IMG/VR virus record: IMGVR_UViG_3300046000_008888
Coordinates: 1 to 39,399 of that record
DNA from: a virus
Length of the DNA stretch: 39,399 nucleotides
Strand: one strand, 5' to 3'
The stretch's first letter is position 1, and the number at the start of each line of letters is the position of its first letter. Shown piece after piece: positions 1 to 39,399 of this stretch. Made by a program: the position numbers and the translations under genes. The notes beneath the pieces were generated by a model. That model was not told where the DNA came from. It did no database searches and worked only from the letters and a program-made list of their open reading frames with translations.

Positions 1-2
1 AA

Positions 3-1127
3 AATGATGAAGAAATGATTTCTTGTAAGTCAGGTAGTTGGTGGGAACAAAACGCACAAAGAGGTAGAGCGAATAACTCGGCAGTACTTCTTCGTCACAA
101 AATCACAAAAGAATTCTTTATGGATTTATGGAAACGTATTGAGTTATCAGGAGCGGGAGAACCAGGAATTTATCTATCAAATGATAAAGATTGGGGAACA
201 AACCCTTGTTGTGAGATAGGACTTCGTCCATTCCAATTCTGTAACCTATGTGAAGTAAATGCGTCTGATATTCAATCGCAAGAGGACTTTGATAAAAGAG
301 TTAGAGCGGCAACATTCATTGGTACACTACAAGCGGGATATACAGATTTCCATTATCTAAGAGACATTTGGAAAAGAACAACTGAAAAAGACGCTCTTAT
401 TGGTGTTGGAATGACAGGTATTGGTTCAGGTGTTGTTTTGGGTTACGATATGAAAAAAGCAGCTAAAGCGGTTAAAGAAGAAAATGAAAGAGTAGCAACA
501 CTTATTGGGATTAATAAGTCGGCAAGAACAACGACTGTTAAACCATCAGGTACCTCATCATTGGTATTGGGAACATCATCAGGAATCCACGCTTGGCATA
601 ATGACTTCTATTTAAGAAGAATCCGTGTAGGTAAAAATGAATCAATCTATTCTTACTTGGCAATTAATCACCCTGAGTTGATTGAAGATGAGTTTTTCCG
701 TCCTCACGATACTGCAGTAATTACTATCCCACAAAAGGCACCTGAAGGGTCTATCATAAGACACGAATCAGTATTCCAAATGTTGGAAAGAGTTAAGAAA
801 GTTTCTCAAGAATGGATTAAACCTGGACATAGAAACGGACAGAATAGTCACAACGTATCAGCAACAGTTTCAATTAAAGAAGATGAGTGGGATTTAGTTG
901 GTGATTGGATGTGGAATAATAGAGAGTACTATAACGGATTATCTGTATTACCTTACAACGGAGGTACATATACCCAGGCACCTTTCTCCGATTGTACAAA
1001 AGAAGAATATGAAAGTTTAGTAAAAACACTAACCAACATAGACTTAACCCAAGTAATTGAACTACAAGACAATACAGATTTACGAGGGGAAGCTGCTTGC
1101 GCTGGTGGAGCTTGTGAAATTGTTTAA
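3..1127 (+). CDS. nrdJ: Adenosylcobalamin-dependent (class II) ribonucleotide reductase, C-terminal part
   Basis: Reduces ribonucleotides to deoxyribonucleotides for phage DNA synthesis. The frame is open to the left edge (N-D-E-E before the first Met at 15), so the 5' half is outside the window; about 375 residues remain of the roughly 700 expected. Visible motifs are the K-S-G-x-W-W and R-A-N-N-S-A segment, then N-P-C-C-E-I at 201-218 with a second Cys eleven residues after the first. That matches the spacing of the thiyl-radical Cys, catalytic Glu and redox Cys known from Lactobacillus RTPR. Further on are P-S-G-T-S-S and a C-terminal C-x4-C tail (C-A-G-G-A-C), the swinging-arm thiol pair. 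The tail and single-chain character suit the monomeric triphosphate reductase type, though diphosphate use cannot be excluded. A terminator follows 30 bases after the stop. Confidence 0.9.
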   Translation, partial: NDEEMISCKSGSWWEQNAQRGRANNSAVLLRHKITKEFFMDLWKRIELSGAGEPGIYLSNDKDWGTNPCCEIGLRPFQFCNLCEVNASDIQSQEDFDKRVRAATFIGTLQAGYTDFHYLRDIWKRTTEKDALIGVGMTGIGSGVVLGYDMKKAAKAVKEENERVATLIGINKSARTTTVKPSGTSSLVLGTSSGIHAWHNDFYLRRIRVGKNESIYSYLAINHPELIEDEFFRPHDTAVITIPQKAPEGSIIRHESVFQMLERVKKVSQEWIKPGHRNGQNSHNVSATVSIKEDEWDLVGDWMWNNREYYNGLSVLPYNGGTYTQAPFSDCTKEEYESLVKTLTNIDLTQVIELQDNTDLRGEAACAGGACEIV

Positions 1128-1156
1128 ATCATGAAAGTACAATGGGGAAATAATAC

Positions 1157-1188
1157 AACGCTAACATACCAAGTTTTGTTAGCGTTTT
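1157..1188 (+). terminator. Intrinsic terminator after nrdJ
   Basis: Perfect 9-bp stem AACGCTAAC (1157-1165) with GTTAGCGTT (1178-1186), 12-base loop, followed by a short T run (1185-1188). It lies between the nrdJ stop and the next start and probably ends the nrdJ transcript. The T run is short, so read-through is possible. Confidence 0.7.
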
Positions 1189-1212
1189 ATAATCTTAGAA
1201 AAATAAATTAAA

Positions 1213-1440
1213 ATGAATGTAGGAGCATCTAAAGATTGGGTACAACAATTATATGTTAGAGAGTTTGGTCCAAAATTACAACCAAACGAATTTTACTATG
1301 ACACTCAAGGTAGGATGGTAATGACAGAAGAGTACCATAAACGTAGAGGTAGTTGTTGTGGGAGTGGATGTTTACATTGTTGTTATTCGCCACCTTTTGA
1401 AAAGGGTAATACAACACTAAAAGAAAAAACTAACGAATAG
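1213..1440 (+). CDS. Small Cys-rich protein, DUF5522-like
   Basis: 75 residues. The core reads Y-Y-D-T-Q-G-R-M-V-M-T-E-E-Y-H-x3-R-G-S-C-C-G-S-G-C-L-H-C-C-Y (residues 28-58). This resembles the short Bacteroidetes family I know as DUF5522, which has F-T-E-x-Y-H then C-C-G-x-G-C-x-H-C-P-Y. Cys48, 49, 53, 56 and 57 could hold a metal ion; that is inference. The Pro usually found before the last Tyr is Cys here. The function of the family is unknown to me. The ATG follows an A-rich leader without a Shine-Dalgarno sequence. It stands alone between the nrdJ terminator and the HNH gene, so it may have its own promoter or use read-through. Confidence 0.75.
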   Translation: MNVGASKDWVQQLYVREFGPKLQPNEFYYDTQGRMVMTEEYHKRRGSCCGSGCLHCCYSPPFEKGNTTLKEKTNE

Positions 1441-1448
1441 TAAATTTT

Positions 1449-1496
1449 TATGTTATGGTAGATATTTATAGATAAATAATAAACTACCATAACATA
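1449..1496. promoter_or_regulatory. Perfect 13-bp inverted repeat enclosing a TATTTATA motif
   Basis: TATGTTATGGTAG (1449-1461) is the exact reverse complement of CTACCATAACATA (1484-1496). The 22-base loop holds TATTTATAGATAAATA, itself two 7-bp arms around AG. It sits just before the HNH endonuclease start at 1503. It could be a protein-binding operator, or an RNA hairpin controlling the endonuclease, as early hairpins do for several T4 homing endonucleases. There is no T run, so it is not a standard terminator. Confidence 0.55.
1463..1470 (+). promoter_or_regulatory. TATTTATA motif, candidate late promoter
   Basis: TATTTATA 40 bases before the HNH endonuclease ATG, inside the loop of the 13-bp inverted repeat. 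One of a set of similar octamers found in the gaps before structural genes in this window. Confidence 0.3.
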
Positions 1497-1502
1497 TAAT
1501 TT

Positions 1503-2051
1503 ATGCATCATAATACTAAAAACTTAATTGGTAAGACTTTTAATAGGTTAACTGTTGTAAGAATAGTGGAAAGAGATGAACACACCCCAACTAAAAGGAG
1601 AGGGACTTTTTGGTTATGTAAATGTGAATGTGGTAATGAAAGAATAGTAATGTCTACTGAATTAACTAGAGGTGACACAAAGTCGTGTGGGTGTGGTAAT
1701 AAATTTGAAAAATCACATAATTATAGGGGTGTTGGAAAATTATCACAATCTAAATTTTCACATATAAAATGGGGAGCAAAAAAAAGAGGATTAGAATTTT
1801 CAATAACTAAAGAATATGTTTGGGAATTATATCAAAATCAAGAAGGTAGATGCTTTTATACTCAATTACCAATTGAATTGAACACTAAAAATAATGGTAT
1901 GACGGCATCTATTGATAGAATTGATTCTAAAAAAGGTTACATTGAGGGTAATGTTGTTTGGGTACATAAAGATATTAATATTATGAAAAATGTTTTTTCT
2001 AAACAACATTTTTTAATGTTGTGTAAAAAAGTAGTTGAAAACCACAAATAA
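1503..2051 (+). CDS. HNH homing endonuclease, free-standing
   Basis: 182 residues in two parts. Residues 9-65 form the module often found at the N-terminus of phage HNH proteins: I-G-K-T-F-N-R-L-T-V-V, then C39-K-C41-E-C43-G-N and K-S-C62-G-C64, a likely zinc-binding site. Residues 105-160 carry the nuclease part: G-R-C-F-Y-T-Q-L-P, then S-I-D-R-I-D-S-x3-G-Y-I-E-G-N-V-V-W and a final N-I-M-K-N, as in HNH enzymes with a D-R-I-D centre. The gene is not inside another reading frame, so it is free-standing rather than intron- or intein-encoded as far as the window shows. It lies at the junction between a metabolic gene and the baseplate block, with an inverted repeat before it and a strong terminator after it. 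That is what a mobile insertion looks like. Its target is unknown. Confidence 0.88.
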   Translation: MHHNTKNLIGKTFNRLTVVRIVERDEHTPTKRRGTFWLCKCECGNERIVMSTELTRGDTKSCGCGNKFEKSHNYRGVGKLSQSKFSHIKWGAKKRGLEFSITKEYVWELYQNQEGRCFYTQLPIELNTKNNGMTASIDRIDSKKGYIEGNVVWVHKDINIMKNVFSKQHFLMLCKKVVENHK

Positions 2052-2097
2052 TAAACTTAACTCACAAAACACGAAAAAGGTAATGAGAACCTACAAG

Positions 2098-2126
2098 AAT
2101 CCCAACGATAAGTTGGGATTTTTTTA
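2098..2126 (+). terminator. Strong intrinsic terminator after HNH gene
   Basis: 9-bp stem AATCCCAAC (2098-2106) with GTTGGGATT (2112-2120), 5-base loop GATAA, then a run of T to 2126. It separates the endonuclease from the baseplate operon. Confidence 0.88.
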
Positions 2127-2135
2127 TTTTATATC

Positions 2136-2169
2136 TATTTATTAGAAAATTCGCAAGATTATATTTATT
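2136..2169 (+). promoter_or_regulatory. Two TATTTATT motifs before the baseplate operon
   Basis: An 11-base direct repeat TATTTATTAGA occurs at 2136-2146 and 2162-2172, just after the terminator and before the ATG at 2174. The arrangement terminator, motif, first gene of a long operon supports a promoter role. If the second copy is used, the transcript would be nearly leaderless. Confidence 0.4.
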
Positions 2170-2173
2170 AGAT

Positions 2174-2635
2174 ATGGCAAATGGAATAACATACGGTATA
2201 AATTTCCCCTTTAGAGAAAGTTTAGACGGAAAGTATTTATCACTTTCACAAACAACTGATGAAGAAATAAGGACCGATTTAATACATCTATTACTCACAA
2301 GAAAAGGTAGTAGATATTATTTACCCGATTTTGGTACAAGATTGTATGAGTTTATTTTTGAACCATTAGACGGGGATACGTTTGATTCAATGAGAACTGA
2401 AATACAGGATTCTGTAACTAAATATATACCTAATCTAACGATTCAAAATATTAGTATTGAACCTTACGATTCGTCAGAAATTTCTAAAGGAGAGTTAAAT
2501 CCGGCACAGTTTGATTTACCAACATATGCGGTTCCGGGTGCCAATACTGAAGAATACACGGCAAAAATAAAGATTGAGTACATTAACGGAAATAATGCGT
2601 TTGGTACTAGAGAATTTGTAATAATCAATTTATAA
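2174..2635 (+). CDS. 25: Baseplate wedge protein, T4 gp25-like
   Basis: 153 residues. The GPW/gp25 family supplies the wedge component linking baseplate and tail tube or sheath start, with a lysozyme-like fold in the contractile-tail lineage. Family features seen are an N-terminal F-P-F-R segment, D-E-E-I-R-T-D-L (29-36), and L-T-R-K-G-S-R-Y-Y-L-P-D-F-G-T-R-L-Y-E-F (41-60) followed by F-E-P. The P-D-F-G-x-x-L stretch is the best-conserved part of gp25 proteins. Size is close to T4 gp25 (132 residues) with a small insertion near residues 105-125. It is the first gene of the baseplate block, two bases before the gp6-like gene, matching the gp25-gp6 pairing known in contractile injection systems. 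Confidence 0.92.
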   Translation: MANGITYGINFPFRESLDGKYLSLSQTTDEEIRTDLIHLLLTRKGSRYYLPDFGTRLYEFIFEPLDGDTFDSMRTEIQDSVTKYIPNLTIQNISIEPYDSSEISKGELNPAQFDLPTYAVPGANTEEYTAKIKIEYINGNNAFGTREFVIINL

Positions 2636-2637
2636 TT

Positions 2638-4479
2638 ATGGCTAATAGAAAAATATCATATACTGAAAGAGATTTTGAAGGTCTGAGAAACGACTTAATA
2701 AATTATACACAACAATATTATCCAGAATTAATTCAAAACTTTAATGATGCTTCGGTTTTTTCTGTATTGATGGATTTAAATGCTGCGATAGGTGATAATT
2801 TAAATTTTAATATTGATAGAAGTATACAAGAAACAGTTTTACAGTATGCGCAACAAAGATCATCAATATTTAATATTGCAAGAACTTATGGATTAAAAGT
2901 TCCTGGATATAGACCATCTGTCGCAATAGTTGACATATCAATAACTGTACCCGCATTAGGGGACTCTGAAGATATTAGATATTTGGGTATTTTAAGAACA
3001 GGAACACAATTTAATGGAGGAGGCACGACTTTTGAAACCGTTTATGATATTGATTTTTCTTCACAATATAACAGAGAAGGATTTATAAATAGAACAAAAA
3101 TTCCAATTTTTAGTGATAATAATAACTCACCATCACAATACGTTATAACAAAACGAGAGGTTGTGGTTAACGGAACAACACAAGTATTTAAAAAAGTTGT
3201 AACACCAGGAGAAGTGATACCATTTTATAATTTCTTTTTACCTGATAAAAATATATTAGGAGTAACATCGGTAATACAAAAAGAAGGGACGACCTATCAA
3301 GCAACACCATCCTTTTCTGAATTTGCGAGTTCAACAAATAGATGGTATGAAGTTGATGCGTTGGTTGAGGATACAGTATTTATTGAAGACCCAACAAAAC
3401 CTGTTGACAATGCAGGAGTAAAAGTTGGTAAGTATTTAAAAACGGATAATCGTTTCATTACCGAATATACGCCTGAAGGGTTTTTAAAAATTCAATTTGG
3501 TGCCGGTACGGTTACTCCTGATGAACAACTAAGACAATTCACGACGACAGGAATACCTTTAAAATTACAAAATTTTCAAAACAACATTGGATTAGGTTTA
3601 ACTGTAAAACCAAACACTACTCTGTTTGTCCAATATAGAACAGGTGGAGGACTCTCAAGTAATGTTGGTGTTGGGGCAATTAATCAAGTGGGTTTAGTTG
3701 ATTTCACAGTTAACGGACCTTCAGAGACAACTAATAATAATGTTATACAATCATTGAAAGTCAATAACGTAACTGCAGCAATTGGTGGAGCAAATCAACC
3801 TACAGTTGAAGAAGTTAGAAATATGGTTACATATAACTTTTCGGCACAAAAAAGGGCAGTAACAATTAATGACTACAAATCGTTAATTGATACAATGCCG
3901 GGTAATTTTGGGGCACCAGCAAAAGTGTCAATAACTGAAAATAATAATAAAATTGCAATCAAAATATTATCATACGATAGTACGGGAGTTCTAACTCAAA
4001 CTATTTCAAATAACTTAAAAACAAATTTGGCAACATACCTTTCAAAATTTAGAATGATAAACGATTATATTTCTATTGAAGTTGCAAAAGTGATTGATTT
4101 AGAGTTTGAATTTTACATTGTCTTAGATTCTAGTGGGTCACAAGGTGACGTTATTTCCCAAGTTATAAATTCTGTAAGTACCTATATGTCCCCTGCAAAT
4201 AGAGAGTTAGGTCAAAATGTTAATGTTTCAGAAATAAACACACTAATTCAAAATATTGCAGGGGTTAATGTACTATCTGAAGTTAGGATATATAATAAGA
4301 TAGGTGGACAATATTCGTCATCTGAAACTTCACAAAGGTACGTTGATAAAAATAACAAACAAATTGAATTAATTGACAATACTATCTTTGCTGAACCTGA
4401 CCAAATATATCAAATTAGATTCTCAAACAAAGACATTAAGGTTAGGATTAAAAACCTCACATCAGTAGACTTTTCATAA
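2638..4479 (+). CDS. 6: Baseplate wedge protein, T4 gp6 / baseplate J-like
   Basis: 613 residues, near T4 gp6 in length (660). gp6 forms the ring that holds the wedges together and connects to gp25, gp53 and gp7. Seen here are the N-terminal helix typical of the family, Y-T-E-R-D-F-E-G-L-R-N-D-L (8-20), then N-D-A-S-V-F-S-V-L-M-D-L-N-A-A-I-G-D-N (36-54) and a helix R-S-x-I-F-N-I-A-R-x-Y-G (75-86). Later, Y-K-S-L-I-D-T-M-P-G-N-F-G-A-P-A-K (about 413-429) is the J-like core, followed by beta-rich C-terminal segments. Start ATG lies two bases after the gp25-like stop. The identification rests on the N-terminus, the core and the position next to gp25. Confidence 0.88.
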   Translation: MANRKISYTERDFEGLRNDLINYTQQYYPELIQNFNDASVFSVLMDLNAAIGDNLNFNIDRSIQETVLQYAQQRSSIFNIARTYGLKVPGYRPSVAIVDISITVPALGDSEDIRYLGILRTGTQFNGGGTTFETVYDIDFSSQYNREGFINRTKIPIFSDNNNSPSQYVITKREVVVNGTTQVFKKVVTPGEVIPFYNFFLPDKNILGVTSVIQKEGTTYQATPSFSEFASSTNRWYEVDALVEDTVFIEDPTKPVDNAGVKVGKYLKTDNRFITEYTPEGFLKIQFGAGTVTPDEQLRQFTTTGIPLKLQNFQNNIGLGLTVKPNTTLFVQYRTGGGLSSNVGVGAINQVGLVDFTVNGPSETTNNNVIQSLKVNNVTAAIGGANQPTVEEVRNMVTYNFSAQKRAVTINDYKSLIDTMPGNFGAPAKVSITENNNKIAIKILSYDSTGVLTQTISNNLKTNLATYLSKFRMINDYISIEVAKVIDLEFEFYIVLDSSGSQGDVISQVINSVSTYMSPANRELGQNVNVSEINTLIQNIAGVNVLSEVRIYNKIGGQYSSSETSQRYVDKNNKQIELIDNTIFAEPDQIYQIRFSNKDIKVRIKNLTSVDFS

Positions 4480-4503
4480 GATTCTTTATTTTGGTTAATT
4501 AGA

Positions 4504-4523
4504 TATTACTTTTAAAAGTAATA
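4504..4523. promoter_or_regulatory. 20-bp perfect palindrome
   Basis: TATTACTTTTAAAAGTAATA in the 72-base gap between the gp6-like gene and the 2088-residue gene, followed at 4531 by a TATTTATC motif. It could be an operator site for a dimeric regulator. As an RNA hairpin it would have almost no loop and no T run. Confidence 0.45.
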
Positions 4524-4530
4524 ACATAAC

Positions 4531-4538
4531 TATTTATC
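4531..4538 (+). promoter_or_regulatory. TATTTATC motif, candidate late promoter
   Basis: 21 bases before the ATG at 4552, directly after the 20-bp palindrome. It has the same motif-to-start distance as the copy before the gene at 14475. Confidence 0.33.
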
Positions 4539-4551
4539 AACAAAGACAAAA

Positions 4552-7500
4552 ATGACCAAGAGTTACAGAATAAAGGCTAATCCGGGTTCCGACAAAAATA
4601 TAAGAGTACAGATTGATCAAGATTTTGATTTAATTGAAATATTATCATTAAAATTAAAACAAGATGAGGTTTATACAAGATTTTGTTCGGATTATGGTGT
4701 AATTGCTGGACGAGTAATTGCGAATGGAGGGTATGGGGTACCTAATGTCTCTATATCGGTTTTTGTACCCTTATCTGTAGAAGATGAAAATGACGAAGTA
4801 ATATCAACCCTTTATCCGTATAAAACTCTTTCAGATAAAAATGAAGACGGATATAGGTATAATTTATTACCATATGTTCAAGAATATGGTGGACACACAC
4901 CAACAGGAACTTTTCCCGATAGAGAAGATTTGTTATCTCGTACCGAAGTGTTAGAGGTATATGAAAAATATTATAAGTTTACCGTAAGAACAAATGAGAG
5001 TGGTGACTTTATGATTGTTGGTGTTCCATTAGGACAACAAAAAGTCGTAATGGATATGGACCTATCTAATATTGGTTGTTTTTCACAAAGACCTTCCGAT
5101 TTAATAAGGATGGGTTTAGGTGTTGAAGGACAATTCAATGGATCACAATTTAGGTCAAACACTAACTTGGCAATGTTACCACAAATCATTAATGTTAATA
5201 AAGAAGTTGAGGTTGATGCTTTTTGGGGAGACACTAATTCATGTACTGTTGGAATAACAAGAGTTGATTTTGATTTGAGAGAATCGGGAATTGAAATAAG
5301 TCCACAGGGTATTTTTATGGGTTCCATATTCAGTAATTCGGATGAAGATGAATTAAAATTGAGTTGTAAACCTAGTTTAAATACAGGTGCACTTTGTGAT
5401 ATGGTAGCCCAAGCCGGATCAATAATAGCAATAAGACAAACAATTTTCAGTGACGTTAACGGGTTTCCCGTTTTAGAAGAACACAAATTTGAAGACGGAG
5501 GTAATATTATTGACGATAACGGAACTTGGTTAGTTGAAGTACCAATGAACCTTGATTATGTTAGTACAAATGAATTTGGTGAACAGGTATTATCTAACGA
5601 CCCAAATATCGGAATACCGACAAAAGGAAGATATAGATTTAGAGTAAGGTATCAAGTTGAAGACCCAACAGGAAATGACGTTATTAGGGCAGATTATTTA
5701 GTACCAAACATCAAAGAGTATGGTTGGTCATCCCAAAGCCAAAACGAACCCGATGATTTAATACTACAGGAAAAATCATACGCATTTAGTTTGGATTGGG
5801 CCGACTACGGAGACCCAACAACTCTATTAGGTAGACAAATCATACAAGAGGCAATAGACTGTAAGGATAAGTTTTTTGAACTTAATTATAATCGTGTTTA
5901 TACTGTATCAGGACATATTGATAGATGGAAATGGGGATACCTTCCTGGTAGAGTTTTAGGTATTAAAGAAATAACAGAAAGGGCTTGTACGGCAACCACA
6001 AATAGATTTCCTACAAACGACGCTCAATTTAGGTTTGATTTGATATTTTTTGTAGTTTATTTTGTTATTTCTATATTTTACCCACTAATTTATGTTTTCA
6101 TAGTTACTCTACACGTTTTAGCTTGGTTGTATGACATTGTTGTTAAATATTGGAATAAACTTGCCAACTTTTGGAATGATAGGATTGTTTCTCTTTGTTA
6201 TAAATTAAATGATACGAATTTATTTGATATTAATTGTGATGGGTGGTTATTACCATTAATGGACCCAAAAAATCCATTTGCTAGGTATAGCCTACCTATG
6301 ATATCATATCCTGACTGTGAAAGTTGTTCTTGCGAAGTTGTACAAGTACCCGACGATTTAGTTGAAATTTATAGAGATAATGGTAATTTTAGCCCATTGA
6401 TTAATAGTAACTCATTAAGTAATTATGAGGGGTATGATGAATCTTTTGTTGCAAATCAAATTAGAAATTCCGACCCTAACTCTAACACTGATTCTAATTA
6501 TGATTTTACAGACCTATCTTTAAATAGTGCTGTAAGACAAGGACTTGCAGGATACAATGGGGATTTTAGTGGAGAAAAGTATAAATTTTTTAAATCACCA
6601 ATATTAACTTGGCCAACACAATCAAGTGCCTCGGCGTCAGTTATGTTTACTGCTCATTGGTCACAGGCATTAAATAGGTTAAATAGTAGACAAGGGTATT
6701 ACGAATTTAATAAAATAACAACAACAATAAAAAATATAAACCCATCAACAAATGTTGAGGTACCATCACAACCATTCAAAGACCAACCATTAATTTTGGT
6801 TTGTGACGAAGGCACACTTTCAAGTATGGGATCACCAGGTCAACTATTGACCTTTACGGATATTAATACCATACAGGACCCAAATTTAACGGGATTCACA
6901 CTTAATTCTTTTGGTACAAATTCCATAACAGGAAACACCGCATACAATTTAAATGGATTGGTTACTAGAAGTGTTAACTTTTATGAGCCTTGGTACGGGT
7001 ATCAAAACGCTCAAGTATACCTTAAATTAACAAAAGATAAAATTGCTTATAAATTTAAAACGGGATTGGAATACTTTCAGTTTGTTACTGGAGGAACTAT
7101 GGAACAACTTGAACAGTATATTAACTTTAATAACTACGGACCACTACAACAAAACGTATATAACTACGGGATGAAAGGTAGATGGGGTAAAGGTATCAGA
7201 ACAACAACAAATGTTTCTTGGGGATTTTTTCCAAACGCAGTTGTTCGTACTATTGATGAGGATTCATTAGGTAATGTTTATTTAGGTGGAGATTTTACAT
7301 CATATGGGACAAACACATCAAATAGAATAGTTAGAATATTACCATCAGGTTTAATTGACCCTTCGTTTTCTATTGGTACTGGATTTAATGGTTCTGTAAG
7401 AAGTATTAAAGTGCAATCAAATGATAAAGTTGTTGTTGTTGGGGATTTTACTTCTTATAATGGAACATCATCTATCGGTAGAATAGTTAGACTTAATAGT

Positions 7501-10500
7501 GACGGTTCTATAGACCCAACCTTTAACGTCGCTTCTAATGATTTTAATGATAGTTGTAGAACAGTAACTATACAATCTGATGGTAAAATTTTAGTTGGTG
7601 GAGAATTTACTAATTTTGGTGCACAATCGGCAAACCGAATTATTCGTTTAAGTTCTCTTGGTGTCTATGATGCCACTTTTAATACTTATATTGGGGCAAA
7701 TAAAGGATTTAACGCACCAGTTAATGACATATCATTACAGAGTGACGGTAATATACTAGTCGCGGGAGAGTTTACATTATATAATAATAACCAAAGTGCT
7801 AGATACGCTTGTAGACTACAAACAAATGGTTTACAAGACACAGGGTTTTATATATGTTCACCATCACCAAACGCTAATGATATAAACTACTATGCAAATG
7901 TAATTAGAGAATCTTTAGATGGGTTTAATAACGTTTATATTGGGGGAGGATTTACATCATATCAAGGAACACAAGTTGGTAGACTAATAAAAGTAAACTC
8001 ATCAGGAGGATTAATACCAGGGTTTAACCACTATTCTTTAGGACAACCAATTACTTCAAACTTTAACGAGGAGGTATTTGGTTTGGATCTTTATTTAGAT
8101 GGTGCATTAAATGAAAAAATTATAGTTGGAGGGGTATTTAGTTCATTTATTAATCAAAATTCGCAAACTGTAAATAGTGGACAAATTATTAGATTAAATT
8201 CTAATGGTGACGTAGACACTAATCAGATAGTATGGTTGGCGTATTCTACTAACGACGCAATTCTTACGGTAAAAAGATTACAAAATACCAATTTTATGGT
8301 TGGTGGTAGTTTTAGTTTGCCGTCTCAGGGTCTTGGAGCAACACAAGCAGCATCAACAAACGTAAAAAGATTCTTAGATAACGGACAAGGGTTATCCGTA
8401 CAAGGTTCTGTTTTAGTTTCACCTGAACCTGCGGTTTATAATAGTTGGAAAGTAATTTCTAGACCTAATTATGGTGCTCTTCCTAAATTTTATGTTAGTA
8501 ATTTTAAAAATAAAGAAATCATAATTTTAACTAGAGGGGTTGACCCATATACGGAAAAACAAAGAATTGAATACGATTTATCTGAGTTATTTGGACAAAG
8601 TTTGGGAACAATAAAGGTTTTAGGTGACTATTATTTAAATATTCCTTCACAAAATAATATGGGTAACCTCACAAACACACAACCTTGGCAAGGTCCTGGA
8701 GTGACTAATTCGCAATGGTGGAACGACTCTAGTACTCCTGAAAGTCATAATGTAATAAATAATAGAAATCCAAAATTATTTTTTAGACCTTATTGTAGTC
8801 CTGGACCTTCAGGAAACTTAGCCATATTCCCACAAGCGTCTTGGAGTGCGTTTACAAACAATTCAATAAAATATTATAATTCAACAGATAAATCACAAGC
8901 AAATCACGTTGCGTATAATAATGATGCTAGAAATATCGCATCATTTACATCCCCTGTTGGTGTATATTCACCACTATCGTACAATTGGTCACAAAATACA
9001 AATACCGTAGGGTTTAATTGGTACGTTGCTGACCCACCAGCAACAATCACACCAACAGGATTCGCGACCTCTGTTTTACCACAAAGTAATATTGAAGGTT
9101 CTTCTTTTGTTGGATCAAGTATAACTACAGGAATTAATGTGGATATTAACAATACTTCTAATTTTATTAGAGTTTATTCACCGGCATACCATTTAGATAA
9201 CACACCTAACATATCAATTGATAATAGTTCTAGATTAGTTTTTAGGTCAGACAGGTTACCTACCTCAACAGCAACTCAGGTATCAGGAAATACATCATTT
9301 TCTTTATTTTTAAATGATAACTTTAAAATGTATAAGGTGTCTGAGACAGGACTATCAACAGAACTAACATTCACCCCATTTACTCCTTTAAATATTGGTG
9401 TAAGCGCAGACTTTTTGGATAAACCCACAGGAAGTACTGTGTCTGATTTAGTAATTAATAGTTTATCTTGTGAGGGTTTGGTACCACTTGCATGTTATTC
9501 AGGTAACGGTGAAAGTTTTGGTGTTGAATCTCCTTGTACGGATAATTTTGAAGGTAACCCACAACAACAAACAGTCATAGGAGGATGTTATTATTTCGTA
9601 TCAAAAGAATATCTATCAAGAGAACAGTTAGAAAGAGATGCCAATAATTTGGCGGAATGGAAATCAAGATTTATTTTCTCATTTGCGGCATGTAGAGAAA
9701 TTTTTTCTCATACGTTCCATAATAATTGGGTTAACGGAGGATTATACACATTTGGGTTCCAAAAACAAACAATATTTGATGAAGATAATAACCCAATACA
9801 AAAATTTTGTGGATCACCATATTCAACAAATGCTCCGTATCAAGGACCAATATATTATGATAATGTAAAAAGTTCTTATTTTTATAGATCGGCACCATAT
9901 AGTCATACTCAAAATATATTTGTAGGACAATTACCAAGAAAAAAAGAATGGGCTGGAGGTCAGTGGGTATCTGCGGCGGATTACCAAGGGTTAAACGAGA
10001 GAAATATATTTTTTCCCACAACAATAATGGATTTAGGACCAAGAGACCAATTTACAAAAGAAATTTGTTTTAATCCGCAGTTAGATGGTTACTTAATTGA
10101 TACATTTAGAAGTACAACATTTAGCCCAACGGACACTATATTATTATTTTTCTTTTTATCTAGACTTTTAAGTACTACTGCTGCTGATAAATATACGGGA
10201 TTAGGTAATGCCTCAGTATTGGCTCTATTTAGTCGGTCAGGGTTACGTATTGATGGTGATGTTGCTCAAATGTTTAGTATAAATTCAGAGTATGGAACGT
10301 TACCATTTAATGACCAATTTTACGACGACAATGACGTATATTTATCAACAACAAATGGTGACCCAGTAATTGGCGTATTATATTCTGCAAACACTAAAAA
10401 TAGAATATTACTAACTCCAGGGACTTTAACCTTTGGTAATGTACTTCAAACAAATGGGTACCCGTCAACTCAGGTTGTTCCTACATACAAGTGGACAAGA

Positions 10501-10818
10501 AACGATGATAACGGATACGTTTCAATATTAGGTAGTGAAAAAAATAATTGGTACACCGGATTAAACGGTATAAACTCGTACCCATACCAACAAATGTCAT
10601 TTAATTCAACACCATATTTTCAGGCAACAAATGGAAGTAATACTGGTTACATATTTAACTACACCCCATCAGGAGAACCAACATTTGGACCATCAACTAA
10701 TCAGAGTGGGCAACACTTTGTTGTTGGTGCACCTTATCATTTTTATTTTGGATTATTTAGAGGTAAAACTGCAATAAACAGATACATTAAAAAATATATT
10801 ATTAGTACTACATTATGA
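4552..10818 (+). CDS. Giant baseplate/tail protein with hydrophobic hairpin and delta-60 beta-propeller
   Basis: 2088 residues. Position after the gp25- and gp6-like genes suggests the place of T4 gp7, but I see no direct gp7 motif and it is twice as long. Parts in order: (a) residues 45-175, carboxypeptidase-regulatory-like beta domain, with V-I-A-G-R-V-I-A-N-G-G-Y-G-V-P-N-V and later N-E-S-G-D-F-M-I-V-G-V-P-L-G; (b) about 495-530, a strongly hydrophobic stretch able to span a membrane once or twice, followed by aromatic-rich helices; (c) a Cys cluster D-C-E-S-C-S-C near 593; (d) about 890-1280, delta-60 repeats (D-G-K-I-L-V-G-G-E-F-T-x-x-G, then I-I-R-L, then G-x-x-D-x-T-F), probably one beta-propeller; (e) a long beta-rich C-terminal half ending in A-P-Y-H-F-Y-F-G-L-F-R-G-K-T-A-I-N-R. 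Its stop overlaps the next start by ATGA. Confidence 0.7.
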   Translation: MTKSYRIKANPGSDKNIRVQIDQDFDLIEILSLKLKQDEVYTRFCSDYGVIAGRVIANGGYGVPNVSISVFVPLSVEDENDEVISTLYPYKTLSDKNEDGYRYNLLPYVQEYGGHTPTGTFPDREDLLSRTEVLEVYEKYYKFTVRTNESGDFMIVGVPLGQQKVVMDMDLSNIGCFSQRPSDLIRMGLGVEGQFNGSQFRSNTNLAMLPQIINVNKEVEVDAFWGDTNSCTVGITRVDFDLRESGIEISPQGIFMGSIFSNSDEDELKLSCKPSLNTGALCDMVAQAGSIIAIRQTIFSDVNGFPVLEEHKFEDGGNIIDDNGTWLVEVPMNLDYVSTNEFGEQVLSNDPNIGIPTKGRYRFRVRYQVEDPTGNDVIRADYLVPNIKEYGWSSQSQNEPDDLILQEKSYAFSLDWADYGDPTTLLGRQIIQEAIDCKDKFFELNYNRVYTVSGHIDRWKWGYLPGRVLGIKEITERACTATTNRFPTNDAQFRFDLIFFVVYFVISIFYPLIYVFIVTLHVLAWLYDIVVKYWNKLANFWNDRIVSLCYKLNDTNLFDINCDGWLLPLMDPKNPFARYSLPMISYPDCESCSCEVVQVPDDLVEIYRDNGNFSPLINSNSLSNYEGYDESFVANQIRNSDPNSNTDSNYDFTDLSLNSAVRQGLAGYNGDFSGEKYKFFKSPILTWPTQSSASASVMFTAHWSQALNRLNSRQGYYEFNKITTTIKNINPSTNVEVPSQPFKDQPLILVCDEGTLSSMGSPGQLLTFTDINTIQDPNLTGFTLNSFGTNSITGNTAYNLNGLVTRSVNFYEPWYGYQNAQVYLKLTKDKIAYKFKTGLEYFQFVTGGTMEQLEQYINFNNYGPLQQNVYNYGMKGRWGKGIRTTTNVSWGFFPNAVVRTIDEDSLGNVYLGGDFTSYGTNTSNRIVRILPSGLIDPSFSIGTGFNGSVRSIKVQSNDKVVVVGDFTSYNGTSSIGRIVRLNSDGSIDPTFNVASNDFNDSCRTVTIQSDGKILVGGEFTNFGAQSANRIIRLSSLGVYDATFNTYIGANKGFNAPVNDISLQSDGNILVAGEFTLYNNNQSARYACRLQTNGLQDTGFYICSPSPNANDINYYANVIRESLDGFNNVYIGGGFTSYQGTQVGRLIKVNSSGGLIPGFNHYSLGQPITSNFNEEVFGLDLYLDGALNEKIIVGGVFSSFINQNSQTVNSGQIIRLNSNGDVDTNQIVWLAYSTNDAILTVKRLQNTNFMVGGSFSLPSQGLGATQAASTNVKRFLDNGQGLSVQGSVLVSPEPAVYNSWKVISRPNYGALPKFYVSNFKNKEIIILTRGVDPYTEKQRIEYDLSELFGQSLGTIKVLGDYYLNIPSQNNMGNLTNTQPWQGPGVTNSQWWNDSSTPESHNVINNRNPKLFFRPYCSPGPSGNLAIFPQASWSAFTNNSIKYYNSTDKSQANHVAYNNDARNIASFTSPVGVYSPLSYNWSQNTNTVGFNWYVADPPATITPTGFATSVLPQSNIEGSSFVGSSITTGINVDINNTSNFIRVYSPAYHLDNTPNISIDNSSRLVFRSDRLPTSTATQVSGNTSFSLFLNDNFKMYKVSETGLSTELTFTPFTPLNIGVSADFLDKPTGSTVSDLVINSLSCEGLVPLACYSGNGESFGVESPCTDNFEGNPQQQTVIGGCYYFVSKEYLSREQLERDANNLAEWKSRFIFSFAACREIFSHTFHNNWVNGGLYTFGFQKQTIFDEDNNPIQKFCGSPYSTNAPYQGPIYYDNVKSSYFYRSAPYSHTQNIFVGQLPRKKEWAGGQWVSAADYQGLNERNIFFPTTIMDLGPRDQFTKEICFNPQLDGYLIDTFRSTTFSPTDTILLFFFLSRLLSTTAADKYTGLGNASVLALFSRSGLRIDGDVAQMFSINSEYGTLPFNDQFYDDNDVYLSTTNGDPVIGVLYSANTKNRILLTPGTLTFGNVLQTNGYPSTQVVPTYKWTRNDDNGYVSILGSEKNNWYTGLNGINSYPYQQMSFNSTPYFQATNGSNTGYIFNYTPSGEPTFGPSTNQSGQHFVVGAPYHFYFGLFRGKTAINRYIKKYIISTTL

Positions 10819-12518
10819 GACAAGATGATAATATAAGGATAGTTTTAGGTTCTAAAAGATTTGCCGGTTCAGCAACTGTTGATGAACAAATACAGGTCCC
10901 ACTTATGGGGTCAAGACGCGATATGGTGCAGGGAGATAGGTCATCAATTGTCGGATTAAATGAAATATTTGATGAAGAAAGAAACTCTTCAAACGTGTTT
11001 AGATTAAGTGGTAAGATTGTAAACATATTTGATAATACATTATCGGGTAAAACCAACTATACACCATTTAAAAACAATCTTTATTTAATTAATCAAGAAA
11101 CTTCAATAAATACAGGTGTTTGGCAAGGATATCCACAGTATGATGAATTTGGTATGATTAGAGATAGAGGGATTGATGGTCATGTAACGTTAGTACCTAA
11201 AAGTGCGACCTCATATAATTGGAGTTTTTATGTTAGTTACCCTTTTAGTAGTACTACTGCACAAACAATGTCATACACAAATGAAACCTTTTCTACACAA
11301 CCAATAGTATTTAATGCTGGCGAAGGTATTCCATTTACAATGAAAAAAGGAACATTTAATGGTAAACAAATTGTATATTTTTATTGTGGTACCAATCATA
11401 ATTTAACTGTGGGTCAATCAGTAGAACTTAATATTACATTAGGAGGTAAAAATACATTTCAAATATATTCTTTGGGGGATGCAACATACAGGTCGGAATA
11501 TACCGTTTTTTCTATATTTGATTTAGCTTTTGACCAAAACGACGTTTATAATGGTAGAACTGGATTACTAAAACGAATCATTAACATTGAAAACTCAGGA
11601 GAAAGTAAATCAAGGTATTACGTTAGGTTACATAAAATTATAACAAATAATGAGGATACGTTTATAACTAAACTTGGGTTTGAAAATAACCCATTCCCAA
11701 ATAAGAAAAAATTAGAGTATTCGGCACTTACACCAAATAACGTACAAAGAGTTTCTGTAAAAACAGGCACACAAAGTTATGGTTTTATGGTTAATAAAGA
11801 CATTGATGTTACACCATTGTTTGATAATAATAATAAACCAATAACTAAGTTATATTTAACAATTATTAATAGAGGGTATATGGGTTGGTTTAATAAACCG
11901 CCGCAGAACCAAACAACTGCTCTTGATATTGGGTGGGAATTTAATTTTCTTAAAGATACTACGGATTTATGGTGGGACCACCAATCATTGTTAAATAAAG
12001 ATAATATACCCGTTTCATCATATGTTAAAGGTGGATATACCTTTTATTATAATAGATTACTAAAAAAGAATGATATAATAAAAGGTGATTTTTGTGAATA
12101 TAATGATATAGAACAAAAGGAATATGTTTTGTCCCCTATATATCACAAATACTCACTTAACACTGACGTTTTTTTTGATAACTCAATTAGTAATTATCCT
12201 TCTGGGTATCTATATAGACCCCATTATGATATACCGATTAGAGTTTTTAGTGATTATATTGAGACAGGATTAAAAGATGAGGTAGACATTGTTCCACCTT
12301 ATTCCTACTACTCAAATAATTTGGGTAAATTCATATGGAGAGATTTATACACCTATGGGTTTATTGACGGTAATAATTTAGGGTTAAATATACCATTTAT
12401 TAATAATGCCCATTACCCTTTTAAATCTATTTATTTTTTAAACTATAACGTACAAAGAGATGTTAGTTCTGCGGACGTTACTATAATAAACCAACCAACT
12501 GTTGACGATTGTGAATGA
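10815..12518 (+). CDS. Putative baseplate/tail structural protein
   Basis: 567 residues, no family recognised. It follows the giant protein with a 4-base ATGA overlap and is followed by another overlapping gene, so these are translationally coupled and probably assemble together. The N-terminus is rich in charged residues (M-R-Q-D-D-N-I-R-I-V-L-G-S-K-R-F); the rest is beta-rich with many aromatic residues. One segment reads D-E-F-G-M-I-R-D-R-G-I-D-G-H-V-T-L-V-P-K (about 109-128). By gene order it could hold the place of T4 gp8, but that is only position-based inference. Confidence 0.6.
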   Translation: MRQDDNIRIVLGSKRFAGSATVDEQIQVPLMGSRRDMVQGDRSSIVGLNEIFDEERNSSNVFRLSGKIVNIFDNTLSGKTNYTPFKNNLYLINQETSINTGVWQGYPQYDEFGMIRDRGIDGHVTLVPKSATSYNWSFYVSYPFSSTTAQTMSYTNETFSTQPIVFNAGEGIPFTMKKGTFNGKQIVYFYCGTNHNLTVGQSVELNITLGGKNTFQIYSLGDATYRSEYTVFSIFDLAFDQNDVYNGRTGLLKRIINIENSGESKSRYYVRLHKIITNNEDTFITKLGFENNPFPNKKKLEYSALTPNNVQRVSVKTGTQSYGFMVNKDIDVTPLFDNNNKPITKLYLTIINRGYMGWFNKPPQNQTTALDIGWEFNFLKDTTDLWWDHQSLLNKDNIPVSSYVKGGYTFYYNRLLKKNDIIKGDFCEYNDIEQKEYVLSPIYHKYSLNTDVFFDNSISNYPSGYLYRPHYDIPIRVFSDYIETGLKDEVDIVPPYSYYSNNLGKFIWRDLYTYGFIDGNNLGLNIPFINNAHYPFKSIYFLNYNVQRDVSSADVTIINQPTVDDCE

Positions 12519-13356
12519 TAAAATAATAAAAACGGTAAGTAATAAAGATGGTTTTATTAATATACCATTAGAAATAACTTTTGATTTTGAAGGTAGGGGT
12601 GATGCCGTTCGTGAGTATGAGACTAATGTGATAAAAGATATCATCAATCCACCACAGGATAGTGAAATAACAAAATTCGCACACTCAACATACACCGCAG
12701 GAATGGGACCATTCATCAATAACGTAAAAACATCAATAAATTACAAATTTTATTTTTATAATTTTTTATCTGAAGTTACTGCCTCCACAATTTCAAATTG
12801 GGCTATAGATTATCAAAACGCATCATTTACCGATAACGAAATATATTATTTTGCTAACTCATTTAAAGGTAGTTTTTTTAAGTTAGACTTTTACGACACA
12901 AACGTAAGTGAAAATCAAAGGATATTATTATCCGTGATATTACCAACACAACAAGGATTAAAAGAAAACGGATTAATAGGACCACCTAATAATTTAGTAA
13001 GCGTCCAAGTAAAAAAACCTGATTTTGTTTTAGATTACACAGGTGCGGATAAAGAAGGGTTTTTTATTTATTGGTTAAAAGATAAAAACTATTTTCCTCA
13101 GAATGAGTTTTATGTTAGTGCTAAATTTTTTAACGCAAAAAAAGGTGAATTTGTTAGAATGATAAATGTACCACAATCAACATTTGTTGGACCAAACATT
13201 TTTAATATAAATAAACAAGTATTTTTTTACTACAAATATGTTTTAAATTATAATACATACGAATATACGGTATATAGACAATCTATAAATGGTAGTTATA
13301 GTAGAGTTGGTACAGGGTTAAATCCCATAAAATGGTATGAATACGTTAACCCATAA
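12511..13356 (+). CDS. Putative tail structural protein
   Basis: About 281 residues from a GTG start at 12511, giving an 8-base overlap with the previous gene. A TTG at 12502 would add three residues. There is no early ATG in frame, so a non-ATG start coupled to the upstream stop is likely. Not recognised. The sequence is aromatic-rich, with N-I-P-L-E-I-T-F-D-F-E-G near the start and long beta-type stretches. It ends with TAATG shared with the next start. Confidence 0.6.
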   Translation: MNDKIIKTVSNKDGFINIPLEITFDFEGRGDAVREYETNVIKDIINPPQDSEITKFAHSTYTAGMGPFINNVKTSINYKFYFYNFLSEVTASTISNWAIDYQNASFTDNEIYYFANSFKGSFFKLDFYDTNVSENQRILLSVILPTQQGLKENGLIGPPNNLVSVQVKKPDFVLDYTGADKEGFFIYWLKDKNYFPQNEFYVSAKFFNAKKGEFVRMINVPQSTFVGPNIFNINKQVFFYYKYVLNYNTYEYTVYRQSINGSYSRVGTGLNPIKWYEYVNP

Positions 13357-14438
13357 TGAACCCTAAGAAAATTAATATAACAATATCTCCAGAAGTCCTT
13401 AAAGATGATATTTTTTTAGAGACATATAACACCAATACTTTTGGGGTATATAGTGGTCTGACCTACGTTTTAAGTGGGGGAACTAACGGATCGTCATTAT
13501 TGACAGGACTTACAATACCAATACTAATAGAACAAAGTATAAATGATATTGGTTATTATTCTGATTTTGATGGAATTATTGGACAACAAGATGTTGTTAC
13601 TAATTTTATAATATCAGGAAATCCTATTTCACCATATAACGTTGTGGTTTATAATAGTGCTGGATACAACTTCCAAAATTATTTAAACCTATCATTTTAT
13701 AATGTTAATTGGGGTGACGCATCTTCAACATCAAATTTAACTATTGATACTTTAAGTCAGGACCACACATATGCAACTACACCACAAACATACACCATAA
13801 CCTTTACTCAAACAAATCCTTGGGGTATAACTGAAGTTAAAAAACTTGTTACGGTACCATTTACAGGTGTTACCGTTGATAATTTATTGGGTGAAATTAC
13901 TTTTACACCACAAGGAGGAAGTTGGAGCGGGATTCCAATAAGTTACGATTACATATTTACGGGAGATTCAGAAAATAATATACAGGCACAATTATCAAGC
14001 AACTATACACAAGTACCTTTTATTATTAGCGGATACACAAACTCAAATCTAAAACAATTAAAAAGATGGGGACCACAAAGTTATAGTGTTGGGTACATTT
14101 TAAGTTTAGGAGGACAATCTGTTGGATATGTTAGTGAAATAACATCAACATATACGGCATATACTATTAACGACATCAATTACGTTGATTTTAATGACGG
14201 TAAAACAATTTTTGTTGTTGGGTCTTCAGGAACTACATCAAATAATATAGTGGCGTCTGCTATAACTAAAAATGAAATATTAATGGATTTTGTTATGGAC
14301 CCTGAAATACAGACAGATATATTAGTAGAAAGAGGACAATATTCCGCATTTGAATCCTTAGAAAGATTAGGTGAGGTGGATAATATTGGAGACATGGAGA
14401 AATACGGATATGGATATTTCAAAATTAATACAAATTAA
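13356..14438 (+). CDS. Putative tail structural protein with PKD-like segment
   Basis: 360 residues. Start and previous stop share the A of TAATG. Residues about 105-170 look like a PKD-type beta-sandwich: V-N-W-G-D-A-S-S-T-S-N, then D-H-T-Y-A-T-T-P-Q-T-Y-T-I-T-F. PKD domains are extracellular immunoglobulin-like modules common in adhesins and fibres. The C-terminal 60 residues are acidic and helical (F-E-S-L-E-R-L-G-E-V-D-N-I-G-D-M-E-K-Y-G), possibly an interaction tail. No closer family was recognised. Confidence 0.6.
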   Translation: MNPKKINITISPEVLKDDIFLETYNTNTFGVYSGLTYVLSGGTNGSSLLTGLTIPILIEQSINDIGYYSDFDGIIGQQDVVTNFIISGNPISPYNVVVYNSAGYNFQNYLNLSFYNVNWGDASSTSNLTIDTLSQDHTYATTPQTYTITFTQTNPWGITEVKKLVTVPFTGVTVDNLLGEITFTPQGGSWSGIPISYDYIFTGDSENNIQAQLSSNYTQVPFIISGYTNSNLKQLKRWGPQSYSVGYILSLGGQSVGYVSEITSTYTAYTINDINYVDFNDGKTIFVVGSSGTTSNNIVASAITKNEILMDFVMDPEIQTDILVERGQYSAFESLERLGEVDNIGDMEKYGYGYFKINTN

Positions 14439-14453
14439 AAAAACGACATAAAC

Positions 14454-14465
14454 TATTTATAAATA
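14454..14465 (+). promoter_or_regulatory. TATTTATAAATA motif, candidate late promoter
   Basis: TATTTATA (14454-14461) overlaps an exact T4 late -10 box TATAAATA at 14458-14465, nine bases before the ATG at 14475. It is the first intergenic gap after a run of four overlapping genes, so a fresh promoter here is reasonable. Confidence 0.42.
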
Positions 14466-14474
14466 AAAAGTAAA

Positions 14475-15383
14475 ATGGCTTTAGGAGCATATGGAATTGT
14501 AAGACCAGCAGACGTTTCACCACAAGATGTTGAAATAATATTACATTATACCCCATCAAGGGACGTGACAACAAATTTTGTATTAAAAAAGTTAAACGCA
14601 TCAAGTATATTAACACCTTATTTTCATAATGGAAGTACTGGAGGAAATAATAATGTTGAAATATTAGGTGGTTTATACAATCTTAAGTTACCTGCGACCG
14701 AGTTTTCAAATATTGGAATATATACGCTATATATAAGACCCGCAGAAATAAGAACAGTAATTAGTGATTGTGGAGTTTTAAGTGCTTTACCTAATGTTAG
14801 AGGAATTGTCATTGATATTAATCAAGTACCTCAGGCGTATAGAAATAAATTTGTAAGCCAAGGTCTTGTCGGGTTTAGAATTGAATATTTAAATTCTGAT
14901 GGAACAAAAATACCAAATTTTTATAGAATTGTAACATCCTCATTCTATTGTGAACCAGTATTCACTGATGTTAATAACACAACACAAAAAGCATTAAGAT
15001 ATAGATATGTTGAAGGAAATAGTGATTTAATGTTTTGTACATTATCACCATCGGCATCACCAACTAACAAACCAAACGCAACACCCTTCATTGGACAACC
15101 AAACCAAAACATTATAATTACTAATACATATTTTAACCCTATGACTGTTGAAGTACAAATCGCTAATTACGATATAGATACTTTAGCAATTGCATTATAC
15201 GGTAATCAAACTAAGAGTATTGATGATGGGATATACACATTGTACGATAGTTCAGGAAATATCTATAAACAATATAACCTATTTGAGGTTAGAGATAACT
15301 TTAATGAATTACTTTATGAGGTTAGACAAGATAGGGGTACTAACATTGATTTTAGTAAAAACTTCACAAACATTATTAGTTAA
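14475..15383 (+). CDS. Putative virion structural protein
   Basis: 302 residues, no family recognised. It starts M-A-L-G-A-Y-G-I-V-R-P-A-D-V-S-P-Q-D-V-E and is beta-rich. A Thr-, Ser- and Asn-rich stretch with C-T-L-S-P-S-A-S-P-T-N-K-P lies near residues 189-201. The C-terminus repeats the theme Y-D-S-S-G-N-I-Y-K-Q-Y-N-L-F-E-V-R-D-N, like a curled fibre or wedge tail. Its stop overlaps the next ATG by one base, which ties it to the 992-residue protein. Confidence 0.6.
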   Translation: MALGAYGIVRPADVSPQDVEIILHYTPSRDVTTNFVLKKLNASSILTPYFHNGSTGGNNNVEILGGLYNLKLPATEFSNIGIYTLYIRPAEIRTVISDCGVLSALPNVRGIVIDINQVPQAYRNKFVSQGLVGFRIEYLNSDGTKIPNFYRIVTSSFYCEPVFTDVNNTTQKALRYRYVEGNSDLMFCTLSPSASPTNKPNATPFIGQPNQNIIITNTYFNPMTVEVQIANYDIDTLAIALYGNQTKSIDDGIYTLYDSSGNIYKQYNLFEVRDNFNELLYEVRQDRGTNIDFSKNFTNIIS

Positions 15384-18361
15384 TGGCGACAACTAAGTAC
15401 ATATGCCCAAACCCCGCACCTGTTGGATCGGGTACGTTTTCTGATGACTTAGTTGGTTTTCAATTAGTATCGGGTGGAGGGCTAACGCAAGGAAACTTTG
15501 AATTCACAACATCAATATATGAGAAAGTTAACCGAACTTTTGATACTGGTGTTTTTTCCGATCCATACACATTAGAAACATTAAATATTGAATCAATTGC
15601 GGAAACCAAACAAATAATAAAAAAGAATTTTCAGGTTTACCCTAATTTTGATTTATCACAAATAACAAGTTTTTCTTTGTATGGGTCATTACAAAAAAGA
15701 ATGTCCGCATCAATAACTAAAATTATTAACTATTTTCCTGCGGCAATTCAAATTGATAGTCAAACTTACGGACTAACAACGGGTTATACTGCATATAACA
15801 TTGTATATGACCCAATTGAGAATGAAACAAGTTTTGAGGTAAACGTTGAATTCTTTAAGAACCCATTTGGTATTGATTACTCAGTTAACGCGACACAAAA
15901 TTTAAAAACAAGAACAACTAAGGTTAGTGATTATAGAAATATGACATCTAAATTTTTAGAGTATGCTTTATATGTCGGAGATTACAATAACCAATTTGAC
16001 ATTGTGGATTTTGACCCAACACAAACACTAAGTGCAGGAACAATCCCAATAGTGGTTAAAGGTAAACCATTTACCTCAACAACAACTACGGATTCAATAT
16101 TATTAAAACCAAACAACTTAACAACCGAGAAAATATTTCAAGATGCATTTGATGAGGTTGAAGATTATCTTTTAAATAGAAACGGATTTCCAAAATATAC
16201 AGTAAGTTTTAAATATCCTGATTATGACAGTAACGGTAATTATATCTTAATTAATCGTATTGTCACTTGGAAACTTGATGGGTTATGGAACTTAGATATT
16301 AGTACCGATAATTTTGACAAATATCTTGAAAGTATACAATATATTGCTGAAAGATTAGATGAATTTAAAACTAATCTTATTAGTAGATTTTTAACATCAG
16401 GAAGTTTAAAAGAATTTGATACTGGAGACCAAAAAGTTGAAAAAGTGTTACAAATTTACGGTAGAAGTTTTGATGAAACAAAAAAATTCATTGATGCCCT
16501 TAGTAACATAAATTCAGTAAACTATATTGTTGGTAATGATATACCATCACAATTACTATCAAATTTATCAAAAACATTAGGATGGAATTCAGGAGTCTCA
16601 CCTATCACTAATGACGGTTTACTTGAATCAATATTTACGACAACTAATGATGTAATATACCCTGGACAATCAAAAGAACAGACACCTGCTGAATTAAATT
16701 ACCAATATTATAGAAATCTAATATTAAATTCAGCATTTTTATTTAAATCAAAAGGTACAAGAAAATCTATAGAATACATTTTAAGAATGGTTGGGGCACC
16801 TGAAGCATTAATTGAATTTAATGAGTATGTTTATTTGGCTGACCAAAAAATATCATTAGATGAATTTGACACACAGTACGCAACTATATCAGGAGGGACC
16901 AAATATGTAACAAAACCTGTATATTTAAGTAATAACGTATTTTCTATTTGGGGAGTACAATATAGCGGATATTCAACTTCAGGAGTAATGGTTAGAAATA
17001 ATCTAACTATTAATGATTTTCCAATAGATACCGAAACTGGATATCCACAAACACCAACATATACTGACGATTATTTCTTTCAAAAAGGTGCTGGTTGGTT
17101 TGAGGTTACCCCACAACATAGGTCACCTGAAAAATTTAGTTATACTAAATCTGATTTAAATTCTCAGATACCTGTTATTAAATCGGTATTAGAACCTTTC
17201 ACATATGGTCAAGAGTATTTGGATAGATATAATAATTTTCCGTATTTAGATTTAGGGTATAATTTAACAAGAACGATAGATAATAAAAAATCTTGGAAAA
17301 GTAACGACATAGGACTAAGAAAAAGTACGGACCCTATATCATCAACAAATTATGATGTTGAGGATGATAGGTTAGTATTAAATGTTAAAAATATGGAGTT
17401 ATATCTAAATATGGGACAAGGTATAACTTACGACATTTGGTATATGTCGGCAAATTATGGATACCCAATACCTAATAGTGGATTAACTGCACCTTACCCA
17501 TCGCCTGGTGACGTTGATTGGACATATATTGACCCAAAACCAAATCAAAAAACATTTTTTGAATTTGCTCAAAGTTTTTATAATAATTTTATAAATGTTA
17601 GAAATAGACAATGGATATCTGACGGTAAAACAGGAGGATACCCAACACTACAATCTATTTTTTGGAAATATATTAATACTAATCAAACTTTAAATATTCC
17701 TAATAATGAGTTCACATATCAAAAAATGATAGACTTTACATTATCATTAGGTGATTATTGGATAAGATTAGTTGAACAATTTGTACCTGCAACCACTTTG
17801 TGGAATACAGGACAAAAAATGGACAATTCGGCATTCCATAGACAAAAATTTGTTTGGAGAAGACAAAGAGGTTGTACTTTCACACCACTTAACGTACCGT
17901 GTTTCCCTTGTACTTATAATGGAGAACCATATACGTACGACTGTATTGACCAAACAACACAATGTACTTTAACTATTTTTGACCCTATTGATGTGTTAAA
18001 TACCCAAGCACTTACACTAACCGGTGTTGGGCCATCTTGTAATTTTAATAGTATGGTTTCTAATTGGTATGTTAACCTTAAATTAATTGATATGATAACA
18101 AATCAAGAAGATACATTAATATCAGAACTTTTTTATACAGGTTATGGACAAAGTGCGGAAGACCCAATTAGTGGAATACCATTAACGTATTATGATGTTA
18201 TAAACGCAATAGATAATAAACTTCAGTATTTATATCAATACGGTTTAAACTATTATTTTACAGGTGGTGTTTTAACAATTAGTAATTCTACTTGTTATGA
18301 TGATTTCACAAATAAACGACTAAACCTAAGTATTGGTTTAGATATTAATATTGTTTGCTAA
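15383..18361 (+). CDS. Large baseplate protein with P2 gpI-like segment
   Basis: 992 residues. Residues about 440-475 read [20 protein letters not shown] then [10 protein letters not shown]. This closely resembles the K-S-K-G-T-x-x-x-I-x-x-L-L segment of P2 gpI-like tail proteins, which sit at the baseplate edge where fibres attach. The middle part has [13 protein letters not shown] (about 572-584). The C-terminal 130 residues form a separate Cys-containing domain with C-F-P-C-T-Y-N-G-E and C-I-D-Q-T-T-Q-C. It is the last gene before the adhesin block, so it may be the adaptor that carries the fibres. That is inference. Confidence 0.65.
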
Positions 18362-18363
18362 TA

Positions 18364-21123
18364 ATGGCTTGTATTTCAGGAATTACTTTAGGAGGTTATT
18401 ATAGTTATTTTGATTGTTGCGGATTAAATCAATCGGGTATTAGTCCTGGTTTACAAAGCGTGTGTGTTGATTCGGCATATTCTGCAAGTACCGTAGGATT
18501 ACTATTATATAGTGGAACACCTTGTACCTTAGATTGTAATCAAGGACCACTTAGTTATACTTTTACCGTTACGGGAGTTTGTAACAACCCAACAGGGCAA
18601 GTAACAATACAACCATATGGGGGAACACCACCATACACTATTGATAATATAACACCAGGAGGTATTTCCGCTCAAACAAGTACTTCAGCAATAACCTTCA
18701 CGGGTTTAACTGGAGGGACTTATGTTTTTAGACTTAACGACTCTCTTGGAATTCAAAACAACGAATTATTTATTAACGTTGAAATATCAGATTGTTTTAG
18801 TGCAAATATAACAAACACTAGTGGAACCACTTGTGGTAATGATAACGGATCGTTTTTTGTTAATTCAACCTCAACTGCGGCACCATATAGTTTAATACTT
18901 TATAAAGATAATCTATTTTACCAAAATTATTTAACAAATACTTTACCATACCAAATAAACGGGTTGTCTGATGGAATATATTATGCAACCATTTACGATT
19001 ATGGGTTTAGTACCGCAAATACCGAAAACGTCATAATATCCGCGAGTACAGGAACGCAATTTGGTTTATGGAAAGTAAACGCATCTAATTGCGTTATAAA
19101 TACAGGTAAACTTGCCGTAACGGGAATAACGGGTACAGGACCATACACGTATTTATGGTCAGACGGACAAACATCACAAGTAGCGACAGGATTGACTGTT
19201 GGAACATATAGTGTTACGGTTACTGATTATTACGGATGTGAAACAACAGGTTCGGATACTATTGGTGTTGCCGACCCACTTGGCGTTGGTTTACTATCAT
19301 CAGTTAATCCTTCTTGTTTTGCGTCTGACGGTTCTATAACTGTTACATTAACAGGCGGAACCGCACCATTTTATTATTCTGCAAATACAGGACAACAAGG
19401 GTATACGTTATCAAACACATTTACAATACCCAATATACCCGCAGGGCCATATGTTATTAGTGTTAGAGATGCTAATTTCTGTCCACTTAATGTTTTTGCA
19501 ACACTAACAACAGTTAATGGATTTAATGTTATTAGTACGACTGTTGTAAATAATAATTGTAATCCAGGAAATGCTCAAATAATTGCAAATATTGAAGGAA
19601 TAACCCCATTTTTATATTCATTATCCGGTATTAGTACTAACTACTATAGTAGTTTTTCAACAACAAATGAATTAACGACTTTTACAAATTTACAAGACGA
19701 CACGTATGTTCTTATCATATCTGGACAATCAAGTGGATGTTATTATGTTGATTCACTTGTTGTTCAAACTCAGTCAACATTTGGAATTAACGTTTCATTA
19801 ACGGGGGCCACTTGTGGTTCACCTAACGGTGCGGTTACAATTGACGTAACAACGGGATATACGGGACCTTTAGATTTTATTTTAATTGGTGGAGAAACTC
19901 AATCCGTTATTGATTGGCCATTGTCATCGTACACGTTTAATTACCTACAACCAGGAAATTATGAAATTCAAGTGATTGATGGTCTTAATTGTATTGTTTC
20001 ACAAAACTTTAGTATTGGGTCCTTAGGGTTATTAAATTCTAACGTTATAACAACCGATTGTGTTTTGGGTAATGACGGTGCGGTTGAAGTAATTGTTTAC
20101 GAGGGTGAACCACCATTTACCTATACTTGGTCAAATAATGTACCTGTAGGACAAACGGGGTCAACAATAAACGGATTATCAGGAGGAACGTATCAACTAA
20201 TAGTTACGGATAGTAGTGGGTGTACAGACACAACAATTTTTAATATTAACTGTAACGTTAATCTTATAACGGGAACCACAAGCTATGAAATCTGTGATAA
20301 TTCTTTTACAACTACAACAGGAAACAAAAGAGGGATAGTTGAAATGATTTCAGAAGGGTTTTTGGATTTAACATCTGGATATACAAATTGTTATATTAAC
20401 TATTACACATTAGAGTGTAATATTAATTTAAATGGAAGTGCCTTCACTCAAACGGTATTAGTTGAAAACGACAGCGGATGGCAACAATCAATAGAAACTA
20501 TATTATCATCAATACCTGAAGTTGGGGATTACCAAATTGATTTATTAAACAATACATTATTTATTGCATCTAATTGTCAAGTAGGTGAAGACCCACTTGG
20601 AAATGCGGGGTTCAGTTTAGCGTTAGTCGTGGAATATGATATTAGCTGCGAGGATATCGTACCAACACCTACACCAACACCTACCGCAACTCCAACACCT
20701 ACACCAACACCTACCGCAACTCCTACACCAACACCTACACCAACATCTACGGTTACACCAACACCTACACCAACATCTACGGTTACACCAACACCTACCC
20801 CATCACCATCACCAACACCAACACCTACTCCTGTTTATTATACTTGGTTATCGAATAGCGCTTATTATGCTCTTGGTGTACCACAAACCTGTGCAGACCC
20901 GATTGGTTCGTTAACCCTTTATACATCAACACCAACATTAAGTGTGGGAACAGTACTTTATACTAACCCTTCTTTAACTACTACGGTCTCACCATCAGCG
21001 TCTTGTGGAGGGGCGCCAGGGACTTTATGTCAAAAGGCGATTAAATCTTCTAACCCTTTAAGTCTTAGACGAAAAGTAACCGTAGGAGGTGGTGGAACCA
21101 TCGTATATTTACAAAATTGTTAA
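18364..21123 (+). CDS. SprB-repeat adhesin/tail fibre with Pro-Thr linker
   Basis: 919 residues from ATG 18364; a TTG at 18355 would add three residues and overlap the previous stop. The N-terminus is Cys-rich ([12 protein letters not shown]). Residues about 60-640 hold around seven SprB-type beta repeats with the pattern G-x-x-P-Y-x-Y-x-W-S-x-G, then G-L-x-x-G-T-Y-x-V-x-V-T-D-x-x-G-C. Clear copies are [13 protein letters not shown] and [13 protein letters not shown]. SprB is the cell-surface gliding adhesin of flavobacteria. A pure Pro-Thr/Ser linker (about residues 767-822) leads to a C-terminal domain of about 95 residues. Probably a receptor- or glycan-binding fibre. No signal peptide was seen, as expected for a virion protein. 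Confidence 0.8.
20661..20832 (+). repeat. Pro-Thr-coding tandem repeat (linker of SprB-type adhesin)
   Basis: Imperfect hexamer array based on CCAACA and CCTACA, coding (P-T)n. Larger units are duplicated in tandem, for example a 30-base unit ending in ACATCTACGGTT, near 20729-20758 and 20759-20788. It codes for an extended stiff linker. Confidence 0.9.
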
Positions 21124-21126
21124 CCT

Positions 21127-21414
21127 ATGGCGTATTCAATAGACATAACAGGAGTAAGTGGGGGAACGGCACCAATAAATTACTACGTGTGTGACCAAAA
21201 TGGTAATAACTGTACATTTTTAGGTACATCTATTGGAATATATGTTTTACCTATCTTTTATCAAAACGCAACTACATTATTAATACAATCTATAGACAGC
21301 GGAGGTTGTTATAATTTTAAATTATATACTTGTGTTGATACTTGTTTCATATTAACAGAAGACTTATTTGAAATAACTGCAGAAAATGGAGATAATTTGA
21401 CATTATGTGATTAA
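21127..21414 (+). CDS. Small fibre-associated protein, paralogue family copy 1
   Basis: 95 residues. Pattern: I-T-G-V-S-G-G-T-A-P-I-N-Y-Y-V-C-D, then N-C-T-F-L-G, I-Y-V-L-P, and I-Q-S-I-D-S-G-G-C. Same layout as the products at 21429 and 29040: G-T-x-P-hydrophobic-x-V-C-D, a Cys about ten residues on, and (I/L)-x-x-I-D-x-x-G-C near residue 60. It starts three bases after the SprB-type adhesin stop. The single beta domain resembles half of an SprB-like unit. It may be a tip, cap or fold helper of the adhesin; that is inference. Confidence 0.7.
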   Translation: MAYSIDITGVSGGTAPINYYVCDQNGNNCTFLGTSIGIYVLPIFYQNATTLLIQSIDSGGCYNFKLYTCVDTCFILTEDLFEITAENGDNLTLCD

Positions 21415-21417
21415 AAG

Positions 21418-21425
21418 TATTTATC
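21418..21425 (+). promoter_or_regulatory. TATTTATC motif, candidate late promoter
   Basis: Eleven bases before the ATG at 21429, in the 14-base gap between two paralogous small genes. If it is a promoter, the transcript would start at or inside the start codon. Confidence 0.25.
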
Positions 21426-21428
21426 TAT

Positions 21429-21713
21429 ATGATACTTCAAATAACAGGAACAACTAGTGGAACATCACCTTATGACGTTTTTTTATGTGATGAAAATAAT
21501 ACCTCATGTTTTTATATATCGGGATTAACAAACATTCCTCCTGATGTTTATATATTAACCGATAATTATTTTCCTGGAGAAAATGTACTTTTTGTTAAAT
21601 TAATAGATTTAAATGGGTGTATTCACGAACAAAAAATAGTGTGCGGAGAACAGTTATTCCTAGATGGATTTGGATTTATATTTATGGATGATAACTATTT
21701 TACATTCCAATAA
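21429..21713 (+). CDS. Small fibre-associated protein, paralogue family copy 2
   Basis: 94 residues: I-T-G-T-T-S-G-T-S-P-Y-D-V-F-L-C-D-E-N-N, S-C-F-Y-I-S-G, V-K-L-I-D-L-N-G-C, then an acidic, aromatic C-terminus (F-I-F-M-D-D-N-Y-F-T-F). The C-terminal theme of Gly and Phe with a final D-D-x-Y-x-F is closest to the copy at 29040. Placed between copy 1 and the long fibre gene. Confidence 0.7.
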   Translation: MILQITGTTSGTSPYDVFLCDENNTSCFYISGLTNIPPDVYILTDNYFPGENVLFVKLIDLNGCIHEQKIVCGEQLFLDGFGFIFMDDNYFTFQ

Positions 21714-21726
21714 TAAATGATTGTAA

Positions 21727-21738
21727 TATTTATAAAAT
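21727..21738 (+). promoter_or_regulatory. TATTTATAAAAT motif, candidate late promoter
   Basis: TATTTATA at 21727-21734 runs into TATAAAAT (21731-21738), three bases before the fibre ATG at 21742. Confidence 0.33.
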
Positions 21739-21741
21739 AAA

Positions 21742-24330
21742 ATGCCAATAACTTATCAATATTTAACGGACAGAACCTTAGTTACACAAAGTGCGGTAAC
21801 TACAGACAGTTTAATACACGTTGTTATTCCAGCTGACATATCACAAAATCCTGCAGGATCATCATATAAGGCAAAACTTTCGCAAGTGATAAATGTATTT
21901 TCTTCTTACTTCGTTAACACAAGTGGGGATACTATGACTGGAACATTAATTGTCCCAACAATATCAGCAACAACATACAATAACTTACCATCCACATCAG
22001 GATTATATCTACCATTAAGTGGTGGAACAGTAACAGGAAAAACAATTTTTAATCAGGGTTTAACGGCAACAACAATATCTGCAACCACTTATTTAAATTT
22101 ACCTACCACAACTAACGGTTACCTACCATTAAGTGGTGGAACTGTGACAGGTAATACAAGTTTTACAAGTGGTGTTACCGCTAACACAATATCTAACACA
22201 ACATATATTGATTTTACTACGGGATCCACAAATCCTTCTGCTGTTGGCGGAAGAATGTTCTTTGATAATACATCAAAGTCATTATCTTATTACGATATTA
22301 TTGGTAATAACGTTCCAATTGCAATGGGACAACAACTATATGTTAGAGGAAATAACGCAACAGGATCACAGATAAATAAAGGTAGTGTTGTTATGGTTAC
22401 AGGAACTACTAATACATTACCGAGCATTGCATTAGCGACAAATAATCACGCACAAGGAACACCACGACCAATCGGGTTGGCGGCTGAAAACATATCAAGT
22501 GGTAGTGATGGTTTAGTCATTGTTAATGGTATATTAAGTGGTATTACATTAAATACCTTTGCAAATGGGGACACATTATATTTGTCCAACTCAACACCTG
22601 GAGGATATGTTAACTCAACCTCATCGTTACCGTTTAGTGCAAGAACAAATGAAATTGGTTATGTGTTACAAACAGGAACAACAACAGGTAAAATATATGT
22701 AAATATTAATAATGAAGATAGTAATTTAACTTTAACCGATATTGAAAGAAATATCCTTGAGGGTAATGTAATTTCAACGGGAATATATGAGTATACAGGA
22801 ATGTCTGTTGCCAGTTCCACAACAATAAATGTTGCTCCCGCTAGAGGATGGATCGTAAATAACACATATAATTTTGCAACATCACCTGATGTTACTAATC
22901 TTTATTATTCGGGTGGAACAGGAATTACAATGACAAACATCGCAACTGCAGACGCCACCTACATTTTATTAACTAGTGCGTCCACAATAACACAACAAAC
23001 AACATTCCCAACACCACAACAAAGAAGAGAAAATATACTTTTAGGTAAAGTTGTTCACCCAAGTAGGACATCCATATTAAATGTTAACAATACTGTAGAT
23101 TTTGACGTTTCACCTATGTCGGCACTTCGTGATTTATGGACACCGATAAGATTAATAAATCAAGGAGTAATACCATCTGCGAATACTGGACTAACAATTA
23201 ATACAACTGCTGGGACTTTATGGGGTAATGGTATTGGGTGGGTATCAAATCAATTAAACCCTGATAGTGTTAGTATTTCGGCAAAAACACCAGCATCTTT
23301 CTTTTATAGAACACAAACAGGAGGAACAAGTGGTTCGGTATCAGTTATAGATCCAACAAAATATGATGTTGGCGGGGTCATCACAAGTATGGGTGCTGCG
23401 GGTGTTGACGACTCATCCAACCAAAGAATTTACCTTTACCCAACTGGAGTTATAAATATCCTATATGGACAACATAAATACAACAATTTGGCTGCGGCGG
23501 TTGCCGCGATACAATCAGAAACCTTTGTGGTTTATCCAAATGCTGAAACTACAGGTATTTTAATTGGTGTGTTATCAGTTAGAAACGATATTGTTGCTGA
23601 CGGTGAAGCGTTAACAAACACTGATTATGCTAAATTCACATTAGTTTCTAAATTTGGTGAGAGTTTTGGTGGAACGGGTGGTTTATCTACAACAACACTA
23701 CAACAAGCATATAATAATTCGGTAACACCCGAAATAACCACTAATTCAACATTAGGTCCGTTAAGTGTTAAAAATGGTGCAGGTACATTGGATAATGTTA
23801 CAAACGTTTTTGAGGGTGTTAACGCTACAGGAACAACAACATCATATGTTCGTGCCGATGGTGCAATATTAGGAACATCAATATCTGCAACAACATTTAA
23901 TCTTGCGGGTTCACAAATAGAATCTGCTTGGACATCATATGTTCCCGTTTGGACTGCAAGTGGTACTAATCCAGTGATTAATAATGGAACTATAGAAGGT
24001 TGGTATAAAGTAATTGGTAAAACGTGTTTTGTAAGAGGAAATATTGCGATGGGTAGTACAACAACTTTTGGTACAGGAGAATGGTACGTCTCGATGCCGG
24101 TTACAGCTGTACACGCTGACGCCATATTAATGACGGTAACTTTATTAGATAATGGTAGTGCTTGGTATAACGCTACAATGGCTGGAGGAAGAGCGGGGTT
24201 TAACACTAAAGCCCCTATGCAATATGTAAATATTGTAAATGGAACTGCTAGTGACGTAAATGTGACCCAACCATTTACTTGGGCAAATGGTGATAGATTT
24301 ATTTGGAACGGGTCATATGAGATAGCTTAA
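21742..24330 (+). CDS. Tail fibre protein with repeat stalk and receptor-binding tip
   Basis: 862 residues. Residues 1-55 (S-L-I-H-V-V-x5-S-Q-N-P-A-G-S-S-Y-K) match the N-terminus of the 175-residue protein at 29348 and probably form the shared attachment module. Residues 90-165 carry a 38-residue repeat with Y-L-P-L-S-G-G-T-V-T-G and I-S-A-T-T-Y, the phage fibre stalk repeat. The middle is a long beta-rich stretch with L-A-A-A-V-A-A-I-Q. The C-terminal 140 residues (W-T-S-Y-V-P-V-W-T-A-S-G-T-N-P, G-W-Y-K-V-I-G-K-T-C-F-V-R-G, T-T-F-G-T-G-E-W) resemble tip domains of many phage fibres. The next two genes are glycosyltransferases. Confidence 0.88.
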   Translation: MPITYQYLTDRTLVTQSAVTTDSLIHVVIPADISQNPAGSSYKAKLSQVINVFSSYFVNTSGDTMTGTLIVPTISATTYNNLPSTSGLYLPLSGGTVTGKTIFNQGLTATTISATTYLNLPTTTNGYLPLSGGTVTGNTSFTSGVTANTISNTTYIDFTTGSTNPSAVGGRMFFDNTSKSLSYYDIIGNNVPIAMGQQLYVRGNNATGSQINKGSVVMVTGTTNTLPSIALATNNHAQGTPRPIGLAAENISSGSDGLVIVNGILSGITLNTFANGDTLYLSNSTPGGYVNSTSSLPFSARTNEIGYVLQTGTTTGKIYVNINNEDSNLTLTDIERNILEGNVISTGIYEYTGMSVASSTTINVAPARGWIVNNTYNFATSPDVTNLYYSGGTGITMTNIATADATYILLTSASTITQQTTFPTPQQRRENILLGKVVHPSRTSILNVNNTVDFDVSPMSALRDLWTPIRLINQGVIPSANTGLTINTTAGTLWGNGIGWVSNQLNPDSVSISAKTPASFFYRTQTGGTSGSVSVIDPTKYDVGGVITSMGAAGVDDSSNQRIYLYPTGVINILYGQHKYNNLAAAVAAIQSETFVVYPNAETTGILIGVLSVRNDIVADGEALTNTDYAKFTLVSKFGESFGGTGGLSTTTLQQAYNNSVTPEITTNSTLGPLSVKNGAGTLDNVTNVFEGVNATGTTTSYVRADGAILGTSISATTFNLAGSQIESAWTSYVPVWTASGTNPVINNGTIEGWYKVIGKTCFVRGNIAMGSTTTFGTGEWYVSMPVTAVHADAILMTVTLLDNGSAWYNATMAGGRAGFNTKAPMQYVNIVNGTASDVNVTQPFTWANGDRFIWNGSYEIA
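22009..22142 (+). repeat. Fibre stalk repeat, 114-base period
   Basis: The 20-mer CTACCATTAAGTGGTGGAAC occurs at 22009 and again at 22123, in frame, giving a 38-residue protein period. Weaker copies of the I-S-A-T-T-Y part occur before and after, and once more near 23882. Confidence 0.85.
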
Positions 24331-24335
24331 ATGTT

Positions 24336-24343
24336 TATTTATT
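24336..24343 (+). promoter_or_regulatory. TATTTATT motif, candidate late promoter
   Basis: 32 bases before the ATG at 24368, in the only gap between the long fibre gene and the glycosyltransferase pair. Confidence 0.25.
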
Positions 24344-24367
24344 TGTATTGTTTCATAATTTTTTATT

Positions 24368-25615
24368 ATGAAGATTTTTATACAAATTGCGTCTTATAGA
24401 GACCCTGAACTAATACCGACAATTAAGGATTGTATTAATAACTCTAAGTATCCTGAAAATTTAGTATTTGGTATTTGTAGACAATTTCATCCTGAAGATA
24501 AGTTTGATGATTTATCGGAATATAATAACGATGACAGGTTTAGAGTTATTAACGTACCATATTTAGAAGCGAAAGGAGTTTGTTGGGCAAGAAATCAAGT
24601 TCAACAATTATACAAAGACGAAGAGTATACTCTTCAAATAGATTCCCATATGAGATTTGAAAAAAATTGGGATGAAACATTAATTGAGATGATTCACCAA
24701 CTTCAAGAAATAGGAATACCAAAACCATTACTTACAGGGTACGTATCATCATATAATCCACAGAATGATCCTGAAGGAAGGGTTAGAGTTCCTTGGAGAA
24801 TGACTTTTGATAGATTTATACCTGAAGGGGCCGTTTTCTTTTTACCTGAAACGATCCCAAATTGGGAAGATATTGAATTACCTGTACCGTCAAGATTTTA
24901 TTCTGCTCATTTTTGTTTTACTTTAGGAATATTTTCAAAAGAGGTTCAACATAACCCTGAATTTTATTTTCACGGGGAAGAAATATCAATTGCTGTTAGG
25001 GCATTCACCCATGGATATGATTTATTTCACCCACATAGAGTTGTACTATGGCATGAATACACAAGAGATGGTAGAACAAAACATTGGGATGATGATAAAG
25101 AATGGTGGAAATTAAATAACAGTGCACATAATTTGAATAGGTTGTTGTTTGGTATGGACGGTAACGAACAATCAGGACATAACGGTAAATATGGGTTTGG
25201 AACTGTTAGGACATTAAGGGATTATGAAATTTACTCAGGATTACTTTTTTCAAAACGAGCAGTACAAAAATACACATTAGATAAAAGTTACCCACCAAAC
25301 CCATATGATTTTAATAGTGAAGAAGAATGGATTACTAGTTTTTCTACAATATTCAAACATTGTATTGATTTAAATTTAGATAGAGCACCATTTGATGATT
25401 ATGATTTTTGGGTTGTGGCGTTTCATAATTCAAAAGGAGACACAATTAATAGACTTGATTTAAACAAAGATGAAGTTAAACAACTACAAAAAGATACTAC
25501 AGGAGTTTGTAAAATATGGAGAGAGTTTCAAACAACAGAAAAACCATCATATTGGGTTGTGTGGCCTTACTCATCATCTAAAGGATGGTGTGATAAAATA
25601 GAAGGTAAATTATAA
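24368..25615 (+). CDS. Glycosyltransferase, Skp1/polypeptide GlcNAc-transferase-like (GT60 type)
   Basis: 415 residues. The N-terminus I-F-I-Q-I-A-S-Y-R-D-P-E-L-I-P-T-I-K (3-20), A-K-G-V-C-W-A-R-N-Q-V-Q (68-79) and the catalytic-type L-Q-I-D92-S-H94-M-R-F-x3-W-D are the hallmarks of the GlcNAc-transferase family that includes Dictyostelium Skp1 GlcNAc-transferase. That enzyme adds GlcNAc to a hydroxyproline, and relatives act on Thr. The D-S-H triplet is the metal- and sugar-nucleotide-binding motif. F-H-G-E-E-I-S-I-A-V-R-A-F-T-H-G-Y-D (about 198-215) is the second conserved part. It lies six bases before a second glycosyltransferase and directly after a fibre gene, so virion protein glycosylation is more likely than DNA modification. 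The acceptor is inferred, not shown. Confidence 0.88.
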   Translation: MKIFIQIASYRDPELIPTIKDCINNSKYPENLVFGICRQFHPEDKFDDLSEYNNDDRFRVINVPYLEAKGVCWARNQVQQLYKDEEYTLQIDSHMRFEKNWDETLIEMIHQLQEIGIPKPLLTGYVSSYNPQNDPEGRVRVPWRMTFDRFIPEGAVFFLPETIPNWEDIELPVPSRFYSAHFCFTLGIFSKEVQHNPEFYFHGEEISIAVRAFTHGYDLFHPHRVVLWHEYTRDGRTKHWDDDKEWWKLNNSAHNLNRLLFGMDGNEQSGHNGKYGFGTVRTLRDYEIYSGLLFSKRAVQKYTLDKSYPPNPYDFNSEEEWITSFSTIFKHCIDLNLDRAPFDDYDFWVVAFHNSKGDTINRLDLNKDEVKQLQKDTTGVCKIWREFQTTEKPSYWVVWPYSSSKGWCDKIEGKL

Positions 25616-25621
25616 TTTAAT

Positions 25622-27325
25622 ATGAGAATTTGTATAGTCACTTTATTCACTGAAGAAATAGAAAAAGAATCAAGATTAGCAACATTAAATAAAAAAAAAT
25701 ATTGTGAAAAATATAATTTAGATTATAGATTTTTTTACGGTAGAGCATCTGATAGGCACGCACAATGGGACAAGATACAATGTTTAATACAAACATTACC
25801 TGAGTATGATTATGTGATATGGATGGATAGTGATACCGTGTTTAATAATTTTGATATATCATTTATTGATTTAATTAAAAACAACTTAAACTTTGATTCA
25901 TTATTTTGTAGTGATGTATGTTATACTGAAGGGGTTGTGCACCTTATGGTTAACACTGGTGTTATGATATTTAAAAACACTGAATGGTCGTCAAATTTAT
26001 TAAATAAAGTTTGGAATAGCATTCCTGAATATAGTTTAGATAAATTAGATAAACATTCATATGATGGTTTCCCACACGAACAAGGTAAAATGTGTGAAGA
26101 ACTTAATAGAGAAAATACGGACAAGTTTAAAATATTCCCATCCACGGAATTTAATAGCCACCCAAATTCATCAAATGACAAAACATTTATTATCCATCAT
26201 ATGGGTAGCAGACAATCTGAATCTCACCTATCAACTTTTATTAATTCGGTTAAAAGAGTTAATAATAATTTAGGTATTAATGAAAATGAAACCTTTGATG
26301 TTATTAATTTAAAAAAATTAAAAATATGTTTAGTATCTCATTACACTGAAAATATTCAAAATGTTGCAAACATCACTATCCCTAATAAGGAAAGTTACTG
26401 TAAAAAACATAATTACGATTTTAAATACCATAAAGGAAGATTAAGTGATAGACACCCTGGTTGGGACAAAATATTATACCTAAAAGAGATTATGTCAACA
26501 AATGAATACGATTACGTTGTTTGGGTAGATAATGACGCATATATTACAAATAAAGAAATTAGATTTGATTTTATTTGTAATGAAAACCCAAGTAAAAAAT
26601 TAATGATAGCATCAGAAGATACAAATAGAGGTATAACATCATTAAACCCTAATTTAGATTACAATCAACTACATAATTTAAGAATAGTTAACACAGGAGT
26701 AATGATATTAAAAAATGATGATTGGACAATTAATTTTTTAAACACTGTATGGAATACTAAAAGTAATACAAATAGAGGGATTGAATACTCACATAAAGAA
26801 ATAATTAATAATAATTTTAACTACGAATATTGGCCGTTTGAACAAGGACCTATACATTTGGTACTTTCACAATCAAGTCCCGATGATTATAAAATTTTTA
26901 ATAGTGAAATTTTAAATAGGTTTAGAACTGACCATAAAAAACAACATTTTATTTGTCATTTTGTTGGTGAGGGTTCTAATGACATTACAATAAAAAATTA
27001 TATAGAAAGTTTATCAGAACAAAATAAAAAAACATTAATTAAAAGTTTTAACGTTACCGCACCATTTAAAGACAGGTTTACCAGACTATATTGTGAAATA
27101 TATAAAAATAATGATTTATACAGGTTAAAGTATATTTGGGATTACTCTAATATTGGAATTGACCATTTAAGTCATTCATTTGAGATTATTGACGGTAATA
27201 TCAGAAAACAAATTGATTTTGATAGTAATAGTACGGGTTCCTTTGAATTTAAAAACTTAGACAGTAAAAAAATTAACCATTCATATAATTGGTTTGGTGA
27301 GTGCGATTGGAAACAAATACTATAA
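25622..27325 (+). CDS. Tandem-domain glycosyltransferase, GT34 (GMA12/MNN10)-like
   Basis: 567 residues with two copies of one fold. Domain 1 (about 1-215): I-C-I-V-T-L-F-T, Y-C-E-K-Y-N-L-D-Y, H-A-Q-W-D-K-I-Q, then Y-V-I-W-M-D69-S-D71. Domain 2 (about 230-440): I-C-L-V-S-H-Y-T, Y-C-K-K-H-N-Y-D-F, H-P-G-W-D-K-I-L, then Y-V-V-W-V-D303-N-D305. Each has the D-x-D motif for metal and nucleotide-sugar binding and a later N-T-G-V-M-I stretch, so both look active. A C-terminal part (about 450-567) is different and ends C-D-W-K-Q. The W-D-K and W-(M/V)-D-x-D layout is that of galactosyl- and mannosyltransferases of GT34 type. It could extend a sugar placed by the upstream enzyme. Donor and acceptor are unknown. 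Confidence 0.85.
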   Translation: MRICIVTLFTEEIEKESRLATLNKKKYCEKYNLDYRFFYGRASDRHAQWDKIQCLIQTLPEYDYVIWMDSDTVFNNFDISFIDLIKNNLNFDSLFCSDVCYTEGVVHLMVNTGVMIFKNTEWSSNLLNKVWNSIPEYSLDKLDKHSYDGFPHEQGKMCEELNRENTDKFKIFPSTEFNSHPNSSNDKTFIIHHMGSRQSESHLSTFINSVKRVNNNLGINENETFDVINLKKLKICLVSHYTENIQNVANITIPNKESYCKKHNYDFKYHKGRLSDRHPGWDKILYLKEIMSTNEYDYVVWVDNDAYITNKEIRFDFICNENPSKKLMIASEDTNRGITSLNPNLDYNQLHNLRIVNTGVMILKNDDWTINFLNTVWNTKSNTNRGIEYSHKEIINNNFNYEYWPFEQGPIHLVLSQSSPDDYKIFNSEILNRFRTDHKKQHFICHFVGEGSNDITIKNYIESLSEQNKKTLIKSFNVTAPFKDRFTRLYCEIYKNNDLYRLKYIWDYSNIGIDHLSHSFEIIDGNIRKQIDFDSNSTGSFEFKNLDSKKINHSYNWFGECDWKQIL

Positions 27326-27381
27326 TAGGTATTATTTTCAATATAATCCAATAAAAGAATTTAATAAAATAAATTTTTGAT

Positions 27382-27389
27382 TATTTATA
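27382..27389 (+). promoter_or_regulatory. TATTTATA motif, candidate late promoter
   Basis: 26 bases before the ATG at 27408 and just before a 16-bp palindrome. Position at the start of the second adhesin cassette fits a promoter for that cassette. Confidence 0.35.
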
Positions 27390-27391
27390 TA

Positions 27392-27407
27392 TAAAGTTTA
27401 AACTTTA
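27392..27407. promoter_or_regulatory. 16-bp perfect palindrome touching the start codon
   Basis: TAAAGTTTAAACTTTA ends one base before the ATG at 27408. A dimeric protein bound here would block transcription or translation start. The sequence is AT-rich, so chance is possible. Confidence 0.4.
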
Positions 27408-29036
27408 ATGGCTAATTTATTATTTGAAGGTTGTTGTTATGATGGTTATCAGTACTATACTGACGAGGCTGCTTGGATTGCAACAGGAGGAACCGCAACA
27501 ACGGGATTAACTTACCACTTTTCAGGTGACCCAGTGGTACCTAATGGTTGTTATACTATAGTATCTGCGTTCACTTCAGGGTTTAGCTCAACGATATTCA
27601 CACAATTAGATGGGACTTATACCTTACAAACAGATTGTAGCGATACATTATGTTTAACTGCAGATTGTTGTAGTAATGAAGTTTGTGTCACAATACCTTT
27701 AACCACTTATTCTGGTATAAGTGGCGATTATGTGGTTGCCGGTAATTATAACTCATATCCTTTTTGGACGGGGTCAACCGATCCAGGGTATTTATTTTTT
27801 AATGGTACTAATTGGTGTTTATCTGATAGTTTAGGAGGTACTTGTTATTTTTATGGGTCAAACCCAACGACTTATGTTTGTCCCGATTTAGACGAGAGTA
27901 TTTATCATATATCATTTTGTACACCACCACCTACTCCGTATGACCCTTGTTCTACGTTTGATTTCGATCTTTTAGTTGAGTGTGAAATACCTGTACCAAC
28001 ACCTACACCAACAGCCACTATAGTACCAACACCTACACCAACACCTACACCTACAGTAGATATTTGTTCAGGATTTACTGTGAGTGTTAGTTTTAGTTCA
28101 ACAACTGCACCAACACCATCACCAACCCCAACACCATCACCAACAGCAACGTTTCCTTATAATATTGTTGGGCAATCGGTAACTTTTGTAATTGATGATG
28201 GTAATTTTGAATGTATAACAGTTAAAAAATTAATTGAGTGTGATAATGGAAATGAGATATTTGTTGCAAACCCATTAGTGTATTCAAGTAGTGCGATTAC
28301 TACAGGAACAACATTTTTGGCATTATTTAGTGAGGGTAATAAATGTGTTACCTACGTTGAGGATGAATTTGGTAGTCCTTCAGATTATATTGTAACAATA
28401 AATTCAGTATTTACTGGAGATTGTAGTACTTGTGTTGCACCAGCAATAACACCTACTCCGACAACGACACCAACACCTACGCCAACACCTACACCTACAC
28501 CTACACCAACTGTATCATATGCGGTAGGAACATCGTTTATATTCACATCTTGTACAAGTAATACTATGGTAATACAAAATCTTTACCCACCAACAAATAT
28601 TGTTAGTGGTAGTATAGTACAAGATTACTCAGGAAATTGTTACACGTATGTCGGTTATTATGTTAATTACATACCACCAACAGGATTCTTATGGACAAAT
28701 GCTAATTTGTTTACGGGGACAACCGCAACAACATATACTTCTTGTATTTCTTGTTTAACACCAGCACCTACGGCAACACCAACGTATTTACAGTATACAG
28801 GTAGAGGTGAATTTGGAGTTTCTTGTCCTGTTTGTGAATTAACAAATGGTGGTACTCAAATAACATTCTATACAGAATATAGTACACAACCACTACAAAC
28901 AGGTGACTATATTTATGAAGATAGTACACTTATAACACCAGTAATAATGAGTTATATTAAATATGGAGGTAAAATATATAGTGTTGACTTAGATGGTCAA
29001 ATAACAGAATTTTGTATAGTAAATGGTAATTGTTAA
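27408..29036 (+). CDS. Cys-rich adhesin/tail fibre with Pro-Thr linkers
   Basis: 542 residues. Beads-on-a-string layout: an N-terminal Cys-rich part (E-G-C-C-Y-D-G-Y), a module with Y-P-F-W-T-G-S-T and L-F-F-N-G-T-N-W-C (about 105-170), Pro-Thr linkers at about 195-221, 231-250, 344-370 and 450-463, and two modules between them. Each of the two contains G-N-x-C-(V/Y)-T-Y-V and closes with a C-x-x-C pair (D-C-S-T-C and S-C-I-S-C). The C-terminal part (I-T-F-Y-T-E-Y, Q-T-G-D-Y-I-Y-E-D-S-T-L) resembles the end of the adhesin at 18364. The alternation of folded modules and rigid linkers looks like a surface adhesin. Starts with ATG after an A/T-rich leader and opens the second cassette. Confidence 0.75.
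   Translation: MANLLFEGCCYDGYQYYTDEAAWIATGGTATTGLTYHFSGDPVVPNGCYTIVSAFTSGFSSTIFTQLDGTYTLQTDCSDTLCLTADCCSNEVCVTIPLTTYSGISGDYVVAGNYNSYPFWTGSTDPGYLFFNGTNWCLSDSLGGTCYFYGSNPTTYVCPDLDESIYHISFCTPPPTPYDPCSTFDFDLLVECEIPVPTPTPTATIVPTPTPTPTPTVDICSGFTVSVSFSSTTAPTPSPTPTPSPTATFPYNIVGQSVTFVIDDGNFECITVKKLIECDNGNEIFVANPLVYSSSAITTGTTFLALFSEGNKCVTYVEDEFGSPSDYIVTINSVFTGDCSTCVAPAITPTPTTTPTPTPTPTPTPTPTVSYAVGTSFIFTSCTSNTMVIQNLYPPTNIVSGSIVQDYSGNCYTYVGYYVNYIPPTGFLWTNANLFTGTTATTYTSCISCLTPAPTATPTYLQYTGRGEFGVSCPVCELTNGGTQITFYTEYSTQPLQTGDYIYEDSTLITPVIMSYIKYGGKIYSVDLDGQITEFCIVNGNC
27991..28056 (+). repeat. Pro-Thr-coding repeat, linker 1 of adhesin
   Basis: Two blocks of the CCAACACCTACA type separated by a short A-T-I-V-coding piece. 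The same hexamers as in the array at 20661. Confidence 0.85.
28108..28150 (+). repeat. Pro-Thr/Ser-coding repeat, linker 2 of adhesin
   Basis: CCAACACCATCA-type units coding P-T-P-S, twice repeated. Confidence 0.8.
28450..28510 (+). repeat. Pro-Thr-coding repeat, linker 3 of adhesin
   Basis: A run of ACACCTACACCA-type hexamers coding an uninterrupted (P-T)n stretch of about ten pairs, the longest linker in this gene. Confidence 0.85.
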
Positions 29037-29039
29037 GAT

Positions 29040-29327
29040 ATGGCAACAATAGTAACAGTAAATTCAACAACAGGAACCTTACCATTAGATATATGGGTTT
29101 GTGATACGTGTACAGGGGCATCACCAACCTGTCAATACATTGGAACAACAAGTACATTTCCATATAATTTTACATTACCATCAATATACGAATCAAGTCA
29201 AGTATACTCAATAAAATTTATAGATGATAACGGATGTGTATATTGTGAGGAGTATTCTTACTATAAACAATTTGAGGGTGGAGAAGTATTCTTCTTTAAT
29301 GATGGTACACCATATGAATTTGAATAA
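29040..29327 (+). CDS. Small fibre-associated protein, paralogue family copy 3
   Basis: 95 residues: T-G-T-L-P-L-D-I-W-V-C-D-T-C-T-G, T-C-Q-Y-I-G-T, F-T-L-P-S-I-Y, S-I-K-F-I-D-D-N-G-C-V-Y-C, then F-F-F-N-D-G-T-P-Y-E-F-E. Same pattern as the two genes at 21127 and 21429. As there, it follows a Pro-Thr adhesin within three bases and precedes a fibre gene with the shared attachment N-terminus. Confidence 0.7.
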   Translation: MATIVTVNSTTGTLPLDIWVCDTCTGASPTCQYIGTTSTFPYNFTLPSIYESSQVYSIKFIDDNGCVYCEEYSYYKQFEGGEVFFFNDGTPYEFE

Positions 29328-29347
29328 AACTTAATATATATAAATAA

Positions 29348-29875
29348 ATGGCAAGATTAACAGATAAAACGACAGCGACGGCAGTAACATTGAACAGTTT
29401 GGTTCATATTGTAAATACCGGAGATACCTCACAAAGTAGTTCGGGGTCATCATATAAAACCAACTTAGGTCAAGTTGCTGATGTGATAGGAGGATATCAA
29501 TACTATAGTGCGGTCACTATACCATCGGCAGATATACTTACTTTAAGTTCAACACCTGTTGAGTTACTACCCGCACCTGCATCAGGTTATTATGATGCAA
29601 AATTCATTATTGAATATACGTTTAACACTACACCATACATTACGGTTGGTAATGTAATAATTACAGACGGAACAAATACAATATATAATGATATTTTTGA
29701 TTTTGCAAGTTTTGGTGCCGATACAATATTTATTGTTCAATCAATGAACGGACCAACCAACACTGGAATAACAGCAAATAACGGAATTTATTTAACAAAT
29801 CAAACCGCCGACCCAACATCAGGAGATGGGGATTTGTTAGTAAAAATTTGGTACTCAATAAGAACTGTAGGATAA
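29348..29875 (+). CDS. Short fibre/trimeric adaptor with shared attachment N-terminus
   Basis: 175 residues. Residues 1-50 (L-T-D-K-T, S-L-V-H-I-V, D-T-S-Q-S-S-S-G-S-S-Y-K-T-N-L-G-Q-V) match the N-terminus of the 862-residue fibre. The remaining 120 residues are a single beta-rich domain with no stalk repeats (D-A-K-F-I-I-E-Y-T-F-N, and ending L-L-V-K-I-W-Y-S-I-R). It may be a short fibre or a capsid/baseplate decoration that uses the same docking site as the long fibre. A TATAAATA ends one base before the ATG, too close to serve this start as a normal promoter. Confidence 0.7.
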   Translation: MARLTDKTTATAVTLNSLVHIVNTGDTSQSSSGSSYKTNLGQVADVIGGYQYYSAVTIPSADILTLSSTPVELLPAPASGYYDAKFIIEYTFNTTPYITVGNVIITDGTNTIYNDIFDFASFGADTIFIVQSMNGPTNTGITANNGIYLTNQTADPTSGDGDLLVKIWYSIRTVG

Positions 29876-29879
29876 TAAA

Positions 29880-31505
29880 ATGGCAGGATATACAGGAAAT
29901 ACGTGTGATATTATAACATTATTCCCATTGGGGGTTATATGTCAGAGTGTAAATGCATATACACCATTCACAAGTGATGGTGCAATAAATTTATTTATAA
30001 CAGGAGGTACACCACCATATACAATAACTTGGAATAACGGATCACAAAGTCAAAATATAACTAATTTACAATCAGGAAATTATACGGCAACAATAAAAGA
30101 TTATTACGGTGATTTTAGTGCAACGACAACTTGTACCGTTGGTTACGATACGTTTTATATTGAAAAATTTAAAAATTGTACAACATTATCTGAAATTTAT
30201 TATAATGCCAATTTAAGTTTACTATATAGCGGAGGTTCAATTTACTCTTTAAATAATCAACAAGGGTGTTGGATTAGTGAAGGTATTGAGTTATACACAG
30301 GACAAACTTATTATAACTATAGTGCGGTAACCGTTACAGGACCATTTGAAAATTGTTCAGAATGTTTACCAACGGCACCCGTTGTTTTAAATACATCTGC
30401 TCTATGTCTAACAAACATATATCAGTCAACAGTAACTCAATATCAGTTTTTTTCTGGAGGGACAATTAATGGGTACCCTTCTTGGACATCATCAACTAAT
30501 AATCAAGTAATATATTATAACACAACAAACACAAGTTGGAGAATAACTGGATGGCCATTAAATGGTACACCGTATCTACAAAATGCGACAAGTCCACCAA
30601 TTGGTACTTGGGATATGTTGAATTCAATTCCGGCAAGTATTATAACAGTCAATCAAGGTAGTTGTGGTAATGTTATGACGGCAACAGTGACTAGTACTCC
30701 TCCATTATGTCAAGGAGGAACTAACGGAACTATTACGGTCACTTCAGTTGCTGGAGGAACCGCACCATATACATACTCATTAATTGATGATTTAAGTTTT
30801 TACCAATCATCCCCGACATTTTTAAACCTTAGTGAAGGTAACTATACAGTCTTTATTCAAGATCTTTTTGGTAACGTTACAGTTAATACTGTTAATTTAT
30901 TATCGCCAACACCACCGACACAATATACAATTAACTTAACTTTAACACCTACAAATGGTACACAATTAAATTTCACAACAACAAATACAACTAAGTTATG
31001 GAATTGGTCTGTTTCTGTGACACCACCGCTACCTGCGGGTAAAGAACTTAATTTTACGTTAACACATGCATCAAATTATTCGGCAACAACTGTTGGGGTA
31101 AACACCTCATCTGTATCTTATAGTCAAACAACAGGTACCACAGGAGGAGGTCAGTTTTTAACTTCCCAAACCCCAATAGTGATAACAAATAACTCATCAA
31201 CAGTCCCTTGTTCAAGTACTTTAACATACACAAATTATTTAACAAATAGCACAATTAGACAATATACGGCAAAAATTGTTGGTACAGGTACTGTAAATGG
31301 CACAGTAACACAAGGTGTCACAGTTACCAATAATGTAAACGGTTGTGTGGTAACTGCAGAAATAATAGATAGCATATCTATAACTAACATACAATTAGTT
31401 AACCAAAATCAATGTGAGATAATAAATACTAACATACAACCATTAACATTTAGTTTAGGTAGAACTGGAACACCAGCAGCTTCCATTAATAACCAACAAC
31501 TATAA
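29880..31505 (+). CDS. SprB-like repeat adhesin/tail fibre
   Basis: 541 residues. Residues 30-90 are one SprB-type unit ([17 protein letters not shown], then L-Q-S-G-N-Y-T-A-T-I-K-D-Y-Y-G). A second lies at about 270-345 (G-G-T-N-G-T-I-T-V, G-T-A-P-Y-T-Y-S, S-E-G-N-Y-T-V-F-I-Q-D-L-F-G). Between them are two modules also seen in the adhesin at 27408: one with Q-G-C-W-I and closing C-S-E-C, and one with N-G-Y-P-S-W-T-S-S-T and I-Y-Y-N-T-T. The C-terminal 190 residues are Thr- and Asn-rich beta structure without linkers. It follows the 175-residue gene by four bases. Confidence 0.75.
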   Translation: MAGYTGNTCDIITLFPLGVICQSVNAYTPFTSDGAINLFITGGTPPYTITWNNGSQSQNITNLQSGNYTATIKDYYGDFSATTTCTVGYDTFYIEKFKNCTTLSEIYYNANLSLLYSGGSIYSLNNQQGCWISEGIELYTGQTYYNYSAVTVTGPFENCSECLPTAPVVLNTSALCLTNIYQSTVTQYQFFSGGTINGYPSWTSSTNNQVIYYNTTNTSWRITGWPLNGTPYLQNATSPPIGTWDMLNSIPASIITVNQGSCGNVMTATVTSTPPLCQGGTNGTITVTSVAGGTAPYTYSLIDDLSFYQSSPTFLNLSEGNYTVFIQDLFGNVTVNTVNLLSPTPPTQYTINLTLTPTNGTQLNFTTTNTTKLWNWSVSVTPPLPAGKELNFTLTHASNYSATTVGVNTSSVSYSQTTGTTGGGQFLTSQTPIVITNNSSTVPCSSTLTYTNYLTNSTIRQYTAKIVGTGTVNGTVTQGVTVTNNVNGCVVTAEIIDSISITNIQLVNQNQCEIINTNIQPLTFSLGRTGTPAASINNQQL

Positions 31506-31519
31506 AAAAACAATTGAAA

Positions 31520-31531
31520 TATTTATAAAAT
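31520..31531 (+). promoter_or_regulatory. TATTTATAAAAT motif, candidate late promoter
   Basis: TATTTATA (31520-31527) then TATAAAAT (31524-31531) directly against the ATG at 31532. If it is a promoter, the mRNA would start inside the gene, so here it may be only an A/T-rich start context. Confidence 0.22.
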
Positions 31532-33733
31532 ATGTCATACATAAATAAAGTAACAGGAGGTTTAATAAATACGATACTAACCGATGCGGCAAGAAAGAAA
31601 ATATCGCAAGGTAAGTTCAACATATCATATTTTCAAGTAGGAGATAGTGAAGTTTGTTATGGGTGTATTGCAAACTCAAAACCATCAGATTTAAATGTAT
31701 TAATGCCACAATATAATGCACAAAATACAACGCCGTCACCTGAAACGAATAGAATGCATGTTAAATACCCACTTTACGTTGATTCAACATCAGCAAGTAC
31801 TTATGGTATTGCTTATGATTCATCTTTTGTTGACGACATTTACAATTCTGCAGCTCCAAGAGGATTTTTTACAGGTAACGGACTAACTTATAGCGCATAT
31901 ACATCATCAGCATATACAATCACCCCAAATTTTATTGTTGGTAATTCAAATATTAATTCAGGGACAACTTTAACAATAAGTTCAAGTACTTTAAACTCTT
32001 CAGTTTCAGGTACAGTAACTCCTGGTATGATAATGACATTGTTTACAAATAATTCAGTAACACCACTAAGTGGAAACGCACCTATGTTTACTTATGTTGT
32101 TGTTGGAGTTACTGGTAACACATATAGCTCAACAACGGTAACAATACAAGTTGATAGACAATTACCTAACTTCTCATCAATGGGATTCAGTGGTAATTCA
32201 AGAGTAATATTCTACCCTTCAGGGATGACGGCACTTTATGATTCGGTAACCCCTGAACCGTATTGGGCGACAAATGTTTTTAATTTTGAAACAAATTGTG
32301 ACGTTTCACAATCAGACGTTAAAGTGTGGAACATGAATATTCCTTGGACTGAGTCACCTGCTGGTTTATTTGGAAATACAAATTTAGATTACAATTATTT
32401 TAAATCTACAGGATATACTGGATCAAAAGAGTACTTTGGGTATAAAACGGATTCGGCACAAGTTGACACAGGAGGTGTATATTTTTATAACTCAATGGGT
32501 CAACAAATTACTGTAAATCCATCAGACCAAAAGGCGGTTGCTATTCTACACTACACAAACCAATCAATAGATAATTTCTATGGTGAAAAGTTTGCACAAC
32601 AAGAATATGACGCAACAAATCCTAATGGTACAGGACAAGCAAGGAATTTTAAAATTAGTATCCCATGGTTGATGTGGCATAAAAACCCTAATAGAACCAT
32701 AGGTGAAGAATTTTATACTGACCCATCAGGGTTTACGCAAGTTGACTTATTTCAAGTATATTATATGAAATCTAAAAAAGATTCAGGGTTTAATAGTCCT
32801 GGTCTTAGATATTATCAGTTATGGGATACTCACACAAATAGTAACGGTTATCCAAATAGGGTTGGTAAAGTGTTTCCTGACCTTAAAATGGTCATATTTG
32901 ATGATGATGAAGTCATCGCAGCACTTTCTTACAAATCAAATAGAAGTTGGACTCTTCCAGCACCAAAGGTAGGGACAATCATACCAAATGCTTGTGATGG
33001 TATTTTAGGAAATGATGAAGGTCTTGTTAGTGCAAATACCGAATCAATATTTGTTACATACAGATTTAATAATTCCGCATTTACTAATTCTTTACATTGT
33101 AATTATTATACAAAAGTAACGCCAGCACTTTTAGACCCAAATCAAACAACATATAATATATTTTTAAAATTTGGTAACGAGTTTCCATTTTTAATTTCAC
33201 AAAACACAACAATACCTACAGGATTTACTGCAAATCAAATGAGAGTGTTGGCACAAAAAGTACAAAGTGGGACAACGAGACCAACATCAACACAATGGAA
33301 ACAAATTGATGTTATGTCACAGTTGTCAGCATCAACTAATAGTGGATACTTAACCGTAAGTGGGTTAACGGGGACAACAATACAAATTACAAAAGATATG
33401 TATGACAATGCACCAACATACAATCTAAATAATTATATTACATTACCAACATCAGCAATGTCAGGAATAACACTTAATTTTGGAGGTGAATACTACTTTT
33501 ATGGGCAAATTACAACAGATATTCAAGCAACAATATACGTAATGAACTTCTTATGTAATATTGGACAAAATCAATTTTTAACATCAACAAACCCAACTTG
33601 GGACGGGACCTCACCATATATTTCAGAAGTTGCTCTTTACAACGATGAAAAGGAACTTATGGTTATATCTAAGATACAATCCCCTGAAAAAAGACAAGGG
33701 ATACAACAGTATCCTGTTAAACTTGATTTTTAA
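31532..33733 (+). CDS. Putative tail-associated structural protein
   Basis: 733 residues. The N-terminus, G-G-L-I-N-T-I-L-T-D-A-A-R-K-K-I-S-Q-G-K, followed by F-N-I-S-Y-F-Q-V-G-D-S-E-V, resembles the opening of many phage fibre and tail proteins, which read L-T-x-x-G-x-x-x-(L/I)-x-x-G-x-x-x-x-x-x-x-x-x-G-D. The rest is beta-rich with W-D-T-H-T-N-S-N-G-Y-P and V-F-P-D-L-K-M-V-I-F-D-D-D-E near 440-470, and V-A-L-Y-N-D-E-K-E-L-M-V-I-S-K near the end. Closing motifs of that kind (stating that an element can be moved or updated) are seen in cyanophage-like structural proteins, but I cannot name the family. It ends the fibre block, six bases before the resolvase gene. Confidence 0.65.
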   Translation: MSYINKVTGGLINTILTDAARKKISQGKFNISYFQVGDSEVCYGCIANSKPSDLNVLMPQYNAQNTTPSPETNRMHVKYPLYVDSTSASTYGIAYDSSFVDDIYNSAAPRGFFTGNGLTYSAYTSSAYTITPNFIVGNSNINSGTTLTISSSTLNSSVSGTVTPGMIMTLFTNNSVTPLSGNAPMFTYVVVGVTGNTYSSTTVTIQVDRQLPNFSSMGFSGNSRVIFYPSGMTALYDSVTPEPYWATNVFNFETNCDVSQSDVKVWNMNIPWTESPAGLFGNTNLDYNYFKSTGYTGSKEYFGYKTDSAQVDTGGVYFYNSMGQQITVNPSDQKAVAILHYTNQSIDNFYGEKFAQQEYDATNPNGTGQARNFKISIPWLMWHKNPNRTIGEEFYTDPSGFTQVDLFQVYYMKSKKDSGFNSPGLRYYQLWDTHTNSNGYPNRVGKVFPDLKMVIFDDDEVIAALSYKSNRSWTLPAPKVGTIIPNACDGILGNDEGLVSANTESIFVTYRFNNSAFTNSLHCNYYTKVTPALLDPNQTTYNIFLKFGNEFPFLISQNTTIPTGFTANQMRVLAQKVQSGTTRPTSTQWKQIDVMSQLSASTNSGYLTVSGLTGTTIQITKDMYDNAPTYNLNNYITLPTSAMSGITLNFGGEYYFYGQITTDIQATIYVMNFLCNIGQNQFLTSTNPTWDGTSPYISEVALYNDEKELMVISKIQSPEKRQGIQQYPVKLDF

Positions 33734-33739
33734 ATTATT

Positions 33740-34345
33740 ATGTTAGAAAAAACAGATTTGAAGAACTCACCAAAAGTTCTTGGTTTGGATATTTCAACCA
33801 AAACAATCGGATGGTCTCTATTTGACATTCAAACTGAAGAACTATTAGAATTAACGCATTTCTCACCAGTTATTAAACCAAAACCTGAAGATAAAATTGA
33901 AGAATTAATTCTAAAAGTTAAAGGGTTTGAAGAAAAATTGGAAGGTTATAAAGGATTAGGAATTGCTAAAGTTATAATTGAAGAACCACTTTTAAATTCA
34001 AATAATATTTGGACAGTAGGGGTACTTCTCAGATATAATTCAATGATTACAAAATCTATTTATGATATTTTGGGAATTGTACCTAATTTTATATCAACAT
34101 ATGAATCAAGAAAAAATGCTTGGCCTGATTTAATACAAAAAAACGACAAAGATAAGTATGTTCTTTTTGGTGGATTACCAAAAACCGTTGATAAAAAAGA
34201 AATTATTTGGAAAAAAGTTTCAGATAAAGAACCTCAGATAAAATGGCTTTACACTAAAAACAACACCCTTAAAAAAGAATGTTTTGATATGTCCGATTCA
34301 TATACTTGTGTTCTTGGGTATATGAAAGACCAAAAAATTTGGTAA
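33740..34345 (+). CDS. RuvC-like Holliday junction resolvase / RNase H-fold nuclease
   Basis: 201 residues. The fold is shown by V-L-G-L-D17-I-S-T-K-T-I-G-W-S (first acidic residue and glycine turn), V-I-I-E81-E82-P-L-L-N-S-N-N (second), and F-D183-M-S-D186-S-Y (third and fourth). These are the catalytic positions of RuvC-type enzymes, which cut four-way junctions in replicating or recombining DNA. In T4 the unrelated gp49 does this job before packaging, which could explain its place at the end of the structural block. The region 124-170 is an unusual Lys-rich insert. Other RNase H-fold nucleases remain possible. A terminator overlaps its stop codon. Confidence 0.8.
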   Translation: MLEKTDLKNSPKVLGLDISTKTIGWSLFDIQTEELLELTHFSPVIKPKPEDKIEELILKVKGFEEKLEGYKGLGIAKVIIEEPLLNSNNIWTVGVLLRYNSMITKSIYDILGIVPNFISTYESRKNAWPDLIQKNDKDKYVLFGGLPKTVDKKEIIWKKVSDKEPQIKWLYTKNNTLKKECFDMSDSYTCVLGYMKDQKIW

Positions 34346-34369
34346 ATCAGTGTCCTCACTGATTTTTTT
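34344..34369 (+). terminator. Intrinsic terminator after RuvC-like gene
   Basis: 9-bp stem AAATCAGTG (34344-34352) with CACTGATTT (34357-34365), TCCT loop, T run to 34369. The stem begins within the stop codon TAA (34343-34345). It ends the structural transcript. Confidence 0.9.
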
Positions 34370-34380
34370 GTTTTAAGATA

Positions 34381-34392
34381 TATTTATAAATA
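34381..34392 (+). promoter_or_regulatory. TATTTATAAATA motif, candidate late promoter
   Basis: TATTTATA (34381-34388) overlapping TATAAATA (34385-34392), ten bases before the ATG at 34403 and twelve bases after a strong terminator. This is the cleanest terminator-then-motif arrangement in the window. Confidence 0.48.
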
Positions 34393-34402
34393 AAAACATA
34401 CT

Positions 34403-34870
34403 ATGAAAAAAATAATTAGATTATCTGAATCACAATTGGTTTCTTTAATTGAAAAAGTAATTAAAGAGCAACCGGCATTTGGTCAGGAAAAAACAAAAGA
34501 AACTGAAAGTGCCTTAGAAGAACAAATATTTGAGTTAGAAAGAATACAATATGATTTAAAACAAACTTTAAAAGAGTTAGAACAAGATAAAAAAGTTGCT
34601 GGAGGCAAGTTAATGCCGAGGATTAAAAATTGGTTAACAAAAAATAGATTAAAGAAAGAAAATCAAGAAATTGCAAAAAGAATTGAACAAGCACAAAGAG
34701 ATATTGAAACTTATAATAGTGGTAAACTTTTAAGTGATAGTGAAAAAAAGGCAATATTGGCACGTGTGGGTACGATAATTGCGGCTATCGGAGCATTTAT
34801 TGTAGATACTAAAACTAATTTTATTAGTAAGACGGTAACATCAATTAAAGATAGAACTAATAGAGATTAA
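34403..34870 (+). CDS. Coiled-coil protein with I-R-L-S-E leader and hydrophobic C-terminal segment
   Basis: 155 residues. The first 22, M-K-K-I-I-R-L-S-E-S-Q-L-V-S-L-I-E-K-V-I, resemble a leader I remember at the start of many otherwise unrelated proteins of large Bacteroidetes phages. Residues 33-66 and 82-103 are charged heptad-like coiled coil. Residues 118-135 (A-I-L-A-R-V-G-T-I-I-A-A-I-G-A-F-I-V) could sit in a membrane. It has its own motif-type promoter and terminator, so it is a single-gene unit. It could be a virion-packaged protein or a lysis or membrane protein; nothing decides this. Confidence 0.65.
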   Translation: MKKIIRLSESQLVSLIEKVIKEQPAFGQEKTKETESALEEQIFELERIQYDLKQTLKELEQDKKVAGGKLMPRIKNWLTKNRLKKENQEIAKRIEQAQRDIETYNSGKLLSDSEKKAILARVGTIIAAIGAFIVDTKTNFISKTVTSIKDRTNRD

Positions 34871-34889
34871 AATTAATTGTTTTATATTT

Positions 34890-34916
34890 AACCCACCCCA
34901 TAAAGGTGGGTTTTTT
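34890..34916 (+). terminator. Intrinsic terminator before primase
   Basis: 8-bp stem AACCCACC (34890-34897) with GGTGGGTT (34905-34912), 7-base loop, then T run (34911-34916). It rules out the in-frame GTG at 34906 as the primase start, because that lies inside the stem. Confidence 0.9.
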
Positions 34917-34921
34917 ATTAT

Positions 34922-34950
34922 TTGACAAAACCAATCCATACACTTATCTT
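34922..34950 (+). promoter_or_regulatory. Possible host-type promoter before primase
   Basis: TTGACA at 34922-34927, 17-base spacing, TATCTT at 34945-34950, six bases before the primase ATG at 34957. It lies straight after a terminator, where a new promoter is expected. The leader would be very short. Bacteroidetes promoters differ from this consensus, so confidence is low. Confidence 0.35.
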
Positions 34951-34956
34951 ATACAT

Positions 34957-35877
34957 ATGGATGATGAATCACTTTTAATAGATTTAATACAGACGATGTT
35001 TGGGGAACCAAAAAGCGTTAATGAATATTCAGGACAGATTTCAGTTGATTGCCCCGTATGTTCATATGATATTAAAGGGTTATCAAAAACTGACGGTAAA
35101 GGAAATCTTGAAATTAATTATCAAAATCACGTTTATAAGTGTTGGGCGTGTTCTGAAACCCACGAAACTCACGGACACTTAGGGAAGTTAATTGATAAGT
35201 ATGGGTCAAAAAAAGACAAAAAAACATATAAACTAATAAGACCTGACAAGTTTGAAAAAAAAGAAAAGGTCTTTAAAAGATTAGAATTACCAAAAGAGTA
35301 TAAAAAGTTTGATGAAATACATCCATTACATATACCAAGAAAGGAGGCGTTTAACTATCTTAAAAAACGAGGAATCACTCAAGAAATAATAGACAAATAC
35401 CAAATTGGTCTTTGTATTGAAGGCGAATATTCAGGAAGAATAATAGTCCCATCATTTAATAAAAAGGGAGAATTAAACTTTTTTGTATCAAGGTCTTGGA
35501 ATCCAAAATCAAAACTAAAATACAAAAATCCTGAAGCGGCAAAGGACTTTTTAATCTTTAATGAAAGTTTAATAGATTTTAAAAAAGACATTTATATTGT
35601 TGAAGGAGTTTTTGACTCATTCTTTTTGGATAATTCAATTGCACTTCTTGGAAAGTACATAAACGACAATATGTGGGAAAAACTTTACGAAAAAGCAAAA
35701 AAAGACATTATCATCTGTTTAGATGGTGATGCGTATGATGATGCAAAAAAATTATACGATAAACTAAATGGAGGTGCCCTATATAACAGAGTAAAACTTG
35801 TCAAATTACCAAAAGACAAGGATGTCTGCGATTTAAGGGGAGATATCACACCATATTACATAGAAGAAAAACAATGA
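34957..35877 (+). CDS. DNA primase, DnaG type (zinc finger plus Toprim)
   Basis: 306 residues from ATG 34957. It makes RNA primers for lagging-strand synthesis, the role of T4 gp61. Residues 32-65 hold a four-Cys zinc finger, C32-P-V-C35 and C62-W-A-C65. The middle part has R-I-I-V-P-S-F-N-K-K-G-E-L-N-F-F and S-R-S-W-N-P-K-S-K, typical of the DnaG catalytic core. The Toprim part follows, D-I-Y-I-V-E-G-V-F-D-S (about 211-221) and I-C-L-D-G-D-A-Y-D-D (about 252-261), with the Glu and the D-x-D that bind metal. There is no helicase domain, so a separate helicase must exist elsewhere. It is coupled to the next gene by an ATGA overlap. Confidence 0.88.
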   Translation: MDDESLLIDLIQTMFGEPKSVNEYSGQISVDCPVCSYDIKGLSKTDGKGNLEINYQNHVYKCWACSETHETHGHLGKLIDKYGSKKDKKTYKLIRPDKFEKKEKVFKRLELPKEYKKFDEIHPLHIPRKEAFNYLKKRGITQEIIDKYQIGLCIEGEYSGRIIVPSFNKKGELNFFVSRSWNPKSKLKYKNPEAAKDFLIFNESLIDFKKDIYIVEGVFDSFFLDNSIALLGKYINDNMWEKLYEKAKKDIIICLDGDAYDDAKKLYDKLNGGALYNRVKLVKLPKDKDVCDLRGDITPYYIEEKQ

Positions 35878-36731
35878 ATTTAAAAGAAATAGCAAAAGAA
35901 ATAAGAGACCTTATTTCAGAAAAACAAAAAGAACTATGTTTAACCTTTGAAGAAGAAAAACATAGATACACGATGAAAGATGTTAATGGAGATATTAGAG
36001 ACGATTTTCCATCAGTATCAAAGGTGATGAAGTTATTTTACGATGAGTTCCCAACCGAAGAGGCGGCAAGAAATAAGGCGAAAGGTGACCCATATGTAAT
36101 GCAAACTTTACTTGCAGAATGGGAGGAAGCGGGAAAGACATCCACAAATATGGGTAGTAGGGTTCATTACGAATTAGAAATTGAAACATTAAAGAGAGGT
36201 GGTTTAAACAAACAAGTAAGACAACCAATCTATGAATGTGATATGGAAATGATTATGAAAGGTGATCGTATGATTAAAGCGGGTTATAAGTTTCTAAAAC
36301 TTATGGAAGATAGAGGGGCAGTACTTTTAGACACGGAGATAGTTTTAGGTCACCCTGAGTTAGGATATACAGGACAACCCGATAAGGTATGGATAATGTT
36401 TAATAAACAAAGAACGGGATTTGGAATTGTAATAACCGATTGGAAAACCAATAAGAAAAAAAATATGGAAACAAACGACTACACAAAACCAATGAGAGAA
36501 CCGTTTAAATATTTACCAAATAACGCACTTGGACACTACAACACTCAACTTCCACTTTATGGTAAACTACTTGTAAAAATGTTAGAGGGGACAAAATATG
36601 AGGGTATTAGTTTTTATGGATGTGTAATTGTTCACCTTACGGATGAACAAGAATTTACAGAATACAGAGTATCAAAAGAAGTTGTTGATACAATAATGGA
36701 TATGGATATTAAAGAATATTTGACAAAATAA
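35874..36731 (+). CDS. PD-(D/E)XK nuclease, RecB/Cas4-like
   Basis: 285 residues. Family motifs appear in order: G94-S-R-V-H98-Y-E-L-E, E155, G-Q-P-D170-K-V, I-T-D189-W-K191-T, and Q225-L-P-L-Y229. Together these are the RecB-type exonuclease active site, with His98, Asp170, Asp189 and Lys191 binding metal and the Gln-x3-Tyr motif closing the site. No iron-sulfur Cys cluster typical of Cas4 or AddB was seen. It could act in recombination or in degrading host DNA. The coupling to the primase and the gp47-like gene nearby favour replication or recombination. Confidence 0.85.
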   Translation: MNLKEIAKEIRDLISEKQKELCLTFEEEKHRYTMKDVNGDIRDDFPSVSKVMKLFYDEFPTEEAARNKAKGDPYVMQTLLAEWEEAGKTSTNMGSRVHYELEIETLKRGGLNKQVRQPIYECDMEMIMKGDRMIKAGYKFLKLMEDRGAVLLDTEIVLGHPELGYTGQPDKVWIMFNKQRTGFGIVITDWKTNKKKNMETNDYTKPMREPFKYLPNNALGHYNTQLPLYGKLLVKMLEGTKYEGISFYGCVIVHLTDEQEFTEYRVSKEVVDTIMDMDIKEYLTK

Positions 36732-36753
36732 ATAAAATAAATTATTATTGACT

Positions 36754-36846
36754 ATGGAAAATTCAGTAGAATTGGTTTGGGTATACACAACATCGTGGGA
36801 CCACTTATCACCTTTTAAAATAAACATAAATTATATTATAAAATGA
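36754..36846 (+). CDS. Possible 30-residue peptide, coupled to next gene
   Basis: ATG at 36754 to TGA at 36844-36846; the ATGA overlap with the following start mirrors the coupling of real genes here. The product has a W-V-Y-T-T-S-W-D-H-L centre. It fills most of a 111-base gap between two genes and is preceded by an A/T-rich leader. Family unknown, could be a leader peptide or chance. Confidence 0.4.
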   Translation: MENSVELVWVYTTSWDHLSPFKININYIIK

Positions 36847-37091
36847 AAATTTATTTAACAAAAACATATTCGGTATTTGAATCATATGGACCGATTGATG
36901 TTAATTTAGAAGATTATCCAGAACTTGAGGGTAAATCAGAAAAAGAAATTATTGAATACTTTAATGAAATTATGTATGAAGAAAACATTAAAGATGGTAG
37001 TGAAGACACATTAGTAGACGAGTTTCAGTTTAATACTGAAATGATAAAACAAAAATATACAGACGAAGAAGAAGAAATCGTCGCTTATTGA
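36843..37091 (+). CDS. Small acidic hypothetical protein
   Basis: 82 residues, strongly acidic, with E-D-Y-P-E-L-E-G-K-S-E-K-E-I-I-E-Y-F (residues 22-39) as a likely helix and a D-E-E-E-E-I-V-A-Y end. No family recognised. Separated from the zinc ribbon gene by one base. Confidence 0.65.
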   Translation: MKIYLTKTYSVFESYGPIDVNLEDYPELEGKSEKEIIEYFNEIMYEENIKDGSEDTLVDEFQFNTEMIKQKYTDEEEEIVAY

Positions 37092-37092
37092 T

Positions 37093-37305
37093 ATGGAAGA
37101 TATTATAAAACCAAAAATTAACCTAAAAGACCAACCAACAGTTGATTGTGAAAAATGCCACTCAAAATACTTTAAAGAAGTTGTAATGTTAAAAAAAGTA
37201 TCAAAAATTTTAACAGGGGGACACGAAGATAGCATGGTGCCTTTTCCAACATATATGTGTAACGAATGTGGACACGTAAACATTGATTTTCAATTATTTG
37301 ATTAA
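37093..37305 (+). CDS. Small zinc-ribbon protein
   Basis: 70 residues with two Cys pairs, C19-E-K-C22 and C56-N-E-C59-G-H-V-N, the knuckles of a zinc ribbon. Between them are L-K-K-V-S-K-I-L-T-G-G-H-E-D (33-46) and F-P-T-Y-M. Small zinc-ribbon proteins of this form are common in T4-like phages, with no assigned function. Confidence 0.78.
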   Translation: MEDIIKPKINLKDQPTVDCEKCHSKYFKEVVMLKKVSKILTGGHEDSMVPFPTYMCNECGHVNIDFQLFD

Positions 37306-37306
37306 A

Positions 37307-37453
37307 ATGGAAATAGGTAAAATGACATTGTCTAAAGCGTACCCTTATCTTAATAGTGTTGCAAAAACATATGGTTTAAGATTACATCTCGCTAAAGAAT
37401 TTAAATTAGCACGTTTAATTTTAGCTAACTTATATAATAGAGAATTATTATGA
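37307..37453 (+). CDS. Small basic hypothetical protein (48 residues)
   Basis: ATG 37307 to TGA 37451-37453, one base after the zinc-ribbon stop and with a 4-base ATGA overlap into the next gene. The product is helical and basic: S-K-A-Y-P-Y-L-N-S-V-A-K-T-Y-G-L, then L-A-K-E-F-K-L-A-R-L-I-L-A-N-L-Y. Coupling on both sides and full use of the gap support a real gene. No family recognised. Confidence 0.65.
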   Translation: MEIGKMTLSKAYPYLNSVAKTYGLRLHLAKEFKLARLILANLYNRELL

Positions 37454-37698
37454 CACACAAAGAATTTTATATTTGGTTAGAGGGTTACTTATATGGTAAA
37501 CTTGAAAACAAACATATTGACATAATGCCGATAGTTGAAAAAATGAATCAAGTGAAAGACGACATTGAAGTTGATAAATTAAAAATTAGACCATTACAAC
37601 CAATCCCGATGCCAACTAACCCATTTCCAAAGAATGATGATCCATTTAAACCACCATACGAAATATATTGCGGAACAAAAACACAATTAAATGATTAA
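37450..37698 (+). CDS. Small hypothetical protein with F-Y-x-W-L-x-G-Y motif
   Basis: 82 residues. The N-terminus M-T-H-K-E-F-Y-I-W-L-E-G-Y-L-Y-G resembles short phage proteins that begin with the same K-x-F-x-x-W-L-x-G-Y helix; their function is unknown to me. The C-terminal half is Pro-rich (P-L-Q-P-I-P-M-P-T-N-P-F-P) and probably unfolded. Its end overlaps the gp47-like gene by eight bases. Confidence 0.68.
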   Translation: MTHKEFYIWLEGYLYGKLENKHIDIMPIVEKMNQVKDDIEVDKLKIRPLQPIPMPTNPFPKNDDPFKPPYEIYCGTKTQLND

Positions 37699-38470
37699 AA
37701 AATTAGTACACTTCTCTGATTTACACGTCAGATTATATAAGGACCACGATTTGTATCGGTCAATTTTAGAAACAGGACTTGAACAATGGAAAGAATTAAA
37801 ACCTGATAGGATAATTTTTACAGGTGATTTAGTTCACTCTAAAAATCAAATGACACCTGAACTTATTGAGTTTGTTGCTTGGATTTTAACTGAATGTTCT
37901 AAAATTGCAAAAACAATCATCATTCCTGGTAATCACGATTTTTTAGTTAATAATACCGAAAGATTAGACGCATTAACACCAATTATTAATTCTTTGAATA
38001 ATGAAAGTATTGTGTACTACCGAGATAGAGGTGTTTATGAAGATGAAAACATTAGTTGGTGCATATACTCACAGTATCAAGGAAATATCCCACCTGATAT
38101 TAGTGAAGCAAAAGGAAATAAAATTGGATTATTTCACGGACCAATTACGGGTTTAAAAACTGATTTAGGTTTTGAGTTTGGTGAAGAGGCGTATGAGATT
38201 GAAAAGTTTGATGGACTTGAAACAGTATTATGTGGAGATATTCATAAACGTGCCGAGTTTCTTATTAAAAATGGAAAAGGGTATATGATTGGTTCTACAA
38301 TTCAAAATAATATTGGTGAAAGTATTGGAAGACACGGATATGGGGTATACGATGTTGAAACAAAAGAATACGTATATACCGATTTATTTAACCCAAGACC
38401 GTTTTTAAAATTTGAAATAAAATCTTTTGAAGATATTGAAAATGGAACAGAAAGACTCAAAAATCTTTAA
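37691..38470 (+). CDS. 47: Recombination nuclease subunit, T4 gp47 / SbcD-like
   Basis: 259 residues. All five metallophosphoesterase motifs are visible: S-D10-L-H12, T-G-D46-L-V-H, G-N81-H82-D83-F, F-H-G-P (about 150) and L-C-G-D-I-H-K-R (about 181-188). gp47 is the nuclease of the gp46-gp47 (Rad50-Mre11) complex that resects DNA ends for recombination-dependent replication. The protein is shorter than T4 gp47 (about 339 residues), with little after the core, so the C-terminal DNA- or partner-binding part looks reduced. No gp46/SbcC gene follows within the window. A single phosphoesterase of other function remains possible. Confidence 0.83.
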   Translation: MIKKLVHFSDLHVRLYKDHDLYRSILETGLEQWKELKPDRIIFTGDLVHSKNQMTPELIEFVAWILTECSKIAKTIIIPGNHDFLVNNTERLDALTPIINSLNNESIVYYRDRGVYEDENISWCIYSQYQGNIPPDISEAKGNKIGLFHGPITGLKTDLGFEFGEEAYEIEKFDGLETVLCGDIHKRAEFLIKNGKGYMIGSTIQNNIGESIGRHGYGVYDVETKEYVYTDLFNPRPFLKFEIKSFEDIENGTERLKNL

Positions 38471-38975
38471 TAAAACAATACTTAAAAATGTTGAAAGTTA
38501 TTGTAAATTAAATAATATTGAAGACATTAATGTGTTCATTAAAAAATGTTTTGATACAGGATTTAACATTGAAAAGTATGGGTTGTTGGGAAAAACACTT
38601 AATGATGGTGAAAAACACCTAAAAACGGTTGAAGTTGAGGAAAAACACGTAATTAAAGAGGTGATAGTTGAAAAACGAGTGGAGATACCGGTTGAAGTAA
38701 TAAAAGAGGTTATAGTTGAAAAAGAAGTTATTAAAGAAGTACCTGTAGAAAAGATTGTCACAAAAATAGAATATGTTAGTAATAACAATGACCAAGACAG
38801 CAACAAAATTAAAATGTTACAAACAACAATTCAAAACCTTACTTCGGAGGTTAGAGAATTAAAAAAGAAAAACGAAGAATTAGAAAAAAAATTGTTAGAC
38901 ACGCCAAAACAAGTTGGTAATATTTCCGCCAAGTTCTATGGTAGTTCTAACCTAAACGATGATTTATACAAATAA
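38442..38975 (+). CDS. Val-Glu-Lys repeat and coiled-coil protein
   Basis: 177 residues from ATG 38442, overlapping the gp47-like gene by 29 bases; a TTG at 38427 would lengthen it. Residues about 60-110 are a repeat of the type E-V-I-V-E-K and E-V-P-V-E-K, about seven units. Such stretches occur in Bacteroidetes phage proteins and in surface proteins. Residues about 120-150 form a coiled coil (L-T-S-E-V-R-E-L-K-K-K-N-E-E-L-E-K-K-L). The N-terminal 55 residues look like a small helical domain. Overlap with gp47 suggests co-expression, but function is unknown. Confidence 0.65.
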   Translation: MEQKDSKIFNKTILKNVESYCKLNNIEDINVFIKKCFDTGFNIEKYGLLGKTLNDGEKHLKTVEVEEKHVIKEVIVEKRVEIPVEVIKEVIVEKEVIKEVPVEKIVTKIEYVSNNNDQDSNKIKMLQTTIQNLTSEVRELKKKNEELEKKLLDTPKQVGNISAKFYGSSNLNDDLYK

Positions 38976-38976
38976 T

Positions 38977-39327
38977 ATGAATTTAGTGATTTGGGCAATG
39001 GTTGCCTATGGAATGACAAACATTTTGGTCTATGGATCAATTTTTAATGGATTAAGACGTAAAATCCATAATTGGGGTAATAATGAATATTCTTTTCTTT
39101 ATGGTTTAGGGTCATTTTTATCTGGACTTATCTCTTGTGTACTTTGCACATCAACATGGGTGGGATTTTTCTTATCTTTAACGTATTTTTCACCTAATGC
39201 AGATATTATTGGACTTAATAAATTTTTATCTGTATTTTTTGATGGTATGTTGTCCGCAGGATTTGTGTGGGGAATAAATGCAATCATAGAATGGTTTGAA
39301 GAAAATAGACCGACTAATAATAAGTAA
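38977..39327 (+). CDS. Small membrane protein with C-x2-C-x3-W-V-G motif
   Basis: 116 residues from ATG 38977, one base after the previous stop; an ATG at 38959 would add six residues and overlap. Three or four membrane segments: about 3-23, 46-75 (one long or two short) and 88-108. The signature is A-Y-G-M-T-N-I-L-V-Y-G-S-I-F then C-V-L-C-T-S-T-W-V-G-F-F-L-S. This T-N-I-(L/I)-x-x-(G/S) plus C-x-x-C-x-x-x-W-V-G layout is what I associate with DUF1360-like membrane proteins; I am only moderately sure. Role in the infected cell unknown. Confidence 0.7.
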   Translation: MNLVIWAMVAYGMTNILVYGSIFNGLRRKIHNWGNNEYSFLYGLGSFLSGLISCVLCTSTWVGFFLSLTYFSPNADIIGLNKFLSVFFDGMLSAGFVWGINAIIEWFEENRPTNNK

Positions 39328-39352
39328 TAATAACTAATAATAACTAATAATG
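39313..39352 (+). repeat. Tandem 10-bp repeat, four copies
   Basis: ACTAATAATA, AGTAATAATA, ACTAATAATA, ACTAATAATG at 39313, 39323, 39333 and 39343. The first copy codes the end of the membrane protein (T-N-N-K-stop) and the last contains the start codon of the next gene. Confidence 0.8.
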
Positions 39353-39399
39353 GGAAAAAAAGCAAAAGAACACAGAGCAAAAGTTGCCAAAAGAAATGC
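39350..39399 (+). CDS. Small basic protein, N-terminal fragment
   Basis: Starts ATG at 39350 and runs off the window after M-G-K-K-A-K-E-H-R-A-K-V-A-K-R-N. The Lys- and Arg-rich start, K-E-H-R-x-K-V-x-x-R-N, is shared by small uncharacterised phage proteins. Only 16 complete codons are visible. Confidence 0.55.
   Translation, partial: MGKKAKEHRAKVAKRN

Follow-up and report, generated by a model that had tools for sequence, protein, structure and literature searches.

Among the described phage RBP systems, those closest to the locus treated here are the adapter-based system of K1-5, in which gp37 carries a T4gp10-like domain, and the anchor-branched system of G7C and of Klebsiella phages (both as given in the available part of PMC6872550); the Moraphages, large aquatic phages of up to 307 kb with Bacteroidota as predicted hosts, have four core groups that are putative glycosyltransferases (excerpts of PMC12619734), and mycobacteriophage virions are glycosylated by phage glycosyltransferases (Freeman et al. 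2023, as cited in those excerpts of PMC12619734). The window, that is, the whole stretch of DNA analysed (39,399 nucleotides, positions 1 to 39,399 of IMG/VR virus record IMGVR_UViG_3300046000_008888), is a T4-like phage fragment whose tail region holds two sets, here called stations, of a Pro-Thr protein (A), a small protein of ~95 residues (S) and a fibre (F). The order Pro-Thr protein, small protein, fibre, which a preliminary description had read twice in this DNA, is borne out by open reading frames at the coordinates it gave; no description of the two-station, tail-anchor arrangement was found among the matches listed from open-access PMC full text. The parts are the following:

15383..18361, plus strand: B, conserved structural protein of 992 aa, left border of the region (80 IMG/VR relatives kept, 49-77% identity)
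18364..21123, plus strand: A1, station 1, SprB-repeat protein with Pro-Thr linker and C-terminal module (PF13573 E 1.1e-18; C-module homologous to that of A2)
21127..21414, plus strand: S1a, putative Ig-like adaptor with ILTE-type tail (homology to S1b and S2; S tree)
21429..21713, plus strand: S1b, putative Ig-like adaptor with FQ-type tail, directly 5' of F1 (homology to S1a and S2; S tree)
21742..24330, plus strand: F1, 862-aa tail fibre with the slot-1 N-terminal anchor (PHROG tail fiber E 4.4e-16; anchor homologous to F2)
24368..25615, plus strand: GT1, PF11397 (GlcNAc) glycosyltransferase between the stations (E 6.6e-66; PHROG glycosyltransferase E 2.5e-163)
25622..27325, plus strand: GT2, 567-aa protein with two GT34-like stretches (PF05637 E 1.5e-20, 2 stretches)
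27408..29036, plus strand: A2, station 2, beads on Pro-Thr linkers (33-sequence alignment; AlphaFold2 model)
29040..29327, plus strand: S2, putative Ig-like adaptor with FQ-type tail at about residues 75-95 (AlphaFold2; Ig-like matches)
29348..29875, plus strand: F2, short fibre of 175 aa with the slot-2 N-terminal anchor (51% identical to that of F1)
29880..31505, plus strand: A3, SprB-repeat protein after station 2 (PF13573 E 7.2e-15)
31532..33733, plus strand: C, conserved 733-aa protein, right border (80 IMG/VR relatives kept, 46-82% identity)

S2, A2, B and C had no match in 50,697 phage records, and relatives were sampled as 160 IMG/VR loci fetched via B and C (80 kept for each). A D4-like motif, TATTTATAAAATA, lies 5' of F1 and of C; at two mismatches it occurs 23 times against a mean of 19, which is not above chance.

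The small proteins form one family, comprising those of the window and 212 gene matches in the fetched loci. The similarity that the preliminary description expected among them is significant both in blastp (E 2.7e-7 for S1a/S1b, 1.3e-6 for S1b/S2, 3.4e-5 for S1a/S2) and in Smith-Waterman comparison (z 13.3, 12.2 and 8.5, respectively; 0/2000 shuffles as high for each pair). Their layout is an Ig-like domain of ~70 residues followed by an exchangeable C-terminus, which may be an FQ tail (FQDG..FMDG..FQ), an LLQE tail, an ILTE tail or a fusion: in L007 the S domain is fused to DUF285 (E 7.3e-174), and in L005, L084 and L096 to Pro-Thr. The AlphaFold2 model of S2 (pLDDT 75.1) has seven elements, with low confidence in the tail; its residues 1-76 give Ig-like matches with Z up to 6.5 and a Foldseek E no better than 0.11, so that the predicted fold match is a generic one, and none of the matches listed is named gp10.

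The N-termini of F1 and F2, also expected to be related, are 51% identical over 49 residues (z 18, 0/2000 shuffles). Aligned in 18 rows, the anchor, of ~45 residues, is invariant at 9 of 55 positions; its F2 type is found in 76 genes of the fetched loci, in which the total length of F ranges from 121 to 1035 aa, whereas a scan for relatives of the whole of F2 returned one locus. F1 matches phrog_16641 (tail fiber protein), and its distal part matches 151 phage records, including some annotated as tail fiber or tailspike. In slot 1 of L121 a 1530-aa open reading frame ends in a Peptidase_S74 domain (E 6.8e-18), and the record behind L126 (G050), of the same architecture, has an F anchor at that slot. 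A second anchor, F', is found in other loci; it is not supported as a profile-detectable relative of F (hhalign probability 0.6), and the two are therefore treated as two anchor types.

The A proteins are less uniform. SprB repeats (PF13573, cut-off 28 bits) are present in A1 (67 bits) and in A3 (54.8 bits), the latter being the further SprB-type protein that had been noted after the second set, but A2 has no Pfam match. The N-termini of A1, A2 and A3 are not alike (pairwise z -0.7 to 1.8), and A1 and A2 share only the C-terminal module behind the Pro-Thr linker (hhalign probability 90.7, E 1.2e-6). The first A element is no straightforward duplicate. An alignment of 33 A2 sequences shows invariant T-P residues, the linkers of its AlphaFold2 model have pLDDT <50, and no PDB match to its fold has E <0.29. 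In 55 of 58 loci the two stations are separated by a glycosyltransferase gene; in the window GT1 scores 223.6 bits with PF11397 (curated cut-off 21), and the Pro-Thr linkers may be its substrate. In G008 the GT1 homologue lies far from the S genes, and that of Xanthomonas phage XacN1 is not beside adhesins but has nucleic-acid genes and one for a carbamoyl transferase as its neighbours; the family of GT1 is therefore not tied to fibres.

The C-terminal tail of S predicts the kind of fibre gene that accompanies it. In the set of 132 distinct S, an FQ tail is followed by F in 47 cases, by no F in 2 and by a contig end in 1, so that among scorable cases F follows an FQ-tailed S in 47/49 and any other C-terminus in 0/82; the LLQE tail goes with the second anchor, being followed by F' in 6/7. 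(Matches to S with E >=1e-8 or of length >=760 aa were excluded from count and tree, the S fragment of L115 was dropped, and S2 of L112 was counted as FQ on the basis of its sequence.) In loci not seen before, the FQ tail precedes F in 48/50 and the LLQE tail precedes F' in 10 of 11 scorable cases (1 more truncated), with no mismatched pair. At the level of whole records, where FQ-tailed S are those matches that reach model position 94, 16 of 50 have both FQ-tailed S and F, 1 has the tail only, 0 have F only and 33 have neither (Fisher p 3e-12, a value that ignores relatedness). The rule is obeyed also by a 282-kb record (G007) in which the tailed S, at 62,572, and the single F, at 275,786, are unlinked and another gene precedes F. 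There are looser cases: two records (G023, G027) have two F genes with one FQ-tailed S each, in two loci (L216, L228) no S is recognised upstream of F, and the ILTE-tailed S1a has no adjoining fibre in 23/23, so that not every tail has a known partner. On the S tree, 3 independent FQ/F contrasts fall on supported branches (12 on all branches) and none is contrary, a number too small for significance. Within the FQ class, tail and anchor show only weak coevolution at residue level: with the S core held constant, the partial r between tail and anchor distances is 0.12 for S2, 0.44 for S1b and 0.16 for all.

The duplication followed by module exchange that the preliminary description proposed stands in its second part and not in its first. 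That the window phage itself recently duplicated a whole adhesin, small protein and fibre cassette, which then diverged, would account for the order repeated in the window and for the homology of S and of F; it is nevertheless highly improbable. The order A1-S1a-S1b-F-GT-A2-S2-F-A3 recurs among relatives (the 284-aa gene of L003 and L129 is not A3), both stations keep constant positions across the clade, with three S lineages in the 160 loci, and both are present in relatives whose flanking B protein is 60-77% identical. The S core tree groups by slot and not by phage (3 changes for S1b, 5 for S2; 0/500 shuffles as low), S1a lying all on one side of one branch whose support is only 56, and the N-termini of A1 and A2, as said, are unrelated by sequence. 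A recent duplication within this phage is thus rejected on the basis of the synteny in relatives and the slot-wise S tree: the duplication of the stations is old, and exchange continues within standing slots, in a clade of uncultivated, mostly large aquatic phages (the window's relatives reach 297 kb) with two separate fibre stations. The sequences support such exchange of modules. Slot-1 fibres of some phages have distal parts in common with slot-2 fibres of others, most clearly in L115 and L097, where the last 157 residues of the slot-1 fibre of L115 are 76% identical to the slot-2 fibre of L097; the tails of S, its fused distal domains and the Pro-Thr part with the C-terminal module are also mobile, and both tail and anchor types (FQ/F and LLQE/F') are seen at more than one slot.

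As for the tail rule itself, S might be a fibre-specific assembly factor, the tail of which holds the nascent N-terminus of the fibre during folding or joining and which need not stay in the virion. A small protein beside a fibre gene agrees with this, and the rule would hold equally for a chaperone with its client and for an adaptor with its fibre; we regard it as unlikely, since the S core is also the N-terminus of the large adhesin-like proteins with DUF285 or Pro-Thr described above, which suits a structural connector, and another gene of ~73 aa, 3' of some fibre modules, is a better candidate for a chaperone. Less likely again is that tail and anchor are no more than opposite ends of a single exchangeable cassette of DNA, or else serve translation coupling, and are correlated by linkage rather than by binding. 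S and F are adjacent in most loci, about 20-30 bases apart, and the weakness of the partial correlation would agree with it, but the two genes are unlinked in the 282-kb record, the two tails match two anchors without mismatch, and synonymous variation is no lower in the tail than in the core, whereas the amino acids of the tail are kept (pN/pS 0.41-0.46 in the tail vs 0.50-0.57 in the core). The tail as a DNA element is rejected because its synonymous variation is not reduced; by these ratios, it is as protein that the tail is constrained.

The reading that we favour, and hold to be reasonably probable, is that of two ancestral fibre stations in which S is an adaptor with a tail matching the F anchor, with two types of tail and anchor and with exchange of distal modules. 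In each station an A protein would be the constant element, accompanied by a small adaptor with an Ig fold and, only if S has the right tail, by a fibre. S would be a portable connector whose core stays with its slot and whose C-terminus holds the host-binding part in either of two ways: covalently, when fused to Pro-Thr, to DUF285 or to another distal domain, or through a short tail plugging into the conserved N-terminus of a separate fibre, ~45 residues long, as its matching anchor; the FQ tail would pair with F and the LLQE tail with F', and distal fibre modules would be swapped between phages and between slots. From the co-occurrence of tails and anchors we infer a coupling of plug and socket; the physical docking of the two, their presence in the virion and the attachment of S to A or to the baseplate are predicted, and a plug-and-socket route for swapping host-binding parts is suggested. 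A more specific version, which we put forward only tentatively and consider rather doubtful, would have two orthogonal pairs, a tail of ~20 residues (FQDG..FMDG..FQ or LLQE repeats) selecting its own anchor, F or F', with adaptor, tail and fibre rearrangeable between stations or replaced by fusion, and with the Pro-Thr linkers forming a mucin-like shaft that the glycosyltransferase island decorates.

The usual way to find fibre genes is through their own anchors, and in uncultivated phages such genes are difficult to place. In this clade the presence and the type of an encoded fibre can be predicted from the 20-residue tail of a neighbouring small protein, and were so predicted in one genome with the genes unlinked. 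If the tail is a plug, the clade would swap its host-binding parts by a plug-socket pair and not by recombination inside fibres; two orthogonal pairs, if real, would offer modular protein assembly a natural toolkit, and with a glycosyltransferase gene lying between those of the Pro-Thr proteins, virion O-glycosylation becomes testable in aquatic phages.

The likeness to the Moraphages, as far as the excerpts of PMC12619734 go, is one of aquatic habitat, large size and glycosyltransferases, not an assignment of lineage; the fibre region does not feature in those excerpts. With the mycobacteriophages, as cited there, the proposed role of GT1 would share a virion protein as the target of glycosylation, but here the glycosyltransferase gene lies among tail adhesin genes and the glycan is a prediction. 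The TSP1-4 of Ackermannviridae, in the available part of PMC8432352, are alike in that a virion has several RBPs (predicted here) and receptor-binding modules are swapped between tailspike positions; their connector domains (XD) belong to the spikes, of which they form the N-terminal parts, and as described there the system is without small Ig-like proteins, Pro-Thr proteins or an interposed glycosyltransferase gene. To the K1-5/G7C type, as far as PMC6872550 was available, the locus is similar in having several predicted RBPs on a putative conserved connector, short conserved peptides for the proposed coupling and a syntenic frame within which distal domains are swapped, and by its sequence F has the conserved N-terminal anchor and exchangeable distal part of that type. 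In K1-5/G7C, according to the same part of that account, the short peptide is on the N-terminus of the RBP and the connector is T4gp10-like, whereas in the present locus a small Ig-like protein bears the short peptide at its C-terminal end and the anchor, of ~45 residues, is at the N-terminus of the fibre; unlike K1-5/G7C as there described, moreover, the present locus and its relatives have two types of tail and anchor, and S can be fused instead.

The window is a complete IMG/VR record (39,399 bases) and a fragment of a T4-like phage; since the records behind the related loci L038, L154, L099, L069 and L089 are contigs spanning 281-297 kb, it probably derives from a large phage genome. Two baseplate wedge genes are followed by large structural proteins and then by the fibre-station region, in the order B-A1-S1a-S1b-F1-GT1-GT2-A2-S2-F2-A3-C (B and C, conserved flanking proteins; A, Pro-Thr or SprB-repeat proteins; S, small Ig-like proteins; F, fibres; GT, glycosyltransferases), in which A1 to F1 form station 1 (with fibre slot 1) and A2 to F2 station 2 (with fibre slot 2).

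Features of the window, in gene order
2174-2635, baseplate wedge protein
2638-4479, baseplate wedge protein
15383, start of the region and of B, 992 aa
A1, SprB repeats and Pro-Thr linker
F1, 862 aa
24368-27325, variable GT stretch, with GT1 (PF11397) and GT2 (two PF05637 stretches)
A2, Pro-Thr beads
F2, 175 aa
A3, SprB
C, 733 aa

The main result is a rule linking the C-terminal ending of S, which may have no tail, an ILTE, LLQE or FQ tail or a fusion to a distal part, to the N-terminal anchor (type F or F') of the fibre encoded next. Among 132 distinct S proteins, those with an FQ tail are followed by F in 47 cases, by no F in 2 and by the contig end in 1, while F is next in none of the 24 without a tail, the 23 with an ILTE tail and the 28 fusions; F' comes next after 6 of the 7 LLQE-tailed S proteins, and this pair changes slot: L005 and L108 have it at S1a, and L103, L111, L116 and L120 at S1b. 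The rule was tested on other data with loci collected by anchor search (80 for F, 50 of them previously unseen; 22 for F', 12 of them new): an FQ-type tail is present on the upstream S gene in 48 of the 50 and, one of the 12 being truncated, an LLQE-type tail in 10 of the other 11, with no mismatched pair among these new loci. Three anchor-search loci (L216, L228 and L254) have a fibre without a recognised S; in L254, a 977-aa protein, not recognisable as S, bears an LLEN-type repeat tail and ends 54 bases before the start of F', so that such tails may also be transferable to proteins other than S.

At the level of records (50, as 10 + 40; an S match reaching model position 94 was taken as FQ-tailed), 16 contain both FQ and F, 1 contains only FQ, none contains only F and 33 contain neither; Fisher values overstate this evidence, because the records are fragmentary and many are related. 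The sole exception, G044, is a 109-kb fragment, of which G007 is likely a relative, as L069 and L156 share one architecture string; L069 is also among the exceptions at gene level, of which there are two, and G007 carries a tailed S at 62,572 and its single F far away, at 275,786, behind a 182-aa gene. Only 3 tree-independent contrasts fall on supported branches and only 12 on all branches; none is contrary. In FQ-tailed S2 and S1b, pS is 0.54 and 0.585 for the core and 0.62 and 0.64 for the tail, and pN/pS is 0.565 and 0.50 for the core and 0.41 and 0.455 for the tail; it is the protein sequence of the tail that is conserved. Among FQ-tailed S proteins, tail and anchor distances correlate weakly with the core held constant (0.12 to 0.44), which is the expectation if F anchors are interchangeable and gives no positive support for fine coevolution. 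A plug-and-socket coupling of S tail and fibre anchor would, somewhat probably, be the underlying mechanism.

The S core comprises ~70 residues, with Cys 21, 31 and 66 (S2 numbering) invariant; it is modelled by AlphaFold2 as an Ig-like sandwich (mean pLDDT 75; final ~20 residues near 60), and the matching PDB chains cover residues 1-76 (highest Z 6.5) and are generic Ig/FN3-like. The S profile also resembles the SprB-like repeats of proteins encoded nearby (probability 88 at E 3e-6, against 3.4 or less in shuffled controls), and S could therefore be one such repeat standing on its own.

The preliminary description had reported a duplicated and shuffled cassette of adhesin, 94-95-residue protein and fibre, an observation that is real and conserved and whose regularity exceeds what was then seen. 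Indeed, the small proteins are homologous (blastp E 2.7e-7, 1.3e-6 and 3.4e-5; shuffles as high in 0/2000 per pair), and the N-termini of F1 and F2 are 51% identical over 49 residues (z 18). The N-termini of A1, A2 and A3 are mutually dissimilar; the C-terminal modules behind the Pro-Thr linkers relate A1 to A2 (hhalign 90.7 at E 1.2e-6, against 0.4 or less in each of five column-shuffled controls). The Pro-Thr part of A1 comes and goes, being missing from its end in 17 of 23 loci found via a motif for the preceding domain. In 160 relative loci (the best 80 from each of two scans) the order B-A1-S-S-F-GT1-A2-S-F-A3-C is found again, with changes. Identity between the window and L001 is 77% (B) and 82% (C) in the flanks and 53-61% (S), 70% (A2), 41% (F1) and 60% (F2) in the interior, the likeness of F1 to three relatives being mostly limited to the first 50 residues (54-64%). 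The three S slots form separate lineages on a tree of 80 columns, which needs 1 change for S1a (grouping support only 56), 3 for S1b and 5 for S2 (shuffles as low, 0/500).

The exchange of modules, also proposed in that description, is borne out by distal fibre parts shared between slots (149 alignments of a slot-1 with a slot-2 fibre at 1e-10), most clearly in L115 (slot 1) and L097 (slot 2), which are 76% identical over 157 residues; behind each of these two fibres lie a gene for an LRR-like protein and one of 73 aa. The starts of the fibres mark the slots: MP followed by Y[QN] opens 16 of 17 slot-1 fibres with an intact start, the remaining one being an extra F ahead of S1a in L109, and 0 of 38 slot-2 fibres; an additional slot-1 fibre (L229) starts MAVYQ. 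A three-gene module of fibre, LRR-like gene (336-623 aa) and ~73-aa gene, the product of the last being a candidate fibre chaperone, occurs in slot 1 or 2 (L115:181-4817; L097:4365-8351; also L110, L113 and L124). Distal modules include Laminin_G_3 (1.2e-20), DUF285 (7.3e-174), Peptidase_S74 (6.8e-18) and collagen-like repeats (1.2e-5, under the family cut-off).

With the exception of L100, L102 and L119, a GT lies within 7 genes upstream of A2, which makes 55 of 58 loci when counted without deduplication. In the A2 linkers, T-P residues are invariant across 33 sequences, and the AlphaFold2 model has the linkers mostly disordered (175-269 and 347-368 at pLDDT under 50), which is compatible with their O-glycosylation; a target on the host surface or elsewhere would be equally likely, the XacN1 homologue not being close to fibres. 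Nine of 10 long records have PF11397 as a single gene, G007 being the one without it; GT1 alleles fall into two classes (43-47% and 66-73% identity to the GT1 of the window), distributed independently of the flanks. The GT stretch is variable, with these two classes and optional extra genes matching DUF3431, HtrL_YibB and DUF6734 (L083:3527-6474; L130:779-4883; L087:9145-9999). GT2 (25622-27325) consists of two GT34-like stretches in tandem, and among the fetched loci only one L113 gene shares its label and length. In distant relatives (L043, L045, L048, L049, L053, L056 and L071; e.g. L049:15226-16200) a different conserved protein of ~324 aa, with a PDV.YFHWQ motif, lies between A1 and A3-like genes; it looks like a further glycosyltransferase; searches gave no significant Pfam match (five members) and no PDB match (one member).

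Adapters and branched receptor-binding proteins (RBPs) are already known from the portions of PMC6872550 and PMC8432352 considered here; in phage K1-5, according to such a portion of PMC6872550, short peptides at the N-termini of the RBPs serve a gp10-like adapter. The S/F system would work in the manner of an adapter system, not necessarily one of the gp10-based kind: compared with K1-5 as so described, a small Ig-like protein here bears the short peptide at its C-terminus, and the anchor domain is the fibre's own.

Follow-up and report, generated by a model that had tools for sequence, protein, structure and literature searches.

The protein encoded at 18364–21123 of the window (the complete IMG/VR record IMGVR_UViG_3300046000_008888, a genome fragment of 39,399 bases) contains exactly seven SprB repeat units and is probably a tail protein of the virion, in which the units would form a stalk of fixed length, held by a docking module and carrying a variable tip for host contact. 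Its open reading frame, on the + strand, starts at 18355 (TTG) or at 18364 (ATG), the latter being kept among close orthologues, and ends at 21123, giving 919 aa from the ATG. The Pfam SprB repeat model PF13573, a profile search proposed in the first-pass annotation, matched the protein in five stretches with 67 bits (cut-off 28; E 1.1e-18). A 65-position unit model with phage sequences among its training set found exactly seven units, spanning 18577–20250. A second unit model, built from bacterial proteins plus the single LR756502 locus, recovered all seven with a whole-protein E of 4e-57, scoring five units at 24–61 bits and units 2 and 5 weakly at 9–11 bits, and none of 400 shuffled copies of the protein scored with it. 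The SprB repeats that had been proposed at 18543–20270 from the letters alone are thus borne out, with all seven units lying inside that span. The motif described for about seven units, P-(Y/F)-x-Y-x-W-S-x-(G/N) with G-x-Y-x-(V/I)-x-V-x-D-x-x-G-C, is literally complete only in some of the seven, such as unit 3 (PYTYLWSDG...) and unit 7 (PFTYTWSNN...), the others being degenerate.

Table 1. Features of the window around the SprB-repeat gene (aa positions counted from the ATG start).
Feature	Position	Strand	Basis or remark
T4 gp6-like baseplate wedge	2638..4479	+	phrog_219, E 1.4e-20
992-aa conserved tail protein, directly upstream of the SprB gene	15383..18361	+	relatives in IMG/VR
SprB-repeat tail protein, 919 aa	18364..21123	+	ORF; PF13573 67 bits; gene context
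N-terminal segment, aa 1-62, Cys-rich	18364..18549	+	closer relatives only; coverage 0.47 in 44-row alignment
SprB unit 1, aa 72-133	18577..18762	+	unit models
SprB unit 2 (divergent), aa 155-224	18826..19035	+	unit models
SprB unit 3 (canonical), aa 241-300	19084..19263	+	unit models
SprB unit 4, aa 314-382	19303..19509	+	unit models; top Pfam stretch of the protein
SprB unit 5 (divergent), aa 395-468	19546..19767	+	unit models
SprB unit 6, aa 482-552	19807..20019	+	unit models
SprB unit 7 (canonical), aa 562-629	20047..20250	+	unit models
Conserved alpha/beta module, aa 632-763	20257..20652	+	homologous to C-terminal domain of the 992-aa protein
Thr-Pro repeat linker, aa 764-823	20653..20832	+	sequence; predicted disordered, pLDDT mostly <50
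C-terminal tip, aa 824-919 (96 aa)	20833..21120	+	least conserved part
Small 95-aa protein after the SprB gene	21127..21414	+	paralogue of 94-aa neighbour
Small 94-aa protein	21429..21713	+	paralogue of 95-aa neighbour
Tail fibre protein	21742..24330	+	phrog_16641, E 4.4e-16
Second SprB protein, 541 aa, units at 29967-30140 and 30702-30908	29880..31505	+	PF13573 54.8 bits; unit model

The SprB gene lies in a tail gene cluster that is syntenic across relatives, with genes for a gp6-like wedge and a tail fibre nearby. The 992-aa gene directly upstream has at least 228 related stretches in IMG/VR, on contigs as long as 297 kb; 80 of these stretches were fetched for comparison, with roughly 50–77% identity in that gene. 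SprB units were found in the gene next to it in 60 of the 64 neighbourhoods counted as judgeable (at least 2 kb of further sequence after the 992-aa gene); the other four contigs stop inside a long downstream ORF or shortly past it. All 35 relative records searched contained SprB matches. The 992-aa protein showed a weak profile match to a long protein encoded a few genes past the wedge in the phages Mel-JY01 (E 1e-6) and immuto (6e-4), whereas its profile matched no solved structure and its poor model gave no Foldseek E under 0.001; a baseplate role, suggested by position and the weak profile match, is therefore putative. Since a tail sheath (PF04984) was detected at E 1e-3 or better in all nine long relatives, five of them above the cut-off, and a T4-type major head protein in two long relatives, the gene content places the lineage among large contractile-tailed, T4-like phages (myoviruses). 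As to the earlier proposal that the repeats sit on a phage fibre, the tail gene cluster agrees with it, while the location on the virion is inferred from gene order and context; the 919-aa protein had no PHROG match at 1e-3, tail-fibre families included.

Further genes of the window encode a primase, an exonuclease, a RuvC-like resolvase and part of a ribonucleotide reductase. The two small proteins that follow the SprB gene have a third paralogue at 29040–29327; these 94–95-aa proteins are kept in relatives and weakly resemble an SprB unit (hhalign 82%). The gene at 4552–10818 encodes 2088 aa and matches DUF5122 beta-propeller repeats (148 bits), two glycosyltransferase genes (PF11397 and PF05637, at 24368–25615 and 25622–27325) lie amid the tail fibre genes, and a 542-aa protein encoded at 27408–29036 has Thr-Pro linkers like the one in the SprB protein.

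The SprB units are predicted to be beta-sandwiches, with moderate to good confidence (pLDDT about 75–90). Their best solved Foldseek match was to pieces of the grappling hook protein GhpA of Aureispira (9flw and related; E 1.4e-17), and a VIA-align list, mostly of fibronectin-type domains, adds only the Ig/FnIII-like nature of the units. The unit sequence profile also matched a decoration protein (5lxk, E 5e-5) and the neck-whisker protein gp24 (9occ, E 9e-4), and the Ig-like domains of decoration and neck-whisker proteins are already known on virions. A head or neck decoration protein, comparable to Hoc or T5 pb10, would agree with these profile matches and with the match of the second, 541-aa SprB protein to a PHROG filed under head and packaging. 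However, the decoration and neck-whisker matches cover the Ig-like domain only, the SprB gene has baseplate genes on one side and tail-fibre genes on the other and lies about 100 kb from the head genes in a relative of 229 kb, and its product has a module in common with the 992-aa protein, which makes this alternative improbable compared with a tail stalk.

That module, located between the SprB units and the Thr-Pro linker, aligned with the C-terminal domain of the 992-aa protein in hhalign (96.8%, E 2.6e-10), its HMM matched relatives of the 992-aa protein with E down to 7e-11, and the order of helices and strands is identical in the two predicted models. Its presence in both proteins suggests that it is probably the anchor that docks the SprB protein to the tail. 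The linker would be flexible and carry the small variable tip, which most likely contacts the host. Mean identity among 14 close orthologues was 0.35 for the tip versus 0.40–0.69 for the SprB units, with units 1, 3 and 4 the best conserved parts of the whole protein. The tip profile matched none of the other fibres of the window, and no part of the 44-row alignment was conserved well enough to be used in a genome scan. At the other end, the N-terminal segment was modelled with low confidence (pLDDT 36–48) and, inspected by eye, the N-terminus shows neither the charged n-region nor the hydrophobic core expected of a signal peptide. Some stalk orthologues are extended at the N-terminus, by roughly 100 to over 2,000 aa, and in two of them (L026, 12940–19380; L030, 12949–16854) the extension contains VWA domains; no MIDAS motif was matched in these by the pattern used. 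The VWA domains could provide extra contacts. Both ends vary, so that either may be the distal one.

Unit number was nearly constant: 55 of 60 distinct orthologues have exactly seven SprB units, and the other five comprise two proteins cut by contig ends and three with six recognised units. Units at the same position in different phages are more alike (identity 0.45) than units at different positions within one phage protein (0.30). The phylogeny of phage and host units, proposed earlier as a check, was built from 93 phage and 237 bacterial units; phage units grouped by position and largely apart from bacterial ones, with 11 changes between phage and host on the tree versus about 82 in shuffles. 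The near-fixed number of seven, the positional orthology and the separation from bacterial units indicate that the array is old and has been kept at a set length; it appears to have been in place before the family diverged and to have been inherited vertically, and the SprB domain would have entered the phage lineage at an early date. Single units could raise the suspicion that this phage recently captured part of a host gliding adhesin, the closest pair being a phage unit 62% identical to a bacterial one, but the array occupies the same place across a family with roughly 50–77% identity in the neighbouring gene, the units stand apart from bacterial units on the tree, and the window protein has no type IX signal, so that we regard such a capture as highly improbable. 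That seven units are nearly always kept, even where the proteins share as little as 30% identity, opens a molecular-ruler hypothesis to testing.

The same near-fixed number and positional orthology, together with the lack of signs of recent exchange with hosts, underlie the interpretation of the array as a stalk. The first-pass annotation had instead proposed that the repeats could be adhesive and bind polysaccharides or surfaces. If the units themselves were adhesive, they would attach to polysaccharide on the host surface or to extracellular matrix and keep the virion close to host cells; bacterial surface proteins indeed carry homologous domains, Ig-like arrays of phage tails have often been proposed to bind surfaces (PMC6949934), conserved stalks can also bind ligands, and the strong conservation of units 1, 3 and 4 would be in line with binding. 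The analysis came across no binding data on SprB units. A near-constant number of units with position-specific orthology fits a structural element better, and the fast-evolving part is the tip; adhesive units are accordingly a less favoured and rather unlikely explanation. For the further suggestion that tails track along moving surface proteins, the analysis yielded nothing in support.

The SprB module also occurs in other proteins of these phages. Homologues of the 541-aa SprB protein of the window are found in many relatives, with their parts rearranged; a weak match of this protein to GldM (E 0.3) was judged to be due to chance. No CHU_C or Por_Secre_tail type IX domain was matched across the whole window record, but in relatives type IX secretion signals occur on separate SprB proteins, whose signal peptides were judged by eye. 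The 229-kb relative (G002) encodes, after its genes for the head protease and the major head protein, two SprB proteins with Por_Secre_tail, one of them a subtilase, and elsewhere in the record an SprB protein with CHU_C. SprB proteins with signal-peptide-like starts are located in this genome at 5629–9258 of locus L182 (G002 60000–76000) and 6775–8985 of L183 (G002 1–15000); among the SprB proteins of these two loci most have type IX signals, one has a subtilase domain, and three lie directly downstream of the major head protein. Other type IX-tagged phage proteins are encoded in L185 (from G023; 4891–7116 and 10518–14561) and L184 (from G033; 7886–10322), a set that comprises an SprB protein with CHU_C, a protein with ten PKD domains and CHU_C, and a CHU_C protein of 190 aa. 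The SprB protein of G023 carries its type IX signal like those of G002, and the CHU_C protein of G033 adjoins a one-unit SprB-like protein after the head gene. A cultured phage, Flavobacterium phage immuto (NC_055915.1; L179, 1006–1737), encodes a 243-aa cohesin protein with a type IX sorting domain (Por_Secre_tail), and earlier papers had already reported such sorting domains in phage genes (PMC7468147; PMC6949934). We speculate, with low confidence, that the SprB module is used twice, in a fixed virion stalk and in separate proteins exported by the type IX system of the host, and that the two could interact. If so, phage proteins shown on the surface of infected cells would hold virions there or keep them off, or would cover the surface while infection proceeds. 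The position of type IX-tagged SprB genes next to capsid genes in relatives suggests that the phages also write onto the host surface by means of host secretion.

The closest cellular relatives of the repeats were from Bacteroidota in 78 of 79 loci and include Saprospiraceae, Cytophagales and Chitinophagales. The remaining locus (CASBQM010000121.1), on a contig of 3.2 kb, was assigned to a cyanobacterial bin but is probably Bacteroidota DNA placed there in error. SprB was detected in 27 of 118 sampled Bacteroidota genomes versus 2 of 117 in the cyanobacterial control phylum, and the same 3.2-kb contig comes from one of these two. The gp6-like wedge shares 28% identity with that of Flavobacterium phage immuto, equal to its identity with an uncultured phage, and is nearly as close to a phage recorded from Microcystis. 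The repeats had been said to point strongly to the host group, after a match to the flavobacterial SprB; this inference is good at the level of the phylum Bacteroidota and does not extend to flavobacteria in particular or to any finer level. At the phylum level, the SprB array can help to assign such phages to Bacteroidota hosts from their sequence.

Bacterial SprB repeat proteins of Bacteroidota have the PF13573 domain in common with the phage protein, which matches it above the cut-off, and a model of bacterial units finds all seven phage units. They nevertheless differ in architecture: the phage array nearly always has seven divergent units (identity 0.30), while in bacterial SprB proteins the median is 16 recognised units over the stretches fetched, with 0.48 identity among units, and the window proteins are without the type IX sorting domain. 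GhpA, the best solved structural match, is likewise a multi-domain surface protein of Bacteroidota, but it is a very large bacterial protein and the match, at about 17% identity, is one of fold. Among phages, UniProt and BFVD hold a 714-aa 'SprB repeat' protein of an uncultured Caudovirales phage (A0A6J5LD72), which matches structurally with E 5e-57 at 30% identity and is probably an orthologue of the 919-aa protein; it bears a database name only, with no description in the literature searched. The only GenBank phage record that matched, the huge phage LR756502.1, also has a PF13573 array (L091, 13453–18465). Unlike the window protein, its 1670-aa SprB protein has 13–14 similar units, PKD and a terminal CHU_C, and its gene lies among metabolic genes (topoisomerase, SpoVR, glutamate synthase); by these features it appears to be a secreted host-type protein and not a tail stalk, and a scan for relatives of it found none. 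Flavobacterium phage immuto, Mel-JY01 and LR756508 lack SprB, no cultured phage in the collection searched had a seven-unit array, and a literature search with most subscription journals outside it found no description of SprB repeats on virions. Among described systems, the BACON arrays of crAss-like phages (PMC6949934) come closest: there, Bacteroidetes-type domains also form arrays near tail genes, the prototype has a constant eight domains distinct from bacterial copies, and the C-terminus is poorly conserved. BACON belongs to another domain family and to another phage group than the SprB lineage with its T4-like head, gp6-like wedge and sheath. A domain seen as a mark of gliding and surface proteins of Bacteroidota is here a constant and probably virion-borne part of a large uncultured T4-like group.

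Follow-up and report, generated by a model that had tools for sequence, protein, structure and literature searches.

A constant GT60 glycosyltransferase gene with exchangeable partners in the fibre module of an uncultivated virus: a proposed cassette for O-glycosylation of virion proteins

The DNA analysed here, referred to as the window, is a 39,399-base IMG/VR record from an uncultivated virus whose genes run from the end of a ribonucleotide reductase through baseplate wedge genes, very large structural genes and fibre genes to replication genes; the source is probably a large phage with hosts of the Bacteroidota type. Inside the fibre module, a GT60 gene and a GT34-like gene lie on one strand with 6 bases between them, among genes for fibre and adhesin-like proteins (Table 1), and the adhesin-like protein that follows them adjoins the cassette in relatives too. 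The Pro-Thr tracts of the window are encoded by mixed Pro, Thr and Ser codons, not by one exact DNA repeat, and their DNA forms an imperfect 6/12/30-base tandem array. The open reading frames, the sequence motifs of both enzymes, the spacing of their genes and the tracts are all as the initial annotation of this DNA had described them. Outside the fibre module, between the ribonucleotide reductase and the baseplate genes, we also observed an HNH/endonuclease VII-like gene (1503-2051) that has no homologue in the compared stretch of the relative G002 and may be a mobile endonuclease.

Table 1. Features of the proposed cassette and of the surrounding fibre module (window coordinates)
Feature	Position	Strand	Remarks
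SprB-repeat fibre/adhesin protein, 922 aa	18355..21123	+	PF13573, E 1.1e-18; candidate acceptor
Pro-Thr/Ser tract of the 18355 protein, aa 769-828 (60 residues)	20659..20838	+	
Tail fibre protein, 862 aa, directly 5' of GT60	21742..24330	+	phrog_16641 (tail fiber), E 4.4e-16
GT60 polypeptide GlcNAc-transferase-type enzyme, 415 aa	24368..25615	+	proposed glycan initiator; PF11397, phrog_24687, AF2, Foldseek
Tandem GT34-like glycosyltransferase, 567 aa	25622..27325	+	proposed glycan extender, exchangeable cassette member; PF05637
Adhesin-like protein, 542 aa, three Pro-Thr tracts, directly 3' of the cassette	27408..29036	+	candidate acceptor
Pro-Thr tract 1 of the 27408 protein, aa 196-217	27993..28058	+	
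Pro-Thr/Ser tract 2 of the 27408 protein, aa 228-250	28089..28157	+	
Pro-Thr tract 3 of the 27408 protein, aa 345-371	28440..28520	+	
Second SprB-repeat adhesin, 541 aa, same fibre module	29880..31505	+	PF13573, E 7.2e-15

The GT60 product matches the Pfam family GlcNAc with an E-value of 6.6e-66 (223.6 bits against a cut-off of 21) and its phrog with an E-value of 2.5e-163, and it carries at residues 92-94 the sequence DSH, which corresponds to the DxH metal/nucleotide motif. All of the 81 phage GT60 relatives compared have D92, S93 and H94, and D92 and H94 are likewise present in every one of 54 GT60 sequences from phages and bacteria, with identity falling as low as 27%. The AF2 model, built from a 54-sequence alignment, reaches a pLDDT of 94.7 and replaces a first model (pLDDT 71) from a less deep alignment; when it is submitted to Foldseek, the top 26 PDB matches are all polypeptide GalNAc-transferases (E 5e-10 for ppGalNAcT2), placing its GT-A fold closest to the polypeptide transferases, the enzymes that start mucin-type O-glycosylation. 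A sequence-profile search of the PDB also returns a ppGalNAcT (6s22), albeit as a weak match (E 0.033). In protists, GT60 enzymes are pp-alphaGlcNAcTs and initiate mucin-type chains on domains rich in Ser and Thr (PMC8724618), and Skp1 Gnt1 is a member of the same family (PMC6939170). Taken together, the family, the invariant DxH and the structural match support the earlier proposal that the first enzyme is a polypeptide-type initiator, with the activity being predicted from sequence and model. No membrane anchor is visible at its N-terminus (MKIFIQIASYRDP), and hence the enzyme should act in the cytoplasm. Its C-terminal domain (residues ~310-415, window 25295-25615) is confidently folded in the AF2 model, has no Pfam match and lies outside the match region of the shorter bacterial GT60s; it is possibly an acceptor-binding module.

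The second product matches PF05637 (E 1.5e-20; 74.4 bits against a cut-off of 23) and is an internal tandem duplication whose halves are 34% identical (E 2e-38), each with a DxD motif (DSD at residues 69-71, DND at residues 303-305), which bears out the two GT34-like domains recognized at the outset. Its closest PDB sequence relatives are xyloglucan 6-xylosyltransferases, and we propose, as had been suggested before, that this second sugar enzyme may extend an existing glycan.

The initial annotation had treated the two genes as a unit, a view that does not survive comparison with other viruses. At least 579 viral stretches encode GT60 relatives, and in 100 of 100 non-redundant phage loci a same-strand gene stands 3' of GT60, at a median gap of 2 bases; the 99 non-redundant proteins encoded there include GT25 (11), HtrL_YibB (7), FkbM methyltransferase (6), PLOD-type GT (4), GT10 (3), carbamoyltransferase (2) and GT34 (2) members, together with GT11 and acetyltransferase members, a diversity that makes the GT34 partner of the window one of many. 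We rejected GT34 as a conserved partner of GT60, its relatives in viral contigs numbering only 8, of which 4 are distant. The closest relative, contig G002, whose tail genes on both sides of the cassette are up to 88% identical to those of the window, has at the same spot a GT60 gene (41% identical) followed by an unrelated 265-aa gene that replaces GT34, and, conversely, L084 and L086 carry the GT60 and GT34 pair, at 70-74% identity, among different surrounding genes. GT60 thus consistently leads a tightly packed cassette of sugar enzymes whose other members vary, and the pattern of exchange suggests a glycan cassette whose outer sugars would be under diversifying exchange.

We consider it probable that the GT60 and GT34-like genes constitute a cassette for the O-glycosylation of virion proteins, with the fibres as its target; that the target lies in the fibre module, as first proposed, is supported. 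Phage glycosyltransferases often act on modified bases of phage DNA, in the manner of T4, and some GT60-bearing contigs do encode a PF00303 protein, a profile that covers thymidylate synthase too; however, 13 of the 23 GT60-bearing contigs or records searched lack such a protein (contigs of 229, 200 and 196 kb among them, although several in the set are potentially incomplete), the cassette sits within the fibre module, away from DNA genes, it differs greatly in gene content between phages, and the GT60 fold best matches polypeptide transferases. DNA glycosylation, which had been ranked as the weaker alternative from the beginning, is on these grounds very unlikely. Neither do we see much chance that the cassette modifies a host surface glycan (LPS or capsule) during infection, e.g. 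for superinfection exclusion: flippase, GtrA/GtrB and lipid-carrier enzyme are absent from the 25 commonest cassette families, the known acceptors of the GT60 family are polypeptides and the cassette genes sit inside same-strand structural gene clusters, even though GT25, GT9 and Caps_synth, all represented among the cassette families, are typical of surface polysaccharide genes.

If virion proteins are indeed the target, the acceptor residues have to be located within them, and the initial annotation had assigned them to the rigid linkers. Among the 71 phage GT60 loci with enough flank, 69 have a Pro/Thr/Ser-rich gene no more than 6 genes from GT60, with such a gene immediately upstream in 49% of phage loci, and in nine of nine large contigs one occurs within five genes; permuting the GT60 position in these nine contigs gives a combined p of 1.2e-5, a value confounded by the fibre module. 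In homologous fibre loci that lack GT60, however, Pro/Thr/Ser-rich genes are at least as frequent, and every random position falls within 6 genes of one. We consequently discarded proximity in phages as proof, since the fibre module alone explains the Pro-Thr neighbours. The same applies to the search for the GT60 and GT34 pair beside Pro-Thr adhesins in related phages: Pro-Thr proteins do flank the pair on both sides in two loci (L085, L087), but they are frequent in homologous loci without GT60 as well. Contig-wide Pro-Thr density differs weakly between contigs with and without GT60 (p 0.02; long contigs p 0.06). The longest pure tracts measure 29-104 residues at GT60 loci as compared with at most 26 elsewhere in that cohort, a difference that belongs mainly to the window's own clade, given that the median across all GT60 loci is 20; we retain it as a clade-level observation and not as a general GT60 feature.

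The serious rival is a variant of the same virion cassette in which the acceptors are Ser/Thr residues in folded fibre or other virion domains, while the Pro-Thr tracts, a shared trait of such phages, serve as spacers and stay unmodified. Pro-Thr tracts do occur in many related fibre loci, and in one 282 kb contig, without GT60, and 10 of the 71 GT60 loci lack any strictly pure tract at a distance of up to 5 kb. What speaks against folded domains, and in favour of the linkers, comes from enzymes of the GT60 and GT27 families, which act on Ser/Thr-rich mucin domains (PMC8724618), from T. cruzi gp72, in which a similar Thr-Pro domain is presumed to carry the glycans (PMC3630849), and from unrelated bacterial chromosomes, where GT60 adjoins Pro/Thr/Ser-rich genes in spite of their rarity there. 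We regard the folded-domain reading as unlikely, and the Pro-Thr tracts as the main acceptor with a likelihood slightly better than even.

It is therefore the bacterial chromosomes, and not the phage loci, that provide discriminating support for the linkers as acceptors. GT60 is rare in bacterial genomes, exceeding the cut-off in 4 of 395 genomes of one class, where the query genome alone gave a strong match, and in 4 of 369 of another; our set of bacterial records comprised 46 GT60 loci, at least two of which (L279 and L284) look phage-derived. Eleven of 12 Pro/Thr/Ser-rich genes lay within two genes of a bacterial GT60, as against 1 among 266 genes farther away (Fisher p 7.5e-5). In Jiulongibacter sediminis the Pro-Thr DNA pattern appears once in the 4.5 Mb genome, directly beside GT60, and genes for carbamoyltransferase and FkbM/HtrL follow downstream; GT60 has as its neighbour a T9SS-sorted Pro/Thr/Ser-rich protein in a Saprospiraceae genome and a TpsA-type adhesin in a Burkholderiales genome. 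All of these bacterial neighbours are exported, and they are synthesized in the cytoplasm that also contains the GT60 enzyme. Several of the loci have features of their own: a Tat-signal-like Pro-Thr-tract protein is encoded between two GT60 genes in Jiulongibacter (L276:5942-9227); one protein of L288 (6204-16552) joins an HtrL-like N-terminal part to tandem GT60 domains and adjoins a TpsA-type adhesin (ESPR, TPS domain) with Thr/Pro tracts; and a Sphingomonas MAG (L283:8001-12331) carries GT60 in an apparent contractile injection system (eCIS) locus, the next gene having an eCIS_core domain.

A P4H-type 2OG-Fe(II) oxygenase is fused to one or several GT60 domains in three bacterial proteins (L309:7260-9887, L308:5241-10214, L293:4033-9442), of which the one from Kordiimonas also has a TTL/ATP-grasp domain, and such fusions are a single-chain equivalent of the Skp1 hydroxylase/Gnt1 pair. 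They lend some substance to a Skp1-like route in which prolines of the Pro-Thr tracts are first converted to hydroxyproline by a prolyl hydroxylase and then capped by GT60. Yet the route finds no support in phages: of 25 large contigs or records searched, just 3 gave a PF13640 match above the cut-off, and no oxygenase was present among the window proteins scanned. It is hence very improbable here, and hydroxyproline, which the initial annotation had entertained as an acceptor, is unlikely in most of these phages, given how few contigs contain a prolyl-hydroxylase-type gene. Two small proteins near GT60 (L018:135-770 and L082:1060-1668) look by eye like 2OG-Fe(II) oxygenases; the second has a weak match (phrog_81, E 0.0014) and the first no supporting match.

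Returning to Pro-Thr linkers as the preferred acceptor, we infer a scheme in which GT60, in the host cytoplasm, would transfer the first sugar, probably alpha-GlcNAc donated by host UDP-GlcNAc, to Thr or Ser of the neighbouring fibre and adhesin proteins, most likely at sites in their Pro-Thr linkers, whereupon the tandem GT34-like enzyme would extend or cap that sugar and the finished glycoproteins would be built into the tail. With GT60 constant and the later enzymes swapped, each phage might display a different glycan on similar linkers, and the benefit could reside in stiff, protease-resistant stalks, in shielding or in surface binding. To our minds, the evidence is evenly poised on the broader proposition that modular O-glycosylation of the mucin type is widespread in large aquatic phages, with an invariant GT60 priming the Pro-Thr linkers of tail adhesins and swappable extenders diversifying the glycan, and that related GT60/linker pairs, including prolyl hydroxylase-GT60 fusions, exist in free-living bacteria. 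The glycosylation of virion proteins has rarely been demonstrated in bacterial viruses. If the proposition holds, phages would own a mucin-type protein glycosylation in which the initiator stays constant and the extension genes can be swapped, so that the sugar coat of the organelle in contact with the host could easily be varied. They would also offer a compact cytoplasmic O-glycosylation toolkit independent of a Golgi; a family of several hundred viral genes would thereby acquire a function, and the role of glycans in phage adsorption would be directly testable in cultured GT60 phages.

Our partial coverage of the literature on GT60 in phages yielded no study beyond a remark on XacN1, a cultured Xanthomonas phage. 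Its GT60 (ORF334) is 46% identical to that of the window over the full length and is followed by a carbamoyltransferase, an HtrL-like protein and other cassette-like genes; in contrast to the window, this GT60 lies outside any annotated fibre module. Pro-Thr tracts occur at many places in the XacN1 genome. XacN1 virions are reported to contain at least two glycoproteins, which the authors suggest are made by phage glycosyltransferases; the main text neither names these glycoproteins nor ties them to GT60 or to Pro-Thr proteins (PMC5852040). In mycobacteriophages, too, phage glycosyltransferases have been proposed to decorate virion proteins (Freeman et al. 2023, as cited in PMC12619734), where the same source places the glycans at the C-termini of capsid and tail-tube subunits, whereas in the window GT60 stands beside fibre genes with Pro-Thr linkers.

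With the GT60 pp-alphaGlcNAcTs of Dictyostelium and T. cruzi, Skp1 Gnt1 among them, the window enzyme shares the Pfam family, the DxH motif and a GT-A fold like that of mucin-type GT27, and the Thr/Pro-rich polypeptides on which the protist enzymes act are of the kind that phage GT60s adjoin. It differs from them in being encoded by a phage, in showing no N-terminal membrane anchor, in its extra C-terminal domain of ~100 residues and in the exchangeable extenders that follow it. A cytoplasmic transferase encoded beside its adhesin is familiar from the HMW1C-HMW1A and SRRP systems, which employ other glycosyltransferase families, and an arrangement of this type recurs here at L288, where GT60 is paired with a TpsA exoprotein.
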